DNA of 64,000 bases from Streptomyces sp. SLBN-118 (GTDB lineage: Bacteria; Actinomycetota; Actinomycetes; Streptomycetales; Streptomycetaceae): positions 558,001 to 622,000 of the forward strand of contig NZ_VFNP01000001.1 of NCBI RefSeq assembly GCF_006715635.1, written 5' to 3'. Positions 1-64,000 of the stretch are shown in pieces. Each line of letters opens with the position of its first letter. Positions within the stretch are counted from its first letter, which is position 1. A model generated the notes under the pieces. It made no database searches. It saw only the letters and a program-made list of their open reading frames with translations, and was not told the DNA's origin. The position numbers and the translations under genes are program-made.

Positions 1-1298
1 TTGCGTGTCACCCGGATCGCCTCGACCCACTCGCGGCGGTCCTGTTCGGTGGACAGGTAGTTGAAGCGCAGGGCAGGGTGCTCGCGCGGGTCCCTGCTCT
101 TGATCTTCACGGAGCCGAGGGCGTCGGAGTACATGGGGCCGACGTGCACCTGGTAGCCGTGGCCGCCCGACGGTGAGGATCCGTCGTAGCGGACCGCGAC
201 GGGCAGGAAGTGGAACATCAGGTTGGGGTAGTCGACGTCCTCGTTGCTGCGGGCGAAGCCGCCGGCCTCGAAGTGGTTGGTCGCGGCAGGTCCCTTGCGG
301 AAGAGCCACTGCAGACCGATGAACGGCGCGCGCCACTTGGCCATGTACGGCTGCATGGAGACCGGCTGCGTGCAGGCGTACTGGATATAGACCTCCAGGT
401 GGTCCTGCAGGTTCTCGCCGACACCCGGAAGGTCGTGCACGACGTCGATGCCGAGCGCGCTCAGTTCCGCCGCGTTTCCGACGCCGGACAACTGGAGCAG
501 CTGCGGGGAGTTGATCGCGCCGCCGCACAGGATGACCTCGCGGGCCCGGACCTGCTGGGGCCTGCCGCGGCCACGCCGGTACTCGACGCCGACGGCGCGC
601 TTGCCCTCGAAGAGCACGCGAGTGACCAGAGCACGGGTCTTGACGTCGAGGTTCGGCCGCTTCCTCACGGGCTTGAGGTACGCCTTCGAGGCCGACAGAC
701 GACGGCCGCGGTGGACATTGCGGTCGAAGGGGGCGAAGCCTTCCTGCCGGTAGCCATTGACGTCGTCGGTGCGGGGGTAGCCGGCTTCCTGGACGGCCTC
801 GAGGAAGGCGGGGAAGAGGGGGCTGGAGGCCGGGCCGCGTTCGAGGACAAGGGGGCCGTCGTGGCCGCGGAACTCGTCGTCGGGGTCGGCGGCCAGGCAG
901 TTCTCCATGCGCTGGAAGTACGGCAGACAGTGCGCGTAGTCCCAGGTCGCCATGCCCGGGTCCGCGGCCCACCGCTCGTAGTCCATGGGGTTGCCGCGCT
1001 GGAAGATCATGCCGTTGATGCTGCTGGAACCGCCGAGCACCTTGCCACGGGCGTGGTAGACGCGCCGGCCGCCCATGTGGGGCTCCGGCTCGGACTCGTA
1101 CTTCCAGTCGTAGAAGCGGCTGCCGATCGGGTAGGTCAGCGCCGCGGGCATGTGGATGAACACGTCCCAGGGATAGTCGGGCCGGCCGGCCTCCAGCACC
1201 AGCACGCGGTTGCCCGGGTCGGCTGAGAGCCGGTTCGCCAGTGCGCTGCCGGCCGATCCGCCGCCGACGATGACGAAGTCGTACTGCTGGGGGGCCAT
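1..1298 (-). CDS. GMC family oxidoreductase, choline-dehydrogenase-like (3' end cut by window edge)
   Basis: The reverse strand encodes at least 432 residues; the C-terminus lies beyond position 1. The N-terminus has the FAD-binding Rossmann motif [15 protein letters not shown] at about residues 10-24, followed by the GMC signature stretch [15 protein letters not shown], both typical of BetA-type choline/alcohol dehydrogenases. Family members oxidise alcohols such as choline to the aldehyde with FAD. The ATG at 1298 follows an A/G-poor leader, and the N-terminus matches the family without an extension. It is divergent from the IclR regulator and sits beside a Rieske N-demethylase system, so choline-to-betaine conversion is a reasonable inference. 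Substrate is not certain, since the GMC family is broad and the catalytic C-terminal His region is out of view. Confidence 0.85.
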
Positions 1299-1368
1299 GG
1301 CTGCCTCGTCTCGGTCGCGCCGTTCGATACGCCGGGCATGCTAGTACGAGTAGCGCGATACGCACCAG

Positions 1369-1385
1369 GTTGCGAGCAACGCAAC
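1369..1385. promoter_or_regulatory. Candidate IclR operator (GTTGC-GA-GCAAC plus extra GCAAC)
   Basis: A perfect inverted repeat GTTGC GA GCAAC at 1369-1380 is followed at once by a third GCAAC half-site at 1381-1385. It lies in the divergent region between the GMC oxidoreductase start (1298) and the IclR regulator start (1442). Similar inverted repeats occur upstream of the ferredoxin operon at 5077-5091 and 5169-5184. That makes autoregulation and pathway control by the adjacent IclR protein plausible. Binding is inferred only from position and symmetry. Confidence 0.45.
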
Positions 1386-1441
1386 TTAATAATGGCGCAC
1401 CTCTCCGCACGATCGTTGTTTACTGCGCGTATAGTTTCGCT

Positions 1442-2239
1442 GTGAGCAACTACAGTCCAGATACCGAAACGACCGGTTCGCAGCCCGGCGGGGTCCAGTC
1501 CGTCGACCGCGCCATCAGCGTGCTGGAAATCCTTGCCCAGCAAGGTGAAGCGGGCGTCAGCGACGTGGCGGCCGAAATCGATGTCCACAAATCCACGGCA
1601 TTCCGCCTGCTCGGGGCCTTGGAGTCGCGCGGCCTGGTGGAGCAGGCGGGCGAGCGCGGCAAATACCGCCTCGGCTTCGGCATCGTGCGCCTGGCCGGTG
1701 CGGTCACGGGCCGTATCGACATCACCCAGCAGGGCCGCCCGGTCTGCGAGCGCCTCGCGGAGGAGATCGGCGAGACCGTCAACATCGCGGTCATGCAGGA
1801 GCACTATGCGATCAACCTCTTCCAGGTGCGCGGCCCCGCGGCCGTCGCGGCGCACAACTGGGTCGGCCAGCTGACCCCGCTGCACGCCACCTCCAGCGGC
1901 AAGATCCTTCTGGCCCACCTGCCTGCCAAGGAACGCAACGAGCTGCTGGCACAGACGGGTCTGAAGAAGGTGACCCCGCGCACCATCACCGCGAAGACGA
2001 AGCTCGAGAAGAACCTCGCCGATGCCCGCGAACACGGCTACGCCTGGACCCTGGAGGAGCTCGAGATCGGGCTGCACGCCATGGCCGCGCCGATCCGCTC
2101 CCGGGACGGAGAGGTCATCGCGGCGCTGAGTGCGTCCGGGCCCTCGTACCGGTTCACCGAGGAGCGCATGCGCGAGCTCGCTCCGGTGCTGATCCAGGGC
2201 GCGGACGAGATCAGTCACCGGATGGGTTACCTGGGCTGA
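1442..2239 (+). CDS. IclR family transcriptional regulator
   Basis: 265 residues from the GTG at 1442. The first 20 residues are a polar lead. The winged helix-turn-helix follows at about 20-80, including SVDRAISVLEILAQQ and STAFRLLGALESRGLVEQ, and the C-terminal IclR effector domain fills about 95-260 (LHATSSGKILLAHLP is typical of the family). An in-frame upstream start at 1370 is possible, but it would run through the GTTGC palindrome and gives an atypical N-terminus, so GTG 1442 is preferred. The gene is divergent from the GMC oxidoreductase and flanked by the demethylase genes, and is therefore the likely local regulator of this catabolic module, perhaps sensing betaine or a demethylated product. 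It converges with the oxygenase gene with only 20 bp between stop codons. Confidence 0.9.
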   Translation: MSNYSPDTETTGSQPGGVQSVDRAISVLEILAQQGEAGVSDVAAEIDVHKSTAFRLLGALESRGLVEQAGERGKYRLGFGIVRLAGAVTGRIDITQQGRPVCERLAEEIGETVNIAVMQEHYAINLFQVRGPAAVAAHNWVGQLTPLHATSSGKILLAHLPAKERNELLAQTGLKKVTPRTITAKTKLEKNLADAREHGYAWTLEELEIGLHAMAAPIRSRDGEVIAALSASGPSYRFTEERMRELAPVLIQGADEISHRMGYLG

Positions 2240-2259
2240 GCCCGGGGTCTGTCGTTCGG

Positions 2260-3390
2260 CTAGGGCTCCCCTGTGCCGAGGCGCTCGTGGATCCAGTCGT
2301 GGAAGGCACCGATGTGGTGCTCACTGGGTACGAGCACGCCGCCCTTGGCGTACAGGCGTGAGTTCATCGCGGGCTGGCAGCGCTCGCAGGCGTCGAAGTC
2401 CTGCCGGTTGACCCGGTCGAAGAGCTCCACGGACCGGCTGACATCCCTGCCGCTGTCCACCACGTCCTTGAGGTACAGCCAGTCGCACTCGACGATCGTG
2501 CGGTCGACGGCGACCGGGTACATCCGGTGGAAGATCACATGGTCCGGGACGAGGTTGATGAACACCTGGGGTCTGACGGTGATCGCGTAGTAGCGGCGGT
2601 CCTGGTCCTCGGAGACACCGGGGATGCGGTCCATGCCTTCGGAGCCGTCCACGGTGAAGCCCTTGATCTCTTCGCCGAACTCGGCGCCGTGGCCGACGTA
2701 GTACTGCGCGGCATAGCCGTCGGCGAACTCCGGCAGCACTTCGGTGAGTTCGGGGTGAATCGTGGCGCAGTGGTAGCACTCCATGAAGTTCTCGATGATC
2801 AGCTTCCAGTTGGCCTTCACGTCGTAGACGATCCGCCGGCCGACTTCGAGGTTGTCCATGTCGTAGCGCTCGATCGACTCGACATCGCCGAGCCGTGCCA
2901 CGACCTCGCCCACGATCTGTTCCTCGAAGGAGGGTGGGTTCTCCGCCAGACAGACCCAGACATAGCCCAGCCACTCGCGAGTGGCCACGCTCGCCAGGCC
3001 GTACTCGGTACGGCCGACGTCGGGCATCTTCGTGAGGTTGGGCGCCGCGACGAGCTTGCCCGTCAGGTCGTAGGTCCACGCGTGATACGGGCACTGGAAG
3101 GCGCGCTTGACCTCGCCGGACTCCTCCGTGCAGAGCTTGGCGCCGCGATGCCGGCAGACGTTGAAGAAGGCGCGCACGGAGTTGTCGCGGGCCCGGGTGA
3201 CGAGGATGCTCTCGCGGCCCACGTCGACGGTCTTGAAGGCGCCGGGCCCGGCCAGATCGGAGGAGCGCGCGACGCAGAACCACATCGCCTCGAAGATGTG
3301 CTCCTGTTCCTGGGCGAAGATCCCTGGATCGGTGTAGTAGGAGCCGGGGAGGGTGGCGATCAGGCTGTCGGGCAGGCTGGTCGAGGTCAC
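2260..3390 (-). CDS. Rieske non-heme iron oxygenase, alpha subunit (quaternary-amine N-demethylase type)
   Basis: 376 residues. The Rieske [2Fe-2S] ligands are visible as C79-x-H81 and C100-x2-H103 (CPYHAWTYDLTG). The catalytic mononuclear iron site is seen as ENFMECYHCATIHPEL with H207 and H212. Length and motif layout match the glycine-betaine/stachydrine/carnitine N-demethylases (GbcA, Stc2, CntA type), which release formaldehyde. The start is the GTG at 3390, preceded by GAGGAG at six bases; a longer in-frame reading to 3471 lacks this ribosome-binding site. Ferredoxin and reductase partner genes lie upstream in the same direction, 126 bp away. Formaldehyde-oxidising genes nearby support a demethylation role; the exact substrate is inferred. 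Confidence 0.87.
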   Translation of the reverse strand: MTSTSLPDSLIATLPGSYYTDPGIFAQEQEHIFEAMWFCVARSSDLAGPGAFKTVDVGRESILVTRARDNSVRAFFNVCRHRGAKLCTEESGEVKRAFQCPYHAWTYDLTGKLVAAPNLTKMPDVGRTEYGLASVATREWLGYVWVCLAENPPSFEEQIVGEVVARLGDVESIERYDMDNLEVGRRIVYDVKANWKLIIENFMECYHCATIHPELTEVLPEFADGYAAQYYVGHGAEFGEEIKGFTVDGSEGMDRIPGVSEDQDRRYYAITVRPQVFINLVPDHVIFHRMYPVAVDRTIVECDWLYLKDVVDSGRDVSRSVELFDRVNRQDFDACERCQPAMNSRLYAKGGVLVPSEHHIGAFHDWIHERLGTGEP

Positions 3391-3516
3391 TGTGCACTCC
3401 TCGCGGGTGACATCGTCGGTCGGTCGTCGCGCCGGGACAGGGAAGTCCGGGCGCCGCTGTGCGGTATGCAATGAGCGGCGTGCTGAGCGGTAGCGCGTGA
3501 CGCCGCACGCGTGGGG

Positions 3517-4680
3517 TCAGAGCGTCGCGGCGGCGAGCTGCTTGCGCCAGCGGGTGAACAGGCGCGGCTGATTCATCCCGAGGACCGCGACCGGATTCCC
3601 CGACCGCCGGTAGACGGCCAGGAAGCTGCGGTCGTCGGGCAGTCCCTCCTCGACCGTCACGCTGTCGGCGCCGGCGGAATGTCCGGCGAACTGGATGCGT
3701 ACGCCGTACTGGTCCGACCAGAAGTAGGGCGGCTTGGGCACCCCCGGCGTTGCCGAACCTCCGGACAGCAGCGCGGCCACGGCCGCATCGGGCCTCTCCC
3801 GGGCGCCGGTCCAGTGCTCGACGCGGCGGTGGATCCCGGCAGCGGGGTCGTACCAGGAGGCACAGTCCCCGACCGCGACCACACCGGCCACGTTGGTGCG
3901 GCCGTCCGCCCCGCACGTAACGCCGTCGTCAAGGACGACGCCGCTGCCGTCGAGCCAGTCGACGCACGCGCGGGCACCCACGCCGACGACAACGGTGTCG
4001 GCCGGGATGCTGCGGCCGTCCTGGAGCAGGACCGCATCGACACGGGTCCGGCCGCTCAGCCCCTTGACCCCGACGCCGCACAGCAGGCGTACGCCGTGAT
4101 CCGCGTGGAGCGTGGAGACGACGCCTCCCATGACCTCGCCGAGCGGTCCGGCCAGCGGCGTCGGCGCCGCTTCGACGACCGTCACGTCAAGGCCCAGTCC
4201 GTACGCGGTCGAGGCGACCTCGGCGCCGATGAACCCGCCGCCGATCACCACCAGCCGCCCGCCCAGGGCCAGATCGTCCCGCAGGGCCCGGGCGTCGTCC
4301 AGGGTCCGCAGCGTGTGCACCCCTTCGAGGCCGTCACTGCCGGGCAGCATGCGGGCGGTCGCACCGGTGGCGATGACGATCCCGTCGGCCCGCACGGACC
4401 GGCCGTCCGCAAGCCGCAGGGCACGGTCACCGGGGTCGAAACCCGCGGCCCGCACGCCGAGCAGCCACTCCGCCTGCAGGTCCTCGCCGTCCGCCTCCAG
4501 CGCGAGATCCGATTCGCGGATCGTGCCGGCGAGGAACTCCTTGGACAACGGTGGCCTGTCGTACGGGCGGTGCGGCTCGTCCCCGATCACGACGAGCCGT
4601 CCGTCGAAGCCCTGCTTCCGCAGGGAACGTGCGGCCGACAGTCCGGCGAGCGAGGCGCCGACCACGGCCACGGTCCTCAC
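3517..4680 (-). CDS. FAD/NAD(P)-dependent ferredoxin reductase of the Rieske oxygenase system
   Basis: 387 residues starting at GTG 4680. The N-terminal FAD-binding motif VAVVGASLAGLSAARSLR occupies about residues 4-21. DRPPLSKEFLAG follows, characteristic of putidaredoxin-reductase/BenC-like ferredoxin reductases, and a second dinucleotide motif (VIGGGFIGAEVAS) is central. The C-terminal part (VGVGARACVDWL, VAVGDCASW) is the reductase family FAD-contact segment. The protein passes electrons from NAD(P)H to the Rieske ferredoxin encoded just upstream. Start and upstream stop overlap as GTGA, so translation is coupled to the ferredoxin. It is part of the demethylase operon. Confidence 0.9.
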   Translation of the reverse strand: MRTVAVVGASLAGLSAARSLRKQGFDGRLVVIGDEPHRPYDRPPLSKEFLAGTIRESDLALEADGEDLQAEWLLGVRAAGFDPGDRALRLADGRSVRADGIVIATGATARMLPGSDGLEGVHTLRTLDDARALRDDLALGGRLVVIGGGFIGAEVASTAYGLGLDVTVVEAAPTPLAGPLGEVMGGVVSTLHADHGVRLLCGVGVKGLSGRTRVDAVLLQDGRSIPADTVVVGVGARACVDWLDGSGVVLDDGVTCGADGRTNVAGVVAVGDCASWYDPAAGIHRRVEHWTGARERPDAAVAALLSGGSATPGVPKPPYFWSDQYGVRIQFAGHSAGADSVTVEEGLPDDRSFLAVYRRSGNPVAVLGMNQPRLFTRWRKQLAAATL

Positions 4681-5039
4681 GCGGGACCTCCGGCGAGCCT
4701 CGCCGCGATGCAGGGCGGCAGGTTCGGGGCCTCGGTGGACGGCCGGACATAGATCATGCCGTCCTCGATCAGGACCTCATGGGTACGGACGGGGAGCTTG
4801 GCCGGCGATGAGTCGACGGCCCCCGTCCTGAGGTCGAACTTCGAGGCATGCAGCGGGCATTCGACCTCACAGCCCTCCAGCCAGCCGTCGGCGAGCGACG
4901 CATCCTGATGCGTGCAGGTGTCGTCGATGGCGAAGACCTCGCCGTCGTCGGTGTGGAACACCGACACGGGCGGATCCATGTCGAGCCGTATGGCCTCGCC
5001 TCGCGGCAGATCCGCGAGACGGCACGCGGGAATCATCAT
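4677..5039 (-). CDS. Rieske [2Fe-2S] ferredoxin, electron carrier of the demethylase
   Basis: 120 residues from ATG 5039 (an adjacent ATG at 5036 is equally placed; GAGG precedes both). A longer reading from 5063 lacks a better ribosome-binding site. Rieske ligands are C42-x-H44 (TCTHQDASL) and C61-x2-H64 (CPLHASKF). Size and sequence fit NirD/BphF-like ferredoxins that shuttle electrons from a flavoprotein reductase to an oxygenase. It is the promoter-proximal gene of a ferredoxin-reductase-oxygenase operon and overlaps the reductase start by four bases. The upstream region carries two inverted repeats that resemble the candidate IclR operator. Confidence 0.9.
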   Translation of the reverse strand: MMIPACRLADLPRGEAIRLDMDPPVSVFHTDDGEVFAIDDTCTHQDASLADGWLEGCEVECPLHASKFDLRTGAVDSSPAKLPVRTHEVLIEDGMIYVRPSTEAPNLPPCIAARLAGGPA

Positions 5040-5076
5040 GACACCTCGGGTGCTCGGGTGCATATAGCGAAACAGA

Positions 5077-5091
5077 TTGCGGTAAGCGCAA
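5077..5091. promoter_or_regulatory. Candidate operator TTGCG-GTAAG-CGCAA
   Basis: A perfect 5-bp inverted repeat (TTGCG, CGCAA) with a five-base spacer, 38 bp upstream of the ferredoxin start. Its half-sites resemble those in the IclR promoter at 1369-1385. Confidence 0.4.
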
Positions 5092-5168
5092 CGCCAGTTT
5101 GAAGTCCCCCAAAGCCGGTGTCAAGGCATCCTCCGGACAGGGCGACCCCTTGTTCCATGTTTCTTTTC

Positions 5169-5184
5169 ACGCAACGCTGTGCGT
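5169..5184. promoter_or_regulatory. Candidate operator ACGCA-ACGCTG-TGCGT
   Basis: A perfect 5-bp inverted repeat containing CGCAACGC, shared with the site at 5087-5094. It is a second possible regulator site in the same leader region; its role is inferred. Confidence 0.3.
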
Positions 5185-5273
5185 AGTACACAACTACAGG
5201 TCAACCGGCAACGCCCCGCCGATCGGCGCCTTCGGCCTGTTCACAGGGGATGTCGAGCCAGGAGAAAACGCAC

Positions 5274-5322
5274 GGCGGCCTCGCGGTCAACGTCACTGTC
5301 GACGTGTTGACCGGAGGCCGCC
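5274..5322 (-). terminator. Strong hairpin terminator after the hydroxymethyl-mycothiol dehydrogenase operon
   Basis: The left arm (5274-5291) and right arm (5306-5322) pair over 17 bp with one bulged base around a 14-base loop. It lies 74 bp downstream of the metallo-hydrolase stop on the minus strand and separates the two minus-strand operons. There is no clear U-tract, as is common in Streptomyces. Confidence 0.75.
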
Positions 5323-5395
5323 GCGAGGCGCTCGGAACCCGCGGCCGGACGCCGCGGTGAGAACCTGCTGTGAAAACCTGCTGCCAGAGCCGCTG

Positions 5396-6028
5396 TCAGA
5401 ACCCGCGGTCGATCCACTCCTGCAGATGCGGGGCTTCCGCGGCGATGGTCGTCGTGTCCCCGTGCCCGGTGTGCACGACCGTGCCCTCGGGCAGCGCAAG
5501 CAGCCGGTCCCTGATCGACTCGATGATGGTGCCGAAATGGCTGTACGACCTCCCCGTCGCCCCCGGCCCGCCCGCGAAGAGCGTGTCACCGCTGAAGAGG
5601 GCCTTCAGGGCCGGCGCGTACAGGCAGACCGCGCCGGGGGCGTGGCCGGGGGTGTGCAGCACCGTCAGGTCGACACCCGCCACCGTGACGATCTGGCCGT
5701 GGGCCAGTTCGGCGTCGGGCAGCCGCTCGGGGTGGGTCTGTTTCCACAGCGGCAGGTCGTCCGGGTGCAGCAGAATCGGGGCGCCGGTCCGGTCCGCGAG
5801 CAACGGGGCGGCGTCGATGTGGTCGTTGTGGGCGTGCGTACAGAGGATCGCGCGAAGCGTCCGGCCGCCGAGCGCGGCGATGATGGCGTCCGCGTCGTGA
5901 GCGGCGTCGATGACGACGGCCTCTTCGTCGTCGCCGACGATCCACACGTTGTTGTCGACGTCCCAGGTGCCACCGTCCAGGGAGAAGGTGCCGGAGGTGA
6001 CGAGTCGGTCGATTCTCGCGGACGTCAC
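5396..6028 (-). CDS. MBL-fold metallo-hydrolase, probable S-formylmycothiol hydrolase partner
   Basis: 210 residues starting at GTG 6028. The metallo-beta-lactamase motif HxHxDH is present as THAHNDH (H65, H67, D69, H70), with later ligands in HTPGHAPG and the FSGDTLF segment, so both metal sites appear intact. The fold is that of glyoxalase-II-like thioester hydrolases. The gene overlaps the mycothiol-dependent formaldehyde dehydrogenase stop by four bases (GTGA). This pairing suggests it hydrolyses S-formylmycothiol to formate and free mycothiol. That role is inferred from gene order; the sequence alone shows only an MBL hydrolase. Confidence 0.88.
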
Positions 6029-7110
6029 AGGACCACCACCGAGCGCAGCACGTCACCGTGGTGCATCCGCTCGAAGGCTTTCTCGACTTCGTCGAGCGCG
6101 ATCGTCTCGGTGACGAACGCGTCGAGATCCAGGCGCCCCTGCAGGTGGAGGTCGATCAGCATGGGGAAGTCGCGGCTCGGCAGGCAGTCGCCGTACCAGG
6201 ACGACTTGAGCGCTCCGCCGCGGCCGAAGACGTCCAGCAGCGGCAGCTCCAGCTTCATCTCCGGAGTCGGGACGCCGACGAGGACGACGGTCCCCGCGAG
6301 GTCGCGGGCGTAGAAGGCCTGCTTGTACGTCTCGGGGCGGCCGACGGCCTCGATGACGACGTCCGCGCCGAAGCCTCCGGTCAGTTCCCGGATCGCCTCG
6401 ACCGGGTCGTTCTCCTTGGAGTTGACGGTGTGGGTGGCACCGATCTTCTTCGCGGTGGCCAGCTTCCGCTCGTCGATGTCCACGGCGATGATCTTCGCCG
6501 CGCCCGCGAGCCGGGACCCGGCGATCGCGGCGTCGCCCACGCCACCGCAGCCGATCACGGCGACGGAATCACCGCGCCCGACGCCACCGGTGTTGATCGC
6601 CGCCCCGATACCCGCCATCACACCGCAACCCAGGAGCCCGGCGACCGCGGCCGATGCCCGCTCGTCGACCTTCGTACACTGCCCGGCTGCCACCAGCGTC
6701 TTCTCGGCGAAAGCACCGATGCCCAGGGCCGGGGACAGCTCGGTGCCGTCGGTGAGGGTCATCTTCTGCTTGGCGTTGTGGGTGTTGAAGCAGTACCAGG
6801 GCCGCCCGCGCAGACACGCGCGGCACTGGCCGCAGACCGCACGCCAGTTGAGGATGACGAAGTCGCCGGGCGCGATCTCGGTGACGCCCGCGCCGACAGA
6901 CTCGACCCGGCCCGCCGCCTCATGGCCGAGCAGGAAGGGGAAGTCGTCGTTGATGCCGCCCTCGCGATAGTGCAGATCGGTGTGGCAGACCCCGCAGGCC
7001 TCGATGTTCACCAGTGCCTCACCCGGTCCCGGATCAGGCACGATGATCGTTTCCAGGCTGACCGGGGCGCCCTTCCCCCTCGCGACAACAGCACGGACCT
7101 GGTGCGTCAT
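6025..7110 (-). CDS. mscR: S-(hydroxymethyl)mycothiol dehydrogenase (mycothiol-dependent formaldehyde dehydrogenase)
   Basis: 361 residues, the usual length of MscR/AdhE2. The catalytic zinc ligands are C42 (CGVCHTD) and H63-E64 (LGHEAAG). The structural zinc lobe is C93, C96, C99 and C107. The Rossmann motif [18 protein letters not shown] binds NAD. The start is ATG 7110, five bases after GAGGAG; a GTG two codons upstream is less well placed. The enzyme oxidises the spontaneous formaldehyde-mycothiol adduct, matching the formaldehyde made by a Rieske N-demethylase. It is the first gene of a two-gene operon with the MBL hydrolase. Mycothiol use restricts the host to Actinobacteria. Confidence 0.93.
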
Positions 7111-7370
7111 GGCCACTCCTCGACTGATGCGAACCCATGGGATGCGTTGCTTATTACGGCACGCGCCTCATGTGCCGCAACGACAGCATCACGGAGGCCC
7201 GACCTGCGGTCAAGGATCCTGCGCGTCGGACACGGCCACATCCCCTCGGATGGATTCAGTTGCTGCAGCACCTGGAGACAACCGATTCCGTTGACCTCTA
7301 GCAGTTCAAGTGTCGATATCGATAACGTTGTGCCCTACGCATTGCTGCCGAGCCGCTGAAAGGGGCCGAC

Positions 7371-7666
7371 ATGAACCACAGCCGGCTTCCGGCCACCCTG
7401 CCGCAGACACAGCTCACTCGCCACCGGCGCCTGCGGGAGCAGGGGCGTCCCGATCGCGCGGCGCTCGACGCCGTCCTGGAGGCGGGCTTCGTCTGCCACC
7501 TCGGCGTGCCCGTCGACGGTCAGATCATGGTCGTCCCGACCGTCTACGGAGCCGACGGGCGGGACCGACGGGCTTCGGCCCACCGGAGCCCGACCCCGCG
7601 CTTCCCGACGGCATCGCGCCGCCGCCACACATCACCGACCGCGCCGCGACGCCCCCAACTGGTTGA
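7371..7666 (+). pseudogene. Pyridoxamine 5'-phosphate oxidase (PPOX) family protein, broken
   Basis: The reading frame from ATG 7371 begins with an N-terminus typical of actinobacterial PPOX/FMN-binding split-barrel proteins (GRPDRAALDAVLEAGFVCHL, then VVPTVYGADG). Homology then stops abruptly near 7560. A family-like C-terminal tail (GFGPPEPDPALPDG) appears in a different frame at about 7575-7665, ending in a stop. An intact member is near 200 residues. The central barrel, roughly 120 residues, is missing and the frame has shifted. A purine-rich site (GAAAGGGG) precedes the ATG, so this was once a normal gene. Confidence 0.6.
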
Positions 7667-7834
7667 ACGGAGCACCGCGGGTCGTGCCCGTCAACAAGCC
7701 GCTCGCGCTCAAGCCGTCAGCGACTGCGTTTCGATGCATGTCGGCCTCCTGCGGGAGCGTTGGGCCTGCCGACACATCACGCTCCGCGGTCAGGGCATCG
7801 GCGTGCCCCGGCGACGCACCCGGTTGATCGCCGG

Positions 7835-9520
7835 CTACCGAAGGGGCAGCACCACCTCGGAAGGGTCGTCCTCAGGCGAGCCGAACGTCACCTTGCTGCC
7901 CGTCGGCGTCCGGCCGCCGTACAGCGGGTCCTGGGTGTCGAGGACCAGGGCCAGCCGGTGTCCTGCGGGCAGGTCATAGGCGGTGGCGAAGAGCTGGATG
8001 TCGAGCGGAAAGGCGTGTCTCGGTGTTCTGCCCTTCCAGCTCTGCGGGGCGTGGGAGATCAGTTTCCCCAGGCCGAGGGAGTTCACATCGTAGAGGTGGC
8101 CGATCACCGTGCCCTGCGGCGCGGAGGACGTGACGGTTGTGTGCAGCCTGACGACTCCGCGTATGTGCCGCCCGGCGGCGTACGGCTCCGACTGCCATAC
8201 GGCTGCGGCCCGTCGGGGCAGCAACGGGACCGCGACGACCGGAGGAAGTTTGATGAACTGGTCGAGCAGTCCCGACAGTTCGGTAATACCGCCGTCGGCG
8301 CCCGAGTTCAGGCCGCCGACGACCGACGTCCGCCATCCCGTGCCCACCGTGGCGCCGGTGCCGAGCGCGCCGGTGCCGAAGGCGTTCGCCCTGCCGAGCC
8401 GCAGCCGCTCGGTCCGGGAACCGACAGCCTGCCAGGACGGGTAGCTCTCCCGTGCACCGCTGGGCCGCACCTCCAGCTCCACCGGCGGCCGTGGCGCAGA
8501 GCCGCCGTGGCCCATGAGGTGCTCGTCGAACCAGCGAAGCGCGCTCGCCCAGGTGGCGTTGTCCAGGCCCAGCAGGCCGGAGAACTCCTGCGTGGCGTGG
8601 TCTCCGGGGCGCATCTCGATGCGCTTGGGACCGGTCAGCTTCTGGTAGAAGGCTGTGATCTGGCTGGGGTTGAAGATGCTGTCCCCCCAGGCGCTCGCCA
8701 GGAAGACGGCCGTGCCGTTGGCATTGATGCGGTCTGCATACGCGCCGGGCGACCTGGTCTGCGCCCATCTGATGACGTCGGGGGTGTCGCGGTCGGCGAA
8801 GAGGTTGGACAGCATGCCCCGGAGCTCGGCGCTCTGGCGGCCCGTCGGCGTCTGTACGGCGGTGAGTGCGGCAACGGCCTGCAGATGCCGGGTCTCGCCG
8901 CTGTACAGCGAGTCCACCAGGTCCCCCCAACCGCTCATCGCGGCGACCGCTTTGATCCGCGGGTCCGCGGCAGCCCCCAGCAGGGTCAGGCCGCCGCCCA
9001 GAGAGAGACCGGTCATGCCGATACGCCGCGGATCCGCCGGAGTCCGGGCGATGGCCCAGTCGATGACCGCCGAGATGTCCGCCACGTCCTTGGGTCCCGC
9101 GACGTCGACCTCGCCTCCGGAGAGCCAGAAGCCGCGGACGGTGTAGGTGACCACGACATAGCCGGCCGCGGCGAGTCGCTTGCCCTGGAGGACGTACTCG
9201 ATGTCGTTCTGGCCCCAGCTGGCCGGCTGCACGATCACCGGGTAGCGGCCGCGCGCGTCGGCGCCGGGAGTGCCGGAGGCGGGCGAGAACACATTCGCCT
9301 TGAGGACGACACCGTCCTTCATCGGGATGTCGGCGAGGCGGAAGGAGGGGCCCGGGGCGCGGGCCGCCGCGTGGGCAGTCCCCGTTGCCACCACCGTGTG
9401 CGTCGCGGACGCGGCGGGTGCCGCAGCGGCTGTTCCGGCGATCACAAGTGCCGTAGCAGCGGCGGTACTTGTCGTCCGGAGCGCGGCGCGGTGACCGCCG
9501 CGGCGTTGCGTTCGTCTCAC
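7835..9520 (-). CDS. Secreted CocE/NonD-type alpha/beta hydrolase (X-Pro dipeptidyl-peptidase-like)
   Basis: 561 residues from GTG 9520, which has GGAG seven bases upstream. The N-terminus is Arg-rich, then a hydrophobic run (TAAATALVIAGTAAAAPAAS) ending in an A-x-A cleavage context, so the protein is exported. The hydrolase core carries the nucleophile elbow GLSLGGG, an Asp-containing strand (SAWGDSIF), and a His in PGDHATQEF. The C-terminal third (about 370-561) is the jelly-roll domain seen in X-Pro dipeptidyl-peptidase C-terminal proteins. Family members cleave acyl esters or X-Pro peptides; the substrate cannot be assigned. It is monocistronic, and convergent with the decayed PPOX gene. 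Confidence 0.85.
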   Translation of the reverse strand: MRRTQRRGGHRAALRTTSTAAATALVIAGTAAAAPAASATHTVVATGTAHAAARAPGPSFRLADIPMKDGVVLKANVFSPASGTPGADARGRYPVIVQPASWGQNDIEYVLQGKRLAAAGYVVVTYTVRGFWLSGGEVDVAGPKDVADISAVIDWAIARTPADPRRIGMTGLSLGGGLTLLGAAADPRIKAVAAMSGWGDLVDSLYSGETRHLQAVAALTAVQTPTGRQSAELRGMLSNLFADRDTPDVIRWAQTRSPGAYADRINANGTAVFLASAWGDSIFNPSQITAFYQKLTGPKRIEMRPGDHATQEFSGLLGLDNATWASALRWFDEHLMGHGGSAPRPPVELEVRPSGARESYPSWQAVGSRTERLRLGRANAFGTGALGTGATVGTGWRTSVVGGLNSGADGGITELSGLLDQFIKLPPVVAVPLLPRRAAAVWQSEPYAAGRHIRGVVRLHTTVTSSAPQGTVIGHLYDVNSLGLGKLISHAPQSWKGRTPRHAFPLDIQLFATAYDLPAGHRLALVLDTQDPLYGGRTPTGSKVTFGSPEDDPSEVVLPLR

Positions 9521-10059
9521 TGGGGGGCTCCATGTGGCTGGGACCGTTCTGAACGGACGGCACCGCGGAACGGTGATCCGGAGCGTAGAGGGGCGCAAAC
9601 CGCCCCGGTGAGACGATGATCAGCCAAATTACTGGCGAGTAGGGCTCGTTGCTCCTCGTCGTAGCAGTCGAACGGGTGCGGCCCGGCCGGGGCGCAGACG
9701 GTCCGGTCGAGGGGCGAGGACGGTGCCTGCTCACGCATTGCACGGCATTCGCGGGGCTGGGACCCGATCGGGCACGCCGGGCGGCGGATACGCCCGCGGA
9801 TTGCCCACGTCGACGTTTCGAAACATCACCGACATCGTGTCGCAATATCGGCTGACACATTTTGGCCAGCGCCCCGGGAATGCTAAATAGCCGTCAAGTG
9901 GTGATCATCACAGGCTTGTTGCGGCCAGGCACCCTCCACAGTGCGCTAACGTCGTCGTGCGGCGCGCCGAAGTCGGGGGAATTCAATGACTCGTGACACT
10001 CATTGAGGTTTTGACCATTCCGGTGGGCCGCATGAACAAGGAACCACCAGGAGGGGTTT
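9521..10059. other. Intergenic region upstream of the lst operon
   Basis: About 540 bp with no convincing coding sequence in either strand. The right end must hold the promoter of the lst operon. AGGAGGGG lies a few bases before the lstA ATG and is an unusually strong ribosome-binding site. The left end is the leader of the secreted hydrolase. I could not fix -35/-10 boxes with confidence. Confidence 0.6.
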
Positions 10060-11109
10060 ATGAACAAGAGTCGCTTAGAGTCCATAGGGGCATATCTCCC
10101 TTCGACTGTGATGAGCACTCCGGAACTCCTCGCCCGCATGGAGAAGACTCCGGAATTCGACCTCTTCAAAATTACCGGCATGGCCGAGCGCCGCGTCGCG
10201 GACGATACGGGCGACATTCCCGAGGACTGCCTCACGATGGCGGTTTCGGCAGCCCGCGCATGTCTGGATCGCTCGCGCTACACCCCGGACGAGATCGACG
10301 TCGTGATCTCCTGCTCCATCAGCCGCACGACGGACGGCCGACGCCACCAGTTCGAGCCGTCGTTCGCCCACCGCATCGCCAAGGGGATCGGCGCGCTCTC
10401 GGCCCTTCACTTCGATGTCTCCAACGCCTGCGCGGGCATGATGACCGGCGTCTATCTGCTGGACCGGATGATCCGGTCCGGTGAGGTACGTAACGGCCTG
10501 GTGCTCAGCGGCGAACACATCACCCCGATCGCCTTCACCGCCGCGCGCGAGATGGAGGACAGCAGGGACCCCCAGTTCGCGTCCCTCTCCGTGGGCGACT
10601 CCGCCGTCGCCGTGATGGTCGACCGCGCCACCGACGAAGCGGACGTGATCCACGACGTCGAGCTGATGACCTGTTCGGAGTACTCGCATCTGTGCCTGGG
10701 CATGCCCAGCGACGACACCGGCGATCTGGCGATGTACACGAACAACAAAGAGATGCACGCCCAGGACAGGCTCTCGCTCTGGCCGACCTTCCATCGGGAC
10801 AAGCTGGCCGAGGACGGCCGCCAATTCGCCGAGGAGGGCTACGACTTCGTCGTACAGCATCAGGTCGGCAGCCGGTTCGTCGACTTCATGAACCAGGTGG
10901 GCGAGAACATCTTCGAGACACCGATGCCACAGACACTGTCGGTCGTCGAGAAGTTCGCCAATACCGCGACCACCTCTCACTACCTGGTATTGCATCAAGC
11001 ACTCGCGGAACGCCGCATACCCCAGGGGTCCAAAGTCCTCCTGGTGCCCGCCGCGTCGGGCGTGGTCACCGGTTTCCTGTCCGCGACCGTCTCCAGTCTG
11101 GAGGTGTGA
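10060..11109 (+). CDS. lstA: Beta-ketoacyl-ACP synthase III/OleA-like thiolase, lipstatin pathway (LstA)
   Basis: 349 residues. It has the FabH/OleA catalytic triad: Cys124 in SNACAGMMTG, His267 in VVQHQVGS and Asn301 in FANTATTSH. In the lipstatin pathway LstA with LstB performs a head-to-head Claisen condensation of two fatty acyl-CoAs to a beta-keto acid; OleA does the same in olefin biosynthesis. The start has AGGAGGGG just upstream. It is the first of six tightly spaced genes whose order (KASIII, KASIII, acyl-CoA synthetase, reductase, NRPS, formyltransferase) is that of the known lipstatin operon, which is the main basis for the assignment. lstB starts three bases after its stop. Confidence 0.9.
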   Translation: MNKSRLESIGAYLPSTVMSTPELLARMEKTPEFDLFKITGMAERRVADDTGDIPEDCLTMAVSAARACLDRSRYTPDEIDVVISCSISRTTDGRRHQFEPSFAHRIAKGIGALSALHFDVSNACAGMMTGVYLLDRMIRSGEVRNGLVLSGEHITPIAFTAAREMEDSRDPQFASLSVGDSAVAVMVDRATDEADVIHDVELMTCSEYSHLCLGMPSDDTGDLAMYTNNKEMHAQDRLSLWPTFHRDKLAEDGRQFAEEGYDFVVQHQVGSRFVDFMNQVGENIFETPMPQTLSVVEKFANTATTSHYLVLHQALAERRIPQGSKVLLVPAASGVVTGFLSATVSSLEV

Positions 11110-11112
11110 AAA

Positions 11113-12060
11113 GTGGCTACCGTCATTACCTCCACCGCTCTCAGCCCTGCCGACGACACCGGCAGCGCGATCGAGTACGCGGCGTCGGCCGGACGCGCCT
11201 GCCTGGACCAGGCCGGGCTCAGTGCCGCGGACATCGACGTCCTCATCAACGTCGGCGTCTACCGCGACTCCAACCTCTCCGAGCCCTCCGTCGCCGCACT
11301 CATCCAGAAGCGCATCGGCATCAACCTGGACTATCTACACGACCCGGACAGGCGGCCCGCCTTCTCGTTCGACCTCATGAACGGCGCCTGCGGCGTACTC
11401 AACGCCGTCCAGGCCGCCAGCGCCCTGCTGGCAACCGGCAGTGCTCGCAGGGTACTTGTGGTCTCAGCCGACACGCACCCCTCAATGGATCCGTCGAAGG
11501 CAGGCACCGTCGAGTTCCCGTACGCGAGCACCGGAGCTGCACTCCTGCTGGAACGCACCGCCGACGGCAGCGGCTTCGGCCGGGTCCACCACCGGTCGGC
11601 GCCGGGTGACCACGGGGTCAACGGTTATCTGCCGCTGTACGAGGCGGGCTCGGCAGGTCGTAACACCATCGTCGTCGATCGCGAGGGCGGCGTCCTGGAG
11701 CGCATGCTCGATCTGGCGGTCGACTCCGCGCACGGTTGCCTCGCGGCCGAATACGGCGCCGACACCGATGGAACCGCAGCGGTCCTCGACCGCACACTGC
11801 TGATCACCTCGCAGCCGTCGTCCGACTTCCCCGCCCAGCTCGCCAAACGGCTGGGCATGGCATCCGATGCCGCGGTCACCGTCGAAGGAGTACAGGGCGA
11901 CCCGCACACCTCGGCACTCACCTACGGCTTCCGGCAGGCACAAGACGCTGGCAGGCTCGCCGGCTTCGACCGAATCCTGTTCCTTGCCGTCGGCGCCGGG
12001 CTGAGTTCGGCGGCCTGTCTCTACCGCCTGAACGACGACAGCGATGGAGCCGCGCGCTGA
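11113..12060 (+). CDS. lstB: Second beta-ketoacyl-ACP synthase III-like subunit, lipstatin pathway (LstB)
   Basis: 315 residues from GTG 11113, shorter than LstA. The nucleophile position is kept as Cys93 (MNGACGVLNA). The His motif is replaced by TSQPSSDF, and the Asn motif reads GDPHTSAL, so the FabH triad is incomplete. This fits a heterodimer partner rather than an independent synthase. Glu57 (NLSEPSVAA) sits where OleA-type enzymes place a cross-subunit catalytic glutamate, which I infer from alignment by eye only. The stop overlaps the lstC start as TGATG, giving coupled translation. Confidence 0.88.
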   Translation: MATVITSTALSPADDTGSAIEYAASAGRACLDQAGLSAADIDVLINVGVYRDSNLSEPSVAALIQKRIGINLDYLHDPDRRPAFSFDLMNGACGVLNAVQAASALLATGSARRVLVVSADTHPSMDPSKAGTVEFPYASTGAALLLERTADGSGFGRVHHRSAPGDHGVNGYLPLYEAGSAGRNTIVVDREGGVLERMLDLAVDSAHGCLAAEYGADTDGTAAVLDRTLLITSQPSSDFPAQLAKRLGMASDAAVTVEGVQGDPHTSALTYGFRQAQDAGRLAGFDRILFLAVGAGLSSAACLYRLNDDSDGAAR

Positions 12061-14027
12061 TGCCCGGCACCACAACCGCCCTGCGCCAGGACGCGTTCCT
12101 GGCCGAACTGCTCGCCTGGCACGCCGTCCGTACGCCGGACAAGCCGGCCGTCATCCACCCGGACGGCGACCGGATGGAGTCGGCCGGCCGACCGGCCTAC
12201 GCCTCCGTCAGCTACGGCGAGCTCGCCACCCGGGTCAACGCCTGCGCCGCCGCACTGGAAGCCCATGGCATCCGTCGCGGCACCCGTACAGCCCTGCTGG
12301 TGACTCCGGGCGTCGACCTGCTGACACTGGTCTTCGCCCTGATGCACGTCGGAGCGGTACCGGTGGTGGTCGATCCCGGTATGGGGCTGGGCCGCATGCT
12401 GGACTGCATCCACCGCGTGGGGGTACAGGCGTTCATCGGCGTACCGTCCGCGCACATCCTGCGGCGGCTGCGCCCGCGTGCCTTCGCCGGAGTGCGGAGC
12501 CTGATCAAGGTCGGCCGCGGGAACGGCACGGCACTTGAGGAGCTGACGGCCCTCGGCGCGAGCCTTCCGCAGTCGCCTCCGCTGGAGTCCGGGCCCGAGG
12601 ACCTCGCACTGATCGGGTACACCACCGGCAGTACCGGCCCGGCCAAGCCGGTCGAGATCACCGTCGGCATGCTGTTGGGGATGGCGTACGGCGTCGAGGA
12701 GGGCCACTTCACCACCGACATGACCAGCACGCTGGTCACCCTGCCCCTGATGGGCGTGTTCGACCTCGCGGCGGGCCGCACGGCCGTGGTGCCGAAGATG
12801 AACATGGGCCGGGTCGGCGCCGCCGATCCGGCGCTGCTGACCGACGCGATCCAGCGCTTCCACGTCAACGCCATGTTTGCCTCACCCGCGCTGCTCGGTC
12901 CGCTCTCCGCCCATCTGGCGCAGTCCCGGGCCCGCGTGCCCTCGCTCCGGCTGATCGTCTCCGGCGGCGCACCGGTGAGTCCCGAACTGATGGCGGCTCT
13001 GCGGGCCGTACTGCCCGACGAGGCCCGTGTGTTCAGCACATACGGATCGACCGAGGCCCTGCCCATGGCGCTGTTGGAGAGCCGGGAAGCGCGCGCGTGG
13101 CCGGCCGACGGCCCAGCCGCCGGTCTGGGGGTCTGTGTGGGTCGGCCCGCACCGGGTACGTCGGTCCGCGTGATCGGGATCAGCGACGGCCCGGTCCCCC
13201 GCTGGATTCCCGGACTGGGCGTGGCGACCGGTGAGATGGGCGAGATAGTGGTCAGTGGCCGGGCGGTCAGCCCGCGCTACTTCCAGTCGCCCCGGGCCGA
13301 CTCCGAGCACAAGATCCAGGACGGTGAGCGTCGTTGGCACCGCACTGGTGACGTCGGATGGATCGACGGCGAGGGACGGATCTGGTTCTGCGGGCGCAAG
13401 AGCCACCGGGTCCGGGCGTCCGACGGCGACCTGCACACGGTGCGCTGTGAGGGCGTCTTCAACACCCACCCCGAGGTGAAGCGCACGGCTCTGGTGGGCT
13501 TCGGCCCGCCCGATGAACAACGGCCGGTGCTGTGCGTGGAGCTGGCACCGGGCGCCGACAGCAGGCAATGGCCCCGGATCGAGGGCGAGTTGCGGGAACT
13601 GGGCGCGAACAACCCGGTGACCAAGGCGATCAGCGACTTCCTGCCGCATCCCGCGTTCCCTGTGGACATCCGCCACAACGCCAAGATCCGCCGGGAGCTG
13701 TTGGCCGGCTGGGCCGAGGACCGGCTCACGGGAAGCCGCCGCCCGACGGCGGCCGACCGGGCCCTGCGTACCGTCCCGCTGCTCGGGTGGGCATACCTCG
13801 CTGCCTGGCCGCTGCTGCCTTGGGACCATGGTGCGCTGACCACCCTGTGGTGGCTCGACGCCTTCCTGAGCGTCGTCGTCCACGCCGCCCAGATACCGTC
13901 CGCGCTGAGCGCGGAGCAGGAACTCGCCACCGGGCGCAAACCATGGGCGACAGCCGCCCTCACGATGCTCTTCGGAGCGACCTGGTGGCGGACTGGGCAC
14001 CGCAAGACGAAGGGCGCTTCCCGATGA
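12060..14027 (+). CDS. lstC: Acyl-CoA synthetase-like beta-lactone synthetase, OleC homolog (LstC)
   Basis: 655 residues. The adenylate-forming core shows TTGSTGPAK (188-196), STYGSTEA, TGDVGWID and the C-terminal catalytic Lys motif HNAKIRREL. OleC homologs activate beta-hydroxy acids with ATP and close the beta-lactone, which is the warhead of lipstatin. An extra C-terminal part of about 85 residues after the catalytic Lys region contains hydrophobic stretches (LLGWAYLAAWPLLPW and others) that suggest membrane association. The ATG overlaps the lstB stop by one base, and the stop overlaps lstD by four bases (ATGA). Confidence 0.9.
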   Translation: MPGTTTALRQDAFLAELLAWHAVRTPDKPAVIHPDGDRMESAGRPAYASVSYGELATRVNACAAALEAHGIRRGTRTALLVTPGVDLLTLVFALMHVGAVPVVVDPGMGLGRMLDCIHRVGVQAFIGVPSAHILRRLRPRAFAGVRSLIKVGRGNGTALEELTALGASLPQSPPLESGPEDLALIGYTTGSTGPAKPVEITVGMLLGMAYGVEEGHFTTDMTSTLVTLPLMGVFDLAAGRTAVVPKMNMGRVGAADPALLTDAIQRFHVNAMFASPALLGPLSAHLAQSRARVPSLRLIVSGGAPVSPELMAALRAVLPDEARVFSTYGSTEALPMALLESREARAWPADGPAAGLGVCVGRPAPGTSVRVIGISDGPVPRWIPGLGVATGEMGEIVVSGRAVSPRYFQSPRADSEHKIQDGERRWHRTGDVGWIDGEGRIWFCGRKSHRVRASDGDLHTVRCEGVFNTHPEVKRTALVGFGPPDEQRPVLCVELAPGADSRQWPRIEGELRELGANNPVTKAISDFLPHPAFPVDIRHNAKIRRELLAGWAEDRLTGSRRPTAADRALRTVPLLGWAYLAAWPLLPWDHGALTTLWWLDAFLSVVVHAAQIPSALSAEQELATGRKPWATAALTMLFGATWWRTGHRKTKGASR

Positions 14028-15058
14028 AGGTGCTGGTGACCGGCGCGTCCGGGTTCCTCGGCAGCCATATCGTCGACGCCTGTGCGCGTGCCGGCGACGA
14101 CGTACGGGTGCTCGTACGCAAAGAGAGCGACCTGAGCCATCTGCGCACCGTCGCGGGCATCGAGTTCGCGTACGGCGACCTGCGCGACGCCGCCTCGATA
14201 CGCCGGGCCATGGACGGGATCGAGGTGGTGCACCACAGCGCCGCCCGCGTCACCGACAGGGGCACCCGCGCCCAGTTCTGGGACGAGAACGTCTCTGGCA
14301 CGGATCGCCTCATGTCGGCGGCCAGGGATGCGGGAGCACGACGCTTCGTCTTCATCAGCAGCCCCAGCGCGCTGATGGGCATCCGCGGCGGCGACCGGCT
14401 CGACATCGACGAGAGCGAGCCCTTCCCGACGCGTCACCTCAATCTCTACTCGGAGACCAAGGCCGCCGCGGAGCGCCTGGTGCTGGCCGCGGACCGCGCG
14501 GACTTCACCACCGTCGCACTGCGCCCGCGCGCCGTGTGGGGCCCGCGCGACCACTCCGGTTTCATGCCGCGGCTGCTCGCGAAGATGATGACGGGCAGCC
14601 TCCCCGACCTGTCCGGGGGCAGGCAGGTGTACGCCTCGCTGTGCTACTGCGAGAACGCCGCTGATGCGTGCGTGCGGGCGGCGCGTGCCGAGGGTGTCGG
14701 CGGCAGGGCGTATTTCATAGCCGACGAAGCGCCGGTGGAGATCTGGAGCACGCTCGCCTCTCTCGCCGAACGGTTCGGCGGCAAACCCCCGACCAAACGC
14801 GTCTCCCACAGCCTGCTGCGCGCCATCGCCTTCACGGCCGACATGGTCTGGAAGCTGCCGCCGCTGGCCAAGAACTCCTCGCCTCCGCTGTCCCGTTACT
14901 CGCTTGCCCTGCTCACCCGTTCGGCGACGTACGACATTGCGGCGGCCCGGCGGGATCTGACGGCGCCGCGGGTGGACCACGACGCCGGGATGGCCCGGCT
15001 GGAGGCCTGGATCGACAGCATTGGCGGCGTCGACGCATTCATCCGGAAGGTGAAGTAG
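14024..15058 (+). CDS. lstD: NAD(P)-dependent 3-beta-hydroxysteroid dehydrogenase-like reductase, OleD homolog (LstD)
   Basis: 344 residues of the extended short-chain dehydrogenase type. It has VTGASGFLGSH at 5-15 for dinucleotide binding and the catalytic pair Tyr142-x3-Lys146 in YSETK, with a preceding Ser (FISSPSA). OleD homologs reduce the beta-keto acid made by OleA/LstAB to the beta-hydroxy acid, the substrate for lactonisation. It overlaps lstC by four bases and is followed after two bases by lstE. Assignment rests on motif and strict operon order. Confidence 0.9.
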   Translation: MKVLVTGASGFLGSHIVDACARAGDDVRVLVRKESDLSHLRTVAGIEFAYGDLRDAASIRRAMDGIEVVHHSAARVTDRGTRAQFWDENVSGTDRLMSAARDAGARRFVFISSPSALMGIRGGDRLDIDESEPFPTRHLNLYSETKAAAERLVLAADRADFTTVALRPRAVWGPRDHSGFMPRLLAKMMTGSLPDLSGGRQVYASLCYCENAADACVRAARAEGVGGRAYFIADEAPVEIWSTLASLAERFGGKPPTKRVSHSLLRAIAFTADMVWKLPPLAKNSSPPLSRYSLALLTRSATYDIAAARRDLTAPRVDHDAGMARLEAWIDSIGGVDAFIRKVK

Positions 15059-15060
15059 CC

Positions 15061-18000
15061 ATGACTGCCCAGCACGCCGCCGCGGCCGTAGGCCCCGAGG
15101 TCCACCCATCGGGCCGTACTGCTTTCCGCCGGCCCGTGTCGCCGACCGAGTGGTCGTATCTGGCCGCCGCCCGCCTGGGTGAGCTGCTGGTACTTCAGCT
15201 GGTGGTCGAGGGCAAAGGGCCGATCGACGCCCTGGACCTGAGCCGCGCCGTGGCACAAGCCTCGGCGGCCTGCCCGGGCTCGCGGCTGGTGCGGCGCGGG
15301 AGAATGTGGATCGACAGCGGGTTTCCGGCGCGGGTGGTGGTCGCCGATGGACAAGGCTTCGACCGCAGCACGCTCACCGGCCTGCCGGAACTCACCGGCC
15401 CGCTGGCCGAAGCCGAAGGCCGCGCAGGCTGCGAGGTCCTGCTTCTCACCGGCGAGCCGAGCACCGTGGTGTTCCGCGCTTCCCATGCCGTGATGGACCT
15501 CAAGGGCACGGCGATGTGGGCCGCCGAGGTCTTCCGGGCACTGCGCGGTGAACCACTGCGCGGCGCCGCCGGCTCCCTGGCCGACTATCACCTGCTGGAC
15601 ACGCTCGGCCGTACGGGGCAACGGCCCCGCCTCGGGCTCGACCAGCGCTCGCCGTTGGCGGGCCGGCCGGGCAGCGGCTCGGTGTGGCGGCGGCGCACGG
15701 TCTCGGGCCGGCACGCGGCGCTGGCCGCGAAGGTGGCCGCCGAGGTCGCCGCGACGGTCGGCGGTTCCTCTGCCCGGATCATGGTTCCGGTGGATTTGCG
15801 GCGCCACGCCCCCACGGAGTCGTCGACCGCCAACCTGGCGCTGCCGGTGTTCCTCGATGTGCCACAAGGCCAGGACGCGGACGCGGTGCACCGGCGGTTG
15901 CTCAACGCGCTGGCCGCGCGGCAGGAACTGGCGGCCGGGGCGGAGGCGGCGCTGGCCCGGCTGCCACTGCCCGTGGCCGCAGGGCTGGTCGGCGCCTCGC
16001 GCACCGCCTCCTACGCCCGCCACCGCTATCTGGCGTCGGCCATCGTGTCCAACGCCGGCCGCATGGCGCTCGACAAGTTCAGCACGGAGGAGTTCACGGC
16101 AGGGACCGTGTACGCCCTGCCCGTGCACGCACCGCTGGTTCCCGTCAGCATCGCCCTGCTCGAACTGCCCGAGCACACCGAGCTGGTGGTCTCCGCCCGC
16201 GGTGCCGAGGACGTCGGCGAGCGCTGCGATGCACTGCTGGACCGGATCGAGACCGCGCTGGCCTCCGCGGTGCCGGTTTCGTGCGCGCCGCCCGTGGCAA
16301 CGCCTCGGGAGCCCGGTGCGGCCGAGCGGCTCCTGGAACCCGGACCTGACGGGCTGCCGCCGCTGGATGAGACCGTGGTGCAGCTGTTCCGGGCGCAGGC
16401 CGCCTGGCGGCCGGACGCACCCGCCGTGATCGGAGACGGACTCCCCTGGTCTTACGGGGATCTGGACCGCCGCTCGGACTCCGTGGCAGCCGTGCTGCTG
16501 GCCCGGGGCGTCCAGCGCGGCGAGGTGGTCGGCGTGCTGGCGGACCGTTCGGCGTTCGGCCTGGCCGGGGTCTGGGGTGTCCTCAAGGCGGGCGCCGCGT
16601 TCCTGCCGATGGACATGCGCAATCCGGCACAGCGGGTCAAGGAACTGCTGCACGACGCCCAGGTCCGCCTCTGTCTGACGGACGCGGCATCGGCCGACCG
16701 TACGGAGGGGGCCGGTTGCACAACGATCCTCCTCGAAGACGTCGCGACCGACGACGCCATGGTGGACGCCGGGGCGGCCGTCGCAGCCGCGGCTCCCGGA
16801 CCGGACGATCTCGCGTACGTGATCTACACCTCGGGGTCAACCGGCAAGCCCAAGGGTGTGCAGATCGAACACCGGAGCCTCGTCAACGTGGTCGGCTGGA
16901 TAGCCCCGTTCCTGCGGTGCGACGAGCAGACCCGGGCCGCGTACTCCTTCTCGCCCGGCTTCGACCTCTCGATGATGCAGATCTTCCCGCCGCTGCTGCA
17001 CGGTGGCGCCGTCGTACCCGTGCCCGGCGAACTCGACCACGTCAAGCTGCGTGAGATGTTCTCGGGGCGGCAGGCCAACACCCTGGCGCTGACCCCGACC
17101 CACCTCGATCTCGCCGCACGGCTCGGCCTGCGCCCGGCGGGCATCCGCGCGCTGCACCTCGGCGGCGAGAACCTCACCACGGCCACGAGCCGCTGGGCAC
17201 GCGAGTGGTTCGGGCCCGACTGTCTGATCGTCAATATCTACGGCCCCACCGAGGCGACGGTGGCCTGCACCGTCGCCGTCGTCGGCGACGACGGCTCACG
17301 AACGTCCGCGCCGATCGGGGTACCGGTGCACAGAACCTCCGTGGCCGTGCTCGACGAGCAGCGGCACGAAGTCGCCGACGGCGGGCTGGGCGAATTGTAT
17401 GTGACGGGTGTTCAGCTGGCCCGCGGCTACCTCGGCCGCCCCGACCTGACCGCCGACCGCTTCGTCTACCTCCCCGACGGGCGGCGCGCCTACCGGACCG
17501 GCGACCTGGTGCAACGGCTGCCGGACGGGCAGCTCGAATACGCGGGCCGGATCGATGCACAGGTCAAGATCCGCGGTCACCGGGTCGAGCCGGGCGAGGT
17601 AGAGGCGGCGCTCACCGCGATGCCTGACATCGCACAGGCCGCCGTGGTCGCCCGCCGCAGGCACCCCACCGGCCCGCAGGCGCTGTGCGCCTTCGTCGTT
17701 GCCGCCGAGGGCTCGGTCGTTCTCGACGAGACTGCCGTACGGGCCGCGTTGGAGCGTTCGCTGCCGTCCCACCTGGTGCCCTCGGTGGTGTGTGCGGTGC
17801 CCTCGCTTCCGGAAACGTCCAGCGGCAAGACCGACCGCAACGCGCTGCCGAACCCCTTCGACGAGGCAGCCGCTGAGCCGGAAGGGGTACGTGCTCCCGG
17901 ACCCGGCACAGCAGAGCTGATTGCCGGGATCTGGTCCCGCATCCTGCACTGCGAGGCCACCCGCCTCGACGCCTCCTCCGACTTCCACGCACTGGGCGGC

Positions 18001-18159
18001 GACTCTCTCGCCGTACTGGAGATGCTGTCGGCGCTCGGCGACGAACTGCTGGGCCGGTCCGCGGAGCAGCAGTTTCTGGCCCGGCTCGGGTCCCTCAGCG
18101 AGAATCTGACGCTCGGTCGAGTCGTCGAGACCGTCGAGGCACTGCGGAGCACGTCGTGA
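15061..18159 (+). CDS. lstE: Single-module NRPS (condensation/acyltransferase-adenylation-thiolation) of lipstatin (LstE)
   Basis: 1032 residues. Residues about 20-440 form a condensation-like acyltransferase whose active site is SHAVMDLKG (His142, Asp146) rather than the standard HHxxxDG. Residues about 455-930 form an adenylation domain with YTSGSTGKPKG (589-599), FDLSMMQ, YGPTEAT and YRTGDL. A carrier domain has ALGGDSLAV with the phosphopantetheine Ser982. The module would load leucine and esterify it onto the 5-hydroxyl of the beta-lactone acyl chain, consistent with lipstatin structure; Leu specificity is inferred from the cluster, not read from the code. The stop overlaps lstF as GTGA. 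Confidence 0.92.
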   Translation: MTAQHAAAAVGPEVHPSGRTAFRRPVSPTEWSYLAAARLGELLVLQLVVEGKGPIDALDLSRAVAQASAACPGSRLVRRGRMWIDSGFPARVVVADGQGFDRSTLTGLPELTGPLAEAEGRAGCEVLLLTGEPSTVVFRASHAVMDLKGTAMWAAEVFRALRGEPLRGAAGSLADYHLLDTLGRTGQRPRLGLDQRSPLAGRPGSGSVWRRRTVSGRHAALAAKVAAEVAATVGGSSARIMVPVDLRRHAPTESSTANLALPVFLDVPQGQDADAVHRRLLNALAARQELAAGAEAALARLPLPVAAGLVGASRTASYARHRYLASAIVSNAGRMALDKFSTEEFTAGTVYALPVHAPLVPVSIALLELPEHTELVVSARGAEDVGERCDALLDRIETALASAVPVSCAPPVATPREPGAAERLLEPGPDGLPPLDETVVQLFRAQAAWRPDAPAVIGDGLPWSYGDLDRRSDSVAAVLLARGVQRGEVVGVLADRSAFGLAGVWGVLKAGAAFLPMDMRNPAQRVKELLHDAQVRLCLTDAASADRTEGAGCTTILLEDVATDDAMVDAGAAVAAAAPGPDDLAYVIYTSGSTGKPKGVQIEHRSLVNVVGWIAPFLRCDEQTRAAYSFSPGFDLSMMQIFPPLLHGGAVVPVPGELDHVKLREMFSGRQANTLALTPTHLDLAARLGLRPAGIRALHLGGENLTTATSRWAREWFGPDCLIVNIYGPTEATVACTVAVVGDDGSRTSAPIGVPVHRTSVAVLDEQRHEVADGGLGELYVTGVQLARGYLGRPDLTADRFVYLPDGRRAYRTGDLVQRLPDGQLEYAGRIDAQVKIRGHRVEPGEVEAALTAMPDIAQAAVVARRRHPTGPQALCAFVVAAEGSVVLDETAVRAALERSLPSHLVPSVVCAVPSLPETSSGKTDRNALPNPFDEAAAEPEGVRAPGPGTAELIAGIWSRILHCEATRLDASSDFHALGGDSLAVLEMLSALGDELLGRSAEQQFLARLGSLSENLTLGRVVETVEALRSTS

Positions 18160-18839
18160 TCTTCGTCGGTGAGGGCGCGCTGCTCTGGCGCGCCGTACAG
18201 CACACCCTGGACCGCGACCTGGCCGTCGACCTGGTCTGCGGCCCCGCGCCGGCCACTGGGACGACTCGGCCCGACATCCCCTTCCTGGCGGTCGAGGACA
18301 TCAACGCGGTCGCTGCCGAACTGGGCGACGCCGGCACGGACGGGCTGCTCTGGTCGGTCAACAACCGGATGATCTTCCGCGCTCCGGTCCTCTCCACCGG
18401 GCTGCGCATCCTGAACATCCACCACGGCCCGCTGCCTGCCTATCGGGGGATTCCCGAAGTGGCCCTGGTGTACGCGATGCTGCGCGGCGAGCGCGAGTTC
18501 GCCGCGACGCTCCACGAGGTCGACGCGGGCATCGACACGGGCCGCACACTGGCCGCCGAGCCCTACCCGATCGGTCCGGACGACCCCTACCACGTGGTGC
18601 TGCGCCGCGGATTGCAGGCCTGCCACGACCTCTTTGTACGCTGCCTGCCCCTCGCCGCGACCGACCCCGGCTGGAGGGGCGAACCCACCCGGCCCGCCGA
18701 GGCTGCCGGAGGTGGCTACTTCGGCCGCAAGGCACTGGCCCGTCTGCCTGACCACCGCAGCCACCCGGACTTCGGGCGCGCCACCGACCTGGGCTTCCTG
18801 GCGGGCTACCTCCCGGAACTCGCCGAAGCGCTTGCCTGA
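18156..18839 (+). CDS. lstF: N-formyltransferase of lipstatin (LstF)
   Basis: 227 residues beginning at GTG 18156, overlapping the lstE stop by four bases. It has the 10-formyltetrahydrofolate formyltransferase signature NIHHGPLPAYRG with Asn87 and His89, and the catalytic Asp in DAGIDTG (Asp127). It is shorter than Met-tRNA formyltransferase and lacks its C-terminal tRNA-binding domain. In the pathway it formylates the leucine amino group carried by LstE, giving the N-formyl-leucine ester. It is the last gene of the operon; I saw no clear terminator directly after it. Confidence 0.9.
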   Translation: MIFVGEGALLWRAVQHTLDRDLAVDLVCGPAPATGTTRPDIPFLAVEDINAVAAELGDAGTDGLLWSVNNRMIFRAPVLSTGLRILNIHHGPLPAYRGIPEVALVYAMLRGEREFAATLHEVDAGIDTGRTLAAEPYPIGPDDPYHVVLRRGLQACHDLFVRCLPLAATDPGWRGEPTRPAEAAGGGYFGRKALARLPDHRSHPDFGRATDLGFLAGYLPELAEALA

Positions 18840-18879
18840 GGCCGGGCTCCGGTCGGAAGGATCGGAAGGAGGCGAGGAT

Positions 18880-19095
18880 CCCTGCGTCACGGCGAGACCC
18901 GGCACATCGCCGTCGTTCCCCAACGGCTGCGGAACGGTGTGGCGGGGCAACGACTGCGACCTCGGCGGCGTCGGCGACTACGCCATCAAAATCACGTCCG
19001 CGTCGAAGTGTTCCGGCAGGCCCAATGTCGTATACGCCTCGGACACGGTGACCCGGGCGGTCAGCGGCCTGACCAACGTCCCCGTCAGGCCGTGA
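18880..19095 (+). pseudogene. C-terminal remnant of a secreted protein
   Basis: An open frame ends at 19095 and reads NGCGTVWRGNDCDLGG and then VVYASDTVTRAVSGL. Paired cysteines and this style resemble the C-terminus of small exported actinobacterial proteins. There is no start codon with a ribosome-binding site, no signal peptide, and the frame runs into the end of lstF upstream, so only a tail survives. I cannot name the parent family. Confidence 0.35.
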
Positions 19096-21141
<2,046 letters not shown>

Positions 21142-21177
21142 CGACGGTCCGGTGAGGGCGAGTTCGCCGCCAACGCG

Positions 21178-21657
21178 TCAGTTCCCCGGCAGTACGCACA
21201 CGGCGTCCAGGCCCAGCACATGGTTGAGCCGACCGAACGCCAGCCAGGAGCCGATGCTCATGCTCAGCTCCACGATCTCCCGCTGGCTGTAGTGCGCGGT
21301 CATCCGAGTCCAGAACTCGTCGTCGAGGCCGTGGTGATCCAGGGCGTACCGCTCGGCGTACTCCGCGGCCAGCCGGGTGCGGTCGTCGAAGGCGTCGGTG
21401 GTGCGCCACTGGGTCACGGCGTCGGCGAACTCCTCCTCGACCTTGTGTCCGTCCCGGTCCGTCCGCCAGTCGAGGCAGAAGAGACACCCGTTGATCTGTG
21501 CGATCCGCAGCCGCGCGGCCTCGAACTCGCGCAGTCCCAGGGTCGTGTGCTCGTACACCGCGAGCGAGAAGTTCGCGGCGGCCATCCCTATGCCGGGGAC
21601 CATCTCGCCCCACACATACCCGATTGGCTCCTGGCCCTCGGGGATCTCGATGTTCAT
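21178..21657 (-). CDS. Carboxymuconolactone decarboxylase (CMD) family protein
   Basis: 159 residues starting at ATG 21657. The helical CMD/AhpD fold motif is seen as LRIAQINGCLFCLDWR, with a CxxC pair (GCLFC) and a downstream region rich in Glu and His (REIVELSMSIGSWLAFGRLNH). Members with CxxC can act as peroxidase-like reductants, while others are decarboxylases; no choice can be made here. The ATG overlaps the stop of the upstream DapB-like gene by four bases, so the two are an operon. Confidence 0.8.
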   Translation of the reverse strand: MNIEIPEGQEPIGYVWGEMVPGIGMAAANFSLAVYEHTTLGLREFEAARLRIAQINGCLFCLDWRTDRDGHKVEEEFADAVTQWRTTDAFDDRTRLAAEYAERYALDHHGLDDEFWTRMTAHYSQREIVELSMSIGSWLAFGRLNHVLGLDAVCVLPGN

Positions 21658-22733
21658 CGTTGTCTCCTTCCGAGCTTGCCGACTGCGGGGCGCAGCGGGA
21701 CGTCGAGCGCGTCGTAGAGGCCGGGTTCCGCGTCCACGAGCCAGTCGATGGCGCTCACCAGCCGTCCGACCGCGGTGGCGTTCCCGCCCGCGGACCGGTT
21801 CTCGCCCTCGTCGGTCGCCTCGACCGTCACCTCGATGCGCGGGCGGCCCTCGATGATCACCCGGTGTGCCCCGGCGCCGTCCGGCGGTGTCGGCCAGTCC
21901 GGTGCGCAGGAGGGGTGGATGCGGGTGACGTGCTCGATGACGATGCGGGGTTCGCCCCCGACGATGCCCTGCACCTCGAACCGCACCGCGCCCTGGGTGC
22001 CCGCCTCGAACTCCCCCATCGTCCTGGTGCTCACCGTGGCGTCGAGCGGGCGCCGGGCCATGGTCTCGCGGATCTCGTCGAGTTCGACGCCGAGGGCCCG
22101 GGCCATCAGGCGTATCTGCCCGCCCCACACCATGGTCGGGATGCACGGCGCGAGCATCAGCGGCTCGTAGTCCATGGGCCGCCCCATCCCGACCAGGTCC
22201 CGGACCGACTCTTCCTGTTCGTACGTGGAGTAGTCGAAGATCTCCTGACAGCGGATGACGTCCACGGTGGAGCCGAGCCCGCTGATCAGCAAGGGCAGGA
22301 CATCGTTGCCCCAGCCGGGGTCGACGCCGGAGACGAACAGCGAGCCTCCGCCCTCTGCGACGGCGGCCAGCACCGGTTCCCTGAGCTCAGGCGGAGCGTT
22401 GCGCTGGTCGTAGAGCCCATACAGCGCCGGGGTGACAACCACGGCTCCGGCCCGGATCGCGCTGATGATGTCCGCGTGGGCCTCGTCGGGACGGATGTCG
22501 CCGGACGCCGCGTACACCACCGCGCAGGGACCGGCGGCCAGTACCGCGTCGATGTCGTCAGTGCACGCGACCCCTAACTCCTCGGTGAGTCCGGCGAGTT
22601 GGCCCGCGTCGCGGCCGACCTTGTCGGGGTTGTGGACGAGTACGGCGGCGAGTTTCAGCGAAGGGTGGGCCACGACGGCACGGATCGCCGCACGACCGAC
22701 ATTGCCGGTACCCCAGACAACCGTGGAAATCAT
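21654..22733 (-). CDS. NAD(P)H-dependent amine dehydrogenase/DapB-like oxidoreductase
   Basis: 359 residues. An N-terminal Rossmann motif (VVWGTGNVGRAAIRAV) and the layout of dihydrodipicolinate-reductase-like proteins are clear. HNPDKVGRDAGQLAGL and VYAASGDIRPDE are typical of this actinobacterial family, annotated variously as dihydrodipicolinate reductase or 2,4-diaminopentanoate-dehydrogenase-like. True lysine-pathway DapB is shorter, so this is a paralog of unknown substrate. It is the first gene of a two-gene operon with the CMD protein. Confidence 0.75.
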   Translation of the reverse strand: MISTVVWGTGNVGRAAIRAVVAHPSLKLAAVLVHNPDKVGRDAGQLAGLTEELGVACTDDIDAVLAAGPCAVVYAASGDIRPDEAHADIISAIRAGAVVVTPALYGLYDQRNAPPELREPVLAAVAEGGGSLFVSGVDPGWGNDVLPLLISGLGSTVDVIRCQEIFDYSTYEQEESVRDLVGMGRPMDYEPLMLAPCIPTMVWGGQIRLMARALGVELDEIRETMARRPLDATVSTRTMGEFEAGTQGAVRFEVQGIVGGEPRIVIEHVTRIHPSCAPDWPTPPDGAGAHRVIIEGRPRIEVTVEATDEGENRSAGGNATAVGRLVSAIDWLVDAEPGLYDALDVPLRPAVGKLGRRQR

Positions 22734-22867
22734 GCGCGGAGGGTAGCGAGGGGGCGTATCAGTTCATAGTGCCGTGACGGGAAAAGATGGCAGCCGCGGT
22801 CCGGGCACCCCCTGAGGGCCATACGCGCGCTCGTTGTGACAGCCGATCGTGTCGGGCAGGGACCCCG

Positions 22868-23383
22868 CTAGTCGACGCTCGCCTGGGTCAGGGCGACGGA
22901 GGCGACCGGCTGCAGTGCCCCGTGGAGATGGACGAGGCTGTCCCCGCCCGCCCCGACCTCCGCGTAGTCCACCGCGCCGACGACCAAGTGGTGGTCGCCC
23001 AGTCTGATCTGGTCGTAGCGGGAGCAGACCAGCCAGGACAGGCAGCCCTCGACGAGGGGGACGCCGTGGGGGCCGGTGTGCCAGCGGGTGGGTGGGGCGA
23101 AGCGGTCGGTGCCCGGGGTGGCGAACCGCTGGGCCAGGTCCAGCTGGTCGCCGGCCAGGATCTGGATCCCGAACCACTGGCTGTCCTTGATCCGCCGCCA
23201 GGTGGAGGAGGTGTCGGCCAGGGCGAAGGAGACGAGCGCGGGTTCCGTGCTGATCGAGGTCAGCGAGGTGATGGTCACTCCCGCGGGGCCCGCGGAGTCT
23301 GCTGCGGTGAGGACCGCGATTCCCGAGGCGTACGGCCGCAGTGCCGTGCGCAGGGCCGCCCCTTGGATGGTCACGGGTGTCAC
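22868..23383 (-). CDS. Flavin reductase domain protein (FMN reductase) at the end of the lux-like operon
   Basis: 171 residues from GTG 23383, which overlaps the MFS gene stop as GTGA. It has the Flavin_Reduct (split-barrel) signature: FASGIAVL-type N-terminal strand (RPYASGIAVLT), VTITSLTSISTEPALVSF, and WFGIQILAGDQLDLAQRFA. Such proteins reduce FMN or FAD with NAD(P)H and feed two-component monooxygenases. As the last gene of the operon that contains the LuxA-like monooxygenase, it is the obvious FMNH2 supplier, analogous in role to LuxG though not homologous in fold class. That partnership is an inference. Confidence 0.87.
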   Translation of the reverse strand: MTPVTIQGAALRTALRPYASGIAVLTAADSAGPAGVTITSLTSISTEPALVSFALADTSSTWRRIKDSQWFGIQILAGDQLDLAQRFATPGTDRFAPPTRWHTGPHGVPLVEGCLSWLVCSRYDQIRLGDHHLVVGAVDYAEVGAGGDSLVHLHGALQPVASVALTQASVD

Positions 23384-24963
23384 TCCCCCACCTGTTGCGC
23401 GTCGATACGTACGGGCCGCAGGGCGATCGCCGCAGCGGCGGCGACGACCAGCAGGATCGCCGACCCGGTGAGCACCGCGATCTGCAACCCGTCGGTGAAC
23501 GCCTCGATGCTGCCCTGCTTGAGCGCCGCGCCTGCCGGGTCCGGCAGGGACTTGGCGACCTCCATCGCCGCCTGGAGCGTGCCGCGGGTGGCCTCGTCCG
23601 CCGTGGCCGGAAGGCCGGGAGGGATGACGTCCTCGACCTCGCGCCGGTACACCGTCAGCGCGATGCTGCCGAGCATCGCGATGCCGATGGCGCCGCCGAA
23701 CTCGTTGCTGGTCTCCGACAGCGCCGACGCCGACCCCGCGCGCTCCGGCGGGGCGCTCGCGACCACGACGTCGGTGGCCAGCAGCACGACCATGCCCACG
23801 CCGGAGGTCATGATGCTGCTGCCGACGACGATGAGGGCCAGCCCGCTGTCCGCGGTCACCAGGCTCATCACCGCGAAGCCCGCAGCGGCGACCGTGAGTC
23901 CGGTGCAGACAATGAACGCGGGCCGGACCCGCTTGGCCAGGACGCCCGCCAGCGTGAGCCCGAGGAACAGCGTGGCGATGGCGGGCAGTTGCCACATCGA
24001 GGCGACGAACGGCCGCAGGCCCAGCACGGACAGTGCGTACTGCGAGCTGAGCATCATCATGCCGAGCATCGCGAACTGCACCACCGTGGTGGTGACGATG
24101 GCGGTGCTGAACGCGCGGTCGCGGAAGAGCTTGGTGTCGATGAGCGGGTCGCGCGAGCGGCGCTGCCGCCGGATGAACAGCGCGCCGACGGCGAGTCCGG
24201 CGACGACCGCCGCAATCGACTTCCAGTCGTGGTGTCCCTCGGCGAACCTCTTGGCCCCGTAGACGACCGGCAGCACCGCCGCCAGCGAGAGGGCCGCGCT
24301 GAACAGGTCGAACCGTTCCGGGCTGGGGCTGCGGAACTCCGGCAGCAGGATCGGGCCGAGCACGATCACCAGGATCATGACCGGCACATTGATGAGGAAC
24401 ACCGAGCCCCACCAGAATCGCTCCAGCAGCACGCCCGCCGTGATCGGGCCGAGCATCGCGCCCGCGGCGAAGCCCGCGGTCCACAATCCGATCGCCGTGC
24501 GGCGCTGCCCCTCGTCGTGGAACATGTTGCGGATCAGCGACAGCGTCGAGGGCGCCAACGTCGCGCCCGCGACCCCCAGCAGTGCCCGGCTGGCGATGAG
24601 CAGCCCGGGACTGCTGGAGTAGGCGGCGAGGACGGATGCGACGCCGAAGCCCGCCGCGCCGAACAGCAGCAGCTTGCGCCGCCCGATCCGGTCCCCCAGC
24701 GCTCCCATGGTGATCAGCAGGCCCGCCAGCAGGAATCCGTAGATGTCCATCACCCACAGCACCTCGGTGGTGCTGGGGGTGAGATCGGCCGAGACGAAGG
24801 GCACCGCGTAGAACAGCACGCTGATGTCCATCGCCACAAGGACGCAGCACAGCACGATCACGACCAGGCCGAGCCACTCCTCGTACGTGGCTTTGCCCAC
24901 GGTGCCTTGACCGGCAGCGGCCTCGGCGTCTTGGGCGGAGGGAGCGCCGGGGGTCCCGGTCAC
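23380..24963 (-). CDS. MFS transporter, DHA2 (14-TMS) drug:H+ antiporter type
   Basis: 527 residues from GTG 24963, overlapping the peptidase stop by four bases. About 14 hydrophobic segments are present. Motif A is LITMGALGDRIGRRKLLL between TMS 2 and 3, and the antiporter motif C-like stretch LLGVAGATLAPSTLSLI is in the first half. QacA/LfrA relatives export hydrophobic and cationic compounds. In this operon it most likely exports the cluster product, giving self-protection. Confidence 0.9.
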   Translation of the reverse strand: MTGTPGAPSAQDAEAAAGQGTVGKATYEEWLGLVVIVLCCVLVAMDISVLFYAVPFVSADLTPSTTEVLWVMDIYGFLLAGLLITMGALGDRIGRRKLLLFGAAGFGVASVLAAYSSSPGLLIASRALLGVAGATLAPSTLSLIRNMFHDEGQRRTAIGLWTAGFAAGAMLGPITAGVLLERFWWGSVFLINVPVMILVIVLGPILLPEFRSPSPERFDLFSAALSLAAVLPVVYGAKRFAEGHHDWKSIAAVVAGLAVGALFIRRQRRSRDPLIDTKLFRDRAFSTAIVTTTVVQFAMLGMMMLSSQYALSVLGLRPFVASMWQLPAIATLFLGLTLAGVLAKRVRPAFIVCTGLTVAAAGFAVMSLVTADSGLALIVVGSSIMTSGVGMVVLLATDVVVASAPPERAGSASALSETSNEFGGAIGIAMLGSIALTVYRREVEDVIPPGLPATADEATRGTLQAAMEVAKSLPDPAGAALKQGSIEAFTDGLQIAVLTGSAILLVVAAAAAIALRPVRIDAQQVGE

Positions 24964-26510
24964 CGAAGTCCGCCGCTGGTGATCGCCTTGGCGACTGCGG
25001 CCGACTTCGAGGTCGCGCAGGTCGTGCCCGCCGCGGGCGTCTTTCCGGTCACCAGGTACTGGGCCTCGTGGCCGCGCGCGCAGGCGGAGTTGAGGATGCC
25101 GGTGTGCCCGTCGCCCTCGACGGTGAGCAGCCGGCTGCCCTCGATCTTCGCCGCGAGGCGCTGCGCCCATGGGTACGGAGTCGCCGCGTCGTAGCGGGTG
25201 TTGACCAGCAGCACGGGCGGTGCGCCGTGGACCTCCAGCGGGGCGGGCTGGTTGGCGGCGGGCACCGGCCAGCCCAGGCAGCCGCTCGTCCAGTCCCAGA
25301 ACTCCGAGTAGCGCCAGGTGTGCGGGGCCGCCGAGCGCAGGCGGGCGGACTGCACGGCCATGTCGACGAATCCGCGGGTGTTCGGCGCGAAGTCGTGGCA
25401 GCCCACGGTCCGGTACGCCTTGTACTCCGGCTGCAGGAACGACGCGGGGGTGACCAGGCCCGTGGCGTCGGCGTCCCCGGCCAGGCCCGCGGCGGCCGCG
25501 AGCGCACCCGACAGGAGCGGCCAGGCCGACGGCTGGGTCAGGAACGTGTACGCGCCGTTGGCGAGTTCCTCGGCGTTGGCCTTGCGTCCGAGGTTCGACG
25601 CCGGGATGCCCGAGGTCCGCGCCGCGGTCATGACGCTGTCGTACGTGGCGATCACGTCGGCGCCGCGCAGGGCGCACTGCTCATCGGTCTTGCACCAGTC
25701 GGCGAAGCGCCGCAGTGCCTTCTCCGTGGCCCGGGCCTCGTCGAGCGCGGCCGTGCGGGTTTGCAGGCTGTGGTCGACGACTCCGTCGAGCACCATCGTC
25801 CGCACCCGGTCCGGGTGGCGCTGGGCGTAGAGCGAGCCGATCTCGGTGCCGTAGGACAGGCCCAGCCAGGAGATCTTCTGTGCGCCGAGTGCCTTGCGCA
25901 GGGCTTCGACGTCGGAGACGACACTGGCAGTGTCGACGTGGTCGATCAGCGGTCCCGTCGCCTCGCGACAGGCCTGCCCCGCTGCCTTGTTGAACTGCTT
26001 GAGTTGCTCGAAGGCGGCCCGGCTGCGCGGGAACGTACTGACCGCGGAGTCGTGCAGCGGCTTGGGGCAGGCGATCGGCGTGCTCTGGCCGACACCGCGC
26101 GGGTCGAACCCGATCAGGTCGAACCGCTGGCGCAGCGGCGCGAATTCGGGCGCGACGGCGAGCAGGTCGCTGTAGGCCACCGCCCCCATGCCGGAGCCGC
26201 CGGGGCCGCCCGGGTTGAACAGCAGCGGACCGATCTTGTTGTCCTGATCCAGCGCGGGCAGCTTCGACAGAGCCAGGGTGATCTTCTTCCCGTCCGGCTT
26301 CGTCCAGTCCAGCGGCACCTCCATCTGCGCACACTGGGCGCCGGGCACCGAGCCCTCACCGCAGTCGGCCCAGCCGATCTCCGCCGTCGATTCGGCACTC
26401 GCCTCGTGGGCATCGGCCAGAGTGGGCACGACCACCGCGAGGGCCAGAGTGCTGCCCGCGGCGATCAGCCCCAGGACGCGGCGGGACCACCGCGCACGAT
26501 GTTCCGACAT
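24960..26510 (-). CDS. Secreted tripeptidyl aminopeptidase (Tap/SlpD family, peptidase S33)
   Basis: 516 residues. A classical signal peptide occupies about residues 1-38 (RRVLGLIAAGSTLALAVVV, ending ADA). The alpha/beta hydrolase core has the oxyanion region NPGGPGGSG (99-107), the nucleophile Ser219 in GLSYGTE, and later NTRYDAATPY and GDGHTG for the Asp and His. This is the layout of Streptomyces tripeptidyl aminopeptidases, which remove three residues from the N-terminus of proteins outside the cell. Its place inside a biosynthetic operon, overlapping the exporter gene, suggests it processes an exported intermediate or merely travels with the operon. AAGGAA precedes the ATG. Confidence 0.88.
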   Translation of the reverse strand: MSEHRARWSRRVLGLIAAGSTLALAVVVPTLADAHEASAESTAEIGWADCGEGSVPGAQCAQMEVPLDWTKPDGKKITLALSKLPALDQDNKIGPLLFNPGGPGGSGMGAVAYSDLLAVAPEFAPLRQRFDLIGFDPRGVGQSTPIACPKPLHDSAVSTFPRSRAAFEQLKQFNKAAGQACREATGPLIDHVDTASVVSDVEALRKALGAQKISWLGLSYGTEIGSLYAQRHPDRVRTMVLDGVVDHSLQTRTAALDEARATEKALRRFADWCKTDEQCALRGADVIATYDSVMTAARTSGIPASNLGRKANAEELANGAYTFLTQPSAWPLLSGALAAAAGLAGDADATGLVTPASFLQPEYKAYRTVGCHDFAPNTRGFVDMAVQSARLRSAAPHTWRYSEFWDWTSGCLGWPVPAANQPAPLEVHGAPPVLLVNTRYDAATPYPWAQRLAAKIEGSRLLTVEGDGHTGILNSACARGHEAQYLVTGKTPAAGTTCATSKSAAVAKAITSGGLR

Positions 26511-26543
26511 GTCACATTCCTTAAGAGTGTTGGTTGGGGCCCG

Positions 26544-27341
26544 TCACGGAGTCCGTGCGACCACCGCGATGAGGGAGCTGCCGGCAGGCGCGGGCAGCCG
26601 GCGGGTGAGCCAGTGATCGATGCGGCTCAGCCCGTACATCAGCCGGTTGACCGGCTGCGCGGGCGCCTTCACGAAGTGGCTGTGCTCCGAGGCGTCCGCC
26701 TTGAAGAGCATCCTGCGCAGGAACAGCGGCACCACTGTCCACGCGTAGTAGTAGCGCAGCTCCAGCACCCTCAGGCCGGCGCCCTCCAGCGCCGCCCGCA
26801 AGGAGGTGCGGGTGTAGCGCCGGAAGTGGCCGCTGAGTTCGTCGAACTCGCTCCACAGCGCCATGAGCGCGGGGACCGTGATCACGCCCCGGCCGTCGGG
26901 GCCGAGCAGGGACGCCACCCGGCGCAGCGCCGCGTCCTGGTCGTCGATGTGCTCGAGCACATCGAGCATCAGCACCAGGTCGTGGTCGTCGCCGCGCGGC
27001 CGCCCCTGCACGAAGTCCGCGACCTCGATGCGGTCGCGTACCGGCGAATCGGGGGCCACGAGTACCCGGTCCGGCTCGATCCCCTCGACGTCGCCGAAGG
27101 GTTCGAGCCGCCGCCAGATGAACCCGTCGCCGCAGCCGACGTCGAGGACCTTCGCCCGGCGGCCGGCCCACCGGCCGTGTTTGCCGACGTAGTGCAGCAC
27201 CTGGTGCTCCCGGGCCCGCCACCACCAGTGCGTGCGGTAGATCTCGCCGTAGACGCCGCTGTACGTGGCGTTCATCAGGGTCGAGTCCCCCGGGTCGGCC
27301 GCCGTCTCGCCCTGGCCGTGAGTTGCCGGTTCCACGCTCAT
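26544..27341 (-). CDS. Class I SAM-dependent methyltransferase
   Basis: 265 residues from ATG 27341, five bases after the luxD-like stop. The SAM-binding motif I is VLDVGCGDGFIWRRLEP, and the acidic residue of motif II is in EGIEPDR. The post-motif LVLMLDVLEHIDDQDAALR matches the Methyltransf_11/23 family, common in lipid and sugar tailoring. A downstream amphipathic and aromatic region (YYYAWTVVPLFLRRML) may contact membrane or a lipid substrate. Substrate is unknown. It sits directly after the Lux-type acid reductase genes, so methylation of a lipid or headgroup is plausible. Confidence 0.82.
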   Translation of the reverse strand: MSVEPATHGQGETAADPGDSTLMNATYSGVYGEIYRTHWWWRAREHQVLHYVGKHGRWAGRRAKVLDVGCGDGFIWRRLEPFGDVEGIEPDRVLVAPDSPVRDRIEVADFVQGRPRGDDHDLVLMLDVLEHIDDQDAALRRVASLLGPDGRGVITVPALMALWSEFDELSGHFRRYTRTSLRAALEGAGLRVLELRYYYAWTVVPLFLRRMLFKADASEHSHFVKAPAQPVNRLMYGLSRIDHWLTRRLPAPAGSSLIAVVARTP

Positions 27342-27346
27342 CGCAC

Positions 27347-28249
27347 CTACTCCGTGGGTTCTGCCCGGCCGCCCTCGCGGGTGGCCACATGGTGGCGTTC
27401 GAGCTCGCGCTCCGAGCCGCGCAGCGCGACGATCTCCTCGAAGCTCGGCATGACCGGGTCGTCGTCTCCGCCGATCAGGCTGCGGGTCACGTCCATCAGC
27501 AGTTGCTTGAGCGCCACCGGGTTGCGCAGCAGCGCGTGCCCGGACACCGCGACCTCGATGACATTGCTCTGGTCGATGTCGGCGGCCCCGAACGCGGTGC
27601 GTACGTCGGCGATGTCCACCCAGTCGTCGTCGGCGGCGACGAAGTTGCGCACCGGGATGGTGAGCTGGGACAGCGCATCGACGGTGGCCGACATTTCCCA
27701 CCAGTTGACGACCCGGGTCTCGCTGACGATCGGCCGCGGGTCCACGGAGTGCTTGTCGATGTGCACCCGGGCGGGCAGGTCGTCCAGCTCCCAGTCCAGG
27801 TAGTCGACGTCGAGCACCTTGAGCAGGGTCTGCCGGCCGTTGACGACGCCCAGCATCAGAGCGATGTTGTCGGCGCACTTGTTGGCGGCCGCGAACTGCA
27901 GTACCGGCAGCGCGGAGAGGCTGGTGGCGACCATCGAGACGGTCTCCACACCCTCGCGCTTGCGCACGTTGTCGACCACCGCCGTGAGGGCCTGCATCAG
28001 CTCGGTGACGGAATAGTCGACGATCTCGCCGTCGCTGATCCCGACGTGGTCGAGCGCGTCGAACCGGTAGACCGTTGCGCCGTTGTAGACCAGCATCAGC
28101 GCGAGCACCCCGGAGCTGCGCATCCGCTGGCCGAATCCCGGCGCCATGACGACGATCGGCCCGGTGCCGGCATTGTCCGACGGGCTGTCGCGCCATACGG
28201 CCACGGTCCGGCCGTTGTTCGTAGTCACGTCGAAACACTCTGTCGACAT
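27347..28249 (-). CDS. luxD: LuxD-like acyl transferase/thioesterase (fatty acid supply for aldehyde formation)
   Basis: 300 residues from ATG 28249, preceded by AGGAGGGGGAG. It follows LuxD of luminous bacteria closely: ALDHVGISDG (LuxD HHVGLSSG), SMVATSLSALPV for the nucleophile elbow (Ser110 in TSLSA; LuxD ASLSA), LGVVNGRQTLLKVLDVDYL (LuxD GVVNLRDTLEKALGFDYL), the acidic residue in ADDDWV (LuxD NNDDWV), and His238 in SGHALL. LuxD cleaves acyl-ACP or acyl-CoA to release the fatty acid for the LuxE/LuxC reductase. It lies immediately after the luxE-like gene and near luxA- and luxC-like genes, so the assignment is supported by both sequence and context. Confidence 0.88.
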   Translation of the reverse strand: MSTECFDVTTNNGRTVAVWRDSPSDNAGTGPIVVMAPGFGQRMRSSGVLALMLVYNGATVYRFDALDHVGISDGEIVDYSVTELMQALTAVVDNVRKREGVETVSMVATSLSALPVLQFAAANKCADNIALMLGVVNGRQTLLKVLDVDYLDWELDDLPARVHIDKHSVDPRPIVSETRVVNWWEMSATVDALSQLTIPVRNFVAADDDWVDIADVRTAFGAADIDQSNVIEVAVSGHALLRNPVALKQLLMDVTRSLIGGDDDPVMPSFEEIVALRGSERELERHHVATREGGRAEPTE

Positions 28250-28295
28250 GGCTCCCCCTCCTGTGTGATCTGTTGCTTGTCTGTCCTGTTGCCCG

Positions 28296-29465
28296 TCAGT
28301 CGGTCCGCACCGTCTCGGCGAGGCGCAGGGCACAGCCGTGGTGGCTGGAGGTGCGCATCCTGCGGTCGATGTGAACCGTGGTGCCGGCCCGCCCGCACGG
28401 GCAGTTGTCGGTCTCGGCGGATCCGAAGTCCTCCGCCAGCAGGAAGCACGGGTAGCTGCGCGCCGTCGGGTCCAGGTACGACATCAGGCCGACCTGCCCG
28501 GCCGAAACCGGGGTCAGGTCGCGTGGGTCGCGCACGATCACCTCGACCCACGGCGGCACATGCTTGCGGTGGTGCTCGCACTCGATGAACGCCGTGTTCA
28601 GCTCGACCTGGTTGAACACGTCGCGTACCTGCTGTTCCGATGCCAGGCCGAAGGTGTCCATGGCGAGTGACCGCAGCCGGTCCGGGTCGAGTTTGGTGGA
28701 CTCGTTCTTCTTCCAGCCGCCGCCGGTGATCACCGCCATCCGGTCGCCCGCGGACAGCTTGATGCTGTTGTCCGACATGTGGCGCAGCAGTTCCGCCGTG
28801 AAGACCGGCGGACCGGCCACGCACACGAACTTCCCGTCGGCCAGCGCGCTTTCCAGGTCGCGTACGACGTCGCGCAGGCGCAGCACACCGTCGGCGACAT
28901 AGGAGCGAGTGGAGGCGAACATCTCGACGAGCGTCATGATGTAGCTGATCCACACGCCGTCCGCCTCGCGACGGTTCGGCCCGAGGTGGATCATCTGGCC
29001 GTCGTCGTCGAGGTCGATGTCGCCGTAGAGGGTGCGCCAGATGTCGCCCTCGGGACGCAGTGAGCCGGCCAGCCGCTCCAGCGACGGTTCGTCTCGCCAG
29101 ACCATGCTCTGCGTGCCGCTGGTACCGCTGGACTTGAACACGTCGCAGTCCGCCGCGGGGACGCTGCGTACCTCGACGCGCTTGAACATCCGGGTCGGGA
29201 ACTGAGGCACCCGCTCCAGGCTCCCGGGGGCGCCGAGGTCGGCGAGCGTGGACCCGCTCGACTCGGCGAAGGCCCGGTAGTCCGCGTTGTGCTCCAGGTG
29301 GTGCGCCACCGCCGCGGTGATGAACCGGTGCCGCAGCGCGGCCTGGTCGGCGCTCGGCATCGCCCACCAGTCGTCGTCCTCGAAGATCAACCGGTCGAGT
29401 TCGGCGAACTCGGTGCCGGTGAGCGCGATGGACGACCGCGGCCCGGCGTCGATGTGCGTCGTCAT
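28296..29465 (-). CDS. luxE: LuxE-like acyl-protein synthetase (fatty acid activation)
   Basis: 389 residues. The adenylate-forming P-loop is FKSSGTSGTQS (110-120), as in LuxE, followed by GGGWKKNE and by Cys355/Cys357 (CPCGRAG). Near the C-terminus Cys378 (HHGCALRL), 11 residues from the end, is placed like the acylated cysteine of LuxE. LuxE activates fatty acid with ATP, takes the acyl group on its Cys and passes it to LuxC. The ATG at 29465 shares one base with the stop of the LuxA-like gene (TGATG), so the two are translationally coupled. Confidence 0.88.
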   Translation of the reverse strand: MTTHIDAGPRSSIALTGTEFAELDRLIFEDDDWWAMPSADQAALRHRFITAAVAHHLEHNADYRAFAESSGSTLADLGAPGSLERVPQFPTRMFKRVEVRSVPAADCDVFKSSGTSGTQSMVWRDEPSLERLAGSLRPEGDIWRTLYGDIDLDDDGQMIHLGPNRREADGVWISYIMTLVEMFASTRSYVADGVLRLRDVVRDLESALADGKFVCVAGPPVFTAELLRHMSDNSIKLSAGDRMAVITGGGWKKNESTKLDPDRLRSLAMDTFGLASEQQVRDVFNQVELNTAFIECEHHRKHVPPWVEVIVRDPRDLTPVSAGQVGLMSYLDPTARSYPCFLLAEDFGSAETDNCPCGRAGTTVHIDRRMRTSSHHGCALRLAETVRTD

Positions 29466-30544
29466 CACGAGACCGCGCTCGGCTTCCAGCCGATACGGGG
29501 AAGGACTTCCTCGGCGAACATGTTCATGTTCTCCAGGATCCGGTCGCGGTTGAGGGTGGCCTCGACGCCGAGCTGGAAGTTGCGCACGCCGGTGACCTCC
29601 ATGGTCCGGCCGAGGCGGTCCACGCACTCCTCGACGCTGCCGACGATGCTGTTTTCCAGCATGTAGTTGGTGAAGTCGGCGTTGGTGCGGTCACCGCGCA
29701 GCGCCGCTGCCTGCCATTCGCCGTACTGGAACCGGTAGTTCGGGAGCTTCTGCAGCTGCTCCATGGTGAACGCGGCGTCGTCGTGCTCCTGCTCCCACCA
29801 GCACATGTGCTTCCAGATCTCGTCATGCGCCTTCTGGGTGGTCTCGGCGACATGGGCGACGGTGCACAGGGCGTGCGGCACGGTGGTCGGGTCGATGCCG
29901 TGGCTCTCGGCGGTCTCGTTGTAGAGGTCGATGATCGAGCGCATCGCCTCGTACGCGCCGATGGCCGGCATGATCAGCGGAATGCCGCGCGAGGCCGCCC
30001 ACTCGATCGTCGACGGCGACTGGCCCACGCCGTACAGCGGCGGGGTCGGCTTGGTGTACTGGGTGGGGAACGGCGTCACGTCGGGCAGCGTTATCTCCTG
30101 GCCCTCCCACTTGGCGCTGCCGGTCTCCCAGATGCTGCGGATGATGTCGACGTACTCGGTCTGCAGGATGTGGGACTTGGCCGGGTCCACGCCGAAGGCC
30201 TCGAAGTCCTTCGGGAAGTACCCGCGGCCCACACCGAGGATGAACCGGCCGTGGCTGAGCTGGTCGAGCATGTTGGTCTGCTCGGCGATGCGGATCGGGT
30301 GGTCGAGCGGCAGGATGACCACCGCGGTGCCGACCTTGATCTGCTTGGTCTGTCCCAGCACATAGCCCGCCATGGTCAGCGTGTTCGGGCACAGGCCGTA
30401 GCGGGTGAAGTGGTGCTCGAGCAGCCAGGCCGACTGGTAGCCGATCTTGTCGGCCTCGACGGCGAAGTCCATCGAGTAGTCGAAGACCTCGGTCTCCGAC
30501 CAGTGGTCGGGGTGGGCCGTCGTCAGCATCACGCCTACGTCCAT
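29465..30544 (-). CDS. LuxA-like flavin-dependent monooxygenase (bacterial luciferase alpha-subunit homolog)
   Basis: 359 residues, close to the 355 of Vibrio harveyi LuxA. By eye it aligns without gaps through the first 113 residues: Glu43-His44-His45 in LLEHHFTRYGL (LuxA LLEHHFTEFGL), DQLSHGRFILGVGRG (LuxA DQMSKGRFRFGICRG), and KDFEAFG with Asp113. The LuxA reactive Cys106 is Gly106 here. Trp250 is kept, and the mobile loop region (about 262-290, ending YGEWQAAALRG) that most luciferase-like oxidoreductases lack is present. It should use FMNH2 and O2, perhaps on the aldehyde made by the Lux-type reductase. GAGGAG lies eight bases before the ATG. No LuxB gene is present, so light production is not implied. 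Confidence 0.9.
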   Translation of the reverse strand: MDVGVMLTTAHPDHWSETEVFDYSMDFAVEADKIGYQSAWLLEHHFTRYGLCPNTLTMAGYVLGQTKQIKVGTAVVILPLDHPIRIAEQTNMLDQLSHGRFILGVGRGYFPKDFEAFGVDPAKSHILQTEYVDIIRSIWETGSAKWEGQEITLPDVTPFPTQYTKPTPPLYGVGQSPSTIEWAASRGIPLIMPAIGAYEAMRSIIDLYNETAESHGIDPTTVPHALCTVAHVAETTQKAHDEIWKHMCWWEQEHDDAAFTMEQLQKLPNYRFQYGEWQAAALRGDRTNADFTNYMLENSIVGSVEECVDRLGRTMEVTGVRNFQLGVEATLNRDRILENMNMFAEEVLPRIGWKPSAVS

Positions 30545-30621
30545 CAGAATTCTCCTCTGTGTTATTCGTCTTGGGTTATTCGGTCGGGAAACTTCGGGCG
30601 TCGGGCGCTTGCCGCGGCCCC

Positions 30622-32076
30622 TCACATGAGCAGGTCGCGCAGGCGGCGGTGCTCCAGGAACTCGGACTGGTCGATCGGCACGACCATTCCCTTGCCGTAG
30701 TTGAGCCGCGGGGCCTCCACCGAGACCATCCGGGTCATCATCTGCAGCGGCTGGAGGCCGTCGTGGGAGCCGCCGAGCCGGAAGAACGGCGACAGTCCCG
30801 CCTCGACGAACCGGCACGCGCCGCGCCGGGCCAGCTCGTGCCGCAGCTGTTCGTGCAGGGACCACGGCGCCAGGCCGATGGTCTGCACCGTCGGGTCGAC
30901 CCACTTCGACACCTCGGCCAGGTCGGCGACCGGGTGCACGAACACCGTCCGGGCGCTGGGGAGTTCAGTGACGGTGGCCGGGTCGGTGATCAGGATCGAT
31001 CCCCAGGAGCCGGTACGGACGCGCTGCCCGAGGAACTGCTGCGCGGCGACCTCCATGGACGCCTGCGCGGCCTCGTCGGCGGTGACCGAGGTACGCGGCA
31101 GCATGTCCTCGTAGCGCACCAGCTCGGCCTGCAGCCGGTCGGCGAACTCCTCGGGGTCGGCGTCGGTGAACACCTGGTGGGTGGAGAAGCAGGCACGCTG
31201 CTCGTACATCGACGCGTCGTGCGCGATGCCGCGGGTCGCCCGTGCCATGTCCGCGTCCTTGCCGACGACGGTGAAGCTGCGCCGCGGGCCGTAGGGCACC
31301 ACGATCGCCTCGGACGAGCAGTTCCGGTAGGCAACCTGCACCGCCTCGGCACCGCCCCAGGCGCAGATCACGTCGGCGCTGCCGAGGATCTCCTTGCCCA
31401 GGTCGCTGTCGCGCTCCCAGAACACCGCGCTCACCGACCTGGTCACCGGGTGATTGGGGTCGATGTCGGTGAAGCTCTGAGCGAGTACGACGGCGGTGGC
31501 CGGCTCGCCCGCGGCGTACTTGAGCACCGAGGTGTTCTTGGTCAGCAGCGCGCGGATCAGCGAGACCGTGGTCGAGTACGGGACATTGCCCGGCAGGATG
31601 TGCACGCTGCGGCCGCGCGGATAGGCGCGCACCTCGGCGTCCTCGCGGGGGATCCAGCGGTCCATGATCTGCCGGTGGCCGAGCTCGACGGCCACCATGT
31701 CGTGCAGCTGTGCGTGGGCGCGCAGCGTCGCCGAGATCAGGTCGGCCTCGGCGTCGGCCATCTGCTGGGAGTAGCCGTGCATCCGCTTCAGCTCACGGAC
31801 GTAGAGCCTGCGGCGCGCGTACTCCTCGTTGTTCCACAGGTGCCCGATCCGGTTGAGGTAGGCAACAATCTCCTGCAGCGGGGTCTCGGCGAGGTCGGTC
31901 GGCGGGTTGTGCAGCCGATCGACGAGCGCCCGGGTCAGCCGCGGGACCGCGGCCCTGGCGCCGTTGGGGAACTCCAGTACGCGGGGGTCGTTGTCGGGCT
32001 CGACGCGCTCCCCCCACACCATGAACGGATGGGTCTTCACCTTCGTTGGCGCCGGCAGCACCACGTGACCGGTCAC
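30622..32076 (-). CDS. luxC: LuxC-like long-chain acyl-CoA/acyl-enzyme reductase (fatty aldehyde forming)
   Basis: 484 residues from GTG 32076. It is an aldehyde-dehydrogenase superfamily member of the LuxC family: LPGNVPYSTTVSLIRALLTKN (161-181) is the dinucleotide-proximal motif, and the acylated nucleophile is Cys296 in YEQRACFSTHQ (Cys286 in V. harveyi LuxC). It uses NADPH to reduce the acyl group from LuxE to an aldehyde. It starts six bases after the PIG-L stop and is followed after 77 bp by the LuxA-like gene, giving the order C-A-E-D on this strand. All catalytic elements look intact. Confidence 0.9.
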   Translation of the reverse strand: MTGHVVLPAPTKVKTHPFMVWGERVEPDNDPRVLEFPNGARAAVPRLTRALVDRLHNPPTDLAETPLQEIVAYLNRIGHLWNNEEYARRRLYVRELKRMHGYSQQMADAEADLISATLRAHAQLHDMVAVELGHRQIMDRWIPREDAEVRAYPRGRSVHILPGNVPYSTTVSLIRALLTKNTSVLKYAAGEPATAVVLAQSFTDIDPNHPVTRSVSAVFWERDSDLGKEILGSADVICAWGGAEAVQVAYRNCSSEAIVVPYGPRRSFTVVGKDADMARATRGIAHDASMYEQRACFSTHQVFTDADPEEFADRLQAELVRYEDMLPRTSVTADEAAQASMEVAAQQFLGQRVRTGSWGSILITDPATVTELPSARTVFVHPVADLAEVSKWVDPTVQTIGLAPWSLHEQLRHELARRGACRFVEAGLSPFFRLGGSHDGLQPLQMMTRMVSVEAPRLNYGKGMVVPIDQSEFLEHRRLRDLLM

Positions 32077-32082
32077 GAGCGG

Positions 32083-32784
32083 TCACACCTCCTTCGACTG
32101 GCTGATGTGTGTGTCCCAGGTCCCGCGCAGCACGCTGAACGCCTCCGCCGCGGCGGTGTTCGCGTGCGCGCCGAACAGTTCGGCCTGCAGGCCGATGGCT
32201 TTGAGCGAGCGCGGGTGCGGAAAGTCCCGCAGTTCCGACGCGTAGCAGCGCATGGCGTCGAGCTTGTTCGCCAGCGTGTCGGTGATGTCGCTGTAGAGAG
32301 CGGGCACGAACGGTTCGCGGCCTGCGTAACCCGCGTCGGTGGCCGACAGGGTGGAGAAGCCGAGCAGCCAGCGCACCGGGCTCGCGTGCGGCCGGCACGC
32401 GATCATGCAGGCACGGGTGGTCAGTTCGTGGTCGATGTTGAGGTCGCCGCTGTGGTGGGTGTAGACGGTGTGCGGGGCGAGCCGTTCGACGACGGCGCCG
32501 ATCTGCTGGGCCAGGATGAGCAGGGGGTAGGTGTCGAGCTGGTTGTCGGCGAGGTCGAGCCGGTGCACGCCGGTGCTCCCCAGGACCGCGCAGGACGCTG
32601 CCGTCTCCTGTGCCGACAGTGCCGCGCTGGCCTCGGGATCGGGGTCGTCGGCCCGCGACGTCTTGCCCTCGGCGAGGATCAGTACGTGTACCTCGTCGCC
32701 GGCCTTGGCGTGCTTGGCCAGCGTGCCGCCGGGGCCGATCACCTCGTCGTCGGGATGCGCGACGACGGCGAGCACGGTGCTCAT
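32083..32784 (-). CDS. PIG-L family N-acetyl-sugar deacetylase
   Basis: 233 residues from ATG 32784. The zinc-binding motif AHPDDE is at residues 9-14, and the third ligand is in THHSGDLNIDHELTTRA. PIG-L enzymes remove the N-acetyl group from GlcNAc-linked molecules, as in GlcNAc-phosphatidylinositol, mycothiol and some antibiotics. In this operon, beside a UDP-sugar dehydrogenase and aminotransferases, it probably exposes an amino group on a sugar of the product. It overlaps the WbqC gene stop by four bases (ATGA) and is separated from luxC by six bases. Confidence 0.9.
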   Translation of the reverse strand: MSTVLAVVAHPDDEVIGPGGTLAKHAKAGDEVHVLILAEGKTSRADDPDPEASAALSAQETAASCAVLGSTGVHRLDLADNQLDTYPLLILAQQIGAVVERLAPHTVYTHHSGDLNIDHELTTRACMIACRPHASPVRWLLGFSTLSATDAGYAGREPFVPALYSDITDTLANKLDAMRCYASELRDFPHPRSLKAIGLQAELFGAHANTAAAEAFSVLRGTWDTHISQSKEV

Positions 32785-33467
32785 GACGGGGTCCCCCTGA
32801 CGATGTCGGCGCTCTCCGGCCCGCAGTGCATCAACAGGTCGAGTACGGACAGGTGCGACTGGAAGCCGTCGCGCCCCTGCGGGTACTCCGGGTGCGCGTA
32901 GTGGAAGTACTCGATCCGGATGGCGTCCAGGCCCGTGGTGTCCAGGTAGTTCGTCGCCTGCGGCCCCGCGATGAACGCGTCGGCGCCGTACTTCCGGCAC
33001 AGCAGCGGGATGATGGTCTGGCGGTCGAACTCGGGCAGTTGCAGCGTCGAGATCCGGTGCACCGGGCAGTCGATCTTGAGCTGTTCGAGGCAGTAGTCGA
33101 TGAACGGCAGGCACACCTCGTTGAGCGTGGCGAACTCGGTGGCGTAGTAGGTCTCCAGGAACTCGGCGTGCAGCCTGAAGTAGGGCGCCCGCCGGTAGGC
33201 CATCTGAATGGCCTTCCAGTGCCTGCGCCGCCAGCCGTCGTCGACCAGCCGCACCTCGTCGATCGGCCGCTCGGCCCGCAGGTCCTCGTGCGAGAGCGGA
33301 ATGGTCAGGAGCTGTTCGCCGCCGGGACCGCCGATCTTGTTGCGGTTGAGCATGTTCCGCCGGCCGATCCGGCTGCGGTCGTGCAGCACGAACAGGTCGG
33401 AGGCGGCGATCTTGGCGAAGTAGCCCAGCCACGGCAGGTAGGCGGGCTGGTGCGCGCTGATGATCAT
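32781..33467 (-). CDS. WbqC family protein
   Basis: 228 residues from ATG 33467. The WbqC signature HQPAYLPWLGYFAKIAASD occupies residues about 6-24, followed by NMLNRNKIGGPGGEQLLTIPL and the conserved YATEFATLNEVCLPFID. WbqC proteins occur in O-antigen and antibiotic loci, often with aminosugar genes, and are suspected to act in amino-acid or acyl attachment to sugars; the activity is not firmly established. It overlaps the GNAT stop by four bases and the PIG-L start by four bases. The start is preceded by a weak GGAGG-like context (GGGGAGGC), consistent with coupled translation. Confidence 0.88.
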   Translation of the reverse strand: MIISAHQPAYLPWLGYFAKIAASDLFVLHDRSRIGRRNMLNRNKIGGPGGEQLLTIPLSHEDLRAERPIDEVRLVDDGWRRRHWKAIQMAYRRAPYFRLHAEFLETYYATEFATLNEVCLPFIDYCLEQLKIDCPVHRISTLQLPEFDRQTIIPLLCRKYGADAFIAGPQATNYLDTTGLDAIRIEYFHYAHPEYPQGRDGFQSHLSVLDLLMHCGPESADIVRGTPS

Positions 33468-34399
33468 CGCGCCTCCCCGTACGGCCAGTGGACGAGACGG
33501 GTCGCCGCGGCCAGCGCGCCCCAGCCCGCCTTGAACTTCTCCTGCCCGTCGCCGGCCGCCGCGCCGAGGTCGACCGTGCCGATACCGCGGTCGGCCAGTG
33601 CTGTCAGGGCGGACCAGAAGGCCAGATGGCCGGCGTTGGCCTTGCGCCCGTGCTCTGAGGTCAGCTGCATGAGGTGGTACGCCCCCGCCGCACCCACCGC
33701 GAACACCGACGCGGCAAGGACCGCGTCGCCGTTGGCGACGACGGTGGTGACTGTCTGGTCGCCGTCGAGGAGGAAGGCAATGTCCGATGCGTTGTAGGCG
33801 GATCCGACGCCGTTGCGTCCCAGGGTCTGCCGGTGCAGCCTGAGCAGGTCGTCCCCGTGCGCGGGCAGCGCGACCGATGCCACGAGGCCGAGCGCGCCCG
33901 CCCTCCGGACGGCTGTGCGGGAGCTGCCCTTGGCTGCCTTCCACACCGCGTCCGCGCCCTCGGTGAGGTCGAGGAGGAAGGTGTTCCTGCCGGGCCGCGC
34001 GGGCCAGTGCCCCAACTGCCGTTCCAGGCCGGACGAAGCGGCGGCCGGAGGGAGCAGAGTGGACAGTTCCGTCAGAGCGTGGTCACGGCACACGACCTCG
34101 GCAAGCTCGGCGAAGCCGGGCAGCTCTCCCTGCCAGTCGGCGGACACGGCCACCGATCCGTAGCCGTAGCAGCCGATCTGCGCCCGCCGGCCGGATACGC
34201 ACAGCGGCAACAACAGCTCACCCGAGTGCCCCCACCGCACCGCTGTCGGCACGAAGCGCAGGTCCGGCGAGTCCGCAAGACCGAGCGTGAGCCAGCACCG
34301 CCGCGCGAAGGGCAGTTCGGCACGCGCGGCTGCCAGCCGGGCGTCCCATGCGGACTCCGACAGCACCGACGCGGCAGTGCGCTCACGGAGATCAGTCAC
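33464..34399 (-). CDS. GNAT/FemAB-like acyl- or aminoacyl-transferase (BioF2-like domain)
   Basis: 311 residues from GTG 34399, overlapping the upstream aminotransferase by eight bases. The second half has the BioF2/Acetyltransf_6 layout: KGSSRTAVRRAGALGLV, then AAGAYHLMQLTSEHGRK, HLAFWSALTALADRGIGTVDLG and EKFKAGWGA. These are shared by FemAB-like enzymes that transfer amino acids from tRNA or acyl groups from CoA onto amino sugars. It may acylate the amine made by the aminotransferase or deacetylase. The specific donor is unknown. Confidence 0.75.
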   Translation of the reverse strand: MTDLRERTAASVLSESAWDARLAAARAELPFARRCWLTLGLADSPDLRFVPTAVRWGHSGELLLPLCVSGRRAQIGCYGYGSVAVSADWQGELPGFAELAEVVCRDHALTELSTLLPPAAASSGLERQLGHWPARPGRNTFLLDLTEGADAVWKAAKGSSRTAVRRAGALGLVASVALPAHGDDLLRLHRQTLGRNGVGSAYNASDIAFLLDGDQTVTTVVANGDAVLAASVFAVGAAGAYHLMQLTSEHGRKANAGHLAFWSALTALADRGIGTVDLGAAAGDGQEKFKAGWGALAAATRLVHWPYGEAR

Positions 34400-35642
34400 G
34401 ACCCGCCTCCTGTTCCCGCACCGAACGGTCGGCCGCGACCATCGCCTCCACCAGGAACTGCGCCGTGAGTCGCGGCTGCGGCTGCTTGGCCACGGTCAGC
34501 ACTCGCGGCCACAGCGCATCGGCTCCGGCCATCGATCCCGCTGCGAAGGCGGCGTACGGAGCCAGCCTGTGCAGGGGGTAGTAGTTCCACGTGCTCGGGA
34601 CGCCGCCCTCGGCCAGCGCCCGCGCGAAGAGAAATCGCTGCCCGGGACGCCGGAACACCAGCTCGATTCCCGGCCCCAAATCGGGGTCGGCGGCCACCGG
34701 CTGACAGGTGGTCAGCTCGCCGACGACAGCGGAGCGGACACGCTCATGGGTGAGCGCGGCCTCGTCCGCGACGGAGGATGCGGTCCGTAGCAGAGCAGCA
34801 GCCGACGCGACCTCCCAGCGGGACGCCTCGCCCTGGGTGACCTGACCCGCCTCGGTGGGCAGGTGGTCGGCCTTGGTGTTCGACCAGCCGGGTGTGCGCG
34901 ACTGCGCGCGCTGGACCGCGGCCCGTACGAAGCCCGGTGCGTGCGCCACGATCCGCTCAGCCACGGCCCGCCGCAGCGGAGCCAGTTCACCGCGCCGCCG
35001 CGGCCCGGCGGCACCGGCGACCGGCGCCGAGGAGAGAGACACCGAGGTGAGCAGAGCGCCGCCGCCGACTCCGCCCAGTGGCTTGCCCTCGCCGAAACTG
35101 AGCACGATCGGACAGGCAGCCTCCCGGAACCGGCGCAGCACCCTGGGCGCGACGCTCGCCTGCGCCAGGTCGAGCACCACTGTGCCTCCGCGCTCATGGA
35201 TCTGCGCCGCGTGTGCCCTCCACTCGTCCAGGCCGAGTGCGTTGGTCAGCACCACCGCACGACCGTCGAGGTCCACCGAGGTGAACGCGGCACCCTGGAC
35301 GTGGTCGAGGTCGACCAGCACCGGTCGCGCGCCCGCCGCGAGTACGGCGTCCGCCACGGCGGGGCAGTTGAAGGTGGACAGCACGACCTCGGCAGCACCG
35401 GTCTGCCGCACCGCGAGTTCGAGCGCGGCGCGCCCGGTCGAGGTGAGGACACACCGGTTCCGTCCCGCATGCTCGCGCAGCCGGGCGGCGAGGCCCGTCC
35501 GCGCGTGCCGCGGCCGGGCCGCCGCGCGCGCAGTCGCGGCGACGCGGCCCGCCGTCATGCGGGACGGGTGGAGGTAGCCGACCGGGCGGCGCGGCACGGG
35601 CGCGTACCACAGGTCGGACATCTCTGCCTGGTCATGGATCAC
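34392..35642 (-). CDS. DegT/DnrJ/EryC1-type PLP aminotransferase, divergent
   Basis: 416 residues from GTG 35642, two bases after the epimerase stop; ATG 35621 is an alternative start. The PLP lysine is Lys187 in SFGEGKPLGGVGGGAL, and the Asp that contacts the PLP nitrogen is in VVLDLAQAS. The N-terminal third (PVGYLHPSRMTAG, CVLTSTGRAALELAV) fits the fold, but the sequence is less canonical than the second aminotransferase in the operon. It could aminate a keto-sugar or, given the linked Lux-type reductase, a fatty aldehyde. No residue here decides between these. Confidence 0.78.
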   Translation of the reverse strand: MIHDQAEMSDLWYAPVPRRPVGYLHPSRMTAGRVAATARAAARPRHARTGLAARLREHAGRNRCVLTSTGRAALELAVRQTGAAEVVLSTFNCPAVADAVLAAGARPVLVDLDHVQGAAFTSVDLDGRAVVLTNALGLDEWRAHAAQIHERGGTVVLDLAQASVAPRVLRRFREAACPIVLSFGEGKPLGGVGGGALLTSVSLSSAPVAGAAGPRRRGELAPLRRAVAERIVAHAPGFVRAAVQRAQSRTPGWSNTKADHLPTEAGQVTQGEASRWEVASAAALLRTASSVADEAALTHERVRSAVVGELTTCQPVAADPDLGPGIELVFRRPGQRFLFARALAEGGVPSTWNYYPLHRLAPYAAFAAGSMAGADALWPRVLTVAKQPQPRLTAQFLVEAMVAADRSVREQEAGRD

Positions 35643-35644
35643 GG

Positions 35645-36679
35645 CTACCGGACACCCGCCCCGTCGGCGGTCCACTGCGGCCAGTCAGTGCGCTCCAGAC
35701 GCAACGGCAGTTGCCCCGAGCCGCCGCGGACCCACTCGATCGTCTCCCTCAGTCCCGCCTCGAAGTCGCGCACCGGCTCGTAGCCCAGCAGCTTGCGGGC
35801 CTTGGTCAGGTCGGGCCTGCGCGACTGGATGTCGGGGCCGGTGTGCGGGATCTGCTGGATCCGGGCGTCGGTGCCGCTCAAGTCCCCCGTCAGCCTGGCC
35901 AGTTCGGCCACCGTCAGGTCGTTGGTGTCGTCACCGATGTTGAAGGCCTCACCGATGGCCTCCGGCGCGTGCAGGCAGCGGATCAGGCCGGCGGCGAAGT
36001 CCTCCGCGTGGCACCAGGCCCGCGACTGCGATCCGTCGCCGTGTACGGTGATCGGCTGCCCGGCCACCGCCTGCGCGGCCAGGATTCCGACCGCGTACGC
36101 GCCGGTCCGCAGCGGGCCGTAGACATTGAACGGCCGCACGATCGCGAACGGCAGCTTGTCCTCGGTGCCATAGGCCGCGGTCATCGACTCCGCCGTGACC
36201 TTGCTGACCGCGTAGCCCCAGCGCGGGTCGCCGGTCCGCACCGACAGCCACTCGCTCTCCTCTGCGTCCTTGGCGTCGCTGCCGTACACCTCGCTGGTGC
36301 TCAGCAGCAGGAAGCGGCGCAGCCCCGGCATGCGCGCGGCGTAGTCCAGGGCGACCGCGGTGCCGTCGATGTTGACGCGCAGGGTTTCACGGGGCGCGTT
36401 GCGCACCTTGTTCACCCCGAGCAGTGCCGCGGCGTGTACGACGTAGTCGACCTCGCCGAACTGATCGAGCGACCCTCGCTCGGTTATGTCGGCCCTGCCG
36501 GTCTCCACCGCGGGGTCGTCCAGCAGCCCGGACAGCCAGATCGGTGTGCCGCCGGGCTCCCGGTTGTCGACCAGGACCACTCGGTGGCCCGACCGGACCA
36601 GACCGGCTGCGACCCAGGTCGCCAGGAAGCCGAATCCGCCGGTGATCAGAGTGCGCGGACCAGTGTGCTGTTCGCTCAT
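35645..36679 (-). CDS. NAD-dependent epimerase/dehydratase (nucleotide-sugar SDR)
   Basis: 344 residues from ATG 36679. The NAD motif is TLITGGFGFLATWVAAGL, and the catalytic set is STSEVYG plus Tyr156-x3-Lys160 (YAVSK). RPFNVYGP and SRAWCHAEDFA are typical of extended SDRs acting on UDP/dTDP sugars, close in style to UDP-glucuronate decarboxylase and 4-epimerases. The ATG overlaps the stop of the upstream aminotransferase by four bases. With the UDP-sugar dehydrogenase two genes upstream, a modified uronate or amino-sugar donor is likely. Confidence 0.85.
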   Translation of the reverse strand: MSEQHTGPRTLITGGFGFLATWVAAGLVRSGHRVVLVDNREPGGTPIWLSGLLDDPAVETGRADITERGSLDQFGEVDYVVHAAALLGVNKVRNAPRETLRVNIDGTAVALDYAARMPGLRRFLLLSTSEVYGSDAKDAEESEWLSVRTGDPRWGYAVSKVTAESMTAAYGTEDKLPFAIVRPFNVYGPLRTGAYAVGILAAQAVAGQPITVHGDGSQSRAWCHAEDFAAGLIRCLHAPEAIGEAFNIGDDTNDLTVAELARLTGDLSGTDARIQQIPHTGPDIQSRRPDLTKARKLLGYEPVRDFEAGLRETIEWVRGGSGQLPLRLERTDWPQWTADGAGVR

Positions 36680-37875
36680 GATCTTCCCATTGCTCGAGTG
36701 GATCGGTGCACGATCTCGGTGACGACGCCGATGACGCGGTCGCAGTCGCCGTCCGTCATCCCGCGCCACAGCGGCAGCGAGACCAGTCCCGGAAAGACGG
36801 CGTCGACGGCGGTGAACGACGTCCTCAGCAGGGGCGCGATGCCGGCGAAGGCGGGCAGCCGGTGCAGCGGGGTGTAGTGCACCTGGCAGCGGATCCCCCA
36901 GCAGAAGAAGGTGCCCAGCAGGTCCTTCTTCGACATGCCGAGGCCCTCGACGTCGAACACGACGGGGAACAAGTGGTGTGCGGATCCGGCGCGTTGCCGC
37001 TCTGGTACGGCTCGTACGAACGGCAGCCCGTGCAGCGCGTCCTGGTAGCGCGCCACCAGCCGGGCACGCTCCAGCCGGGACTCCTCGACCCTGCCGGCCT
37101 GCACCGCCCCGACGGCGGCATTGAACTCCGACAGGCGCAGGTTCATGCCGGGCACCGTGATCGAGTACGGCCACGGTCCGTGGTCGTCGGTGTGTGCGTC
37201 GACGGCCGACATGTTGTGGTTGCGTACCAGGCGCAGCTCGTGCAGCAGGTGCGGGTCGGCCGTGCTCACCGCGCCGCCCTCGCCCGCGGCGATCGGCTTG
37301 GTCGGGTGGAAGCTGAAGTACGCGGCGACCGAGGTCGGCCACGACCCGACCGGCAGCACGCCGTCGTAGGAGCCGCCGACCGCGTGGCAGGCGTCCTCGA
37401 CCAGGTCCGCGCCGTAGCGCTCGCACTGCGCCGACAGCGCGGCCATGTCGGCGCAGTGGCCGGCGTAGTGCACCGGCAGCACGACGATCCTGGCGTAGTC
37501 GCCGTGTACGCGCTCCAGCAGGTCACCGAGGCTCGCCGGGCAGAGGGTGAGGTCGTCGGCGCTCACATCGCACAGCGCGACGTCCCAGCCGAGCAGCCGG
37601 GCAGACGCCGGGCCCGCGGCGAAGTTCAGTGTCGGCGACACCAGCAGTTTCGGCCCGGACACCGAGCGCCCCAGCGTGTGCAGGAGTGCGAAGATCGCAC
37701 TGGTTCCGCTGGCCATGGTGACCGTGGGCGCGCCGGTGATCCGCTTCAGCTCCTCCTCGAACCGCACCACCTGGCTGCCGTTGGTCCAGAACCCGGACTC
37801 CAGGGCCGCCATCAGGGCGACGGCTTCCTCGGCGTCCCAGTGGGGCCGGGCGTACGGAAGATCGGGCTCAGACAT
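36676..37875 (-). CDS. DegT/DnrJ/EryC1 sugar aminotransferase (PseC/WecE-like)
   Basis: 399 residues. It has a canonical DegT layout: MASGTSAIFALL, VLPVHYAGHCADM, LVEDACHAVGG for the PLP-contacting Asp, and the Schiff-base Lys193 in SFHPTKPIAAGEGGAV. The C-terminal NLRLSEFNAAVG helix and HLFPVVFD strand are also standard. It would aminate a 4-keto or 3-keto nucleotide sugar. ATG 37875 overlaps the TIM-barrel gene stop by eight bases. It is more canonical than the paralog at 34392-35642, so it is the likelier sugar-specific enzyme. Confidence 0.9.
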   Translation of the reverse strand: MSEPDLPYARPHWDAEEAVALMAALESGFWTNGSQVVRFEEELKRITGAPTVTMASGTSAIFALLHTLGRSVSGPKLLVSPTLNFAAGPASARLLGWDVALCDVSADDLTLCPASLGDLLERVHGDYARIVVLPVHYAGHCADMAALSAQCERYGADLVEDACHAVGGSYDGVLPVGSWPTSVAAYFSFHPTKPIAAGEGGAVSTADPHLLHELRLVRNHNMSAVDAHTDDHGPWPYSITVPGMNLRLSEFNAAVGAVQAGRVEESRLERARLVARYQDALHGLPFVRAVPERQRAGSAHHLFPVVFDVEGLGMSKKDLLGTFFCWGIRCQVHYTPLHRLPAFAGIAPLLRTSFTAVDAVFPGLVSLPLWRGMTDGDCDRVIGVVTEIVHRSTRAMGRS

Positions 37876-38815
37876 CGCCCCTCCTCGTACAGTCGACCCG
37901 CGCGGCCAGTTCGGGGACCGAGGCCAGCCATTCGTAGGTCGCCCAGCAGTTCTTCCGGTCCTCGTAGTCGTCTTCCTGCACCTCGAAGACGACTCCGACC
38001 TCGCCGCCCCCGGCCGCTGCCGCGTCGAGTGCGGCGGCGAGCATGCCGGCGAGCAGGTCTTGCGCGATGTCGCCGTGCTGCGGCGGTACGCCTTCGAGGC
38101 ACTGGTCCGGCCAGGTCGGCATGGCGTGCCCGGAGAACGAAGCGAAGTGCAGGTGCTTGACCGGCAGTGACGGCAGCTCGAACGGCCCCACCGGCTCGGC
38201 GCGTTGTTCCAGCCGCGCCACCGCGGTCAGCGTCGAGTACGACACGGCCCAGTGGCAGACGTCCCAAGTGACCCCGACGCGCTGCGAGCCGAGCTCGGCG
38301 AGCGGGGCGAAGTCCGCCGGCCGCACGAAGACGGAGTCGAAGTCGATGCCCTGCGCGCCGATGACGGGCATGTTCTCCATGCCGATCCAGATCGGCGAGT
38401 CGCCCAGGTACGCGTCGAGCTCGGCGACCCTCTCCACCACCCGCGCCCGCGCCCCCGGCAGGTCGAACGTGGCCCAGTCGGCCAGCGACACGAACTGGTT
38501 CGCGTGCAGCACGACACCCAGCGCACCGACCTCTGCGGCAAGGTCGCAGAAGCGGCGCAGCCGGCCGAAGACGCCCTTGTCGGCGACCCAGTCCGCGTTC
38601 TCGGTCGGGAAGTGCAGGGTCAGCCGCCGCGCGCCGACATCGAACGCGTGGCGCAGGTTCTGGCTCAGCACCTGCCACTGGTCCTCGTCGGCGATGTCGC
38701 CGCCGTCGAAGACGTAGGCCTCGAGACCGCCGAGCTCGCGGGCCCAGCGCGTCTCGATCTGGCTGCGGCGCAGCCCGTCGAACGTCAGCCGCAGGGTCGC
38801 CGGTGCGCGGCTCAC
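37868..38815 (-). CDS. TIM-barrel sugar isomerase/epimerase-like protein (AP endonuclease 2 superfamily)
   Basis: 315 residues from GTG 38815, overlapping the UDP-sugar dehydrogenase stop as GTGA. The xylose-isomerase-like TIM barrel shows metal-ligand-type positions: WIGMENMPVI (Glu), GVTWDVCHWA (Asp and His), KHLHFASF (His) and VVFEVQED (Glu). The family includes sugar isomerases, myo-inosose dehydratase and hydroxypyruvate isomerase. The specific reaction is not visible, but the context is sugar modification. Confidence 0.72.
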   Translation of the reverse strand: MSRAPATLRLTFDGLRRSQIETRWARELGGLEAYVFDGGDIADEDQWQVLSQNLRHAFDVGARRLTLHFPTENADWVADKGVFGRLRRFCDLAAEVGALGVVLHANQFVSLADWATFDLPGARARVVERVAELDAYLGDSPIWIGMENMPVIGAQGIDFDSVFVRPADFAPLAELGSQRVGVTWDVCHWAVSYSTLTAVARLEQRAEPVGPFELPSLPVKHLHFASFSGHAMPTWPDQCLEGVPPQHGDIAQDLLAGMLAAALDAAAAGGGEVGVVFEVQEDDYEDRKNCWATYEWLASVPELAARVDCTRRGDV

Positions 38816-40062
38816 AGCTGCTCGACCTCCGCCGCGTTGAGCATGCCCCGGCAGTCGAAGATCAGGTTCGACGAGGCGAGCACCGTCTCGTAGTCGATCT
38901 CCTCATGGTCGGTCACCAGCACCACGGCGTCGGCGTGGCGGCACTCGTCCGCGGTCAACTCGACGGCCTTGAACGTGTCGGAGTCCATGTCGATGCCGAG
39001 CCACGGGTCGGTGACCTTGACGGTGGTGCCCATGCTGACCAGTTCGGCGCCGATCGCGAAGGCGGGAGAGTTGCGCGAGTCCGCCACCCCGGACTTGAAC
39101 GCGACACCGAGGATGAGCACGGTCGCGCCCTGCAGGCTCTTGCCCTGCCGCCGCAGCGACGCGGCCAGCCGCTGCATCACATGGCGCGGCATCGACTCGT
39201 TGATCTCGGCAGCCGCGTTGAGCAGATGGCTCTTGTGTCCCGCCGAGCCCAGCGCGTGGTTGAGGTAGTGCACATTGTTGGGCAGGCAGTGCCCGCCGAC
39301 GCCGGGCCCGTGGTGGAACGGCATGAACCCGAACGGCTTGGTCGACGCGGCGGAGATCACCTCGCGCAGGCTGATGTTCATCGCAGACGTCGCCTTGCTC
39401 AGCTCGTTGACGAAGGCGATGTTCAGATAACGGAAGGTGTTCTCAAGGAGCTTGGTGAACTCGGCCACCTCACAGCTGGAGACCGGAACGACCTCCTTGA
39501 AGACCGTTCCGTAGAAGGTGCGGATCGCTTCGAGGGCCTGGTCGTCGAGGCCGGAGACCAGCTTGGGCACATCACACAGCACCGCGTCACGGCCGGGGTC
39601 CACCCGGTCGGGGCTGTAGGCGAAGAACACGTCGACGCCCGACTTCAGACCGGAGAGCCGCTCGAAGAGCGGCGCGACGTGCTGACGTATCGCGCCGGGG
39701 TAGACCGTCGACTCGACCACGATCAGCGCACCCGGCCTGGCGACCGAGGCGACCTGCGCCAACGCCCGGTCGACGTAGGTGAGATCGGGCCGCTTGTCGT
39801 CGGTCAGCGGAGTGGGCGTGGAGATCAGATAGACATCGACCTCCGGCACCTCGGCCAGGTTCGCCATCGGCACATAGCGCTCGTTCTCGGTCTCCCTGCG
39901 CAGTTCCTCGTCGGTGACGTCGACGATGTACGACCGGCACGCCCGCAGTGATTCGAACCGGACCGGATCGATCTCGACCGCGTACAAGGTGTGGCCGGAG
40001 GACGCTATGGCGATGGAAAGCGGCAAACCCACGTATCCCTGCCCGATAGCCGCGACTCGCAC
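38812..40062 (-). CDS. UDP-N-acetylhexosamine/UDP-glucose 6-dehydrogenase
   Basis: 416 residues from GTG 40062, with GAGGGG six bases upstream. The N-terminal NAD motif is IGQGYVGLPLSIAIAS. Lys204 is in EFTKLLENTFR and the catalytic thioester Cys259 is in GVGGHCLPNN, both diagnostic. The C-terminal domain contains LILGVAFKSGVADSRNSP. It oxidises the C6 hydroxyl of a UDP sugar to the uronate with two NAD+. GGHCLP and sequence style favour the WecC/WbpA (N-acetyl sugar) branch over UDP-glucose, which fits a neighbouring deacetylase. Confidence 0.9.
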   Translation of the reverse strand: MRVAAIGQGYVGLPLSIAIASSGHTLYAVEIDPVRFESLRACRSYIVDVTDEELRRETENERYVPMANLAEVPEVDVYLISTPTPLTDDKRPDLTYVDRALAQVASVARPGALIVVESTVYPGAIRQHVAPLFERLSGLKSGVDVFFAYSPDRVDPGRDAVLCDVPKLVSGLDDQALEAIRTFYGTVFKEVVPVSSCEVAEFTKLLENTFRYLNIAFVNELSKATSAMNISLREVISAASTKPFGFMPFHHGPGVGGHCLPNNVHYLNHALGSAGHKSHLLNAAAEINESMPRHVMQRLAASLRRQGKSLQGATVLILGVAFKSGVADSRNSPAFAIGAELVSMGTTVKVTDPWLGIDMDSDTFKAVELTADECRHADAVVLVTDHEEIDYETVLASSNLIFDCRGMLNAAEVEQL

Positions 40063-40144
40063 GTTCCCCTCCTTTCGTCGTAATCCGTTGTGGCAGCATT
40101 CGGCTCAGGACGTGCCGAAGGCACTGTCCGACCTGGACGGGCTG

Positions 40145-40214
40145 GTGTTCAGACCTGCGTAGGCAGGCGGGTGTTCAGGCCTGCACGGGCAGGCCGTGTT
40201 CAGACCTGCTCCGC
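40145..40214. repeat. Three tandem ~26-bp repeats with internal hairpins
   Basis: Copies start at 40145, 40171 and 40196, each beginning GTGTTCAG(A/G)CCTGC; the third is partial. Copies one and two carry self-complementary cores: CCTGC-GTAG-GCAGG, and GGCCTGC-ACGG-GCAGGCC (7-bp stem). The third copy overlaps the 3' end of the glycosyltransferase gene and encodes its stop. The array fills most of the only gap over 100 bp inside the operon. It may act as an attenuator, terminator or mRNA-processing element; that is inference. Confidence 0.7.
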
Positions 40215-41138
40215 GACTGCGGCTTCGCCTTCGAAGATCGGCAGGTCTGTGGTTGCGACCTGCAGCGAGCGCCTGTTGAACAGTTCCGCGGCGGCGACGG
40301 ATCCGAGCGAGGCCACCGCCGCTGCCGTGGCAGCCACCCGGAACCACCGCGAGCGGGACCGGACACCCGCAAGCGCGGCGAGCGCCCCGCCCGTCACGCC
40401 GAACCGGGTCAGCACTCCGGTGAGCGCAAGCGACCCCACCGCCTCCTCGACATGGCCCTTCAGGCCCAGTCGGGAATCGTCGCGGTAGCTCTTGGGCTTG
40501 ACGTAGGTGACCGTGTCCATGTCGAGCCCCAGCGCGGCCATGATCGCGCCGACGTTGCCCTTGGTGAACGTCAGATGACCCAGTCTGCGGGCGACGTCCT
40601 GGCGCATGACGAAGAACGAGCTGGCGCCGTGCGGGATCGGATGCCTGCCGAACCTGGTCTCCAGGAAGTAGAAGACCGCCTGTCCCACCAGCAGCCGCGT
40701 CGGGTCGTCGCGTTTGCGGGTGGATGTCACACCGAACACCGCGGCGATCTCGGGTCCCGCCTGCTCCAGCGCGGCGACCAGCTGTGCCACCACCTCGGGT
40801 GGGGTCTGCATGTCGGCGTCGAGTACACACACCATCGCGCCGCGCGCGGCGATCATGCCGGCCTTGCTCGACGCGGGCTGACCGCAGTTGGGGCGCAGTT
40901 GCACCCAGCGGAACTCCGGCGTCGTGGCACGCAGTTCGGCGAGGATGCGCGGGGTCGCGTCCGTGCTGCCGTCATCGACCGCGAGCACCTCGAAGGAGCG
41001 GCCCCAGTTCTTGCCTACCTTCACCGCCCGCTCCACGGCCTCGCGGGCGATGTCCGCCTCGTTGTACATGGGGATGACGAAGCTGAGGTCCACGCTGTCG
41101 GCCGCGTCGGTCAGGTGCTCGTCGAGTTTCCGGCTCAT
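40200..41138 (-). CDS. Family 2 glycosyltransferase (polyprenyl-phosphate sugar transferase-like), membrane anchored
   Basis: 312 residues from ATG 41138 with AGGGA four bases upstream; ATG 41189, which overlaps the methyltransferase stop as TGATG, is an alternative that adds 17 residues. The GT-A fold shows LSFVIPMYNEAD, VDDGSTD (55-60) and the metal-binding DAD at 107-109 (LDADMQTPP). The C-terminus has a hydrophobic helix (RWFRVAATAAAVASLG). The pattern resembles dolichyl/undecaprenyl-phosphate hexosyltransferases. It probably transfers the operon's sugar to a lipid. The stop is within the third repeat of the tandem array. Confidence 0.85.
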   Translation of the reverse strand: MSRKLDEHLTDAADSVDLSFVIPMYNEADIAREAVERAVKVGKNWGRSFEVLAVDDGSTDATPRILAELRATTPEFRWVQLRPNCGQPASSKAGMIAARGAMVCVLDADMQTPPEVVAQLVAALEQAGPEIAAVFGVTSTRKRDDPTRLLVGQAVFYFLETRFGRHPIPHGASSFFVMRQDVARRLGHLTFTKGNVGAIMAALGLDMDTVTYVKPKSYRDDSRLGLKGHVEEAVGSLALTGVLTRFGVTGGALAALAGVRSRSRWFRVAATAAAVASLGSVAAAELFNRRSLQVATTDLPIFEGEAAVAEQV

Positions 41139-41188
41139 GTCTTCCCTACGGTCCCTATGGTCATGGTCATTTCTGACGGCCTCAGTCA

Positions 41189-42124
41189 TCAGCGGGCTCG
41201 TTTGAAACTGATCATCATCTGCGCGGTCGGGGCGAACCTGGCGCGCAGGAAGTCGACGCCGGCGAAGAACGCGGTGAGCGGCTCGTACACCCAGTTCATA
41301 TAGGCGGGCTTCTGGGGGGTGACCTTGATCCAGCCACGGTCGCTGAGCCACGCCATCACACTGATCGCCCACTGGGGGGCGCCCTGGGTGTAGTAGCTGT
41401 CGGACTTGGCGAGCCCCACCTGGGAGCCGAGTTTGTCGAGCCCGGGCTCCGTGAACAGCACGAAGTGCCGTGGGCAGTGCAGTCCGCCCCAGTTACGGTG
41501 CCGGAAGATACGGGCGTCGACGGTGGCGGTGTTGGGGGTCTTCATCAGCAGCACACCGTTCTCCGACAGGAGGCCGGCCATCCCGGCCATGACCTTCCGC
41601 GGGTCGGGCACGTGCTCGATGATGCTCATCATCAGGATGAGATCGAACGGCTCGTCAGAGGCGAACTCCTCGATGGGCATGCAGTGGTAGACATGGCCGG
41701 CCGCCTCGGCCAGCGGCGCGGCCGCGGCCTGGAGGTCGACCTCGTGGGTCTCCACCACCCGCTGATCCACCTTGCGCACGGTGCTGAGCAGCCAGCCGGA
41801 ACCCCCGCCGACGTCGAGCACCCGCAGCTTTTCGCCGGGAATTCCCTTGAGTACCTTCGCGAGCATTCGACCGTCGAGGCGTTCCTTGATGCGCTCCGTG
41901 AAAGTGGTCGACTCCCCGATCCCGCCATAGGAATAGTAATTGGTGGGGTAGATCTCGTCGAGACGGTCCGCCGGCGGCGAGTCCAGGTAAACGGCGGTGC
42001 AGGACGGGCATAGCGCGTAGTGGTATTCCTCGTCGCTGGTGAAGTATTCCTTGTCGTACGCCTTGGCGAACAACTCGACCGCGGTTTCCCCGCAAATTGG
42101 GCAAGCCATCAACGTCTTAGCCAC
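41189..42124 (-). CDS. SAM-dependent methyltransferase with N-terminal zinc-ribbon
   Basis: 311 residues from GTG 42124, six bases after GGAGG; the next ATG at 42109 would also give the zinc ribbon. The N-terminus has CPICG and CPSC (about 8-42), a zinc-ribbon found in sugar C-methyltransferases and in cell-surface glycan methyltransferases. Motif I is VLDVGGGSGWLLSTV, and later come ILMMSIIEHVPDP and NWGGLHCPRHFVLF. The last shared stretch is common to methyltransferases that modify capsule and antibiotic sugars. It overlaps the desaturase stop by eight bases. Confidence 0.85.
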   Translation of the reverse strand: MAKTLMACPICGETAVELFAKAYDKEYFTSDEEYHYALCPSCTAVYLDSPPADRLDEIYPTNYYSYGGIGESTTFTERIKERLDGRMLAKVLKGIPGEKLRVLDVGGGSGWLLSTVRKVDQRVVETHEVDLQAAAAPLAEAAGHVYHCMPIEEFASDEPFDLILMMSIIEHVPDPRKVMAGMAGLLSENGVLLMKTPNTATVDARIFRHRNWGGLHCPRHFVLFTEPGLDKLGSQVGLAKSDSYYTQGAPQWAISVMAWLSDRGWIKVTPQKPAYMNWVYEPLTAFFAGVDFLRARFAPTAQMMISFKRAR

Positions 42125-43118
42125 GACGGGCCTCCAATATCAGCGTCCTGACGGCCGCGCCGTATCCGGTGCGGCTGGCCTCCATATCCGCGGCAAGCGG
42201 GGTACGGGAAAAGAACTGCTCCATCTCCGCGAAACGTGTGTAGGAGATGGCCGGGTCCCAGTGGTGCAGCAGGTGCTGGTTAAAACCGGCCGAGCCGAAG
42301 GTGCGTGACACCAGGCCCGTCCCGAACAGCCGGTTCACCGGCCCGTGCAGCTCGACGGAGAAGTCGACGTCACACGGGGCTTCGAGGTGCCGGTGCTCGA
42401 CGATCGTCCGCACCGTCGCCAGCAGCGGGAACACGGCCCCGACGGCCACGACCCAGGTCAGCGCGCCGAGTTGAAAGCCTGCGAGGAGGAGCCCGGCCAC
42501 GATCGCCGCGTGGACGGCGAAGGAGCGCAGCGAGGCCAGCAGTCCGCTGGACGTACGGCTGGACTTCCTGCGGGTCTCACCGATCCGCTGCTTGCGCAGC
42601 AACACCTCCAGCACATGGATGCCGGTGACCGCCTTGAGCATGTTCAGCACGGAAAGGCACAGGTGATAGGTGGTTTCCGTGTCGTCGTGATCGCCGAGGT
42701 GCGCATGGTGGGCCATATGCGTATGGCGGTAGTTGACCGTGGTGGAGCCGTAGAGGAGCCACACGAACCAGTCGCCCAGCCGGTCGTTGGTCTTACGGCG
42801 CGGTGCCAGGTTGGAGTGCGCCGCCTCGTGACCGAACAGGAACAGCGAGTGGAGCCAGAACCCGGTCCAGCAGGCCGCCGGCACGACGAGCGCGCCCGCC
42901 GCCCATCCGGGCCACACCTGCGACGCGAGGGCGGCGGCGAGGACGCCGACGGCCAGGAACAGATAGCAAAGACCGATATCGCGCCACACAATCCCGAAGC
43001 GGGGCCTTAAGGTCTTACGGAAGTCGACCCACCGCACGCCGTCATCGGAAACAATCGACGGTAAGTGCGGAGACCCCGGATTCCCTCTGCCCCGGGTCTC
43101 GCCCTTTGCTGACTCCAT
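42117..43118 (-). CDS. Membrane fatty acid desaturase
   Basis: 333 residues. Three histidine boxes of the di-iron desaturase family are present: HEAAH (97-101), HTHMAHH (132-138) and HLLHH (late, in NQHLLHHWDP). Hydrophobic pairs flank them (LCYLFLAVGVLAAALA; HAAIVAGLLLAGF). It inserts a double bond into a membrane lipid or acyl chain. As the promoter-proximal gene of the 20-kb operon it sets a lipid theme for the pathway: an unsaturated acyl group might be what the Lux-type genes later reduce. AAAGG precedes the ATG. Confidence 0.9.
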   Translation of the reverse strand: MESAKGETRGRGNPGSPHLPSIVSDDGVRWVDFRKTLRPRFGIVWRDIGLCYLFLAVGVLAAALASQVWPGWAAGALVVPAACWTGFWLHSLFLFGHEAAHSNLAPRRKTNDRLGDWFVWLLYGSTTVNYRHTHMAHHAHLGDHDDTETTYHLCLSVLNMLKAVTGIHVLEVLLRKQRIGETRRKSSRTSSGLLASLRSFAVHAAIVAGLLLAGFQLGALTWVVAVGAVFPLLATVRTIVEHRHLEAPCDVDFSVELHGPVNRLFGTGLVSRTFGSAGFNQHLLHHWDPAISYTRFAEMEQFFSRTPLAADMEASRTGYGAAVRTLILEARRG

Positions 43119-43638
43119 GACCTTTCCCCGTTTTTATGGTAGGCCCGTCCGGCGGATCGTCAAAAAAACGACCCGCTCGCGCGCCAACAATGACTGATGG
43201 AGATCTCTACCCCGCCGAAATCGCCCGGGACCCTTTTACATCAGGGCACCACAGTAGCGATGAGAAAACGAAAAGCCCCCCTGCACATCCCCCGGCCCCC
43301 CGCTTTGGGCCCCGTTTAGGTCTGGCAACAGTGAAGCACACGCACAACCCACCGGCACAGAGCTGCCTGGAATTTTTTGAGCACTGTCTAAGAGGTCTCC
43401 GCACGGGCCCGTCGATTCCGGTTCCGCTTCCCGCAGCGGCGAGCCCGGCGGAGCAGGGCACGAACCGCACCACGTCCCAATGGGACTCCTCCGAGCTTCG
43501 CCCTCCGAACGTGTCACTCCGCTGACGCGGGGTCCCCCGGCTGACAGAACGCTGACGTCCGCTTTCCAAGTCCTCGGGGAAACCCACGCATTGGATACCC
43601 TGCCTTTCACCAACACATGGACTGGACGAAGGAGAGCC
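43119..43638. other. Divergent intergenic region with promoter of the lux-like operon
   Basis: About 520 bp between the divergent desaturase and acetyltransferase genes, with no supported gene. It is noticeably less GC-rich in parts (runs of A and T at 43159-43167 and 43370-43382). The operon promoter should lie here, to the left, and the acetyltransferase promoter to the right. No regulatory gene is nearby. I could not identify sigma boxes with certainty. Confidence 0.6.
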
Positions 43639-44142
43639 GTGATCCGGTTGGCCAGAGCGGCGGACCTGCCGAATCTGCAAGACATCGAGCGCGCTGCCGG
43701 AAAGGTCTTCGCCGACATCGACATGGTCGCGGTCGCGGAGGACGAGCCGCCGTCGCTGCAGGTTCTCGGTGAGTATCAGGAACACGGCCGGGCCTGGGTG
43801 TGGGCGGACGACAACGACTTCCCGGTCGCGTACCTGATCGCGGACCTGGTGGACGGCAACGGGCATGTCGAGCAGGTGTCCGTACACCCCGACCACGCCG
43901 GCAAGAGGATCGGCAAGTCCCTTATCGACCATGCCGCGGGGTGGGCGAGGGCACAGGGAGCGCCGGCACTGACGCTGACCACGTTCACCGAGGTGGTCTG
44001 GAACGGGCCGTACTACGAGAAGCTCGGCTTCCGGCTGCTCCCCGAGGCGGAGTTGACTCCCGGACTCCGTGAGATCCGGGCGGCGGAGGCCGCACACGGA
44101 CTGGACAGGTGGCCGCGGGCCTGCATGCGCAAAGAGATCTGA
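43639..44142 (+). CDS. GNAT family N-acetyltransferase
   Basis: 167 residues from GTG 43639, with GGAGAG immediately upstream. The GNAT fold is clear: IRLARAADLPNLQDIER, VEQVSVHPDHAGKRIGKSLI for the acetyl-CoA pyrophosphate loop (HAGKRIG), and WNGPYYEKLGFRLL near the end. The substrate is not predictable. It is divergent from the lux-like operon and followed by a hairpin terminator. Confidence 0.85.
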   Translation: MIRLARAADLPNLQDIERAAGKVFADIDMVAVAEDEPPSLQVLGEYQEHGRAWVWADDNDFPVAYLIADLVDGNGHVEQVSVHPDHAGKRIGKSLIDHAAGWARAQGAPALTLTTFTEVVWNGPYYEKLGFRLLPEAELTPGLREIRAAEAAHGLDRWPRACMRKEI

Positions 44143-44183
44143 TACGCACAAAGAGATCTGACGGGGCGCCCGCGTCGTACGGG

Positions 44184-44207
44184 GCCGGGCTGTCGGCGAA
44201 GCCCGGC
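44184..44207 (+). terminator. Hairpin terminator (8-bp perfect stem)
   Basis: GCCGGGCT (44184-44191) pairs with AGCCCGGC (44200-44207) around an eight-base loop, followed by TTT. It lies 41 bp after the acetyltransferase stop and between convergent genes, so it may act in both directions. Confidence 0.7.
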
Positions 44208-44256
44208 TTTCGGGAGCCAGTGACCCTTTCCCGAATCCGACGGACGATGTGCGCGG

Positions 44257-45096
44257 TCAGCCGGTGCGTACCGCCGTGATGGTGAAGCGCTCGACCTCGG
44301 CGACGTGCCCGCCGGTGGACGCGACAACCGTGAGTACCCGGTCGCGGGCGCCGGAGAAGGACACCGACTGTTTCCAGGGCTGGTTGTTGCCGCCCGCCGA
44401 CGTGCAGCACGAGGTGCCCAGCGGCGCCGCGGACGACAGTTGGCGCACCTGCACCCGGATGCCCTCGTCCACGCCGGTGATCCGTCCGCCGGTCACCACC
44501 GGGGAGCGTACGAGCGACCCGTATCCGGGCGTGGTGAGGGAGAGCGTCGTGTCGTCGGTGCCCACGACCTCCCACGGGGCGCTCGGGCCCGTTCCGAACC
44601 GCACGAGGTGGACAATCGCCGCGGTGCCGCCCTCGGCTCCGCTCCCCGCGACGCCGATGCGGGCGTGCGCCCCGCGGACGTTGCGCGAGGAGACTCGGTC
44701 GATCTCACGGAAGCCCAGGTAGCCCCGGGTGAAGGACAGGGCGGTTTGCTCCGGGTCCAGATGCCAGGGCTGATGTCCGCCCGAGTGATACTCGCGTTCC
44801 CATGCCTGGGCCTGGGCGAGCGTGGCGAACGGCCACAACGGCTGGAGTCGTCCGGGGCCGATCGCCGGCGCAGTGGCGCCCGGTGCGGGCGTCGTGGGCG
44901 CTTGCGTGCCCGACGGTGTGGTCGCCGACGGGGCCGAGGAGGCGGACACGGTGGGCGACTGGGCCGGCGAGGACGCCGCGGGTGTGGTGGACGGAGATCC
45001 CGATGCGTTCGGGGACCCGCCGCTACTGCAGGAGGTGAGCATCAGGCCGGTCACGGCCGTTGCGGCGAGGAGTCGGATTGGGAGCCGGATGTTCAT
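44257..45096 (-). CDS. Lipoprotein of unknown function
   Basis: 279 residues. The N-terminus is a lipoprotein signal (LLAATAVTGLMLTSCSSGG), with the lipobox Cys near residue 23. A low-complexity Ser/Pro/Thr linker runs to about residue 80 and should place the domain away from the membrane. The globular part begins LWPFATLAQAQAWEREY, and shows two adjacent Cys (TSCCTSAGG). This domain occurs in actinobacterial exported proteins, but I cannot name its function. Confidence 0.8.
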   Translation of the reverse strand: MNIRLPIRLLAATAVTGLMLTSCSSGGSPNASGSPSTTPAASSPAQSPTVSASSAPSATTPSGTQAPTTPAPGATAPAIGPGRLQPLWPFATLAQAQAWEREYHSGGHQPWHLDPEQTALSFTRGYLGFREIDRVSSRNVRGAHARIGVAGSGAEGGTAAIVHLVRFGTGPSAPWEVVGTDDTTLSLTTPGYGSLVRSPVVTGGRITGVDEGIRVQVRQLSSAAPLGTSCCTSAGGNNQPWKQSVSFSGARDRVLTVVASTGGHVAEVERFTITAVRTG

Positions 45097-45141
45097 GAAT
45101 GCCCCAGGTACGTGTGCCGACCGCCTGTACGGTCCGTGCGC

Positions 45142-45472
45142 CTATGGTGCCACCACTTCGGCCCATGTCACAGAGTCCCGCGCTCCTCCGCGGTGGGGGA
45201 CATCCGTTCCAGCGTTAAGGCCCTGCCGCGCCCCGCGTCCCGGCGGGGGCATCTGAGCGTCGAAGTCACCGGAGCGAAGCCGGAACACCTGAAGACGCAT
45301 GGTGCAGTACTTCTCGGTTTCCCCGACCCACTCCATGCCGATCCGGCGAGCGGTCCGGGCAGCGCGGGTGTTGGCGGGCCGGACCACCGCGAGAACCTCG
45401 TCGGCTCCCGTGTCAAAGGCCCAGCGGGCCAGCGCAGCGTCCTGCCTCGGTGGCATATCCCCCAATTGTCCG
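45142..45472 (-). pseudogene. GNAT acetyltransferase fragment, frameshifted
   Basis: The C-terminal part of a GNAT domain is readable as AALARWAFDTGADEVLAVV and RRIGMEWVGETEKYC. The preceding segment typical of this family (GGYATEAGR) is in another frame at about 45437-45463. No N-terminal half is found upstream. So a frameshift and a 5' truncation have destroyed the gene. Confidence 0.55.
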
Positions 45473-45588
45473 ATCATCTGTCCTCCTCCGCGCCCGCCCT
45501 CCCCTTGACCTCCATGCCGGCGGCTCAAGGGTAGGCACGGTCTCAGACCGCGCGGCGCGACGCGGAGCTGCACCCGCGGCGGAATGCG

Positions 45589-45613
45589 GTCCGGCCGGGC
45601 CGGCGGGCCGGAC
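45589..45613 (-). terminator. GC hairpin after the terpene synthase
   Basis: GTCCGGCC (45589-45596) pairs perfectly with GGCCGGAC (45606-45613) over a nine-base loop. It begins about 15 bp downstream of the terpene synthase stop on the minus strand. Confidence 0.6.
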
Positions 45614-45627
45614 GCGGAAGAGTGCGA

Positions 45628-46719
45628 TCAGGCCGGCTGCGTACGGTCCGCGAAGTGCGTGTACGTCCGGAGAATGTCCAGGTCCCACCACCAGGCGATG
45701 GCTGGGATGTCCACCGGATCGTCACTGGGATCCGTGGGGGTCTCGCGGAATACGGTGGGAAGGTTCGCCGGATCGCCGGGAGTGGTGTAGCGCACGGAAC
45801 TCGTGCCCCAGTCCTGGGCGCCCCGTATGAACGTGCCCAGATTGTGGAGATACTGCCGCAGCTGCGGGCTCGCCGCCGGAAGCAGACGTTCCTGCACGCG
45901 CATGAACAGACGCATCACCCGGTCCCGTTGGGAGATCGCGAGATCGAGGGCCTGGCCGGGGGTGAGCCCGTACTGGTGCTCCAGCACCCGGATCACGTTC
46001 AGGTAGTAGCCGGGGCTCCGGCTCTCCTTGCTGTGGGAAAAGATGTCGTTGTCCCACGTGATGATGAACGAGGCCATCTCGGCCGCCGCGCGCACGGATT
46101 TCTGGTCCCTCTCCTGCGGCTGGAGTTCGTAGCGGTGGCCAATCTCCAGCAACGGCAGCACGACAGTCGTCGCGCCGTCCGCGAGGCGCATCAGGGTGTA
46201 GTCGTTCAGGTCGGGTACGGAGTCCGCGCGGCGATGCTCCGCCTCCCACACAACCGTGGAGAAGTATTCGCGCAGCGCGTTGACCCAGAGAGCCGCCTGA
46301 CCCACGGTGCCGTGCTCGGAGATTCTGCGCCGGAGGTCACGCAGCCCGCCGGCGATCGGGTCGTCCAGCAGCATGGGCACTTCCGGGTTCTGCGCGACAC
46401 GCAGCAGCCGCTGGAGTGCGGCCATCAACTCGCCGGGCCGACGGCCCAGTTCGCCTTCCTCGCAGTACCCGTCGTCCACACCGAACAGCCACAGTACGAA
46501 GTCCGACAGGATGCCGACCACGGCCTCGCGTCCGTCGGGCAGGACCCGCGCGGCGAAGGTTCCGATGTCGTGCTGGACGAGCCGGCTGCGCAGCTCGTCG
46601 GATCCGATACCGATGGCCTGGGCCCAGGCGGTGGTCTGGGCGTCGATGGCCGGATGGCTCGGGTGTATGGCCGGCGGTATCGGAGAGTAGATCGGCGGAA
46701 CTGTCAGCTCCGGTCCCAC
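45628..46719 (-). CDS. Class I terpene synthase (terpene cyclase)
   Basis: 363 residues from GTG 46719, five bases after GAGAGGTG. The Mg2+-binding aspartate-rich motif is DDGYCEEG starting at Asp82. The NSE triad is NDIFSHSKE with Asn224, Ser228 and Glu232, followed by the typical Lys-Glu. The pyrophosphate sensor Arg178 lies exactly 46 residues before the NSE Asn, and the RY pair is Arg310-Tyr311. All elements for farnesyl or geranylgeranyl diphosphate cyclisation are present. No prenyltransferase or P450 neighbours it. The DDGYCEE variant does not match the geosmin, pentalenene or epi-isozizaene patterns I know, so the product is unknown. Confidence 0.92.
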   Translation of the reverse strand: MGPELTVPPIYSPIPPAIHPSHPAIDAQTTAWAQAIGIGSDELRSRLVQHDIGTFAARVLPDGREAVVGILSDFVLWLFGVDDGYCEEGELGRRPGELMAALQRLLRVAQNPEVPMLLDDPIAGGLRDLRRRISEHGTVGQAALWVNALREYFSTVVWEAEHRRADSVPDLNDYTLMRLADGATTVVLPLLEIGHRYELQPQERDQKSVRAAAEMASFIITWDNDIFSHSKESRSPGYYLNVIRVLEHQYGLTPGQALDLAISQRDRVMRLFMRVQERLLPAASPQLRQYLHNLGTFIRGAQDWGTSSVRYTTPGDPANLPTVFRETPTDPSDDPVDIPAIAWWWDLDILRTYTHFADRTQPA

Positions 46720-47296
46720 GTGATCACCTCTCTGAGAAACGGTCAGCTCCGCGGCGCGAATCACGCCACGCGCTTGATCAACGACGCCGCATAGTACCCA
46801 GCTGTCACTTCCGTTCCAATAGGGCCATCGCGCCACAGAGCTTGCCGCCCTGGAGCCCGCACCTGGGAAAACGTCGATAGGGCAGGCGGCCGTCAGGGGC
46901 TCCAACCGACCACATGCGTAACCCCGCTTCGGAAAGATCCCCAGGTGACGCGGGCGAGCCGTCGCCTGGCTTGATCACAACACGCCGACGGCTCTGCGAG
47001 GCTTGTGGCGGCGGCAGTTGAACAGTCGGAGCGCGAGCCGGAGTCCGAGAGACATCAATCACGGTTGGCTGCCCGGCAGCGCAGGTTTCAGGACGGATGG
47101 CATATCCCAAGGCGGAATTGAAGGCGAGGCCGGGAGCCGGTCATCGGCGTGCCGGCTTGGAGGCGCCGACGTGGCGCCCGGCCCGTACGCCATCCACCGC
47201 GACCCGACAGCCGACGTGGCTGAAACAGCGACCGCCGTAGCCAATGCCAGGCTGTCGGCGTCATCGGCGGCACCATGCCGGGGAACACTCACCGGC
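46720..47296. other. Intergenic region between terpene synthase and a plus-strand hypothetical gene
   Basis: About 577 bp. In-frame extensions of the flanking genes exist on both sides but have poor coding character and no conserved motif. I see promoters by position only, and no RNA gene or repeat. Confidence 0.5.
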
Positions 47297-47824
47297 ATGA
47301 CTGACTCCGCCCTGTGGATCTCGTCGTTGACCGCCGGCACCGCTGTGCTTGCCAGTTGGGTCACCAGCCGCGGGACATCCCGTGCCGCGCAGATCCAGGC
47401 CGACGCGGCCGAGAAGACTCAGCGCACCGTTCGAGTGAGTGAGGCACGGCGGTCCGCCTACGTGAGCCTCATTGAACAGGCCCACAGAATGGCCGAGTTG
47501 TACTGGAAGGTTTCGGACATCTTTGGATCGGGTGGAACACGCACTGAGCAGCTGCCCGCGCTCAAGGAAGTCCGGGCGAACCTCCGGGAGGAGTACAGCA
47601 AACTCCGCCATTTCATATGGGTGATCAACCTGGAAGGGCCCGACGATGTCGCCGATGCGGCGGAGAATGTCAGACTCTCAACCCGGCCTCCCTACCAGGC
47701 ACTTGCGGCGTCGATCGAGGGTGACTCGAATGCTCCCGCCGCCTTTGATCAGTGTTACGACCCCTTTTGGCAGTCTGTCCTGACGTTTGTCTCCACGGCC
47801 CGAGCTGCGGTGCACGACCTGTAG
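47297..47824 (+). CDS. Membrane-anchored hypothetical protein
   Basis: 175 residues from ATG 47297. A short N-terminal hydrophobic helix (LWISSLTAGTAVLASWV, 6-22) is followed by a predicted helical, charged region with RRSAYVSLIEQAHRMAEL. Proteins with this arrangement (one helix, then an RRxAY motif and helices) are widespread in Streptomyces and have no assigned role. The protein encoded at 63131-63679 on the other strand has the same layout (TM helix then RRRAVYIEFI). I do not recognise a function. Confidence 0.65.
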   Translation: MTDSALWISSLTAGTAVLASWVTSRGTSRAAQIQADAAEKTQRTVRVSEARRSAYVSLIEQAHRMAELYWKVSDIFGSGGTRTEQLPALKEVRANLREEYSKLRHFIWVINLEGPDDVADAAENVRLSTRPPYQALAASIEGDSNAPAAFDQCYDPFWQSVLTFVSTARAAVHDL

Positions 47825-47875
47825 GTGCCGTGGGCGGCCGTGCCTGCTCTCGTCATCCGGTCCCCCGGAGCGAGC

Positions 47876-47919
47876 CGCGTCCCAGCGCCGGGCCACTGGC
47901 CTCACGGCGCCGGGACGCG
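47876..47919. terminator. Bidirectional hairpin between convergent genes
   Basis: CGCGTCCC (47876-47883) pairs with GGGACGCG (47912-47919), and an inner CGCCG/CGGCG pairing extends the stem after a two-base mismatch. It lies between the plus-strand hypothetical gene and the minus-strand protease. Confidence 0.65.
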
Positions 47920-47931
47920 GTGATCAACTGC

Positions 47932-49215
<1,284 letters not shown>

Positions 49216-49449
49216 ATGGCGATGGTGGAGCTCGGCGAGGCGAAGGGCGCGGATGAGTTGTACGGGTCCCTGCTGCCCTGCCGCGACGCGCCGCCGCCGT
49301 CATCCGGCTTCACCGTGGCCCTCCGACCGGTCGCGTACACGCTCGGCGAACTCGCCGGACTCCTCGGCCGCGACGAGGCCGCCGCCCACTGCGCCCACGC
49401 GGCCACCATCGCCGAACGGTGGAACAGCCCATTGGGGCTCAGGGGGTGA
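49216..49449 (+). pseudogene. C-terminal TPR-like fragment of an AfsR/LuxR-type regulator
   Basis: The frame reads MVELGEAKGADELYGSLLPC and then VAYTLGELAGLLGRDEAAAH, the closing tetratricopeptide-like helices of large AfsR- or LuxR-type regulators, and stops at 49449. No ATPase or DNA-binding part precedes it within the open frame. So this is the tail of a lost gene. Confidence 0.45.
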
Positions 49450-49562
49450 CGCCGCGCGAGCTGGCGCCGGCGCGACGACAGACTCCGCCGGCGTCTGGGG
49501 ATGTTGTCCGGCTCCCACGCGGTGTGCAGAGGCAGAATGCGAGGACCAACGAGGTGGAGCCG

Positions 49563-50774
49563 ATGATGCGGATCGATGTCGAGCAGGTACGTCAGGACAC
49601 AGCAGGCTGTGCGCGTGTCACCCACCTCAACAACGCCGGGGCCGCGCTGCAGCCGCGGCCCGTGGTCGACGCGGTGGTGGAACACCTGCGGCTGGAGGAA
49701 GAGATCGGGGGCTACGAGGCCGCGGCCGCCCGGGCCGACCGCATCGAGCACACCTATGACGCGCTGGCCCGCCTGGTGGGTGCCGCCCGCGAGGACATCG
49801 CGGTGGTGGAGAACGCCACCCGCGCGTGGGACATGGCCTTCTACTCGCTTCCCTGGGCCCGGGGCGACCGGATCCTGACGGCCCGCGCCGAGTACGCCAG
49901 TAACGCCATCGCCTTCCTGCAGACCGCCCGTCGCCATGGTGTCCAGGTCGATGTCGTGCCCGACGACGACAGCGGACAGCTCGATGTCGGCGCCTTGCGG
50001 GGGATGATCGACGAGCGGGTCAAGCTGATTGCCGTCACCCATGTCCCCACCCAGGGCGGCCTGGTGAACCCGGCGGCCGAGATCGGCAGGGCAGCCCGGG
50101 AAGCCGGGGTGACGTACCTGCTGGACGCCTGCCAGTCCGTGGGGCAGATGCCCCTGGACGTGAACGAGATCGGCTGCGACCTTCTCACCGCGACCGGCCG
50201 CAAATTCCTGCGCGGCCCACGCGGCACCGGCTTCCTCTACTGCTCGCCACGTGTCCGGGCGCGCCTGGAGCCGCCTTTCCTGGACCTGCACGCCGCAACC
50301 TGGACCTCGCCGGACACCTACCGCGTCCGGGACGACGCCCGCCGGTTCGAGAACTGGGAAACGTACTACGCCGGCAAGATCGGCCTCGGCGTCGCCGTCG
50401 ACTACGCACTCGACCTGGGCCTGGACGCCATCGAGGACCGAGTCACCCTCCTCGCCGAGAATCTGCGCCGAGGTCTCCGCTCCCTTCCGGGGGTGGCTGT
50501 CCACGACCGGGGATCACGCCAGTGCGGCATCGTGACCTTCACTGTCGACGGTCACGACAGCGATCACATCGCCCGCGAGCTCCTGGCGAAACGGATCAAC
50601 GTCTCGGTCTCGGTGGCGGACTACGCACGCTGGGACCTCGAACCACGGGGCCTGACCTCCGTGGTCCGGGCCTCGGTGCACTACTACAACACGGACGACG
50701 AAATCGACCGCCTCTGCGCCGCGCTCCCCCGCGCCACGGCCTCTCCGGGCAGCGGCACGGGCGCCACTGGCTGA
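49563..50774 (+). CDS. Class V PLP-dependent aminotransferase
   Basis: 403 residues from ATG 49563, three bases after GAGGTGGAG (a second ATG follows directly). The fold is that of cysteine desulfurase/isopenicillin N epimerase-like proteins: THLNNAGAALQP at the N-terminus, LLDACQSVGQMP for the PLP-contacting Asp, and the Schiff-base Lys214 in TGRKFLRGPRGTGFL. The C-terminal VVRASVHYYNTDDEIDRL is also typical. The substrate is not clear; EgtE-like C-S lyase or sulfur transfer roles are possible but no partner gene is nearby. Monocistronic. Confidence 0.88.
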   Translation: MMRIDVEQVRQDTAGCARVTHLNNAGAALQPRPVVDAVVEHLRLEEEIGGYEAAAARADRIEHTYDALARLVGAAREDIAVVENATRAWDMAFYSLPWARGDRILTARAEYASNAIAFLQTARRHGVQVDVVPDDDSGQLDVGALRGMIDERVKLIAVTHVPTQGGLVNPAAEIGRAAREAGVTYLLDACQSVGQMPLDVNEIGCDLLTATGRKFLRGPRGTGFLYCSPRVRARLEPPFLDLHAATWTSPDTYRVRDDARRFENWETYYAGKIGLGVAVDYALDLGLDAIEDRVTLLAENLRRGLRSLPGVAVHDRGSRQCGIVTFTVDGHDSDHIARELLAKRINVSVSVADYARWDLEPRGLTSVVRASVHYYNTDDEIDRLCAALPRATASPGSGTGATG

Positions 50775-50967
50775 TCTTCGGCTCCACATTTTCCGTCTGC
50801 GGCCGCTCGCAGCTTCAGGGGAAGACCGGCCGGGCTTCGGCCACGTGGGCGATCTCCGGCGTTCCCGTCCGGCGACCGCGCCGCCGGCGGACTGGGTGCT
50901 GCGGGCGATGGCGCGGTGATTCGGAGCCGGCCGCGCACAAGCCCCGGCCGTACTGCGCCGAGCCGGT

Positions 50968-51732
50968 TTACGAGCGACGGCGGGGCTTGCCGCGCTTGCC
51001 GCCTTTGGAGCCGCCGGAACCGCTCCGAGGGCTCTTGCCGGCCGTCTTGCCGGCTGCGGACTTCTGCCGTGGGCCGCCGCCCGTGTCGGGGCGCTTGCGC
51101 TTCGGCTGTGCCGGGGTCGGAGTGCGGCCCCGTGAGCTGTTGACGGTCCGCCCGCGGACGATCCCGATGAAGTCCTCCACCAGGTCGGTGGTTGCGTCCT
51201 CGGGCCAGGACAGCGCGACACGCGACTCGGGGGCGTCCGTGACCGGCCGGTACGTGAGGTCCTTGCGGTGGTGCAGGCGGGCGAGCGACTGGGGCACGAC
51301 AAGCACGCCCACTCCGGCCGCCACCACTTCGACGGCGTCAGCGGTGGTGGCGGGGCGCTCGTTCGCGGGCCGCCCCGGCAGGCGCTCCCAGGCGAGGGTG
51401 TCGTCGAGGGGATGCAGCACGATGTCGTCGGCCAGATCCTCGGCGGACACCGCGTCGACCGCCGCGACGACGTGGTCCTTCGGGACCACGACCACCGTCG
51501 TCTCGGTGTAGAGCGGGATCGCGCTGAGGTCCGTACGGTCGACCGGCAACCGTACGAACCCCGCGTCGGCGCCTCCGCCCCGCAGTACGTCGAATGCTTC
51601 GGCGGCGGACACCGCGACGAGGGTCAGGGGGATGTCGGGCAGCCGCTCGTTCCAGATCCGCACCCACTTGGTGGGCGTCACTCCCGGGACATACGCGAGC
51701 CGGAACGAAGGGGATACTTCCGAGCCTGTCAC
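50968..51732 (-). CDS. LysR-type substrate-binding domain protein lacking a DNA-binding domain
   Basis: 254 residues from GTG 51732. Only the periplasmic-binding-protein-like effector domain of LysR regulators is present (FRLAYVPGVTPTKW at the start, VVAAGVGVLVVPQSLARL). There is no N-terminal HTH, and the upstream sequence has none in frame. The C-terminal 50 residues are basic and low complexity (KRKRPDTGGG, KTAGKSPRSGSGGSKGGK), which may bind nucleic acid. The divergent neighbour is a DUF5997 protein, a common pairing in Streptomyces. Confidence 0.85.
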   Translation of the reverse strand: MTGSEVSPSFRLAYVPGVTPTKWVRIWNERLPDIPLTLVAVSAAEAFDVLRGGGADAGFVRLPVDRTDLSAIPLYTETTVVVVPKDHVVAAVDAVSAEDLADDIVLHPLDDTLAWERLPGRPANERPATTADAVEVVAAGVGVLVVPQSLARLHHRKDLTYRPVTDAPESRVALSWPEDATTDLVEDFIGIVRGRTVNSSRGRTPTPAQPKRKRPDTGGGPRQKSAAGKTAGKSPRSGSGGSKGGKRGKPRRRS

Positions 51733-51790
51733 CCTGCAAGGTTATCGGTCGTGGTCAGAGGTGGTGCACACGCTCGATACTCTTGACACC

Positions 51791-52195
51791 ATGACGTCGC
51801 ACCAGACCACCCAGACGATGAAGCCCGCCACTGCGGCAAAGAAGCTGGGTGTGTACCTCGAGGCCACCCCCGCCGAGTTCCAGGAGGGCGTCGTCTCGCG
51901 CGCCGAGCTGAGTGCGCTGCAGGCCGATCCGCCCACGTGGCTGCAGGAGCTGCGACGCAACGGCCCGCACCCCCGGCCCGTGGTCGCGGCGAAGCTGGGC
52001 ATCTCCATCTCGGGTCTCGCACGGGGCGGAATCACCGAAGCTCTGACCACCGAACAGATCGACGCGCTGAAGGCGGAAAGTCCCGAGTGGCTGCACAAGG
52101 AGCGCGCCACCCAGGCCGAGGTCCGCAAGGAAGCCCTGCGCGTCAAGGAGAAGAACGCGGAGCGAGGCGACCAGTCCCGCCGGCCGCAGTCCTGA
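51791..52195 (+). CDS. DUF5997 family protein
   Basis: 134 residues from ATG 51791. The DUF5997 pattern is strong: KPATAAKKLGVYLEATPAEF, RAELSALQADPPTWL and GLARGGITEALTTEQIDALK. The middle reads like a small regulatory helix-turn-helix, though this is not proved. It is divergent from the LysR-domain protein with only 58 bp between their starts, so they probably share control. Function is unknown. Confidence 0.85.
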   Translation: MTSHQTTQTMKPATAAKKLGVYLEATPAEFQEGVVSRAELSALQADPPTWLQELRRNGPHPRPVVAAKLGISISGLARGGITEALTTEQIDALKAESPEWLHKERATQAEVRKEALRVKEKNAERGDQSRRPQS

Positions 52196-52350
52196 TCGTC
52201 TGGAAGTACCGCACCCGGCCGCCGCCTGCGCAGTGACGTCGTAAGCCCTGCCGCGACAGGCGTGGCACACGTGCGCGTGCGCGCAAAGACCCCGCCGCCC
52301 GCTCGACGAGACCCCGTGGCTCCTGCTTGGACGCTGCTCGACGATGTTAA

Positions 52351-52376
52351 GAACCCTTGACGGATGTCAAGGGTTC
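52351..52376. terminator. Perfect 11-bp hairpin between convergent genes
   Basis: GAACCCTTGAC (52351-52361) pairs fully with GTCAAGGGTTC (52366-52376) over a GGAT loop. It lies between the DUF5997 gene and the convergent rhomboid-like gene and is most simply a bidirectional terminator. The stem is less GC-rich than is usual here. Confidence 0.65.
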
Positions 52377-52441
52377 CCTGGGCGACGTCCCTGAGGCGAT
52401 CCGGCATCTGCACGACGGCCTTGTACGCGGCAAGGTCGTCA

Positions 52442-53425
52442 TCACGGTCCAGGTCGGACAGGGGCCTCGTCGGCGGCCTCGGTCCGCGTCCGGAAGCGTC
52501 CGTGGCACAGCCCCAGGACGATCGCCGCGGCTATCGCGATCAGGTGCTCACGAGCCGCCAGATTGGGTTTGACGAGACACTCCAGCACCATCGAGCCTCC
52601 GGTGAAGGCAAACAGGACGGGCGCCCGCCGTACCACCGCGAGGTAGCTGAACAGACCCACCACAGCGGCAGACGGTCCCGTGTCGAGGACCTGCCCGATC
52701 TCGGGCGGCAGCCCAAGCCCCCACCAGCCCGGGCCGATGGCGATCATGACCCGGACGCTGAGCGTGCCCGCCAGAGTTGTGGCGTACGCGACCATCAGCG
52801 TCCGGGCACGGCCCAGCGACAGCTCGGCAAGGGCGAATGCCAGGAACAACTGCGTAATGCCTGCCCACACCGGCAGATCGAGCGCAGGGACGAACAAAGA
52901 CACGGGGGTGCGCAACAGGGCGAGAGGGAGCGGCAGGTCGGCACGCACCTCGCCGAGCAGCCGCACCACCACCGCACCACTCGGTGTCACATGAATCGCG
53001 TGGAAGAAGATGACCGCGAACGTGGCCACAAACGCCAACGAGAGCCCGCCCAGCCGCCGGTGCACCAGCTCCCGCAGAGGAGCGACGACAATGCCACGCC
53101 ACTCACCGACGATCGTGCTCCAGACGAAACGTGCGAACCAACTCAGCGCGGCGCGCACTCGCCCTGTGACTCCCCCACCCTCCGCCCGCGACCCGTCCTC
53201 GCCGACGGGCTCGCCTTCACCGGTTCGGTCGCCCTCGAGAACGTCATGACCAACACCGGCCACCTGGGACATCTGCCGATCAACCCCCTCACGCTCACGC
53301 CGACGGGCAATCGTGCCCATCAGCGCATCGGTGTGCCCACGCACCATCAGATCGTGCACCAGACCGAACAATGCCTGCACATGGGGGTCCTCAGCGAGAC
53401 GGCTCAGCGGGAGTCCTGCAGACAC
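52442..53425 (-). CDS. Rhomboid-like integral membrane protein
   Basis: 327 residues in the longest frame (GTG 53425). The first about 110 residues are charged and may be partly untranslated; inner starts are possible. Beyond residue 120 there are five or six hydrophobic segments. DTGPSAAVVGLFSYLAVV resembles the rhomboid nucleophile segment (GxSG-like GPSA), and a His follows in REHLIAIAAAIVLGL. This is the pattern of actinobacterial rhomboid-like proteins, which may or may not be active proteases. Confidence 0.65.
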   Translation of the reverse strand: MSAGLPLSRLAEDPHVQALFGLVHDLMVRGHTDALMGTIARRREREGVDRQMSQVAGVGHDVLEGDRTGEGEPVGEDGSRAEGGGVTGRVRAALSWFARFVWSTIVGEWRGIVVAPLRELVHRRLGGLSLAFVATFAVIFFHAIHVTPSGAVVVRLLGEVRADLPLPLALLRTPVSLFVPALDLPVWAGITQLFLAFALAELSLGRARTLMVAYATTLAGTLSVRVMIAIGPGWWGLGLPPEIGQVLDTGPSAAVVGLFSYLAVVRRAPVLFAFTGGSMVLECLVKPNLAAREHLIAIAAAIVLGLCHGRFRTRTEAADEAPVRPGP

Positions 53426-53456
53426 CCCCCGGGCCGACAGATACGCCGACTAACCG

Positions 53457-53975
53457 TCAGGCGTCCTCGAAGTAGGCGTCCAGGACCGCGTCGAGGTCCG
53501 CCGTCCACTCCTTGAGGCAACTCCTGGCCGGGGCCTCGACCTCGGCGTCGAACCAGCGGCGGGTTGTCAGGTGAACCGTGACGGTGAACCGGCGGCCGAA
53601 TCGCGCGGGCTTGACCTCGACGGCGCCGAGTTCGTCCCAGCGGAACTCGGCCTCCTGGTCGTCCAGCCGGAACCGGATGCCCTCGCGGTCCGCTTTGATC
53701 GAACCGCGCCGGTCCTCGACTTCGAAGACGGGGCCGCTCGCCCCCTCGTCCGCCTCACTGGCGGCGCCCTCCTCGTCAGGGACGGACGCATCGTCCGGGG
53801 CGGCCGCGTCGGCCGCAGGCTCCGCGGCCGGCTCCGTGACCGGCTCCTGCGCCTCTTCCGCCTCTACCGACTCGGCCGACTCGGCAGAGCGGGGTGCAGT
53901 GAGGCCCGGGATGTAAGCCGGGTCGGTCCCGGCGGCGTACTCGAGCGGGCTGTTTGGATCTACGCGCTGTTCCAC
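53457..53975 (-). CDS. Conserved hypothetical protein with acidic linker and PH-like domain
   Basis: 172 residues from GTG 53975; a frame extending to 54134 has no support. The first part is disordered and rich in Ala, Glu and Asp (PVTEPAAEPAADAAAPD). The C-terminal 90 residues form a beta-rich domain (IKADREGIRFRLDDQEAEF, RWDELGAVEVKPARFGRRF, FTVTVHLTTRRWFDAEVE) that suggests a PH-like fold. It is probably in an operon with the rhomboid-like gene, separated by 31 bp. Function is unknown. Confidence 0.7.
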   Translation of the reverse strand: MEQRVDPNSPLEYAAGTDPAYIPGLTAPRSAESAESVEAEEAQEPVTEPAAEPAADAAAPDDASVPDEEGAASEADEGASGPVFEVEDRRGSIKADREGIRFRLDDQEAEFRWDELGAVEVKPARFGRRFTVTVHLTTRRWFDAEVEAPARSCLKEWTADLDAVLDAYFEDA

Positions 53976-54431
53976 GACGGGCAGTATGGTCGATGAACCT
54001 GTGCGCGACCACTCCGTGTCCGAGGTCGTCGGCGTTCGGCGCGTCCCAACGCAAAGGCTGCGAAGCCAGTTGGGCCTGTCGGCTTCGATTCCCGCAGGGC
54101 TCCCCTCACTGCCGATGACCGACGTGGCCCACACTCTCGCCTTGCATATCGAAGGCGATCACGCCTACACACCTTCGCTTCGAAGGTCATCGACCCGACG
54201 TAGGGCCGGGATCAACCACCGGCCGTCCGACCGCCGATTCGGCGATCATCTTCGGAAACCGCCGTAGAACATCTCCTGAGCAACGAATTCCGAAGGTGAA
54301 CAGGGGTTGACGATCCGGATTCGACAGGATTCCATAACGCGCCGGGAGTGGATGAACCACAGCCAGGCCAGCCACGGAGGCGATAGCACTCCCGCCGTCA
54401 CTCGTCACGCCCAGCCGATCGGAACCGCTCC
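53976..54431. other. Divergent intergenic region with a small palindrome
   Basis: About 456 bp without a gene I can support. At 54171-54187 an inverted repeat ACCTTCG-CTT-CGAAGGT occurs, a possible operator or short hairpin. The promoter of the permease should be in the right half. Confidence 0.45.
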
Positions 54432-55850
54432 ATGACCGACACGCTCAGCCAGCCGCTCACAGCCGACCCAGCACCTGCGGGGGCAGGCTCCAGCGGCCAG
54501 GACGGGCCGCGCACCCTCAAGCGTTCCATCGGCGTCGTCGGCGGGACACTGCTGACCCTCTCGTGCGTCACACCCGCCTCCACCCTGTTCGTCGTCGTGC
54601 CCGACCTGTTCGGGAGCCTCGGCACGGCCACCGCTCTCACCATCGCGATCGGCTCGCTCCTCTGTATCGCTGTCGCGTTCTGTTACTCGGAGCTGGGCAC
54701 CCTGATTCCCAGCGCGGGCGGCGAGTACGCCATCGTCACCACCCTGACCGGCCGCCTGGCCGGGTGGCTGGTCTTCGTCCTGTCGCTGCTGGTCGTGATG
54801 ATCGTGCCGCCCGTGATCGCCATGGGCACAGCGGACTACCTCGCACCGCTGGTCCACGTACCGGCCGAGGCCGCCGGGGCCGGAGTCATGCTGCTGGCCA
54901 CCCTCGCCGGTCTCCTCGACCTGCGCGCCAACGCCTGGATCACCGGAGTCTTCCTGGTCCTCGAAGTCATTGCCGCCGCCGTCGTGGCCGTCCTGGGCTT
55001 CGCTCACAGCGAGCGCGGCGCCGGCAGCCTCGTCCACGGCGTGGTCGCGGACGAGGGCGGCTCACCGGGCCCGGTCAACGCCATGCTGATCGTCTCGGGC
55101 CTGGCCATCGCCCTCTTCGTCACCCAGGGCTTCTCCACCGCCGTCTATCTCTCCGAGGAGATGGAGAATCCACGGCGCAATGTGGCGCGTACTGTCCTCG
55201 CCACCCTGGCCATCTCGACGGCCGTCATCCTCGTCCCGGTGGTCGCGATCACCATGGGCGCCCCCGACCTCGCGGCCCTCACCTCCGGCGACATCAGCAC
55301 CATGGTCACCGCCTGGAGCAACTCGGCGGTCGGCACCTTCGTGAGCCTCTGCGTCGCGCTGGCGATCATCAACGCGGGCATCGTCATGGTCATTCAGAAC
55401 TCCCGCGTGCTGTTCGCTTCCGCCCGCGACAAGGCCTGGCCCGAGCCGGTCAACACCGCCCTCTCGCGCCTGGGCCGGTTCGGCTCCCCGTGGGTCGCCA
55501 CGCTCCTGGTCGGAATCCCCGGCGCGGCCCTGTGCTTCGTGAACCTCGACACTCTCTACGGCGTGACCGGCGTCTCCGTGACAGGCATGTACCTCCTCGT
55601 CGCCGTCGCCGCGCTCGCTGCCCGGCGCGCCTCGCACAAGAAGCTGCCCGCGTGGCGGATGCCGCTCTGGCCCGCCATGCCCCTCGTGCTGATCGCCGTA
55701 CTCGTCTACATCCTGAGCCAGCAGGAAACGCAGTACCTGACGTGGACCGGCGGCATCATGGCGACGGCAACGGTGTACTGGGCGCTCTACCTCCGTCCGC
55801 GGCAGGACACCCGCTGGCTGGTCACACTGCCCAAGGACATGCGCCCCTGA
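54432..55850 (+). CDS. APC superfamily amino-acid permease
   Basis: 472 residues with about 12 hydrophobic segments. The first segment carries the APC signature GVVGGTLLTLSCVTPAST, and LGTLIPSAGGEYAIVTTLTG is the conserved loop after TMS 2. YLSEEMENPRRNVART is the typical cytosolic loop of the family. It imports an amino acid or polyamine by proton symport; the substrate is not predictable. It is monocistronic, with a short intergenic space to the next gene. Confidence 0.88.
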   Translation: MTDTLSQPLTADPAPAGAGSSGQDGPRTLKRSIGVVGGTLLTLSCVTPASTLFVVVPDLFGSLGTATALTIAIGSLLCIAVAFCYSELGTLIPSAGGEYAIVTTLTGRLAGWLVFVLSLLVVMIVPPVIAMGTADYLAPLVHVPAEAAGAGVMLLATLAGLLDLRANAWITGVFLVLEVIAAAVVAVLGFAHSERGAGSLVHGVVADEGGSPGPVNAMLIVSGLAIALFVTQGFSTAVYLSEEMENPRRNVARTVLATLAISTAVILVPVVAITMGAPDLAALTSGDISTMVTAWSNSAVGTFVSLCVALAIINAGIVMVIQNSRVLFASARDKAWPEPVNTALSRLGRFGSPWVATLLVGIPGAALCFVNLDTLYGVTGVSVTGMYLLVAVAALAARRASHKKLPAWRMPLWPAMPLVLIAVLVYILSQQETQYLTWTGGIMATATVYWALYLRPRQDTRWLVTLPKDMRP

Positions 55851-55913
55851 CCATCGGCCGAAAGTCGCCAAATCACCGTCCGACCCCGCTGTGGCCTGTG
55901 CACCAGCTGTAAC

Positions 55914-58900
55914 GTGGCTTACGCACGAAATGCCAGGGGGTGCTCTTTGTGGGAGCAACGGGACGGACAGGAACCCATCGACCAGGGTGAGTTACCTGAC
56001 GCCGCGGGGATGTCATTCCCCGCACAACTCCGGCGCCTGCGTGTCCGGCGAGGCCTGTCACTGGCCGATCTGGCCCGTCAGACGCACTACAGCAAAGGCT
56101 ACTTGAGCAAGATCGAGACAGGTTCGAAGCCTGCGACCTTCGACGTCGCGCGCCGCTGTGACCAGGTGCTGCGAGCCGAAGGCGAGCTGCTGCGCCTGTT
56201 GCCCGAGGCCGGCTCACCGGGCTCTCGCAGGGGAACGGGGCCTGCGGCAGGGCCGGAGTCCGGTGGTGAGTGTCCGTACCAGGGCCTGTCGGCGTTCACA
56301 TCGCACGATGCCGGACGGTTCTTCGGACGCGAGCGTGTCACCGCCGCCCTGGTCGACCGGGTCTTCGAACGGATCGGCGGCGGACCGCTGATGCTGGTCG
56401 CACCCTCCGGTGGGGGCAAGTCCTCGCTGCTCAACGCCGGCCTGGTGCCCGCCCTGCGCCGCAGGGGCGCCTTCCCGATGCCGGGTGCGGACGCGTGGCC
56501 CGTGGTGATGTTCACCCCCACGGCGCATCCGCTGGACGAACTCCTCGACTGCACGGGGAAGGTCCTCGGAACCTCGCTCGACATCACCGTCCAGGAGTTG
56601 CGCGACCGCCCGCATGCGCTGCTGGACGCCGTCAACACGATGCCGGCTCCGGCCCCGGCGGGCCCCGGGGACCGCGAACCTCCTCCCAGCCGACTGGTGC
56701 TGCTGGTCGATCAGTTCGAGGAGCTCTTCACCCTGTGCTCCGACGAGGCCGAGCGACGCGCGTTCGTATCCGTGCTCTCGGCGGTGGCCACATCGGGGCC
56801 GGCCGCAGGCGAGCAGAGTCCGGCAGTTGTCGTGCTGGGTGTACGCGCCGACTTCTCCGGGCACTGCCTCGACGTTCCCGAACTGGCTTCCGTCTTCACG
56901 GACGCGCTGTTCGTGCTACCTCCGATGTCCATGGAGGAACTGCGGGAGTCGATCACCCGTCCGGCGGAGCCGGCCGGTCTGACGCTCGAACCGGGTCTGG
57001 TCCAACTCCTGCTCCGTGACGCGGGGTTACGCGACGAGCCGGGCAGGATGCCCCACCACACGCCGCCCGGCGCACTTCCCCTGCTGTCCCACACGCTGAG
57101 GGCCACCTGGCAGCAGCGCGACGGCTCCACGCTGACGGTCGCCGGATACGAGCGAACTGGAGGCATCCAGGGCGCGATCGCGCGGACCGCCGAGGATGTC
57201 TTCGCGGGCTTGTACCCCGCCGAGCAGAAGACGATCCGCCGCATCCTGGTACGGCTGGTCCATGTCGCCGACGGCGCCGGGCCGACTCGGCGCCGGATGA
57301 GCCGTACCGCCCTGATGGAACAACTGGCAAACACGGACGGATCCGCCGCCGCGCTCGACGCCTTCGTACGGGCCCGGCTCATCACCCTCGACCGGGACAC
57401 CGTGGAGATCACCCACGAGGCCCTTCTGCACGCCTGGCCGCGACTGCACGGGTGGATCAGTGCCGACCGGGCGGGGCTTCTGATCCATCAGCAACTGGCC
57501 CGCGACGCGGGAGAATGGGAGCGCGAGGAGCGCGACCCCTCCCACCTCTACCGCGGGAGCCGGCTCGCCGCAGTCCGCGCCTGGGCCGACGACCTCGACG
57601 GCCGGGCCCGGCTCACCCCCCTGGAGGGGCAGTTCCTTCAGGCCAGTCAGGCGGAGCAACGGAGCACGGAAGAGCGCGCCAGGCACCAGGTCCGGCAGCA
57701 GCGCAGGCTCATGGCCACCCTCGCCGTTCTGCTGGGACTGGCCGTCACCGCCGGAGCCGTCGCCTATCACCAGCGCTCCGGCGCACTCGCCCAGGGACGC
57801 GTCGCCCGTTCACAGGCCCTTGCCGCACAGTCCACCTCCCTGGCAGCGGGCCAGCCGGAGGCTTCGCTGCTGCTCGCCGAGCGGGCGTATCGCACCTCGG
57901 CGACGACGGAGGCACGAGGAGCCCTGCTCAGTACGCAGGCGCAGTACTTCTCGGCCCGGCTCACCGGGCACAGCGGTCCGGTCAACGCCGTGGTCTTCGC
58001 GCCGGACAACAGGACGCTGGCGACGGCCAGTTCCGACGGCACGGTCAAGATGTGGCGTGTGGCCGACCGCCGGCAGATCGCGTCGTTCTCCGCGCCCGGA
58101 CGGGTTCGCGCGGTCGCCTTCAGCCCCGACGGACACACGCTCGCCGCGACGTCCACCGACGGCCCGGTACGACTGTGGGACACCACGAGCCGCCGTACGA
58201 AAGCCGTTCTTCCCGCCGCAACCAAAGCCACTCGGGCGCTGGCCTTCGAACCCCACGGGACCGCTCTCGCCACCGCCGGTCCCGACGGAAGGATCAGACT
58301 GTGGCGGGCCTCCGGGGCCCACAGCCTGATGGCGACCCTCGCGGGCCATGACGGAGACATCAACGCCCTGGCCTACGCCCCCGACGGCCTGACCCTGGCG
58401 TCGGCCGGCGCGGATCGCACCGTACGGCTGTGGGACGCGGTCCGCGCCCGCCCGACGGCCGTGCTGCGGGGTCATACCGACGAGGTTCTGGGAGTCGCGT
58501 TCGCTCCCGACGGGCGAGCCGTCGTCAGCGGCGGCGTCGACCGGACCCTGCGGCTGTGGGACCTGGCCGGCCGCCGGACGACCGCGACCCTGGCCGGGCA
58601 CAGCGACGACATCAACGCCGTCGCCTACACCCCGGACGGCACCACGGTGATCAGCGCGGGCGGCGACGGCTCGACGCGTCTGTGGGACGTACGCAGCGGC
58701 CGCCTGACCAGCACCCTGTCCGGCCACACCGACTATGTGCAGGGGGTCGCCGTCGACTCCGGCGGCTCGGTGGTGGCCACGGCCGGGTTCGACGACTCCG
58801 TTGTGCTGTGGGACCTTCGCCGGTCGGTCCTTGCGGCGCGTCCGTTCACCGAGATCTGGAAGGCGGCCTACAGCCCTGACGGCGGGCGGCTGGCGACGGC

Positions 58901-59810
58901 GGACGCCGATCACACGGTTCGGTTGTGGGACGTGCCGGGGCGGCGTCTGCTCGCCACGTTCGCCGGACACAGTGGAACCGTGTTCTCGGTGGCCTTCAGC
59001 CCTGACGGGCGCATGCTGGCCTCCGCCGGATCCGACGGCACCGTCCGCCTGTGGGACCTGCCGCGGCGACGGCCGCTCGCCACACTCACGGGCCACACCG
59101 GAGCAGTGTTCTCGGTCGCTTTCGGCCCCGACGGGCGCACCCTGGCCTCCGCCGGATCCGATCGCACCGTCCGCCTGTGGGACCTGCCGCGGCGGCGACT
59201 GCTCGCCACACTCACCGGCCACACCGATTTCGCCAACGACGTCACCTTCAGCCCCGACGGCCGCACTCTGGCAAGCGCCGGGGACGACCTGACCGTGCGG
59301 CTGTGGGACGTTTCCCGGCGCCGCGCCCTGGCCTCGCTCAGCGGCCACACCGGCGCGGTGCGTGGTGTGGACTTCAGTCCGGACCGGCTGACCCTCGCGA
59401 GCAGCAGCAACGACGGCACCGTACGGCTGTGGGACACCCGGCGCCGCCGGACGGTGGCGATACTCACCGGCCACACCGGCTCCGTACGGGGGGTCGCCTT
59501 CTCCCCCGACGGCCGCACCCTGGCGAGCAGCGGCAATGACCGGACCGTGCGGTTGTGGGACGTTCCCGGGCGCCGCCTGGTGGCGGCTCTGGCCGGTCAT
59601 ACCAACGCGGTGTGGGGCGTGGCCTTCGCGCCCGACGGCCGGACGGTGGCCAGCAGCAGCAACGACGGCACCGTACGGCTCTGGAATCTGGACACCGCTG
59701 CCCGGCTGGCCGAGATCTGCAGGCTGAGCGCCACCATCAGCCGCGAGGACCGGGACAAACTCATGCCCGGCCTCTCCCTGACCCTCGGCTCCACCTGCGG
59801 CCGCACGTGA
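55914..59810 (+). CDS. HTH-STAND ATPase with transmembrane helix and 14 WD40 repeats
   Basis: 1298 residues from GTG 55914; TTG 55947, six bases after AGGGGG, is a good alternative start. Residues about 37-90 are an Xre-type helix-turn-helix (LRRLRVRRGLSLADLARQT). A STAND/NACHT-like ATPase follows, with FFGRE (136-140), P-loop APSGGGKSS (163-171) and Walker B LLVDQFEEL. A single TM helix lies at about 600-620. The C-terminal half has 14 WD40 repeats (blades ending RLWD or LWD), enough for two seven-bladed propellers, predicted to be outside the cell. It may sense an external ligand and control transcription. Confidence 0.9.
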   Translation: MAYARNARGCSLWEQRDGQEPIDQGELPDAAGMSFPAQLRRLRVRRGLSLADLARQTHYSKGYLSKIETGSKPATFDVARRCDQVLRAEGELLRLLPEAGSPGSRRGTGPAAGPESGGECPYQGLSAFTSHDAGRFFGRERVTAALVDRVFERIGGGPLMLVAPSGGGKSSLLNAGLVPALRRRGAFPMPGADAWPVVMFTPTAHPLDELLDCTGKVLGTSLDITVQELRDRPHALLDAVNTMPAPAPAGPGDREPPPSRLVLLVDQFEELFTLCSDEAERRAFVSVLSAVATSGPAAGEQSPAVVVLGVRADFSGHCLDVPELASVFTDALFVLPPMSMEELRESITRPAEPAGLTLEPGLVQLLLRDAGLRDEPGRMPHHTPPGALPLLSHTLRATWQQRDGSTLTVAGYERTGGIQGAIARTAEDVFAGLYPAEQKTIRRILVRLVHVADGAGPTRRRMSRTALMEQLANTDGSAAALDAFVRARLITLDRDTVEITHEALLHAWPRLHGWISADRAGLLIHQQLARDAGEWEREERDPSHLYRGSRLAAVRAWADDLDGRARLTPLEGQFLQASQAEQRSTEERARHQVRQQRRLMATLAVLLGLAVTAGAVAYHQRSGALAQGRVARSQALAAQSTSLAAGQPEASLLLAERAYRTSATTEARGALLSTQAQYFSARLTGHSGPVNAVVFAPDNRTLATASSDGTVKMWRVADRRQIASFSAPGRVRAVAFSPDGHTLAATSTDGPVRLWDTTSRRTKAVLPAATKATRALAFEPHGTALATAGPDGRIRLWRASGAHSLMATLAGHDGDINALAYAPDGLTLASAGADRTVRLWDAVRARPTAVLRGHTDEVLGVAFAPDGRAVVSGGVDRTLRLWDLAGRRTTATLAGHSDDINAVAYTPDGTTVISAGGDGSTRLWDVRSGRLTSTLSGHTDYVQGVAVDSGGSVVATAGFDDSVVLWDLRRSVLAARPFTEIWKAAYSPDGGRLATADADHTVRLWDVPGRRLLATFAGHSGTVFSVAFSPDGRMLASAGSDGTVRLWDLPRRRPLATLTGHTGAVFSVAFGPDGRTLASAGSDRTVRLWDLPRRRLLATLTGHTDFANDVTFSPDGRTLASAGDDLTVRLWDVSRRRALASLSGHTGAVRGVDFSPDRLTLASSSNDGTVRLWDTRRRRTVAILTGHTGSVRGVAFSPDGRTLASSGNDRTVRLWDVPGRRLVAALAGHTNAVWGVAFAPDGRTVASSSNDGTVRLWNLDTAARLAEICRLSATISREDRDKLMPGLSLTLGSTCGRT

Positions 59811-59893
59811 TCGGCTCGCAGAAATGCCCGCCACGAGGAGACCGGCGCCGCAACCTGACGGAAACTGAAAACACAGGGCGGTGAGGAGGAGAC

Positions 59894-60352
59894 ATGAGCG
59901 AGAGCTCCATGGGCGACGAGGTCTACCAGCCGGACGGGTCCGAGGTACAGGACGACGCCGGGCTGCTGGACGCCGAGGACACGCTCGAGGATCCCGCGCT
60001 GCAGATCCTCTCCGACGGGTACTCCCCACCGGAGCGGCCCTGGGCCGTGGAGCGGGTGGGCACCACCGCCGAGGAGCAGCACCGCGGCGAGAGTCTGGAC
60101 GACCGGCTGGCCGAGGAGACGCCCGACGTCGCCGTTCCCGTCGGGGACGGGCTGGGAGACACCTGGGACACGGACGGTGAGCTGATCGACGGCGAGGTCG
60201 GGGAGGAGCGCGCCGGCAGGCTCGTGGCTCCTGACGAGGGGGCTCACTCCGGCCTGGAGAAGGACATGATCGCTACCGACGTCGGCATCGACGGCGCGGC
60301 CTCGGCGGAGGAGGCGGCGATGCATCTGATCCCGGAGTCCGAGCAGTTCTGA
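59894..60352 (+). CDS. DUF5709 family protein
   Basis: 152 residues, very acidic. The DUF5709 pattern is clear: LLDAEDTLEDPALQILSDGY, YSPPERPWAV, EEQHRGESLDDRLAEE and AASAEEAAMHLI at the C-terminus. GAGGAGGAG lies just before the ATG. Members are widespread in Actinobacteria and are of unknown function, probably soluble. It is followed by a bidirectional terminator. Confidence 0.9.
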   Translation: MSESSMGDEVYQPDGSEVQDDAGLLDAEDTLEDPALQILSDGYSPPERPWAVERVGTTAEEQHRGESLDDRLAEETPDVAVPVGDGLGDTWDTDGELIDGEVGEERAGRLVAPDEGAHSGLEKDMIATDVGIDGAASAEEAAMHLIPESEQF

Positions 60353-60364
60353 CCGCACATGACT

Positions 60365-60394
60365 GCGGCGGGCACCCGGCTGGGCACCCGCCGC
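60365..60394. terminator. Bidirectional hairpin (8-bp GC stem)
   Basis: GCGGCGGG (60365-60372) pairs with CCCGCCGC (60387-60394), with an inner CCC/GGG pair. It is between the DUF5709 gene and the convergent L31 gene. Confidence 0.65.
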
Positions 60395-60408
60395 TGGACG
60401 TGGGGTGG

Positions 60409-60666
60409 TCAGCCCCTGGAGGCTGCGGACGCGTATCGGCGCTCGAACCGTTCGATGCGGCCGGCGGTGTCCACGACCCGCGAGGTTCCCGTGTAGAACG
60501 GATGGCTCGCGGAGGAGATCTCCACGTCGATGACGGGATAGGTGTTGCCGTCCTCCCACTCCACTCGCTGGGCGGAGTCCGCGGTCGAGGTCGTCAGGAA
60601 AGCAGTGCCCGCCGCACGGTCACGGAAGACGACCGGCCGGGATATGGGGTGGATACGAGACTTCAT
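60409..60666 (-). CDS. rpmE2: 50S ribosomal protein L31 type B (zinc-independent)
   Basis: 85 residues. The L31 type B pattern is present: [20 protein letters not shown], then [16 protein letters not shown] and RIERFERRY. It has no cysteines, so it is the C-minus form that replaces the zinc-binding L31 when zinc is low. An adjacent L33 gene on the same strand is also cysteine-free. Such pairs are commonly under Zur control. Confidence 0.93.
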
Positions 60667-60719
60667 GCGCGGATCCTTCGCTTGAGAGGATTTGGCCGGG
60701 TGCGGCGTGCGTGAGCCGG

Positions 60720-60884
60720 TCAGCGTTCCTCGCGGAACTCGACATGCCGGCCGAGGGCGGGGTCGTACTTGCGCAGGAGCAGGCGGTCGGGGTGGTTGCG
60801 CCGGTTCTTGCGGGTGACGTAGATGTGACCGGTTCCGGCAGTCGACCGGAGCGTAATGACCGGTCGGGTGTCACTTCGTGCCAT
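60720..60884 (-). CDS. rpmG: 50S ribosomal protein L33 (zinc-independent paralog)
   Basis: 54 residues from ATG 60884 with GGAGG six bases upstream. The L33 sequence is clear: [39 protein letters not shown]. The zinc ligand positions are not cysteine (KYDP instead of KYCP), so it is the C-minus paralog. It is upstream of and probably co-transcribed with the L31 type B gene. Confidence 0.93.
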
Positions 60885-60905
60885 GCGGTTCCTCCAGATG
60901 GCCAT

Positions 60906-60936
60906 CGTTACCAGTAGCTTGCTAGTGGTGGTAACG
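60906..60936. promoter_or_regulatory. Nested palindrome upstream of rpmG-rpmE2, possible Zur or other operator
   Basis: Outer arms CGTTACCA (60906-60913) and TGGTAACG (60929-60936) are perfect inverted repeats. An inner imperfect palindrome, CCAGTAGC TT GCTAGTGG, occupies 60911-60928. It lies 22 bp upstream of the rpmG start, where zinc control would be expected. It does not match the AT-rich Zur box I know, so the regulator is not assigned. Confidence 0.5.
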
Positions 60937-60989
60937 CGTCGAGGCCCTGCCGCATTCCCCTGCCCCCGAGTGGTCACCTGTGGCGCGCG

Positions 60990-61517
60990 TCAGGGCTTCG
61001 CGCCGCGGGGCACGGCCATCTCGGTCAGCCGGGCTGCCCCCGCGCCGAGGTGCGACCAGGCGCCCGGCACCCGCAGGACGGCGATGGCGGACGTCGGGAA
61101 TTTCGTACGCGTCTGCTCCAGCGCGACACCCTCTGCCTCCCCGGCGAGCATCAGGACCAGGTCCTGCATGCCCGGGTTGTGCCCGATCAGCAGCAGAGTG
61201 CGCACGTGTGCGGGCGTCTCCCGTACGACATCGAGCAATTCCGTCGCACTCGCGCCGTACAGGCGCACGTCATGGGTCACCGGGGTCGCGACGCCGGCCT
61301 CCGCCGAGGCGAGGTCCCATGTCTGCCTGGTGCGGCGGGCGGTGGAGCAGACAGCAAGATCAGGGACGCAGTCGGCCTCGCGCAGCCAGCGGCCGGCGGC
61401 CGGGGCGTCGCGTCGGCCACGCGGCGCGAGCGGCCGCTCGTGGTCGGCCACATCGTCGGGCCAGGCGGACTTGGCGTGCCGCAGCACGACCAGGCGCCGG
61501 GAGTCTGCAGCTGTCAT
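60990..61517 (-). CDS. SixA-type phosphohistidine phosphatase (histidine phosphatase family)
   Basis: 175 residues from ATG 61517. The catalytic motif is LRHAKSAW with His14, and the second active-site His is in LLIGHNPGMQD. The length matches SixA-like phosphatases rather than phosphoglycerate mutases. The gene overlaps the stop of the CysRS-like gene by four bases (ATGA), so the pair is co-translated. Target is unknown. Confidence 0.88.
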   Translation of the reverse strand: MTAADSRRLVVLRHAKSAWPDDVADHERPLAPRGRRDAPAAGRWLREADCVPDLAVCSTARRTRQTWDLASAEAGVATPVTHDVRLYGASATELLDVVRETPAHVRTLLLIGHNPGMQDLVLMLAGEAEGVALEQTRTKFPTSAIAVLRVPGAWSHLGAGAARLTEMAVPRGAKP

Positions 61518-62326
61518 CGCGTCTCCTTGGGCTGGCGGCCGACCTCGCGTGCGAGGTCGAGACCGAGGACACGGTCGAGATGGGCGAAGGTCTCGAACTT
61601 GGCGCCGCCCGGGACGTCCGAGTCCCGCGCCAGGCCGACCAGCAGCTCCAGAACGGCCGGCACGCCGAGATTGTCGTCGAGCGCGGCATAGGCCCGCTGC
61701 AGCAGGTCGGCGGGGATCGGCCGGGACGGCTCCCGCGCCCAGTCGGCCACCTGTTGCCGCCAGTGCCCCAGGAACCTCCCGGTCTCGGCGAGCGCGGCGA
61801 GAGTGACGGTGACCGGCACGCTGTGGGCGTGGCCGAGGAGAAGCATTCTGACGGCGAGCGGATCGGCCCCTTCGAGGCCCAGGTCAATCGCAATGGGTGC
61901 GTTGACGCCGCCCACGTCGATCCGGGCACCGTCGCCGGCGTCGGCGGTGTCGCTGCCGGTGCCGTGGGCGAACAGGTGCACGTCGGCCGGTGCGCCGGGT
62001 GACCCAGTCGCATCATGAGCGTCGACGGCGGCAGGCGGATGGATGCCGAGTGCGCCCATGGCCCGGTCGAGCGCCCGGGCACGCTCGTCCGGCAGATCCG
62101 GCGCGGTGAGGACCGTGACGGCCTGCAGACCGTGCAGCTCCGCCGCGCGTGCCAGTACGTCGCCGACCAGAGGCGCGCGCAGATGCGCCGCGCCGATCGC
62201 CGGGGCGGACGTCGTGTCTGTCGCGGCGTCGATGCCCGGCAGGTGGACGCAGATACGCAGCAGATGGCGATGCCCCGGGGGAATCTCCGCGAGGCGGCCG
62301 GTGCGGGTGTCGGCGATACGCAGCAT
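61514..62326 (-). CDS. Degenerate cysteinyl-tRNA synthetase-like protein
   Basis: 270 residues from ATG 62326. Similarity to CysRS/MshC is clear in the C-terminal half: ADLLQRAYAALDDNLGVPAVLELL and GAKFETFAHLDRVLGLDLAR. In the N-terminal half the HIGH-like and KMSKS motifs are missing, and zinc ligands are not visible (few Cys). So it is not expected to aminoacylate. The sequence is conserved in style and coding, thus a domesticated paralog rather than a pseudogene. It is coupled to the SixA-like phosphatase. Confidence 0.7.
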   Translation of the reverse strand: MLRIADTRTGRLAEIPPGHRHLLRICVHLPGIDAATDTTSAPAIGAAHLRAPLVGDVLARAAELHGLQAVTVLTAPDLPDERARALDRAMGALGIHPPAAVDAHDATGSPGAPADVHLFAHGTGSDTADAGDGARIDVGGVNAPIAIDLGLEGADPLAVRMLLLGHAHSVPVTVTLAALAETGRFLGHWRQQVADWAREPSRPIPADLLQRAYAALDDNLGVPAVLELLVGLARDSDVPGGAKFETFAHLDRVLGLDLAREVGRQPKETR

Positions 62327-62524
62327 GTTCTGGAGGCTAGTCGCGGAAACCTCCCGTGCGCGGGATGCCGGACCACGCCGCCGCGAACCACTGGGGGTCG
62401 GTGCGGTGCCACCGGGCCATGGTCGGCGCACACTGAAGGTGCGCACAGCGCGCCGGTTACGGGGCTCACCGCACCTGTTGATCTTCCACTACGAGATCTG
62501 GCCGGGCTGTGACCAGGAGGAGCC

Positions 62525-63070
62525 ATGCCCGAACATGCCGCTCAGGACCCTCCGTCCCGCATATTCGTTGTCACACAGGATCTGCTGCACCGCGCGGCCC
62601 GCGTGCTCGGGCACCGGCGGCCTGCCGGAGCTACGACTCCGCTGCGGCCCGCTCGGTCCGAGCAGCTCAGAACGCTCGCGGACGTGCTCGACGCGGCGGT
62701 CGCCGCACAGCCTCTGGCGGACCGGCTGGTGGCCGCGTGCGGAGAGCCGGAGCCGGTACCGGGTGCCGTCGCCATAGCGGCCGGTGAGCAGGTGGTGGTC
62801 TATCACCGGCTGCGGGGGATGGTGCGCGCCCTGCCCGCGGACGACGACGTCGCCGAGGTCAGCGAACGCGCCGTACGACTGCTGTCCTACCACCAGTGGA
62901 TGCTGCACCAGTCGCTCGTCTTCGCCTTCACCACGAACCCGGACTCCCGTGTGGAGGCCGGGCGGCTCCAGTTGAACGGGCTGGGAGCACCTGCCGACGC
63001 TCTTCGCGAGCTGCGCGACCAGGTCCGGGCCGCCGCGGACGGTGTTCCGGACGGGAAGAGCAGGTCATGA
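62525..63070 (+). CDS. Hypothetical protein
   Basis: 181 residues with AGGAGGAG just before the ATG, so translation is well supported. The sequence contains no membrane segment or signal peptide. A His- and Gln-containing helix (RLLSYHQWMLHQSLVFAF) is the most distinctive stretch. I do not recognise the family. It is divergent from the CysRS-like gene. Near its stop are imperfect repeats of TGACGG(G/A)GAGGCCG. Confidence 0.65.
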   Translation: MPEHAAQDPPSRIFVVTQDLLHRAARVLGHRRPAGATTPLRPARSEQLRTLADVLDAAVAAQPLADRLVAACGEPEPVPGAVAIAAGEQVVVYHRLRGMVRALPADDDVAEVSERAVRLLSYHQWMLHQSLVFAFTTNPDSRVEAGRLQLNGLGAPADALRELRDQVRAAADGVPDGKSRS

Positions 63071-63130
63071 CGGGGAGGCCGTGACGGAGAGGCCGTGACG
63101 GGCAGAAGCCTGTCGTCCGGGCGGACAGAC

Positions 63131-63679
63131 CTACGCCCCGGTGACAGCGGCGCCTTGGCAGATCGGGCATCGGCCCCTGCCGTCCCACCCTTCCCATCCG
63201 AAATCCTCGGGCGCGAGCGGTTTTCCTTCCAACTCCCTGCGCACGGCGACCCGATAAATCCAGACCGCACCGATGTAGGGGTGGTAGGCATCGTGGAAGA
63301 CGGGTGATGTCAGCGACGCACCTGTCGCGACCGTCCGTTGCAGAGCACGGAGTTGCTGGAACATCGCCTGCCCGGCAGCGGCGACATCGGTGGTCGCGTC
63401 GATGAAGAGCCGTTCCCGTACTTCATGGATCGCCGCATCGCTCAGTGCCGCGCGGGCCGCCGCGTCCGGGTCGGCCTCGGCGCCCGGGGCCTGTGCGATC
63501 TGGCGCAGCCGCGCGTGGCAGTCACCGGCGGCGGTGATGAACTCGATGTACACGGCCCGCCGCCGCTCCCCCACCCCACGATCCTGTTCGTGGCGATGGC
63601 GAAGGTAGTCGGCCAGAACGGTGCCGGAAATGGCGATGGTGCCACCGCTGACGGCGGCGACGAGTGTCCCCCAGTCCAC
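63131..63679 (-). CDS. Membrane-anchored hypothetical protein with C-terminal CxxC
   Basis: 182 residues from GTG 63679, with GGGGGAG nearby; a longer frame to 63829 is not supported. One N-terminal hydrophobic helix (LVAAVSGGTIAISGTVLA) is followed by RHEQDRGVGERRRAVYIEF and a helical domain. CPICQG lies near the C-terminus and may bind zinc. The arrangement resembles the protein encoded at 47297-47824. Function unknown. Confidence 0.65.
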   Translation of the reverse strand: MDWGTLVAAVSGGTIAISGTVLADYLRHRHEQDRGVGERRRAVYIEFITAAGDCHARLRQIAQAPGAEADPDAAARAALSDAAIHEVRERLFIDATTDVAAAGQAMFQQLRALQRTVATGASLTSPVFHDAYHPYIGAVWIYRVAVRRELEGKPLAPEDFGWEGWDGRGRCPICQGAAVTGA

Positions 63680-63821
63680 GTCTCCCCCAGAAGTGATCAA
63701 CGTCAAAGCCTGGAATCTACGCGTGCCTTGGCGCGCTCCGCAGAGTGGGGTCACTCGCCGAGTAACGGACAACACTGGCTTGAATTCGGACAAGAGTTGG
63801 TCAAAAAGTTGTGAGGTAATT

Positions 63822-63838
63822 GTTGACACTCCGTCAAC
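63822..63838. promoter_or_regulatory. Inverted repeat GTTGAC-ACTCC-GTCAAC in a promoter region
   Basis: A perfect 6-bp inverted repeat, about 64 bp upstream of the last gene. The left arm contains a TTGACA -35-like sequence, so the repeat could overlap a promoter. The regulator is unknown. Confidence 0.4.
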
Positions 63839-63901
63839 TTCGTTCGTTTGGTGACACGCTCGTGGGGTTCAACCCCCCACAGGACGAACAACGGAGATCG
63901 C

Positions 63902-64000
63902 ATGACCCCCCACAAGAACTCCCGGCGCGCCGCTGCCCTCGTAGCCACGGCCGCCATGGTGGTCGTCGGCGTACAGACTGCTTCCGCCACCACCGCACCC
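63902..64000 (+). CDS. Secreted protein, N-terminal part only (cut by window edge)
   Basis: The first 33 codons, from ATG 63902, give an N-terminus with Lys/Arg residues and a hydrophobic stretch ending at an A-x-A site (AALVATAAMVVVGV, then TASA), a standard signal peptide. CGGAG precedes the ATG. The 5' leader has a small hairpin GTGGGG/CCCCAC at 63862-63880. The mature protein lies outside the window and cannot be named. Confidence 0.75.
   Translation, partial: MTPHKNSRRAAALVATAAMVVVGVQTASATTAP

Follow-up and report, generated by a model that had tools for sequence, protein, structure and literature searches.

The window, by which we mean the whole 64,000-nucleotide stretch of Streptomyces sp. 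SLBN-118 DNA that was analyzed, contains a tight minus-strand run in which four lux-type genes are transcribed in the order luxC-luxA-luxE-luxD, just where the original prediction had placed them (Table 1). The quartet is one part of a larger run of sugar and natural-product genes. For luxD, translation most likely starts at the ATG at 28249, behind AGGAGGGGG; a start at 28333 was dropped in its favor. A flavin reductase gene, 5 bp from its neighbor, ends the tight run, in agreement with the prediction that such a gene closes the same operon. The reductase could work for some other enzyme.

Table 1. Genes of the lux-type locus and its surroundings, in window positions, with identity to the counterparts on Mycobacterium branderi plasmid pJCM12687
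Gene or product	Position	Strand	Family and features	Identity
Flavin reductase	22868..23374	-	PF01613, 117 bits; possible FMNH2 source	
MFS exporter (DHA2 type)	23380..24963	-	PF07690	35-36%
TAP-like alpha/beta hydrolase	24960..26510	-	PF08386, PF00561	42%
SAM methyltransferase	26544..27341	-	PF13489; 5 bp after luxD	
luxD	27347..28249	-	300 aa; acyl transferase/thioesterase; Ser110-Asp208-His238	
luxE	28296..29468	-	389-390 aa; acyl-protein synthetase; start overlaps luxA stop	
luxA-like	29465..30544	-	359 aa; FMN-dependent aldehyde monooxygenase of LuxA type	
luxC	30622..32076	-	484 aa; acyl-protein/acyl-CoA reductase; GTG start behind AGGAGG	
PIG-L deacetylase (sugar core)	32083..32784	-	PF02585	69%
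WbqC-like (sugar core)	32781..33467	-	PF08889	57%
GNAT/FemAB-like acyltransferase (sugar core)	33464..34366	-	PF13480	48%
Divergent DegT-type PLP enzyme (sugar core)	34392..35642	-	PF01041, 36.9 bits	47%
SDR (sugar core)	35645..36679	-	PF01370	64%
DegT aminotransferase, ArnB/PseC-like (sugar core)	36676..37875	-	PF01041, 240.4 bits	59%
TIM-barrel isomerase-like (sugar core)	37868..38815	-	PF01261	54%
UDP-HexNAc 6-dehydrogenase-like	38812..40062	-	PF03721/00984/03720	53-54%
GNAT acetyltransferase	43639..44142	+	PF00583	40%

The first gene of the conserved sugar core encodes the UDP-HexNAc 6-dehydrogenase-like protein, which is best matched by UDP-ManNAcA dehydrogenase entries. By sequence, the SDR is possibly UDP-glucuronate-decarboxylase-like; this decarboxylase step is uncertain because an unspecified epimerase/dehydratase (184.7 bits) ranks above UDP-glucuronate decarboxylase 1 (136 to 137 bits) in the PDB and the NCBIfam dTDP-glucose 4,6-dehydratase model (125.7 bits) outscores UXS-type models (71.6 bits). 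The ArnB/PseC-like aminotransferase scored 151.5 bits for ArnB and 282.1 bits for the PseC model, the cut-off of which is 423.5. The TAP-like hydrolase has, by eye, a signal-like N-terminus, and its PDB matches are led by protease/carboxylesterase entries, with secreted hydrolase and TnmK2 entries also present; it is a possible extracellular unmasking enzyme. The plus-strand GNAT acetyltransferase, a possible masking (self-resistance) enzyme, is encoded outside the minus-strand run. A lux-less form of the sugar core, with 11 counterparts, is found on M. branderi pJCM12687.

Family membership and retained residues

When searched against profile HMMs, each of the four proteins was best matched by its own Lux model. 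Pfam scores were 284.9 bits for LuxC (PF05893; cut-off, 21), 208.7 bits for Bac_luciferase with the LuxA-like protein (cut-off, 27.9), 223.6 bits for LuxE (PF04443; cut-off, 24.9), and 143.2 bits for Acyl_transf_2 with LuxD (PF02273; cut-off, 20.3). The top NCBIfam models were LuxC (398.8 bits), LuxA alpha (255.4 bits, against 140.7 for beta), LuxE (297.8 bits), and LuxD (149.5 bits), all below the respective luminous-protein cut-offs of 750, 600, 550, and 420; for the LuxA-like protein, the LuxA model outscored LuxB and others among the best 25 of 30. Solved or characterized relatives included LuxC and LuxE of PDB 7xc6 (334 and 256.1 bits), PDB 1tht for LuxD (113.4 bits), and Vibrio harveyi LuxA (234.4 bits). 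The description of these proteins as close counterparts of marine Lux proteins is to be read as 29 to 40% identity with five Vibrio loci over the best tblastn segments (V. harveyi LuxC, 39%; LuxD, 29%; LuxA, 34%; LuxE, 38%).

LuxD acts through a Ser-Asp-His triad, LuxC through an active Cys, and LuxE through an acyl-accepting C-terminal Cys. All were retained as predicted: Ser110, Asp208, and His238 of LuxD were invariant in the alignment (n = 9 sequences), LuxC keeps its Cys within ACFS, and LuxE keeps SSGTSG, GGWK, and the C-terminal GCAL motif. The P-loop ascribed to LuxE did not stand, as we take SSGTSG to be an adenylation-type motif rather than a classical P-loop. Judging by their families, these proteins and the reductase could produce fatty aldehyde and FMNH2.

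The LuxA-like protein conserves His44, Arg107, Ser176, Thr179, and Trp250, among which we take His44 to be catalytic and Arg107, Ser176, and Thr179 to form the phosphate site of LuxA. It also shares with V. harveyi LuxA a loop of 35 residues that measures 7 residues in LuxB and 8 to 25 in seven outgroup proteins. Half of the tabulated V. harveyi LuxA positions were kept (15/30) and half were changed (15/30), the latter including positions 106, 110, 125, 175, 194, and 283. The nearest solved structure by sequence was PDB 8cbb (277.6 bits), titled as a homodimeric luciferase from Enhygromyxa salina, which was also the best fold match of the predicted structure, a monomer model (37% identity). 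Tyr49, Gly106, and Phe110 are common to the two proteins, and the window protein is probably homodimeric.

Ancestry, recurrence, and the missing LuxB

In careful trees, the window LuxA-like protein, LuxA, and LuxB shared one clade relative to the seven outgroup proteins (support, 100/99), and luminous LuxA and LuxB together formed a single clade nested within the LuxA-like family that contains the window protein (99/94). An arrangement with LuxB branching off first was rejected by the AU test (p = 0.0028), for which groups were defined after the quick tree was seen; the LuxB branch is long (1.6) and possibly misplaced. The E. salina luciferase fell closer to luminous LuxA/LuxB (86/95, not starred), with the window protein in a deeper clade than either E. 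salina or luminous LuxA. Because LuxA and LuxB nest inside the LuxA-like family, the sequences suggest that the window quartet predates the two-part luciferase of luminous bacteria, which fits the original suggestion of an ancestral or repurposed operon.

The other lux trees gave similar groupings. Window LuxD grouped with LuxD of luminous bacteria, and starred branches of the quick trees split Lux-type LuxC (except that of Nocardia) and LuxE from generic ones, with which the window proteins did not fall. In the careful trees, Nocardia LuxC lay outside the Lux clade and support for the Lux-type LuxE clade was weak (91/82). A group of window and luminous sequences alone was rejected for LuxC (p = 0.025) but not for LuxE (p = 0.10). 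All four proteins were placed in Lux clades and not in generic aldehyde dehydrogenase, hydrolase, or luciferase-like families.

The block also recurs in other actinomycetes, so that neither of the outcomes named as contrary to the original prediction, generic-family trees or a block missing from relatives, was observed. The quartet was present at 6/64 loci of a genome scan. Outside the window, the LuxA-like gene is accompanied by luxC, luxD, and luxE relatives in six genera or MAGs, where the neighboring genes differ; in Micromonospora, these neighbors are different natural-product-type genes. Linkage of lux genes to the sugar core recurs in S. graminofaciens (SGFS_036630, LuxD; SGFS_036680, WbqC), and further linkage came from matches on contigs of equal size (5225, 26692, 31292, and 14394).

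The full lux set is not present, a point not emphasized in the original prediction, as no LuxB was found anywhere in the genome with a V. harveyi LuxB query. Apart from the LuxA-like protein (98.5 bits), this query retrieved a single weak luciferase-like protein (48.3 bits), compared with 735 bits in the V. harveyi positive control. LuxB was likewise not found in six other quartet genomes (Micromonospora, Frankia, Nocardia, Rhizobacter, Spongiibacter, and one MAG); the absence is thus a result for these seven genomes. The window therefore lacks the luxA-luxB pair of canonical lux operons and, by families and trees, has Lux-clade luxC, luxD, and luxE scoring below the NCBIfam luminous cut-offs.

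Proposed role and alternatives

We lean, at somewhat better than even confidence, toward a LuxB-less lux module from a lineage preceding the luxA duplication, with a tailoring role in an amino-sugar antibiotic-type operon. Based on families and kept residues, LuxD would remove a fatty acyl group from its carrier and release the acid, LuxE would activate the acid with ATP and pass it via its C-terminal Cys to LuxC, and LuxC would reduce the thioester with NADPH to the fatty aldehyde. The flavin reductase, perhaps that at 22868 to 23374, may supply FMNH2 to a LuxA-like homodimer, forming a flavin peroxide that would attack the aldehyde, or an aldehyde-sugar amine adduct, and leave an oxidized fatty group on the product. 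The sugar core could plausibly yield a 2,4-diamino-2,4-dideoxypentose through the HexNAc 6-dehydrogenase, decarboxylase-like SDR, ArnB-like aminotransferase, (amino)acylation, and PIG-L deacetylation, in that order. The product may then be masked by the GNAT, exported by the MFS protein, and unmasked by the TAP-like hydrolase. The evidence that the sugar product receives the aldehyde is gene linkage. The two-subunit luciferase of luminous bacteria would have arisen later from this lineage via luxA duplication.

The complete aldehyde gene set, the kept LuxA residues and 35-residue loop, and the resemblance to the E. salina luciferase in sequence, fold, and three shared residues would also suit a working light emitter, in which the homodimer is a true luciferase supplied by LuxCDE and the glow is perhaps weak or conditional. 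We consider this unlikely, as the lux genes lie in a biosynthetic run with an exporter and a hydrolase, with no riboflavin gene among those named, and the LuxA-like protein belongs to the deeper clade; no luminous Streptomyces was among the literature matches listed (for one query, 30 of 80). No better placed is a scheme in which the LuxCDE aldehyde is joined to an amine (by reductive amination or aldol-type chemistry) and oxygenation by the LuxA-like enzyme takes place at nitrogen or some other site instead of at the aldehyde. Two aminotransferase-type genes and the amino-sugar logic of the core accord with it, as do luxA-free LuxC/LuxE pairs in other contexts; however, the aldehyde is favored as the common substrate because the LuxA-like gene accompanies luxC, luxD, and luxE amid different neighbors.

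An oxygen or oxidative-stress sink, of the kind proposed for the Mycobacterium marinum mel2 locus and for ancestral lux genes generally, is less probable still. The mel2 locus has a LuxA-like gene with a proposed role in resisting reactive oxygen, but passages of its description give no clear LuxE homologue (PMC1793995), and the window lux genes are tightly spaced with the sugar core, exporter, and hydrolase. Both a chance gathering of generic-family genes and their recent acquisition from luminous bacteria would suit the NCBIfam shortfall and the LuxE grouping that was not rejected, but they are very improbable given the starred LuxC and LuxE branches, the rejected LuxC grouping, the similar grouping of the lux genes, and the recurrence of the block.

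The pre-light role of lux genes is a long-standing question. Here, a single LuxA-type protein with the whole aldehyde set, branching before the LuxA/LuxB duplication, adjoins genes pointing to a specific function other than light, and the question thus becomes testable. If the tailoring role is correct, luciferase-type oxidation of fatty aldehydes joins the routes by which natural products are built, and LuxD beside WbqC/PIG-L offers a genome-mining handle for a rare cluster family. More tentatively, and with doubt outweighing belief, lux may have begun as a secondary-metabolism module, before duplication and before light, in which a homodimeric LuxA oxidized LuxCDE aldehydes to decorate amino-sugar-type products; the Streptomyces operon would then still represent such a module today, with luciferase chemistry completing the antibiotic that it makes.

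Comparison with known systems

The canonical luxCDABE(G) operons of Vibrio, Photobacterium, Aliivibrio, Photorhabdus, and Shewanella share LuxC, LuxD, LuxA, and LuxE relatives with the window, which differs in lacking LuxB, in its C-A-E-D order, and in being embedded in a sugar gene run. A homodimeric luciferase is already known from the title of PDB 8cbb, the E. salina protein that gave the best sequence and fold match. LuxB-less lux operons are also already known: Vannier et al. 2020 (NAR Genom Bioinform) reportedly described the types CEDA, CAED, and AxxCE in marine metagenomes, of which CAED is the window order and CEDA that of Rhizobacter/UBA7310. A passage of PMC8582858 refers to that work.

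Like the window, mel2 places a LuxA-like gene in an actinomycete; passages of its description liken mel2 domains to LuxC, LuxD, LuxG, and LuxH, relate MelF almost equally to LuxA and LuxB, and mention no sugar core (PMC1793995). The window, in contrast to mel2 as described in those passages, has LuxE. Generic LuxE-LuxC pairs (Azospirillum, Pantoea, Rhizobium, and Chloroflexota plasmids) are adjacent genes that, by family, activate acyl groups and reduce them to aldehyde; neither LuxA nor LuxD is annotated in the stretches covered, and the pairs branch apart from the window in trees.

M. branderi pJCM12687 carries UGDH-TIM-DegT-SDR-DegT-GNAT-WbqC-PIG-L in the window order (47 to 69% identity), together with MFS, GNAT, and TAP-like hydrolase genes; unlike the window, it lacks luxC, luxA, luxE, and luxD and has no methyltransferase gene separating PIG-L from the exporter and hydrolase genes. 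The combination of GNAT, MFS, and TAP-like hydrolase in the window presumably follows the logic of puromycin self-resistance (pac/pur8/nap), and we take the core enzymes to follow prumycin in their 2,4-diamino-2,4-dideoxypentose logic.

The four lux-type proteins

The original prediction of a lux-type gene set on the minus strand was borne out by profile searches: the top Pfam and NCBIfam models are LuxC, LuxA alpha, LuxE, and LuxD, with scores far under the NCBIfam cutoffs for luminous proteins. In a PDB search, LuxC and LuxE matched two chains of 7xc6 (334 and 256 bits, respectively), and LuxD matched 1tht (113 bits). Plasmid record NZ_OQ683454, which shows luxC, luxD, and luxE, served as a lux-type yardstick; its luxC and luxE scored 336 and 231 bits, and luxD adjoins them. 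Generic plasmid-borne homologs scored no higher than 135 bits for LuxC (40 listed out of 46 records, a single lux-type one included) and no higher than 140 bits for LuxE (all 35 listed, two lux-type ones included). These model and plasmid scores, together with the trees described below, disfavor assignment of the lux genes to generic families.

LuxD retains its Ser/Asp/His, LuxC retains ACFS, and LuxE retains SSGTSG, GGWK, and GCAL; these are the catalytic residues of the lux literature. The LuxD residues and the LuxC cysteine had been called conserved from the start. For LuxE, the claimed C-terminal Cys (GCAL) stands, while the motif described as a P-loop reads SSGTSG.

The LuxA-like protein matched PDB entry 8cbb, titled as the homodimeric luciferase of Enhygromyxa salina (278 bits), and Vibrio harveyi LuxA (234 bits), with the next PDB entries much lower (105 bits; LuxB, 99 bits). 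The four top PDB matches of its predicted structure (mean pLDDT of 95.1) are the four chains of 8cbb, followed by V. harveyi LuxA. Glu43, His44, His45, Arg107, Ser176, Thr179, and Trp250 are retained, and the mobile loop has 35 residues, as in V. harveyi LuxA (LuxB, 7; outgroup, 8 to 25, n = 7). Half of the tabulated positions (15/30) are changed relative to V. harveyi, including 106 Gly, 110 Phe, 125 His, 175 Gln, and 194 Ala. The E. salina luciferase has Tyr49, Gly106, and Phe110 in common with the window protein but lacks Trp250, which the latter keeps.

The set comprises C, A-like, E, and D; LuxB was not found in the genome. A V. harveyi LuxB query of this and six other quartet genomes retrieved only the LuxA-like protein in each, with one extra luciferase-like protein at 48 bits in the present genome; the scope was these 7 genomes, outside of which lie the metagenomic LuxA relatives. 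The positive control, V. harveyi, scored 735 bits.

Distribution and phylogeny of the quartet

Genomes were scanned for LuxA relatives with a single short motif, W[LVT]LEHHFT, by which relatives without the motif are missed. Among the 64 loci obtained, luxA adjoined luxB in 34, a LuxA-like gene without luxB was accompanied by C, D, and E relatives in 6, and only distant luciferase-like genes (21 to 27% identity) were present in 24. The six quartets belong to Micromonospora trifolii, Rhizobacter sp. Root1221, Gammaproteobacteria UBA7310 (a MAG), Spongiibacter thalassae, "Candidatus Frankia meridionalis," and Nocardia brasiliensis; thus, other actinomycetes (Micromonospora, Frankia, and Nocardia) carry such a block. 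The Micromonospora E and D genes lie just beyond the boundary of the scanned locus. The LuxC and LuxD proteins of N. brasiliensis are the most distant among the six. Because the Frankia LuxA-like gene matches as two pieces in different open reading frames, it looks interrupted; the adjoining luxE, luxD, and luxC frames are open.

In genus samples, LuxD or WbqC was found in the present genome only (1/392 for the LuxD family PF02273, then 1/392 and 1/334, the last sample apparently being mostly the same genomes); PF02273 occurred in 3/394 class-sample genomes, namely, the present genome, the Frankia record (G552), and one 22-bit match barely above the cutoff. A protein search with a nine-LuxD alignment gave 29 matches (28 with PF02273). 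Named matches came from Streptomyces graminofaciens, S. clavifer, S. hypolithicus, Streptomyces sp. NPDC058685 and NPDC058739, Actinophytocola, and, more distantly, Streptomyces sp. NPDC059517. LuxA relatives numbered 65 down to 233 bits, the next score being only 177 bits. In a further LuxA search, 4 of 199 passed E ≤ 1e-40, one of them being the present genome. The other three scored 144 to 175 bits, and the two of them placed in trees fell outside the Lux-type family. Scanning genome contigs with the window LuxD as sole query gave 36 stretches and no relatives, and plasmid searches with LuxA, WbqC, and LuxD gave Mycobacterium branderi WbqC as the only useful match.

In the careful LuxA tree (47 proteins; quick tree, 86), the Lux-type family, comprising the window protein, 20 sampled relatives, 5 luxB-less loci, LuxA, and LuxB, stood apart from 7 other luciferase-like proteins (100/99). 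Luminous LuxA and LuxB formed one clade (99/94) nested within this family. A LuxB-first history with later LuxB losses was rejected under the model used, as grouping everything but LuxB cost 34 log units (p-AU = 0.0028); grouping all family members except LuxA and LuxB was also rejected (P = 0.0006). Because the AU groups were chosen after the quick tree was known and LuxB is a long branch, we regard these results as support for the nesting rather than proof. The ancestral or repurposed operon originally proposed fits such a nesting. On inclusion in the tree, the E. salina luciferase fell near the luminous group and proteobacterial LuxB-less proteins (86/95); the window protein branched more deeply, grouped with actinobacterial proteins.

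The window LuxC, LuxA-like, and LuxE proteins were all placed with the Lux-type clades. In the careful LuxC tree, Lux-type proteins except that of Nocardia formed a clade against generic LuxC (99/99), and adding Nocardia was not rejected (P = 0.22). Lux-type LuxE formed a single clade (97 in the quick tree, 91/82 in the careful tree). The unrooted LuxD tree recovered a luminous group (100), joined by three proteobacterial LuxB-less proteins at 83, and a group of window, Micromonospora, and Frankia proteins (95). Since the four gene trees are roughly congruent, the quartet may already have been together before LuxB arose, although some of the nodes are weak. Recent transfer from luminous bacteria is formally not rejected for LuxE (P = 0.10), is rejected for LuxC (P = 0.025), and is disfavored for LuxA, the window protein lying outside the LuxA-plus-LuxB clade.

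These trees are samples. The quick and careful LuxA trees omit 23/65 and 45/65 LuxA-family proteins, respectively, and every LuxA tree omits that of Frankia because of its interrupted frame. Luminous loci were left out of the LuxC, LuxE, and quick LuxA trees (22/34), the careful LuxA tree (27/34), and the LuxD tree (26/34). Locus L115, a very long branch, was excluded from the careful LuxC and LuxE trees; in the LuxD tree, P0255 was dropped for its short length and P0258 because it does not resemble LuxD. Generic LuxC and LuxE were represented by 10 plasmid matches, drawn from 46 (LuxC) and 35 (LuxE) records, together with 2 genome matches.

Genomic setting

The genome (7.79 Mb, two contigs; window, G000:C1:558001-622000) carries the lux genes within a longer minus-strand run. 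In order, this run encodes a nucleotide-sugar dehydrogenase, a TIM-barrel protein, a DegT aminotransferase, an SDR, a second, divergent DegT-type protein, a GNAT/FemAB-like protein, a WbqC-like protein, a PIG-L deacetylase, the lux quartet, a methyltransferase, a TAP-like hydrolase, an MFS exporter, and, last as predicted, a flavin reductase. As intergenic gaps are ≤77 bp and many adjacent genes overlap, the run is likely a single operon. The lux genes (GC, 0.66 to 0.70; GC3, 0.93 to 0.96) resemble neighboring genes in composition.

Coordinates of features in the window and at related loci
Feature	Location	Strand	Remark
luxC	window 30622-32076	-	
luxA-like	window 29465-30544	-	
luxE	window 28296-29468	-	
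luxD	window 27347-28249	-	
Minus-strand run	window 40062 to 22868	-	dehydrogenase to flavin reductase
GNAT gene	window 43639-44142	+	other strand than the run; 40% identical to pJCM12687 GNAT
lstA-lstF-like set	window 10060-18839	+	six genes
Membrane desaturase-fold protein	window 42117-43118	-	top NCBIfam model GntB, guanitoxin arginine hydroxylase (40.9 bits; cutoff, 380)
Lux-less core	M. branderi plasmid (L088) 11465-22807		core plus exporter, GNAT, hydrolase on megaplasmid; integrase and transposase genes nearby
luxA-like pieces	Frankia (L035) 10001-11499		unmatched stretch between two pieces
Riboflavin genes	UBA7310 (L005) 3211-4332 and 14730-15863		GTP cyclohydrolase II and RibD type; flank luxC-E-D-A on opposite strand
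Protein near lux genes	Rhizobacter (L004) 1382-2392; UBA7310 (L005) 18407-19429		43% identical; FGE-sulfatase domain in Rhizobacter copy
PLP decarboxylase near lux genes	Rhizobacter (L004) 11788-13221; UBA7310 (L005) 13265-14707		54% identical; Pfam on UBA7310 copy
Luciferase-like genes	S. cathayae plasmid (L089) 8001-14629		single run of four monooxygenase genes plus several for AMP-binding and acyl-CoA dehydrogenase proteins; unrelated cluster

All eight sugar-core genes recur, in the same order and at 47 to 69% identity, on M. branderi plasmid pJCM12687, which also has counterparts of the MFS exporter (35 to 36%), TAP-like hydrolase (42%), and GNAT (40%). In contrast to the window, no lux gene or methyltransferase intervenes among these plasmid genes; the lux genes and methyltransferase therefore look like an optional module.

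Equal contig sizes provide indirect evidence that lux-core linkage recurs in relatives: LuxA and WbqC relatives share sizes 5225, 26692, and 31292; LuxD and WbqC relatives, 14394 and 26692; and LuxA and LuxD relatives, 4475, 24094, and 26692 (size 2900, with LuxA and LuxD proteins, was not counted because unrelated matches have it too). In S. graminofaciens, the spacing of LuxD (SGFS_036630) and WbqC (SGFS_036680) fits D, E, A, C, PIG-L, WbqC, judged by locus tags only.

The Micromonospora quartet is surrounded by dehydroquinate-synthase-like, aminotransferase, 2OG-oxygenase, and radical SAM genes, and that of Nocardia adjoins an octopine-dehydrogenase-like gene and genes for a PLP enzyme and an FAD enzyme. 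Given these other neighbors, the lux module seems to visit differing biosynthetic clusters. The Micromonospora order is luxE-luxD-luxC, two dehydroquinate-synthase-like genes, an aminotransferase, an FkbM methyltransferase, and luxA, possibly a C7-cyclitol-type cluster that uses the lux module. Riboflavin genes, present at the UBA7310 locus, occur beside lux operons in luminous bacteria.

Elsewhere in the window, a six-gene set resembling the lipstatin genes lstA-lstF encodes a pair of ketoacyl-synthase-III-like proteins, an AMP ligase whose relatives are olefin beta-lactone synthetases (469.7 bits; cutoff, 900), a 3-beta-HSD-type SDR, an NRPS protein that combines AMP-binding with carrier domains, and a formyltransferase. 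With GntB as its top model, the desaturase-fold protein may act as a hydroxylase on a substrate that is not a fatty acid.

Proposed function and known systems

Beyond gene identity, all functional steps are ones that we infer. From structural relatives, a UDP-HexNAc 6-dehydrogenase would open the sugar pathway. The SDR would follow; UDP-glucuronate decarboxylases are among its best named structural relatives, and NCBIfam ranks dehydratase models higher. An ArnB-like aminotransferase, acyl or aminoacyl transfer, and deacetylation could then yield a 2,4-diamino-pentose like the one in prumycin. The GNAT would mask, the exporter export, and the TAP-like hydrolase (whose best PDB matches are protease/carboxylesterase entries) unmask the product, much like the trio of puromycin producers. 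The lux module would make a fatty aldehyde and oxidize it, or its amine adduct, in a late step. Because 8cbb, the nearest solved relative of the LuxA-like protein, was deposited as a luciferase, light emission is conceivable.

A literature search of partial coverage, and hence weak evidence, retrieved no Streptomyces or actinomycete lux set, no WbqC-type sugar cluster, and no 8cbb paper. Vannier et al. reportedly described, in 2020, LuxB-less lux operons in marine metagenomes, including the order CAED, which is that of the window. A review (PMC8582858) mentions novel lux operon organizations in further taxa. An earlier lux-like actinomycete locus, mel2 of Mycobacterium marinum, is without a clear LuxE (PMC1793995), whereas the window has LuxE. 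The PDB, moreover, holds a homodimeric luciferase structure (8cbb). Thus, LuxB-less lux sets and a homodimeric luciferase were known beforehand, and it is the host and setting that are unexpected here.
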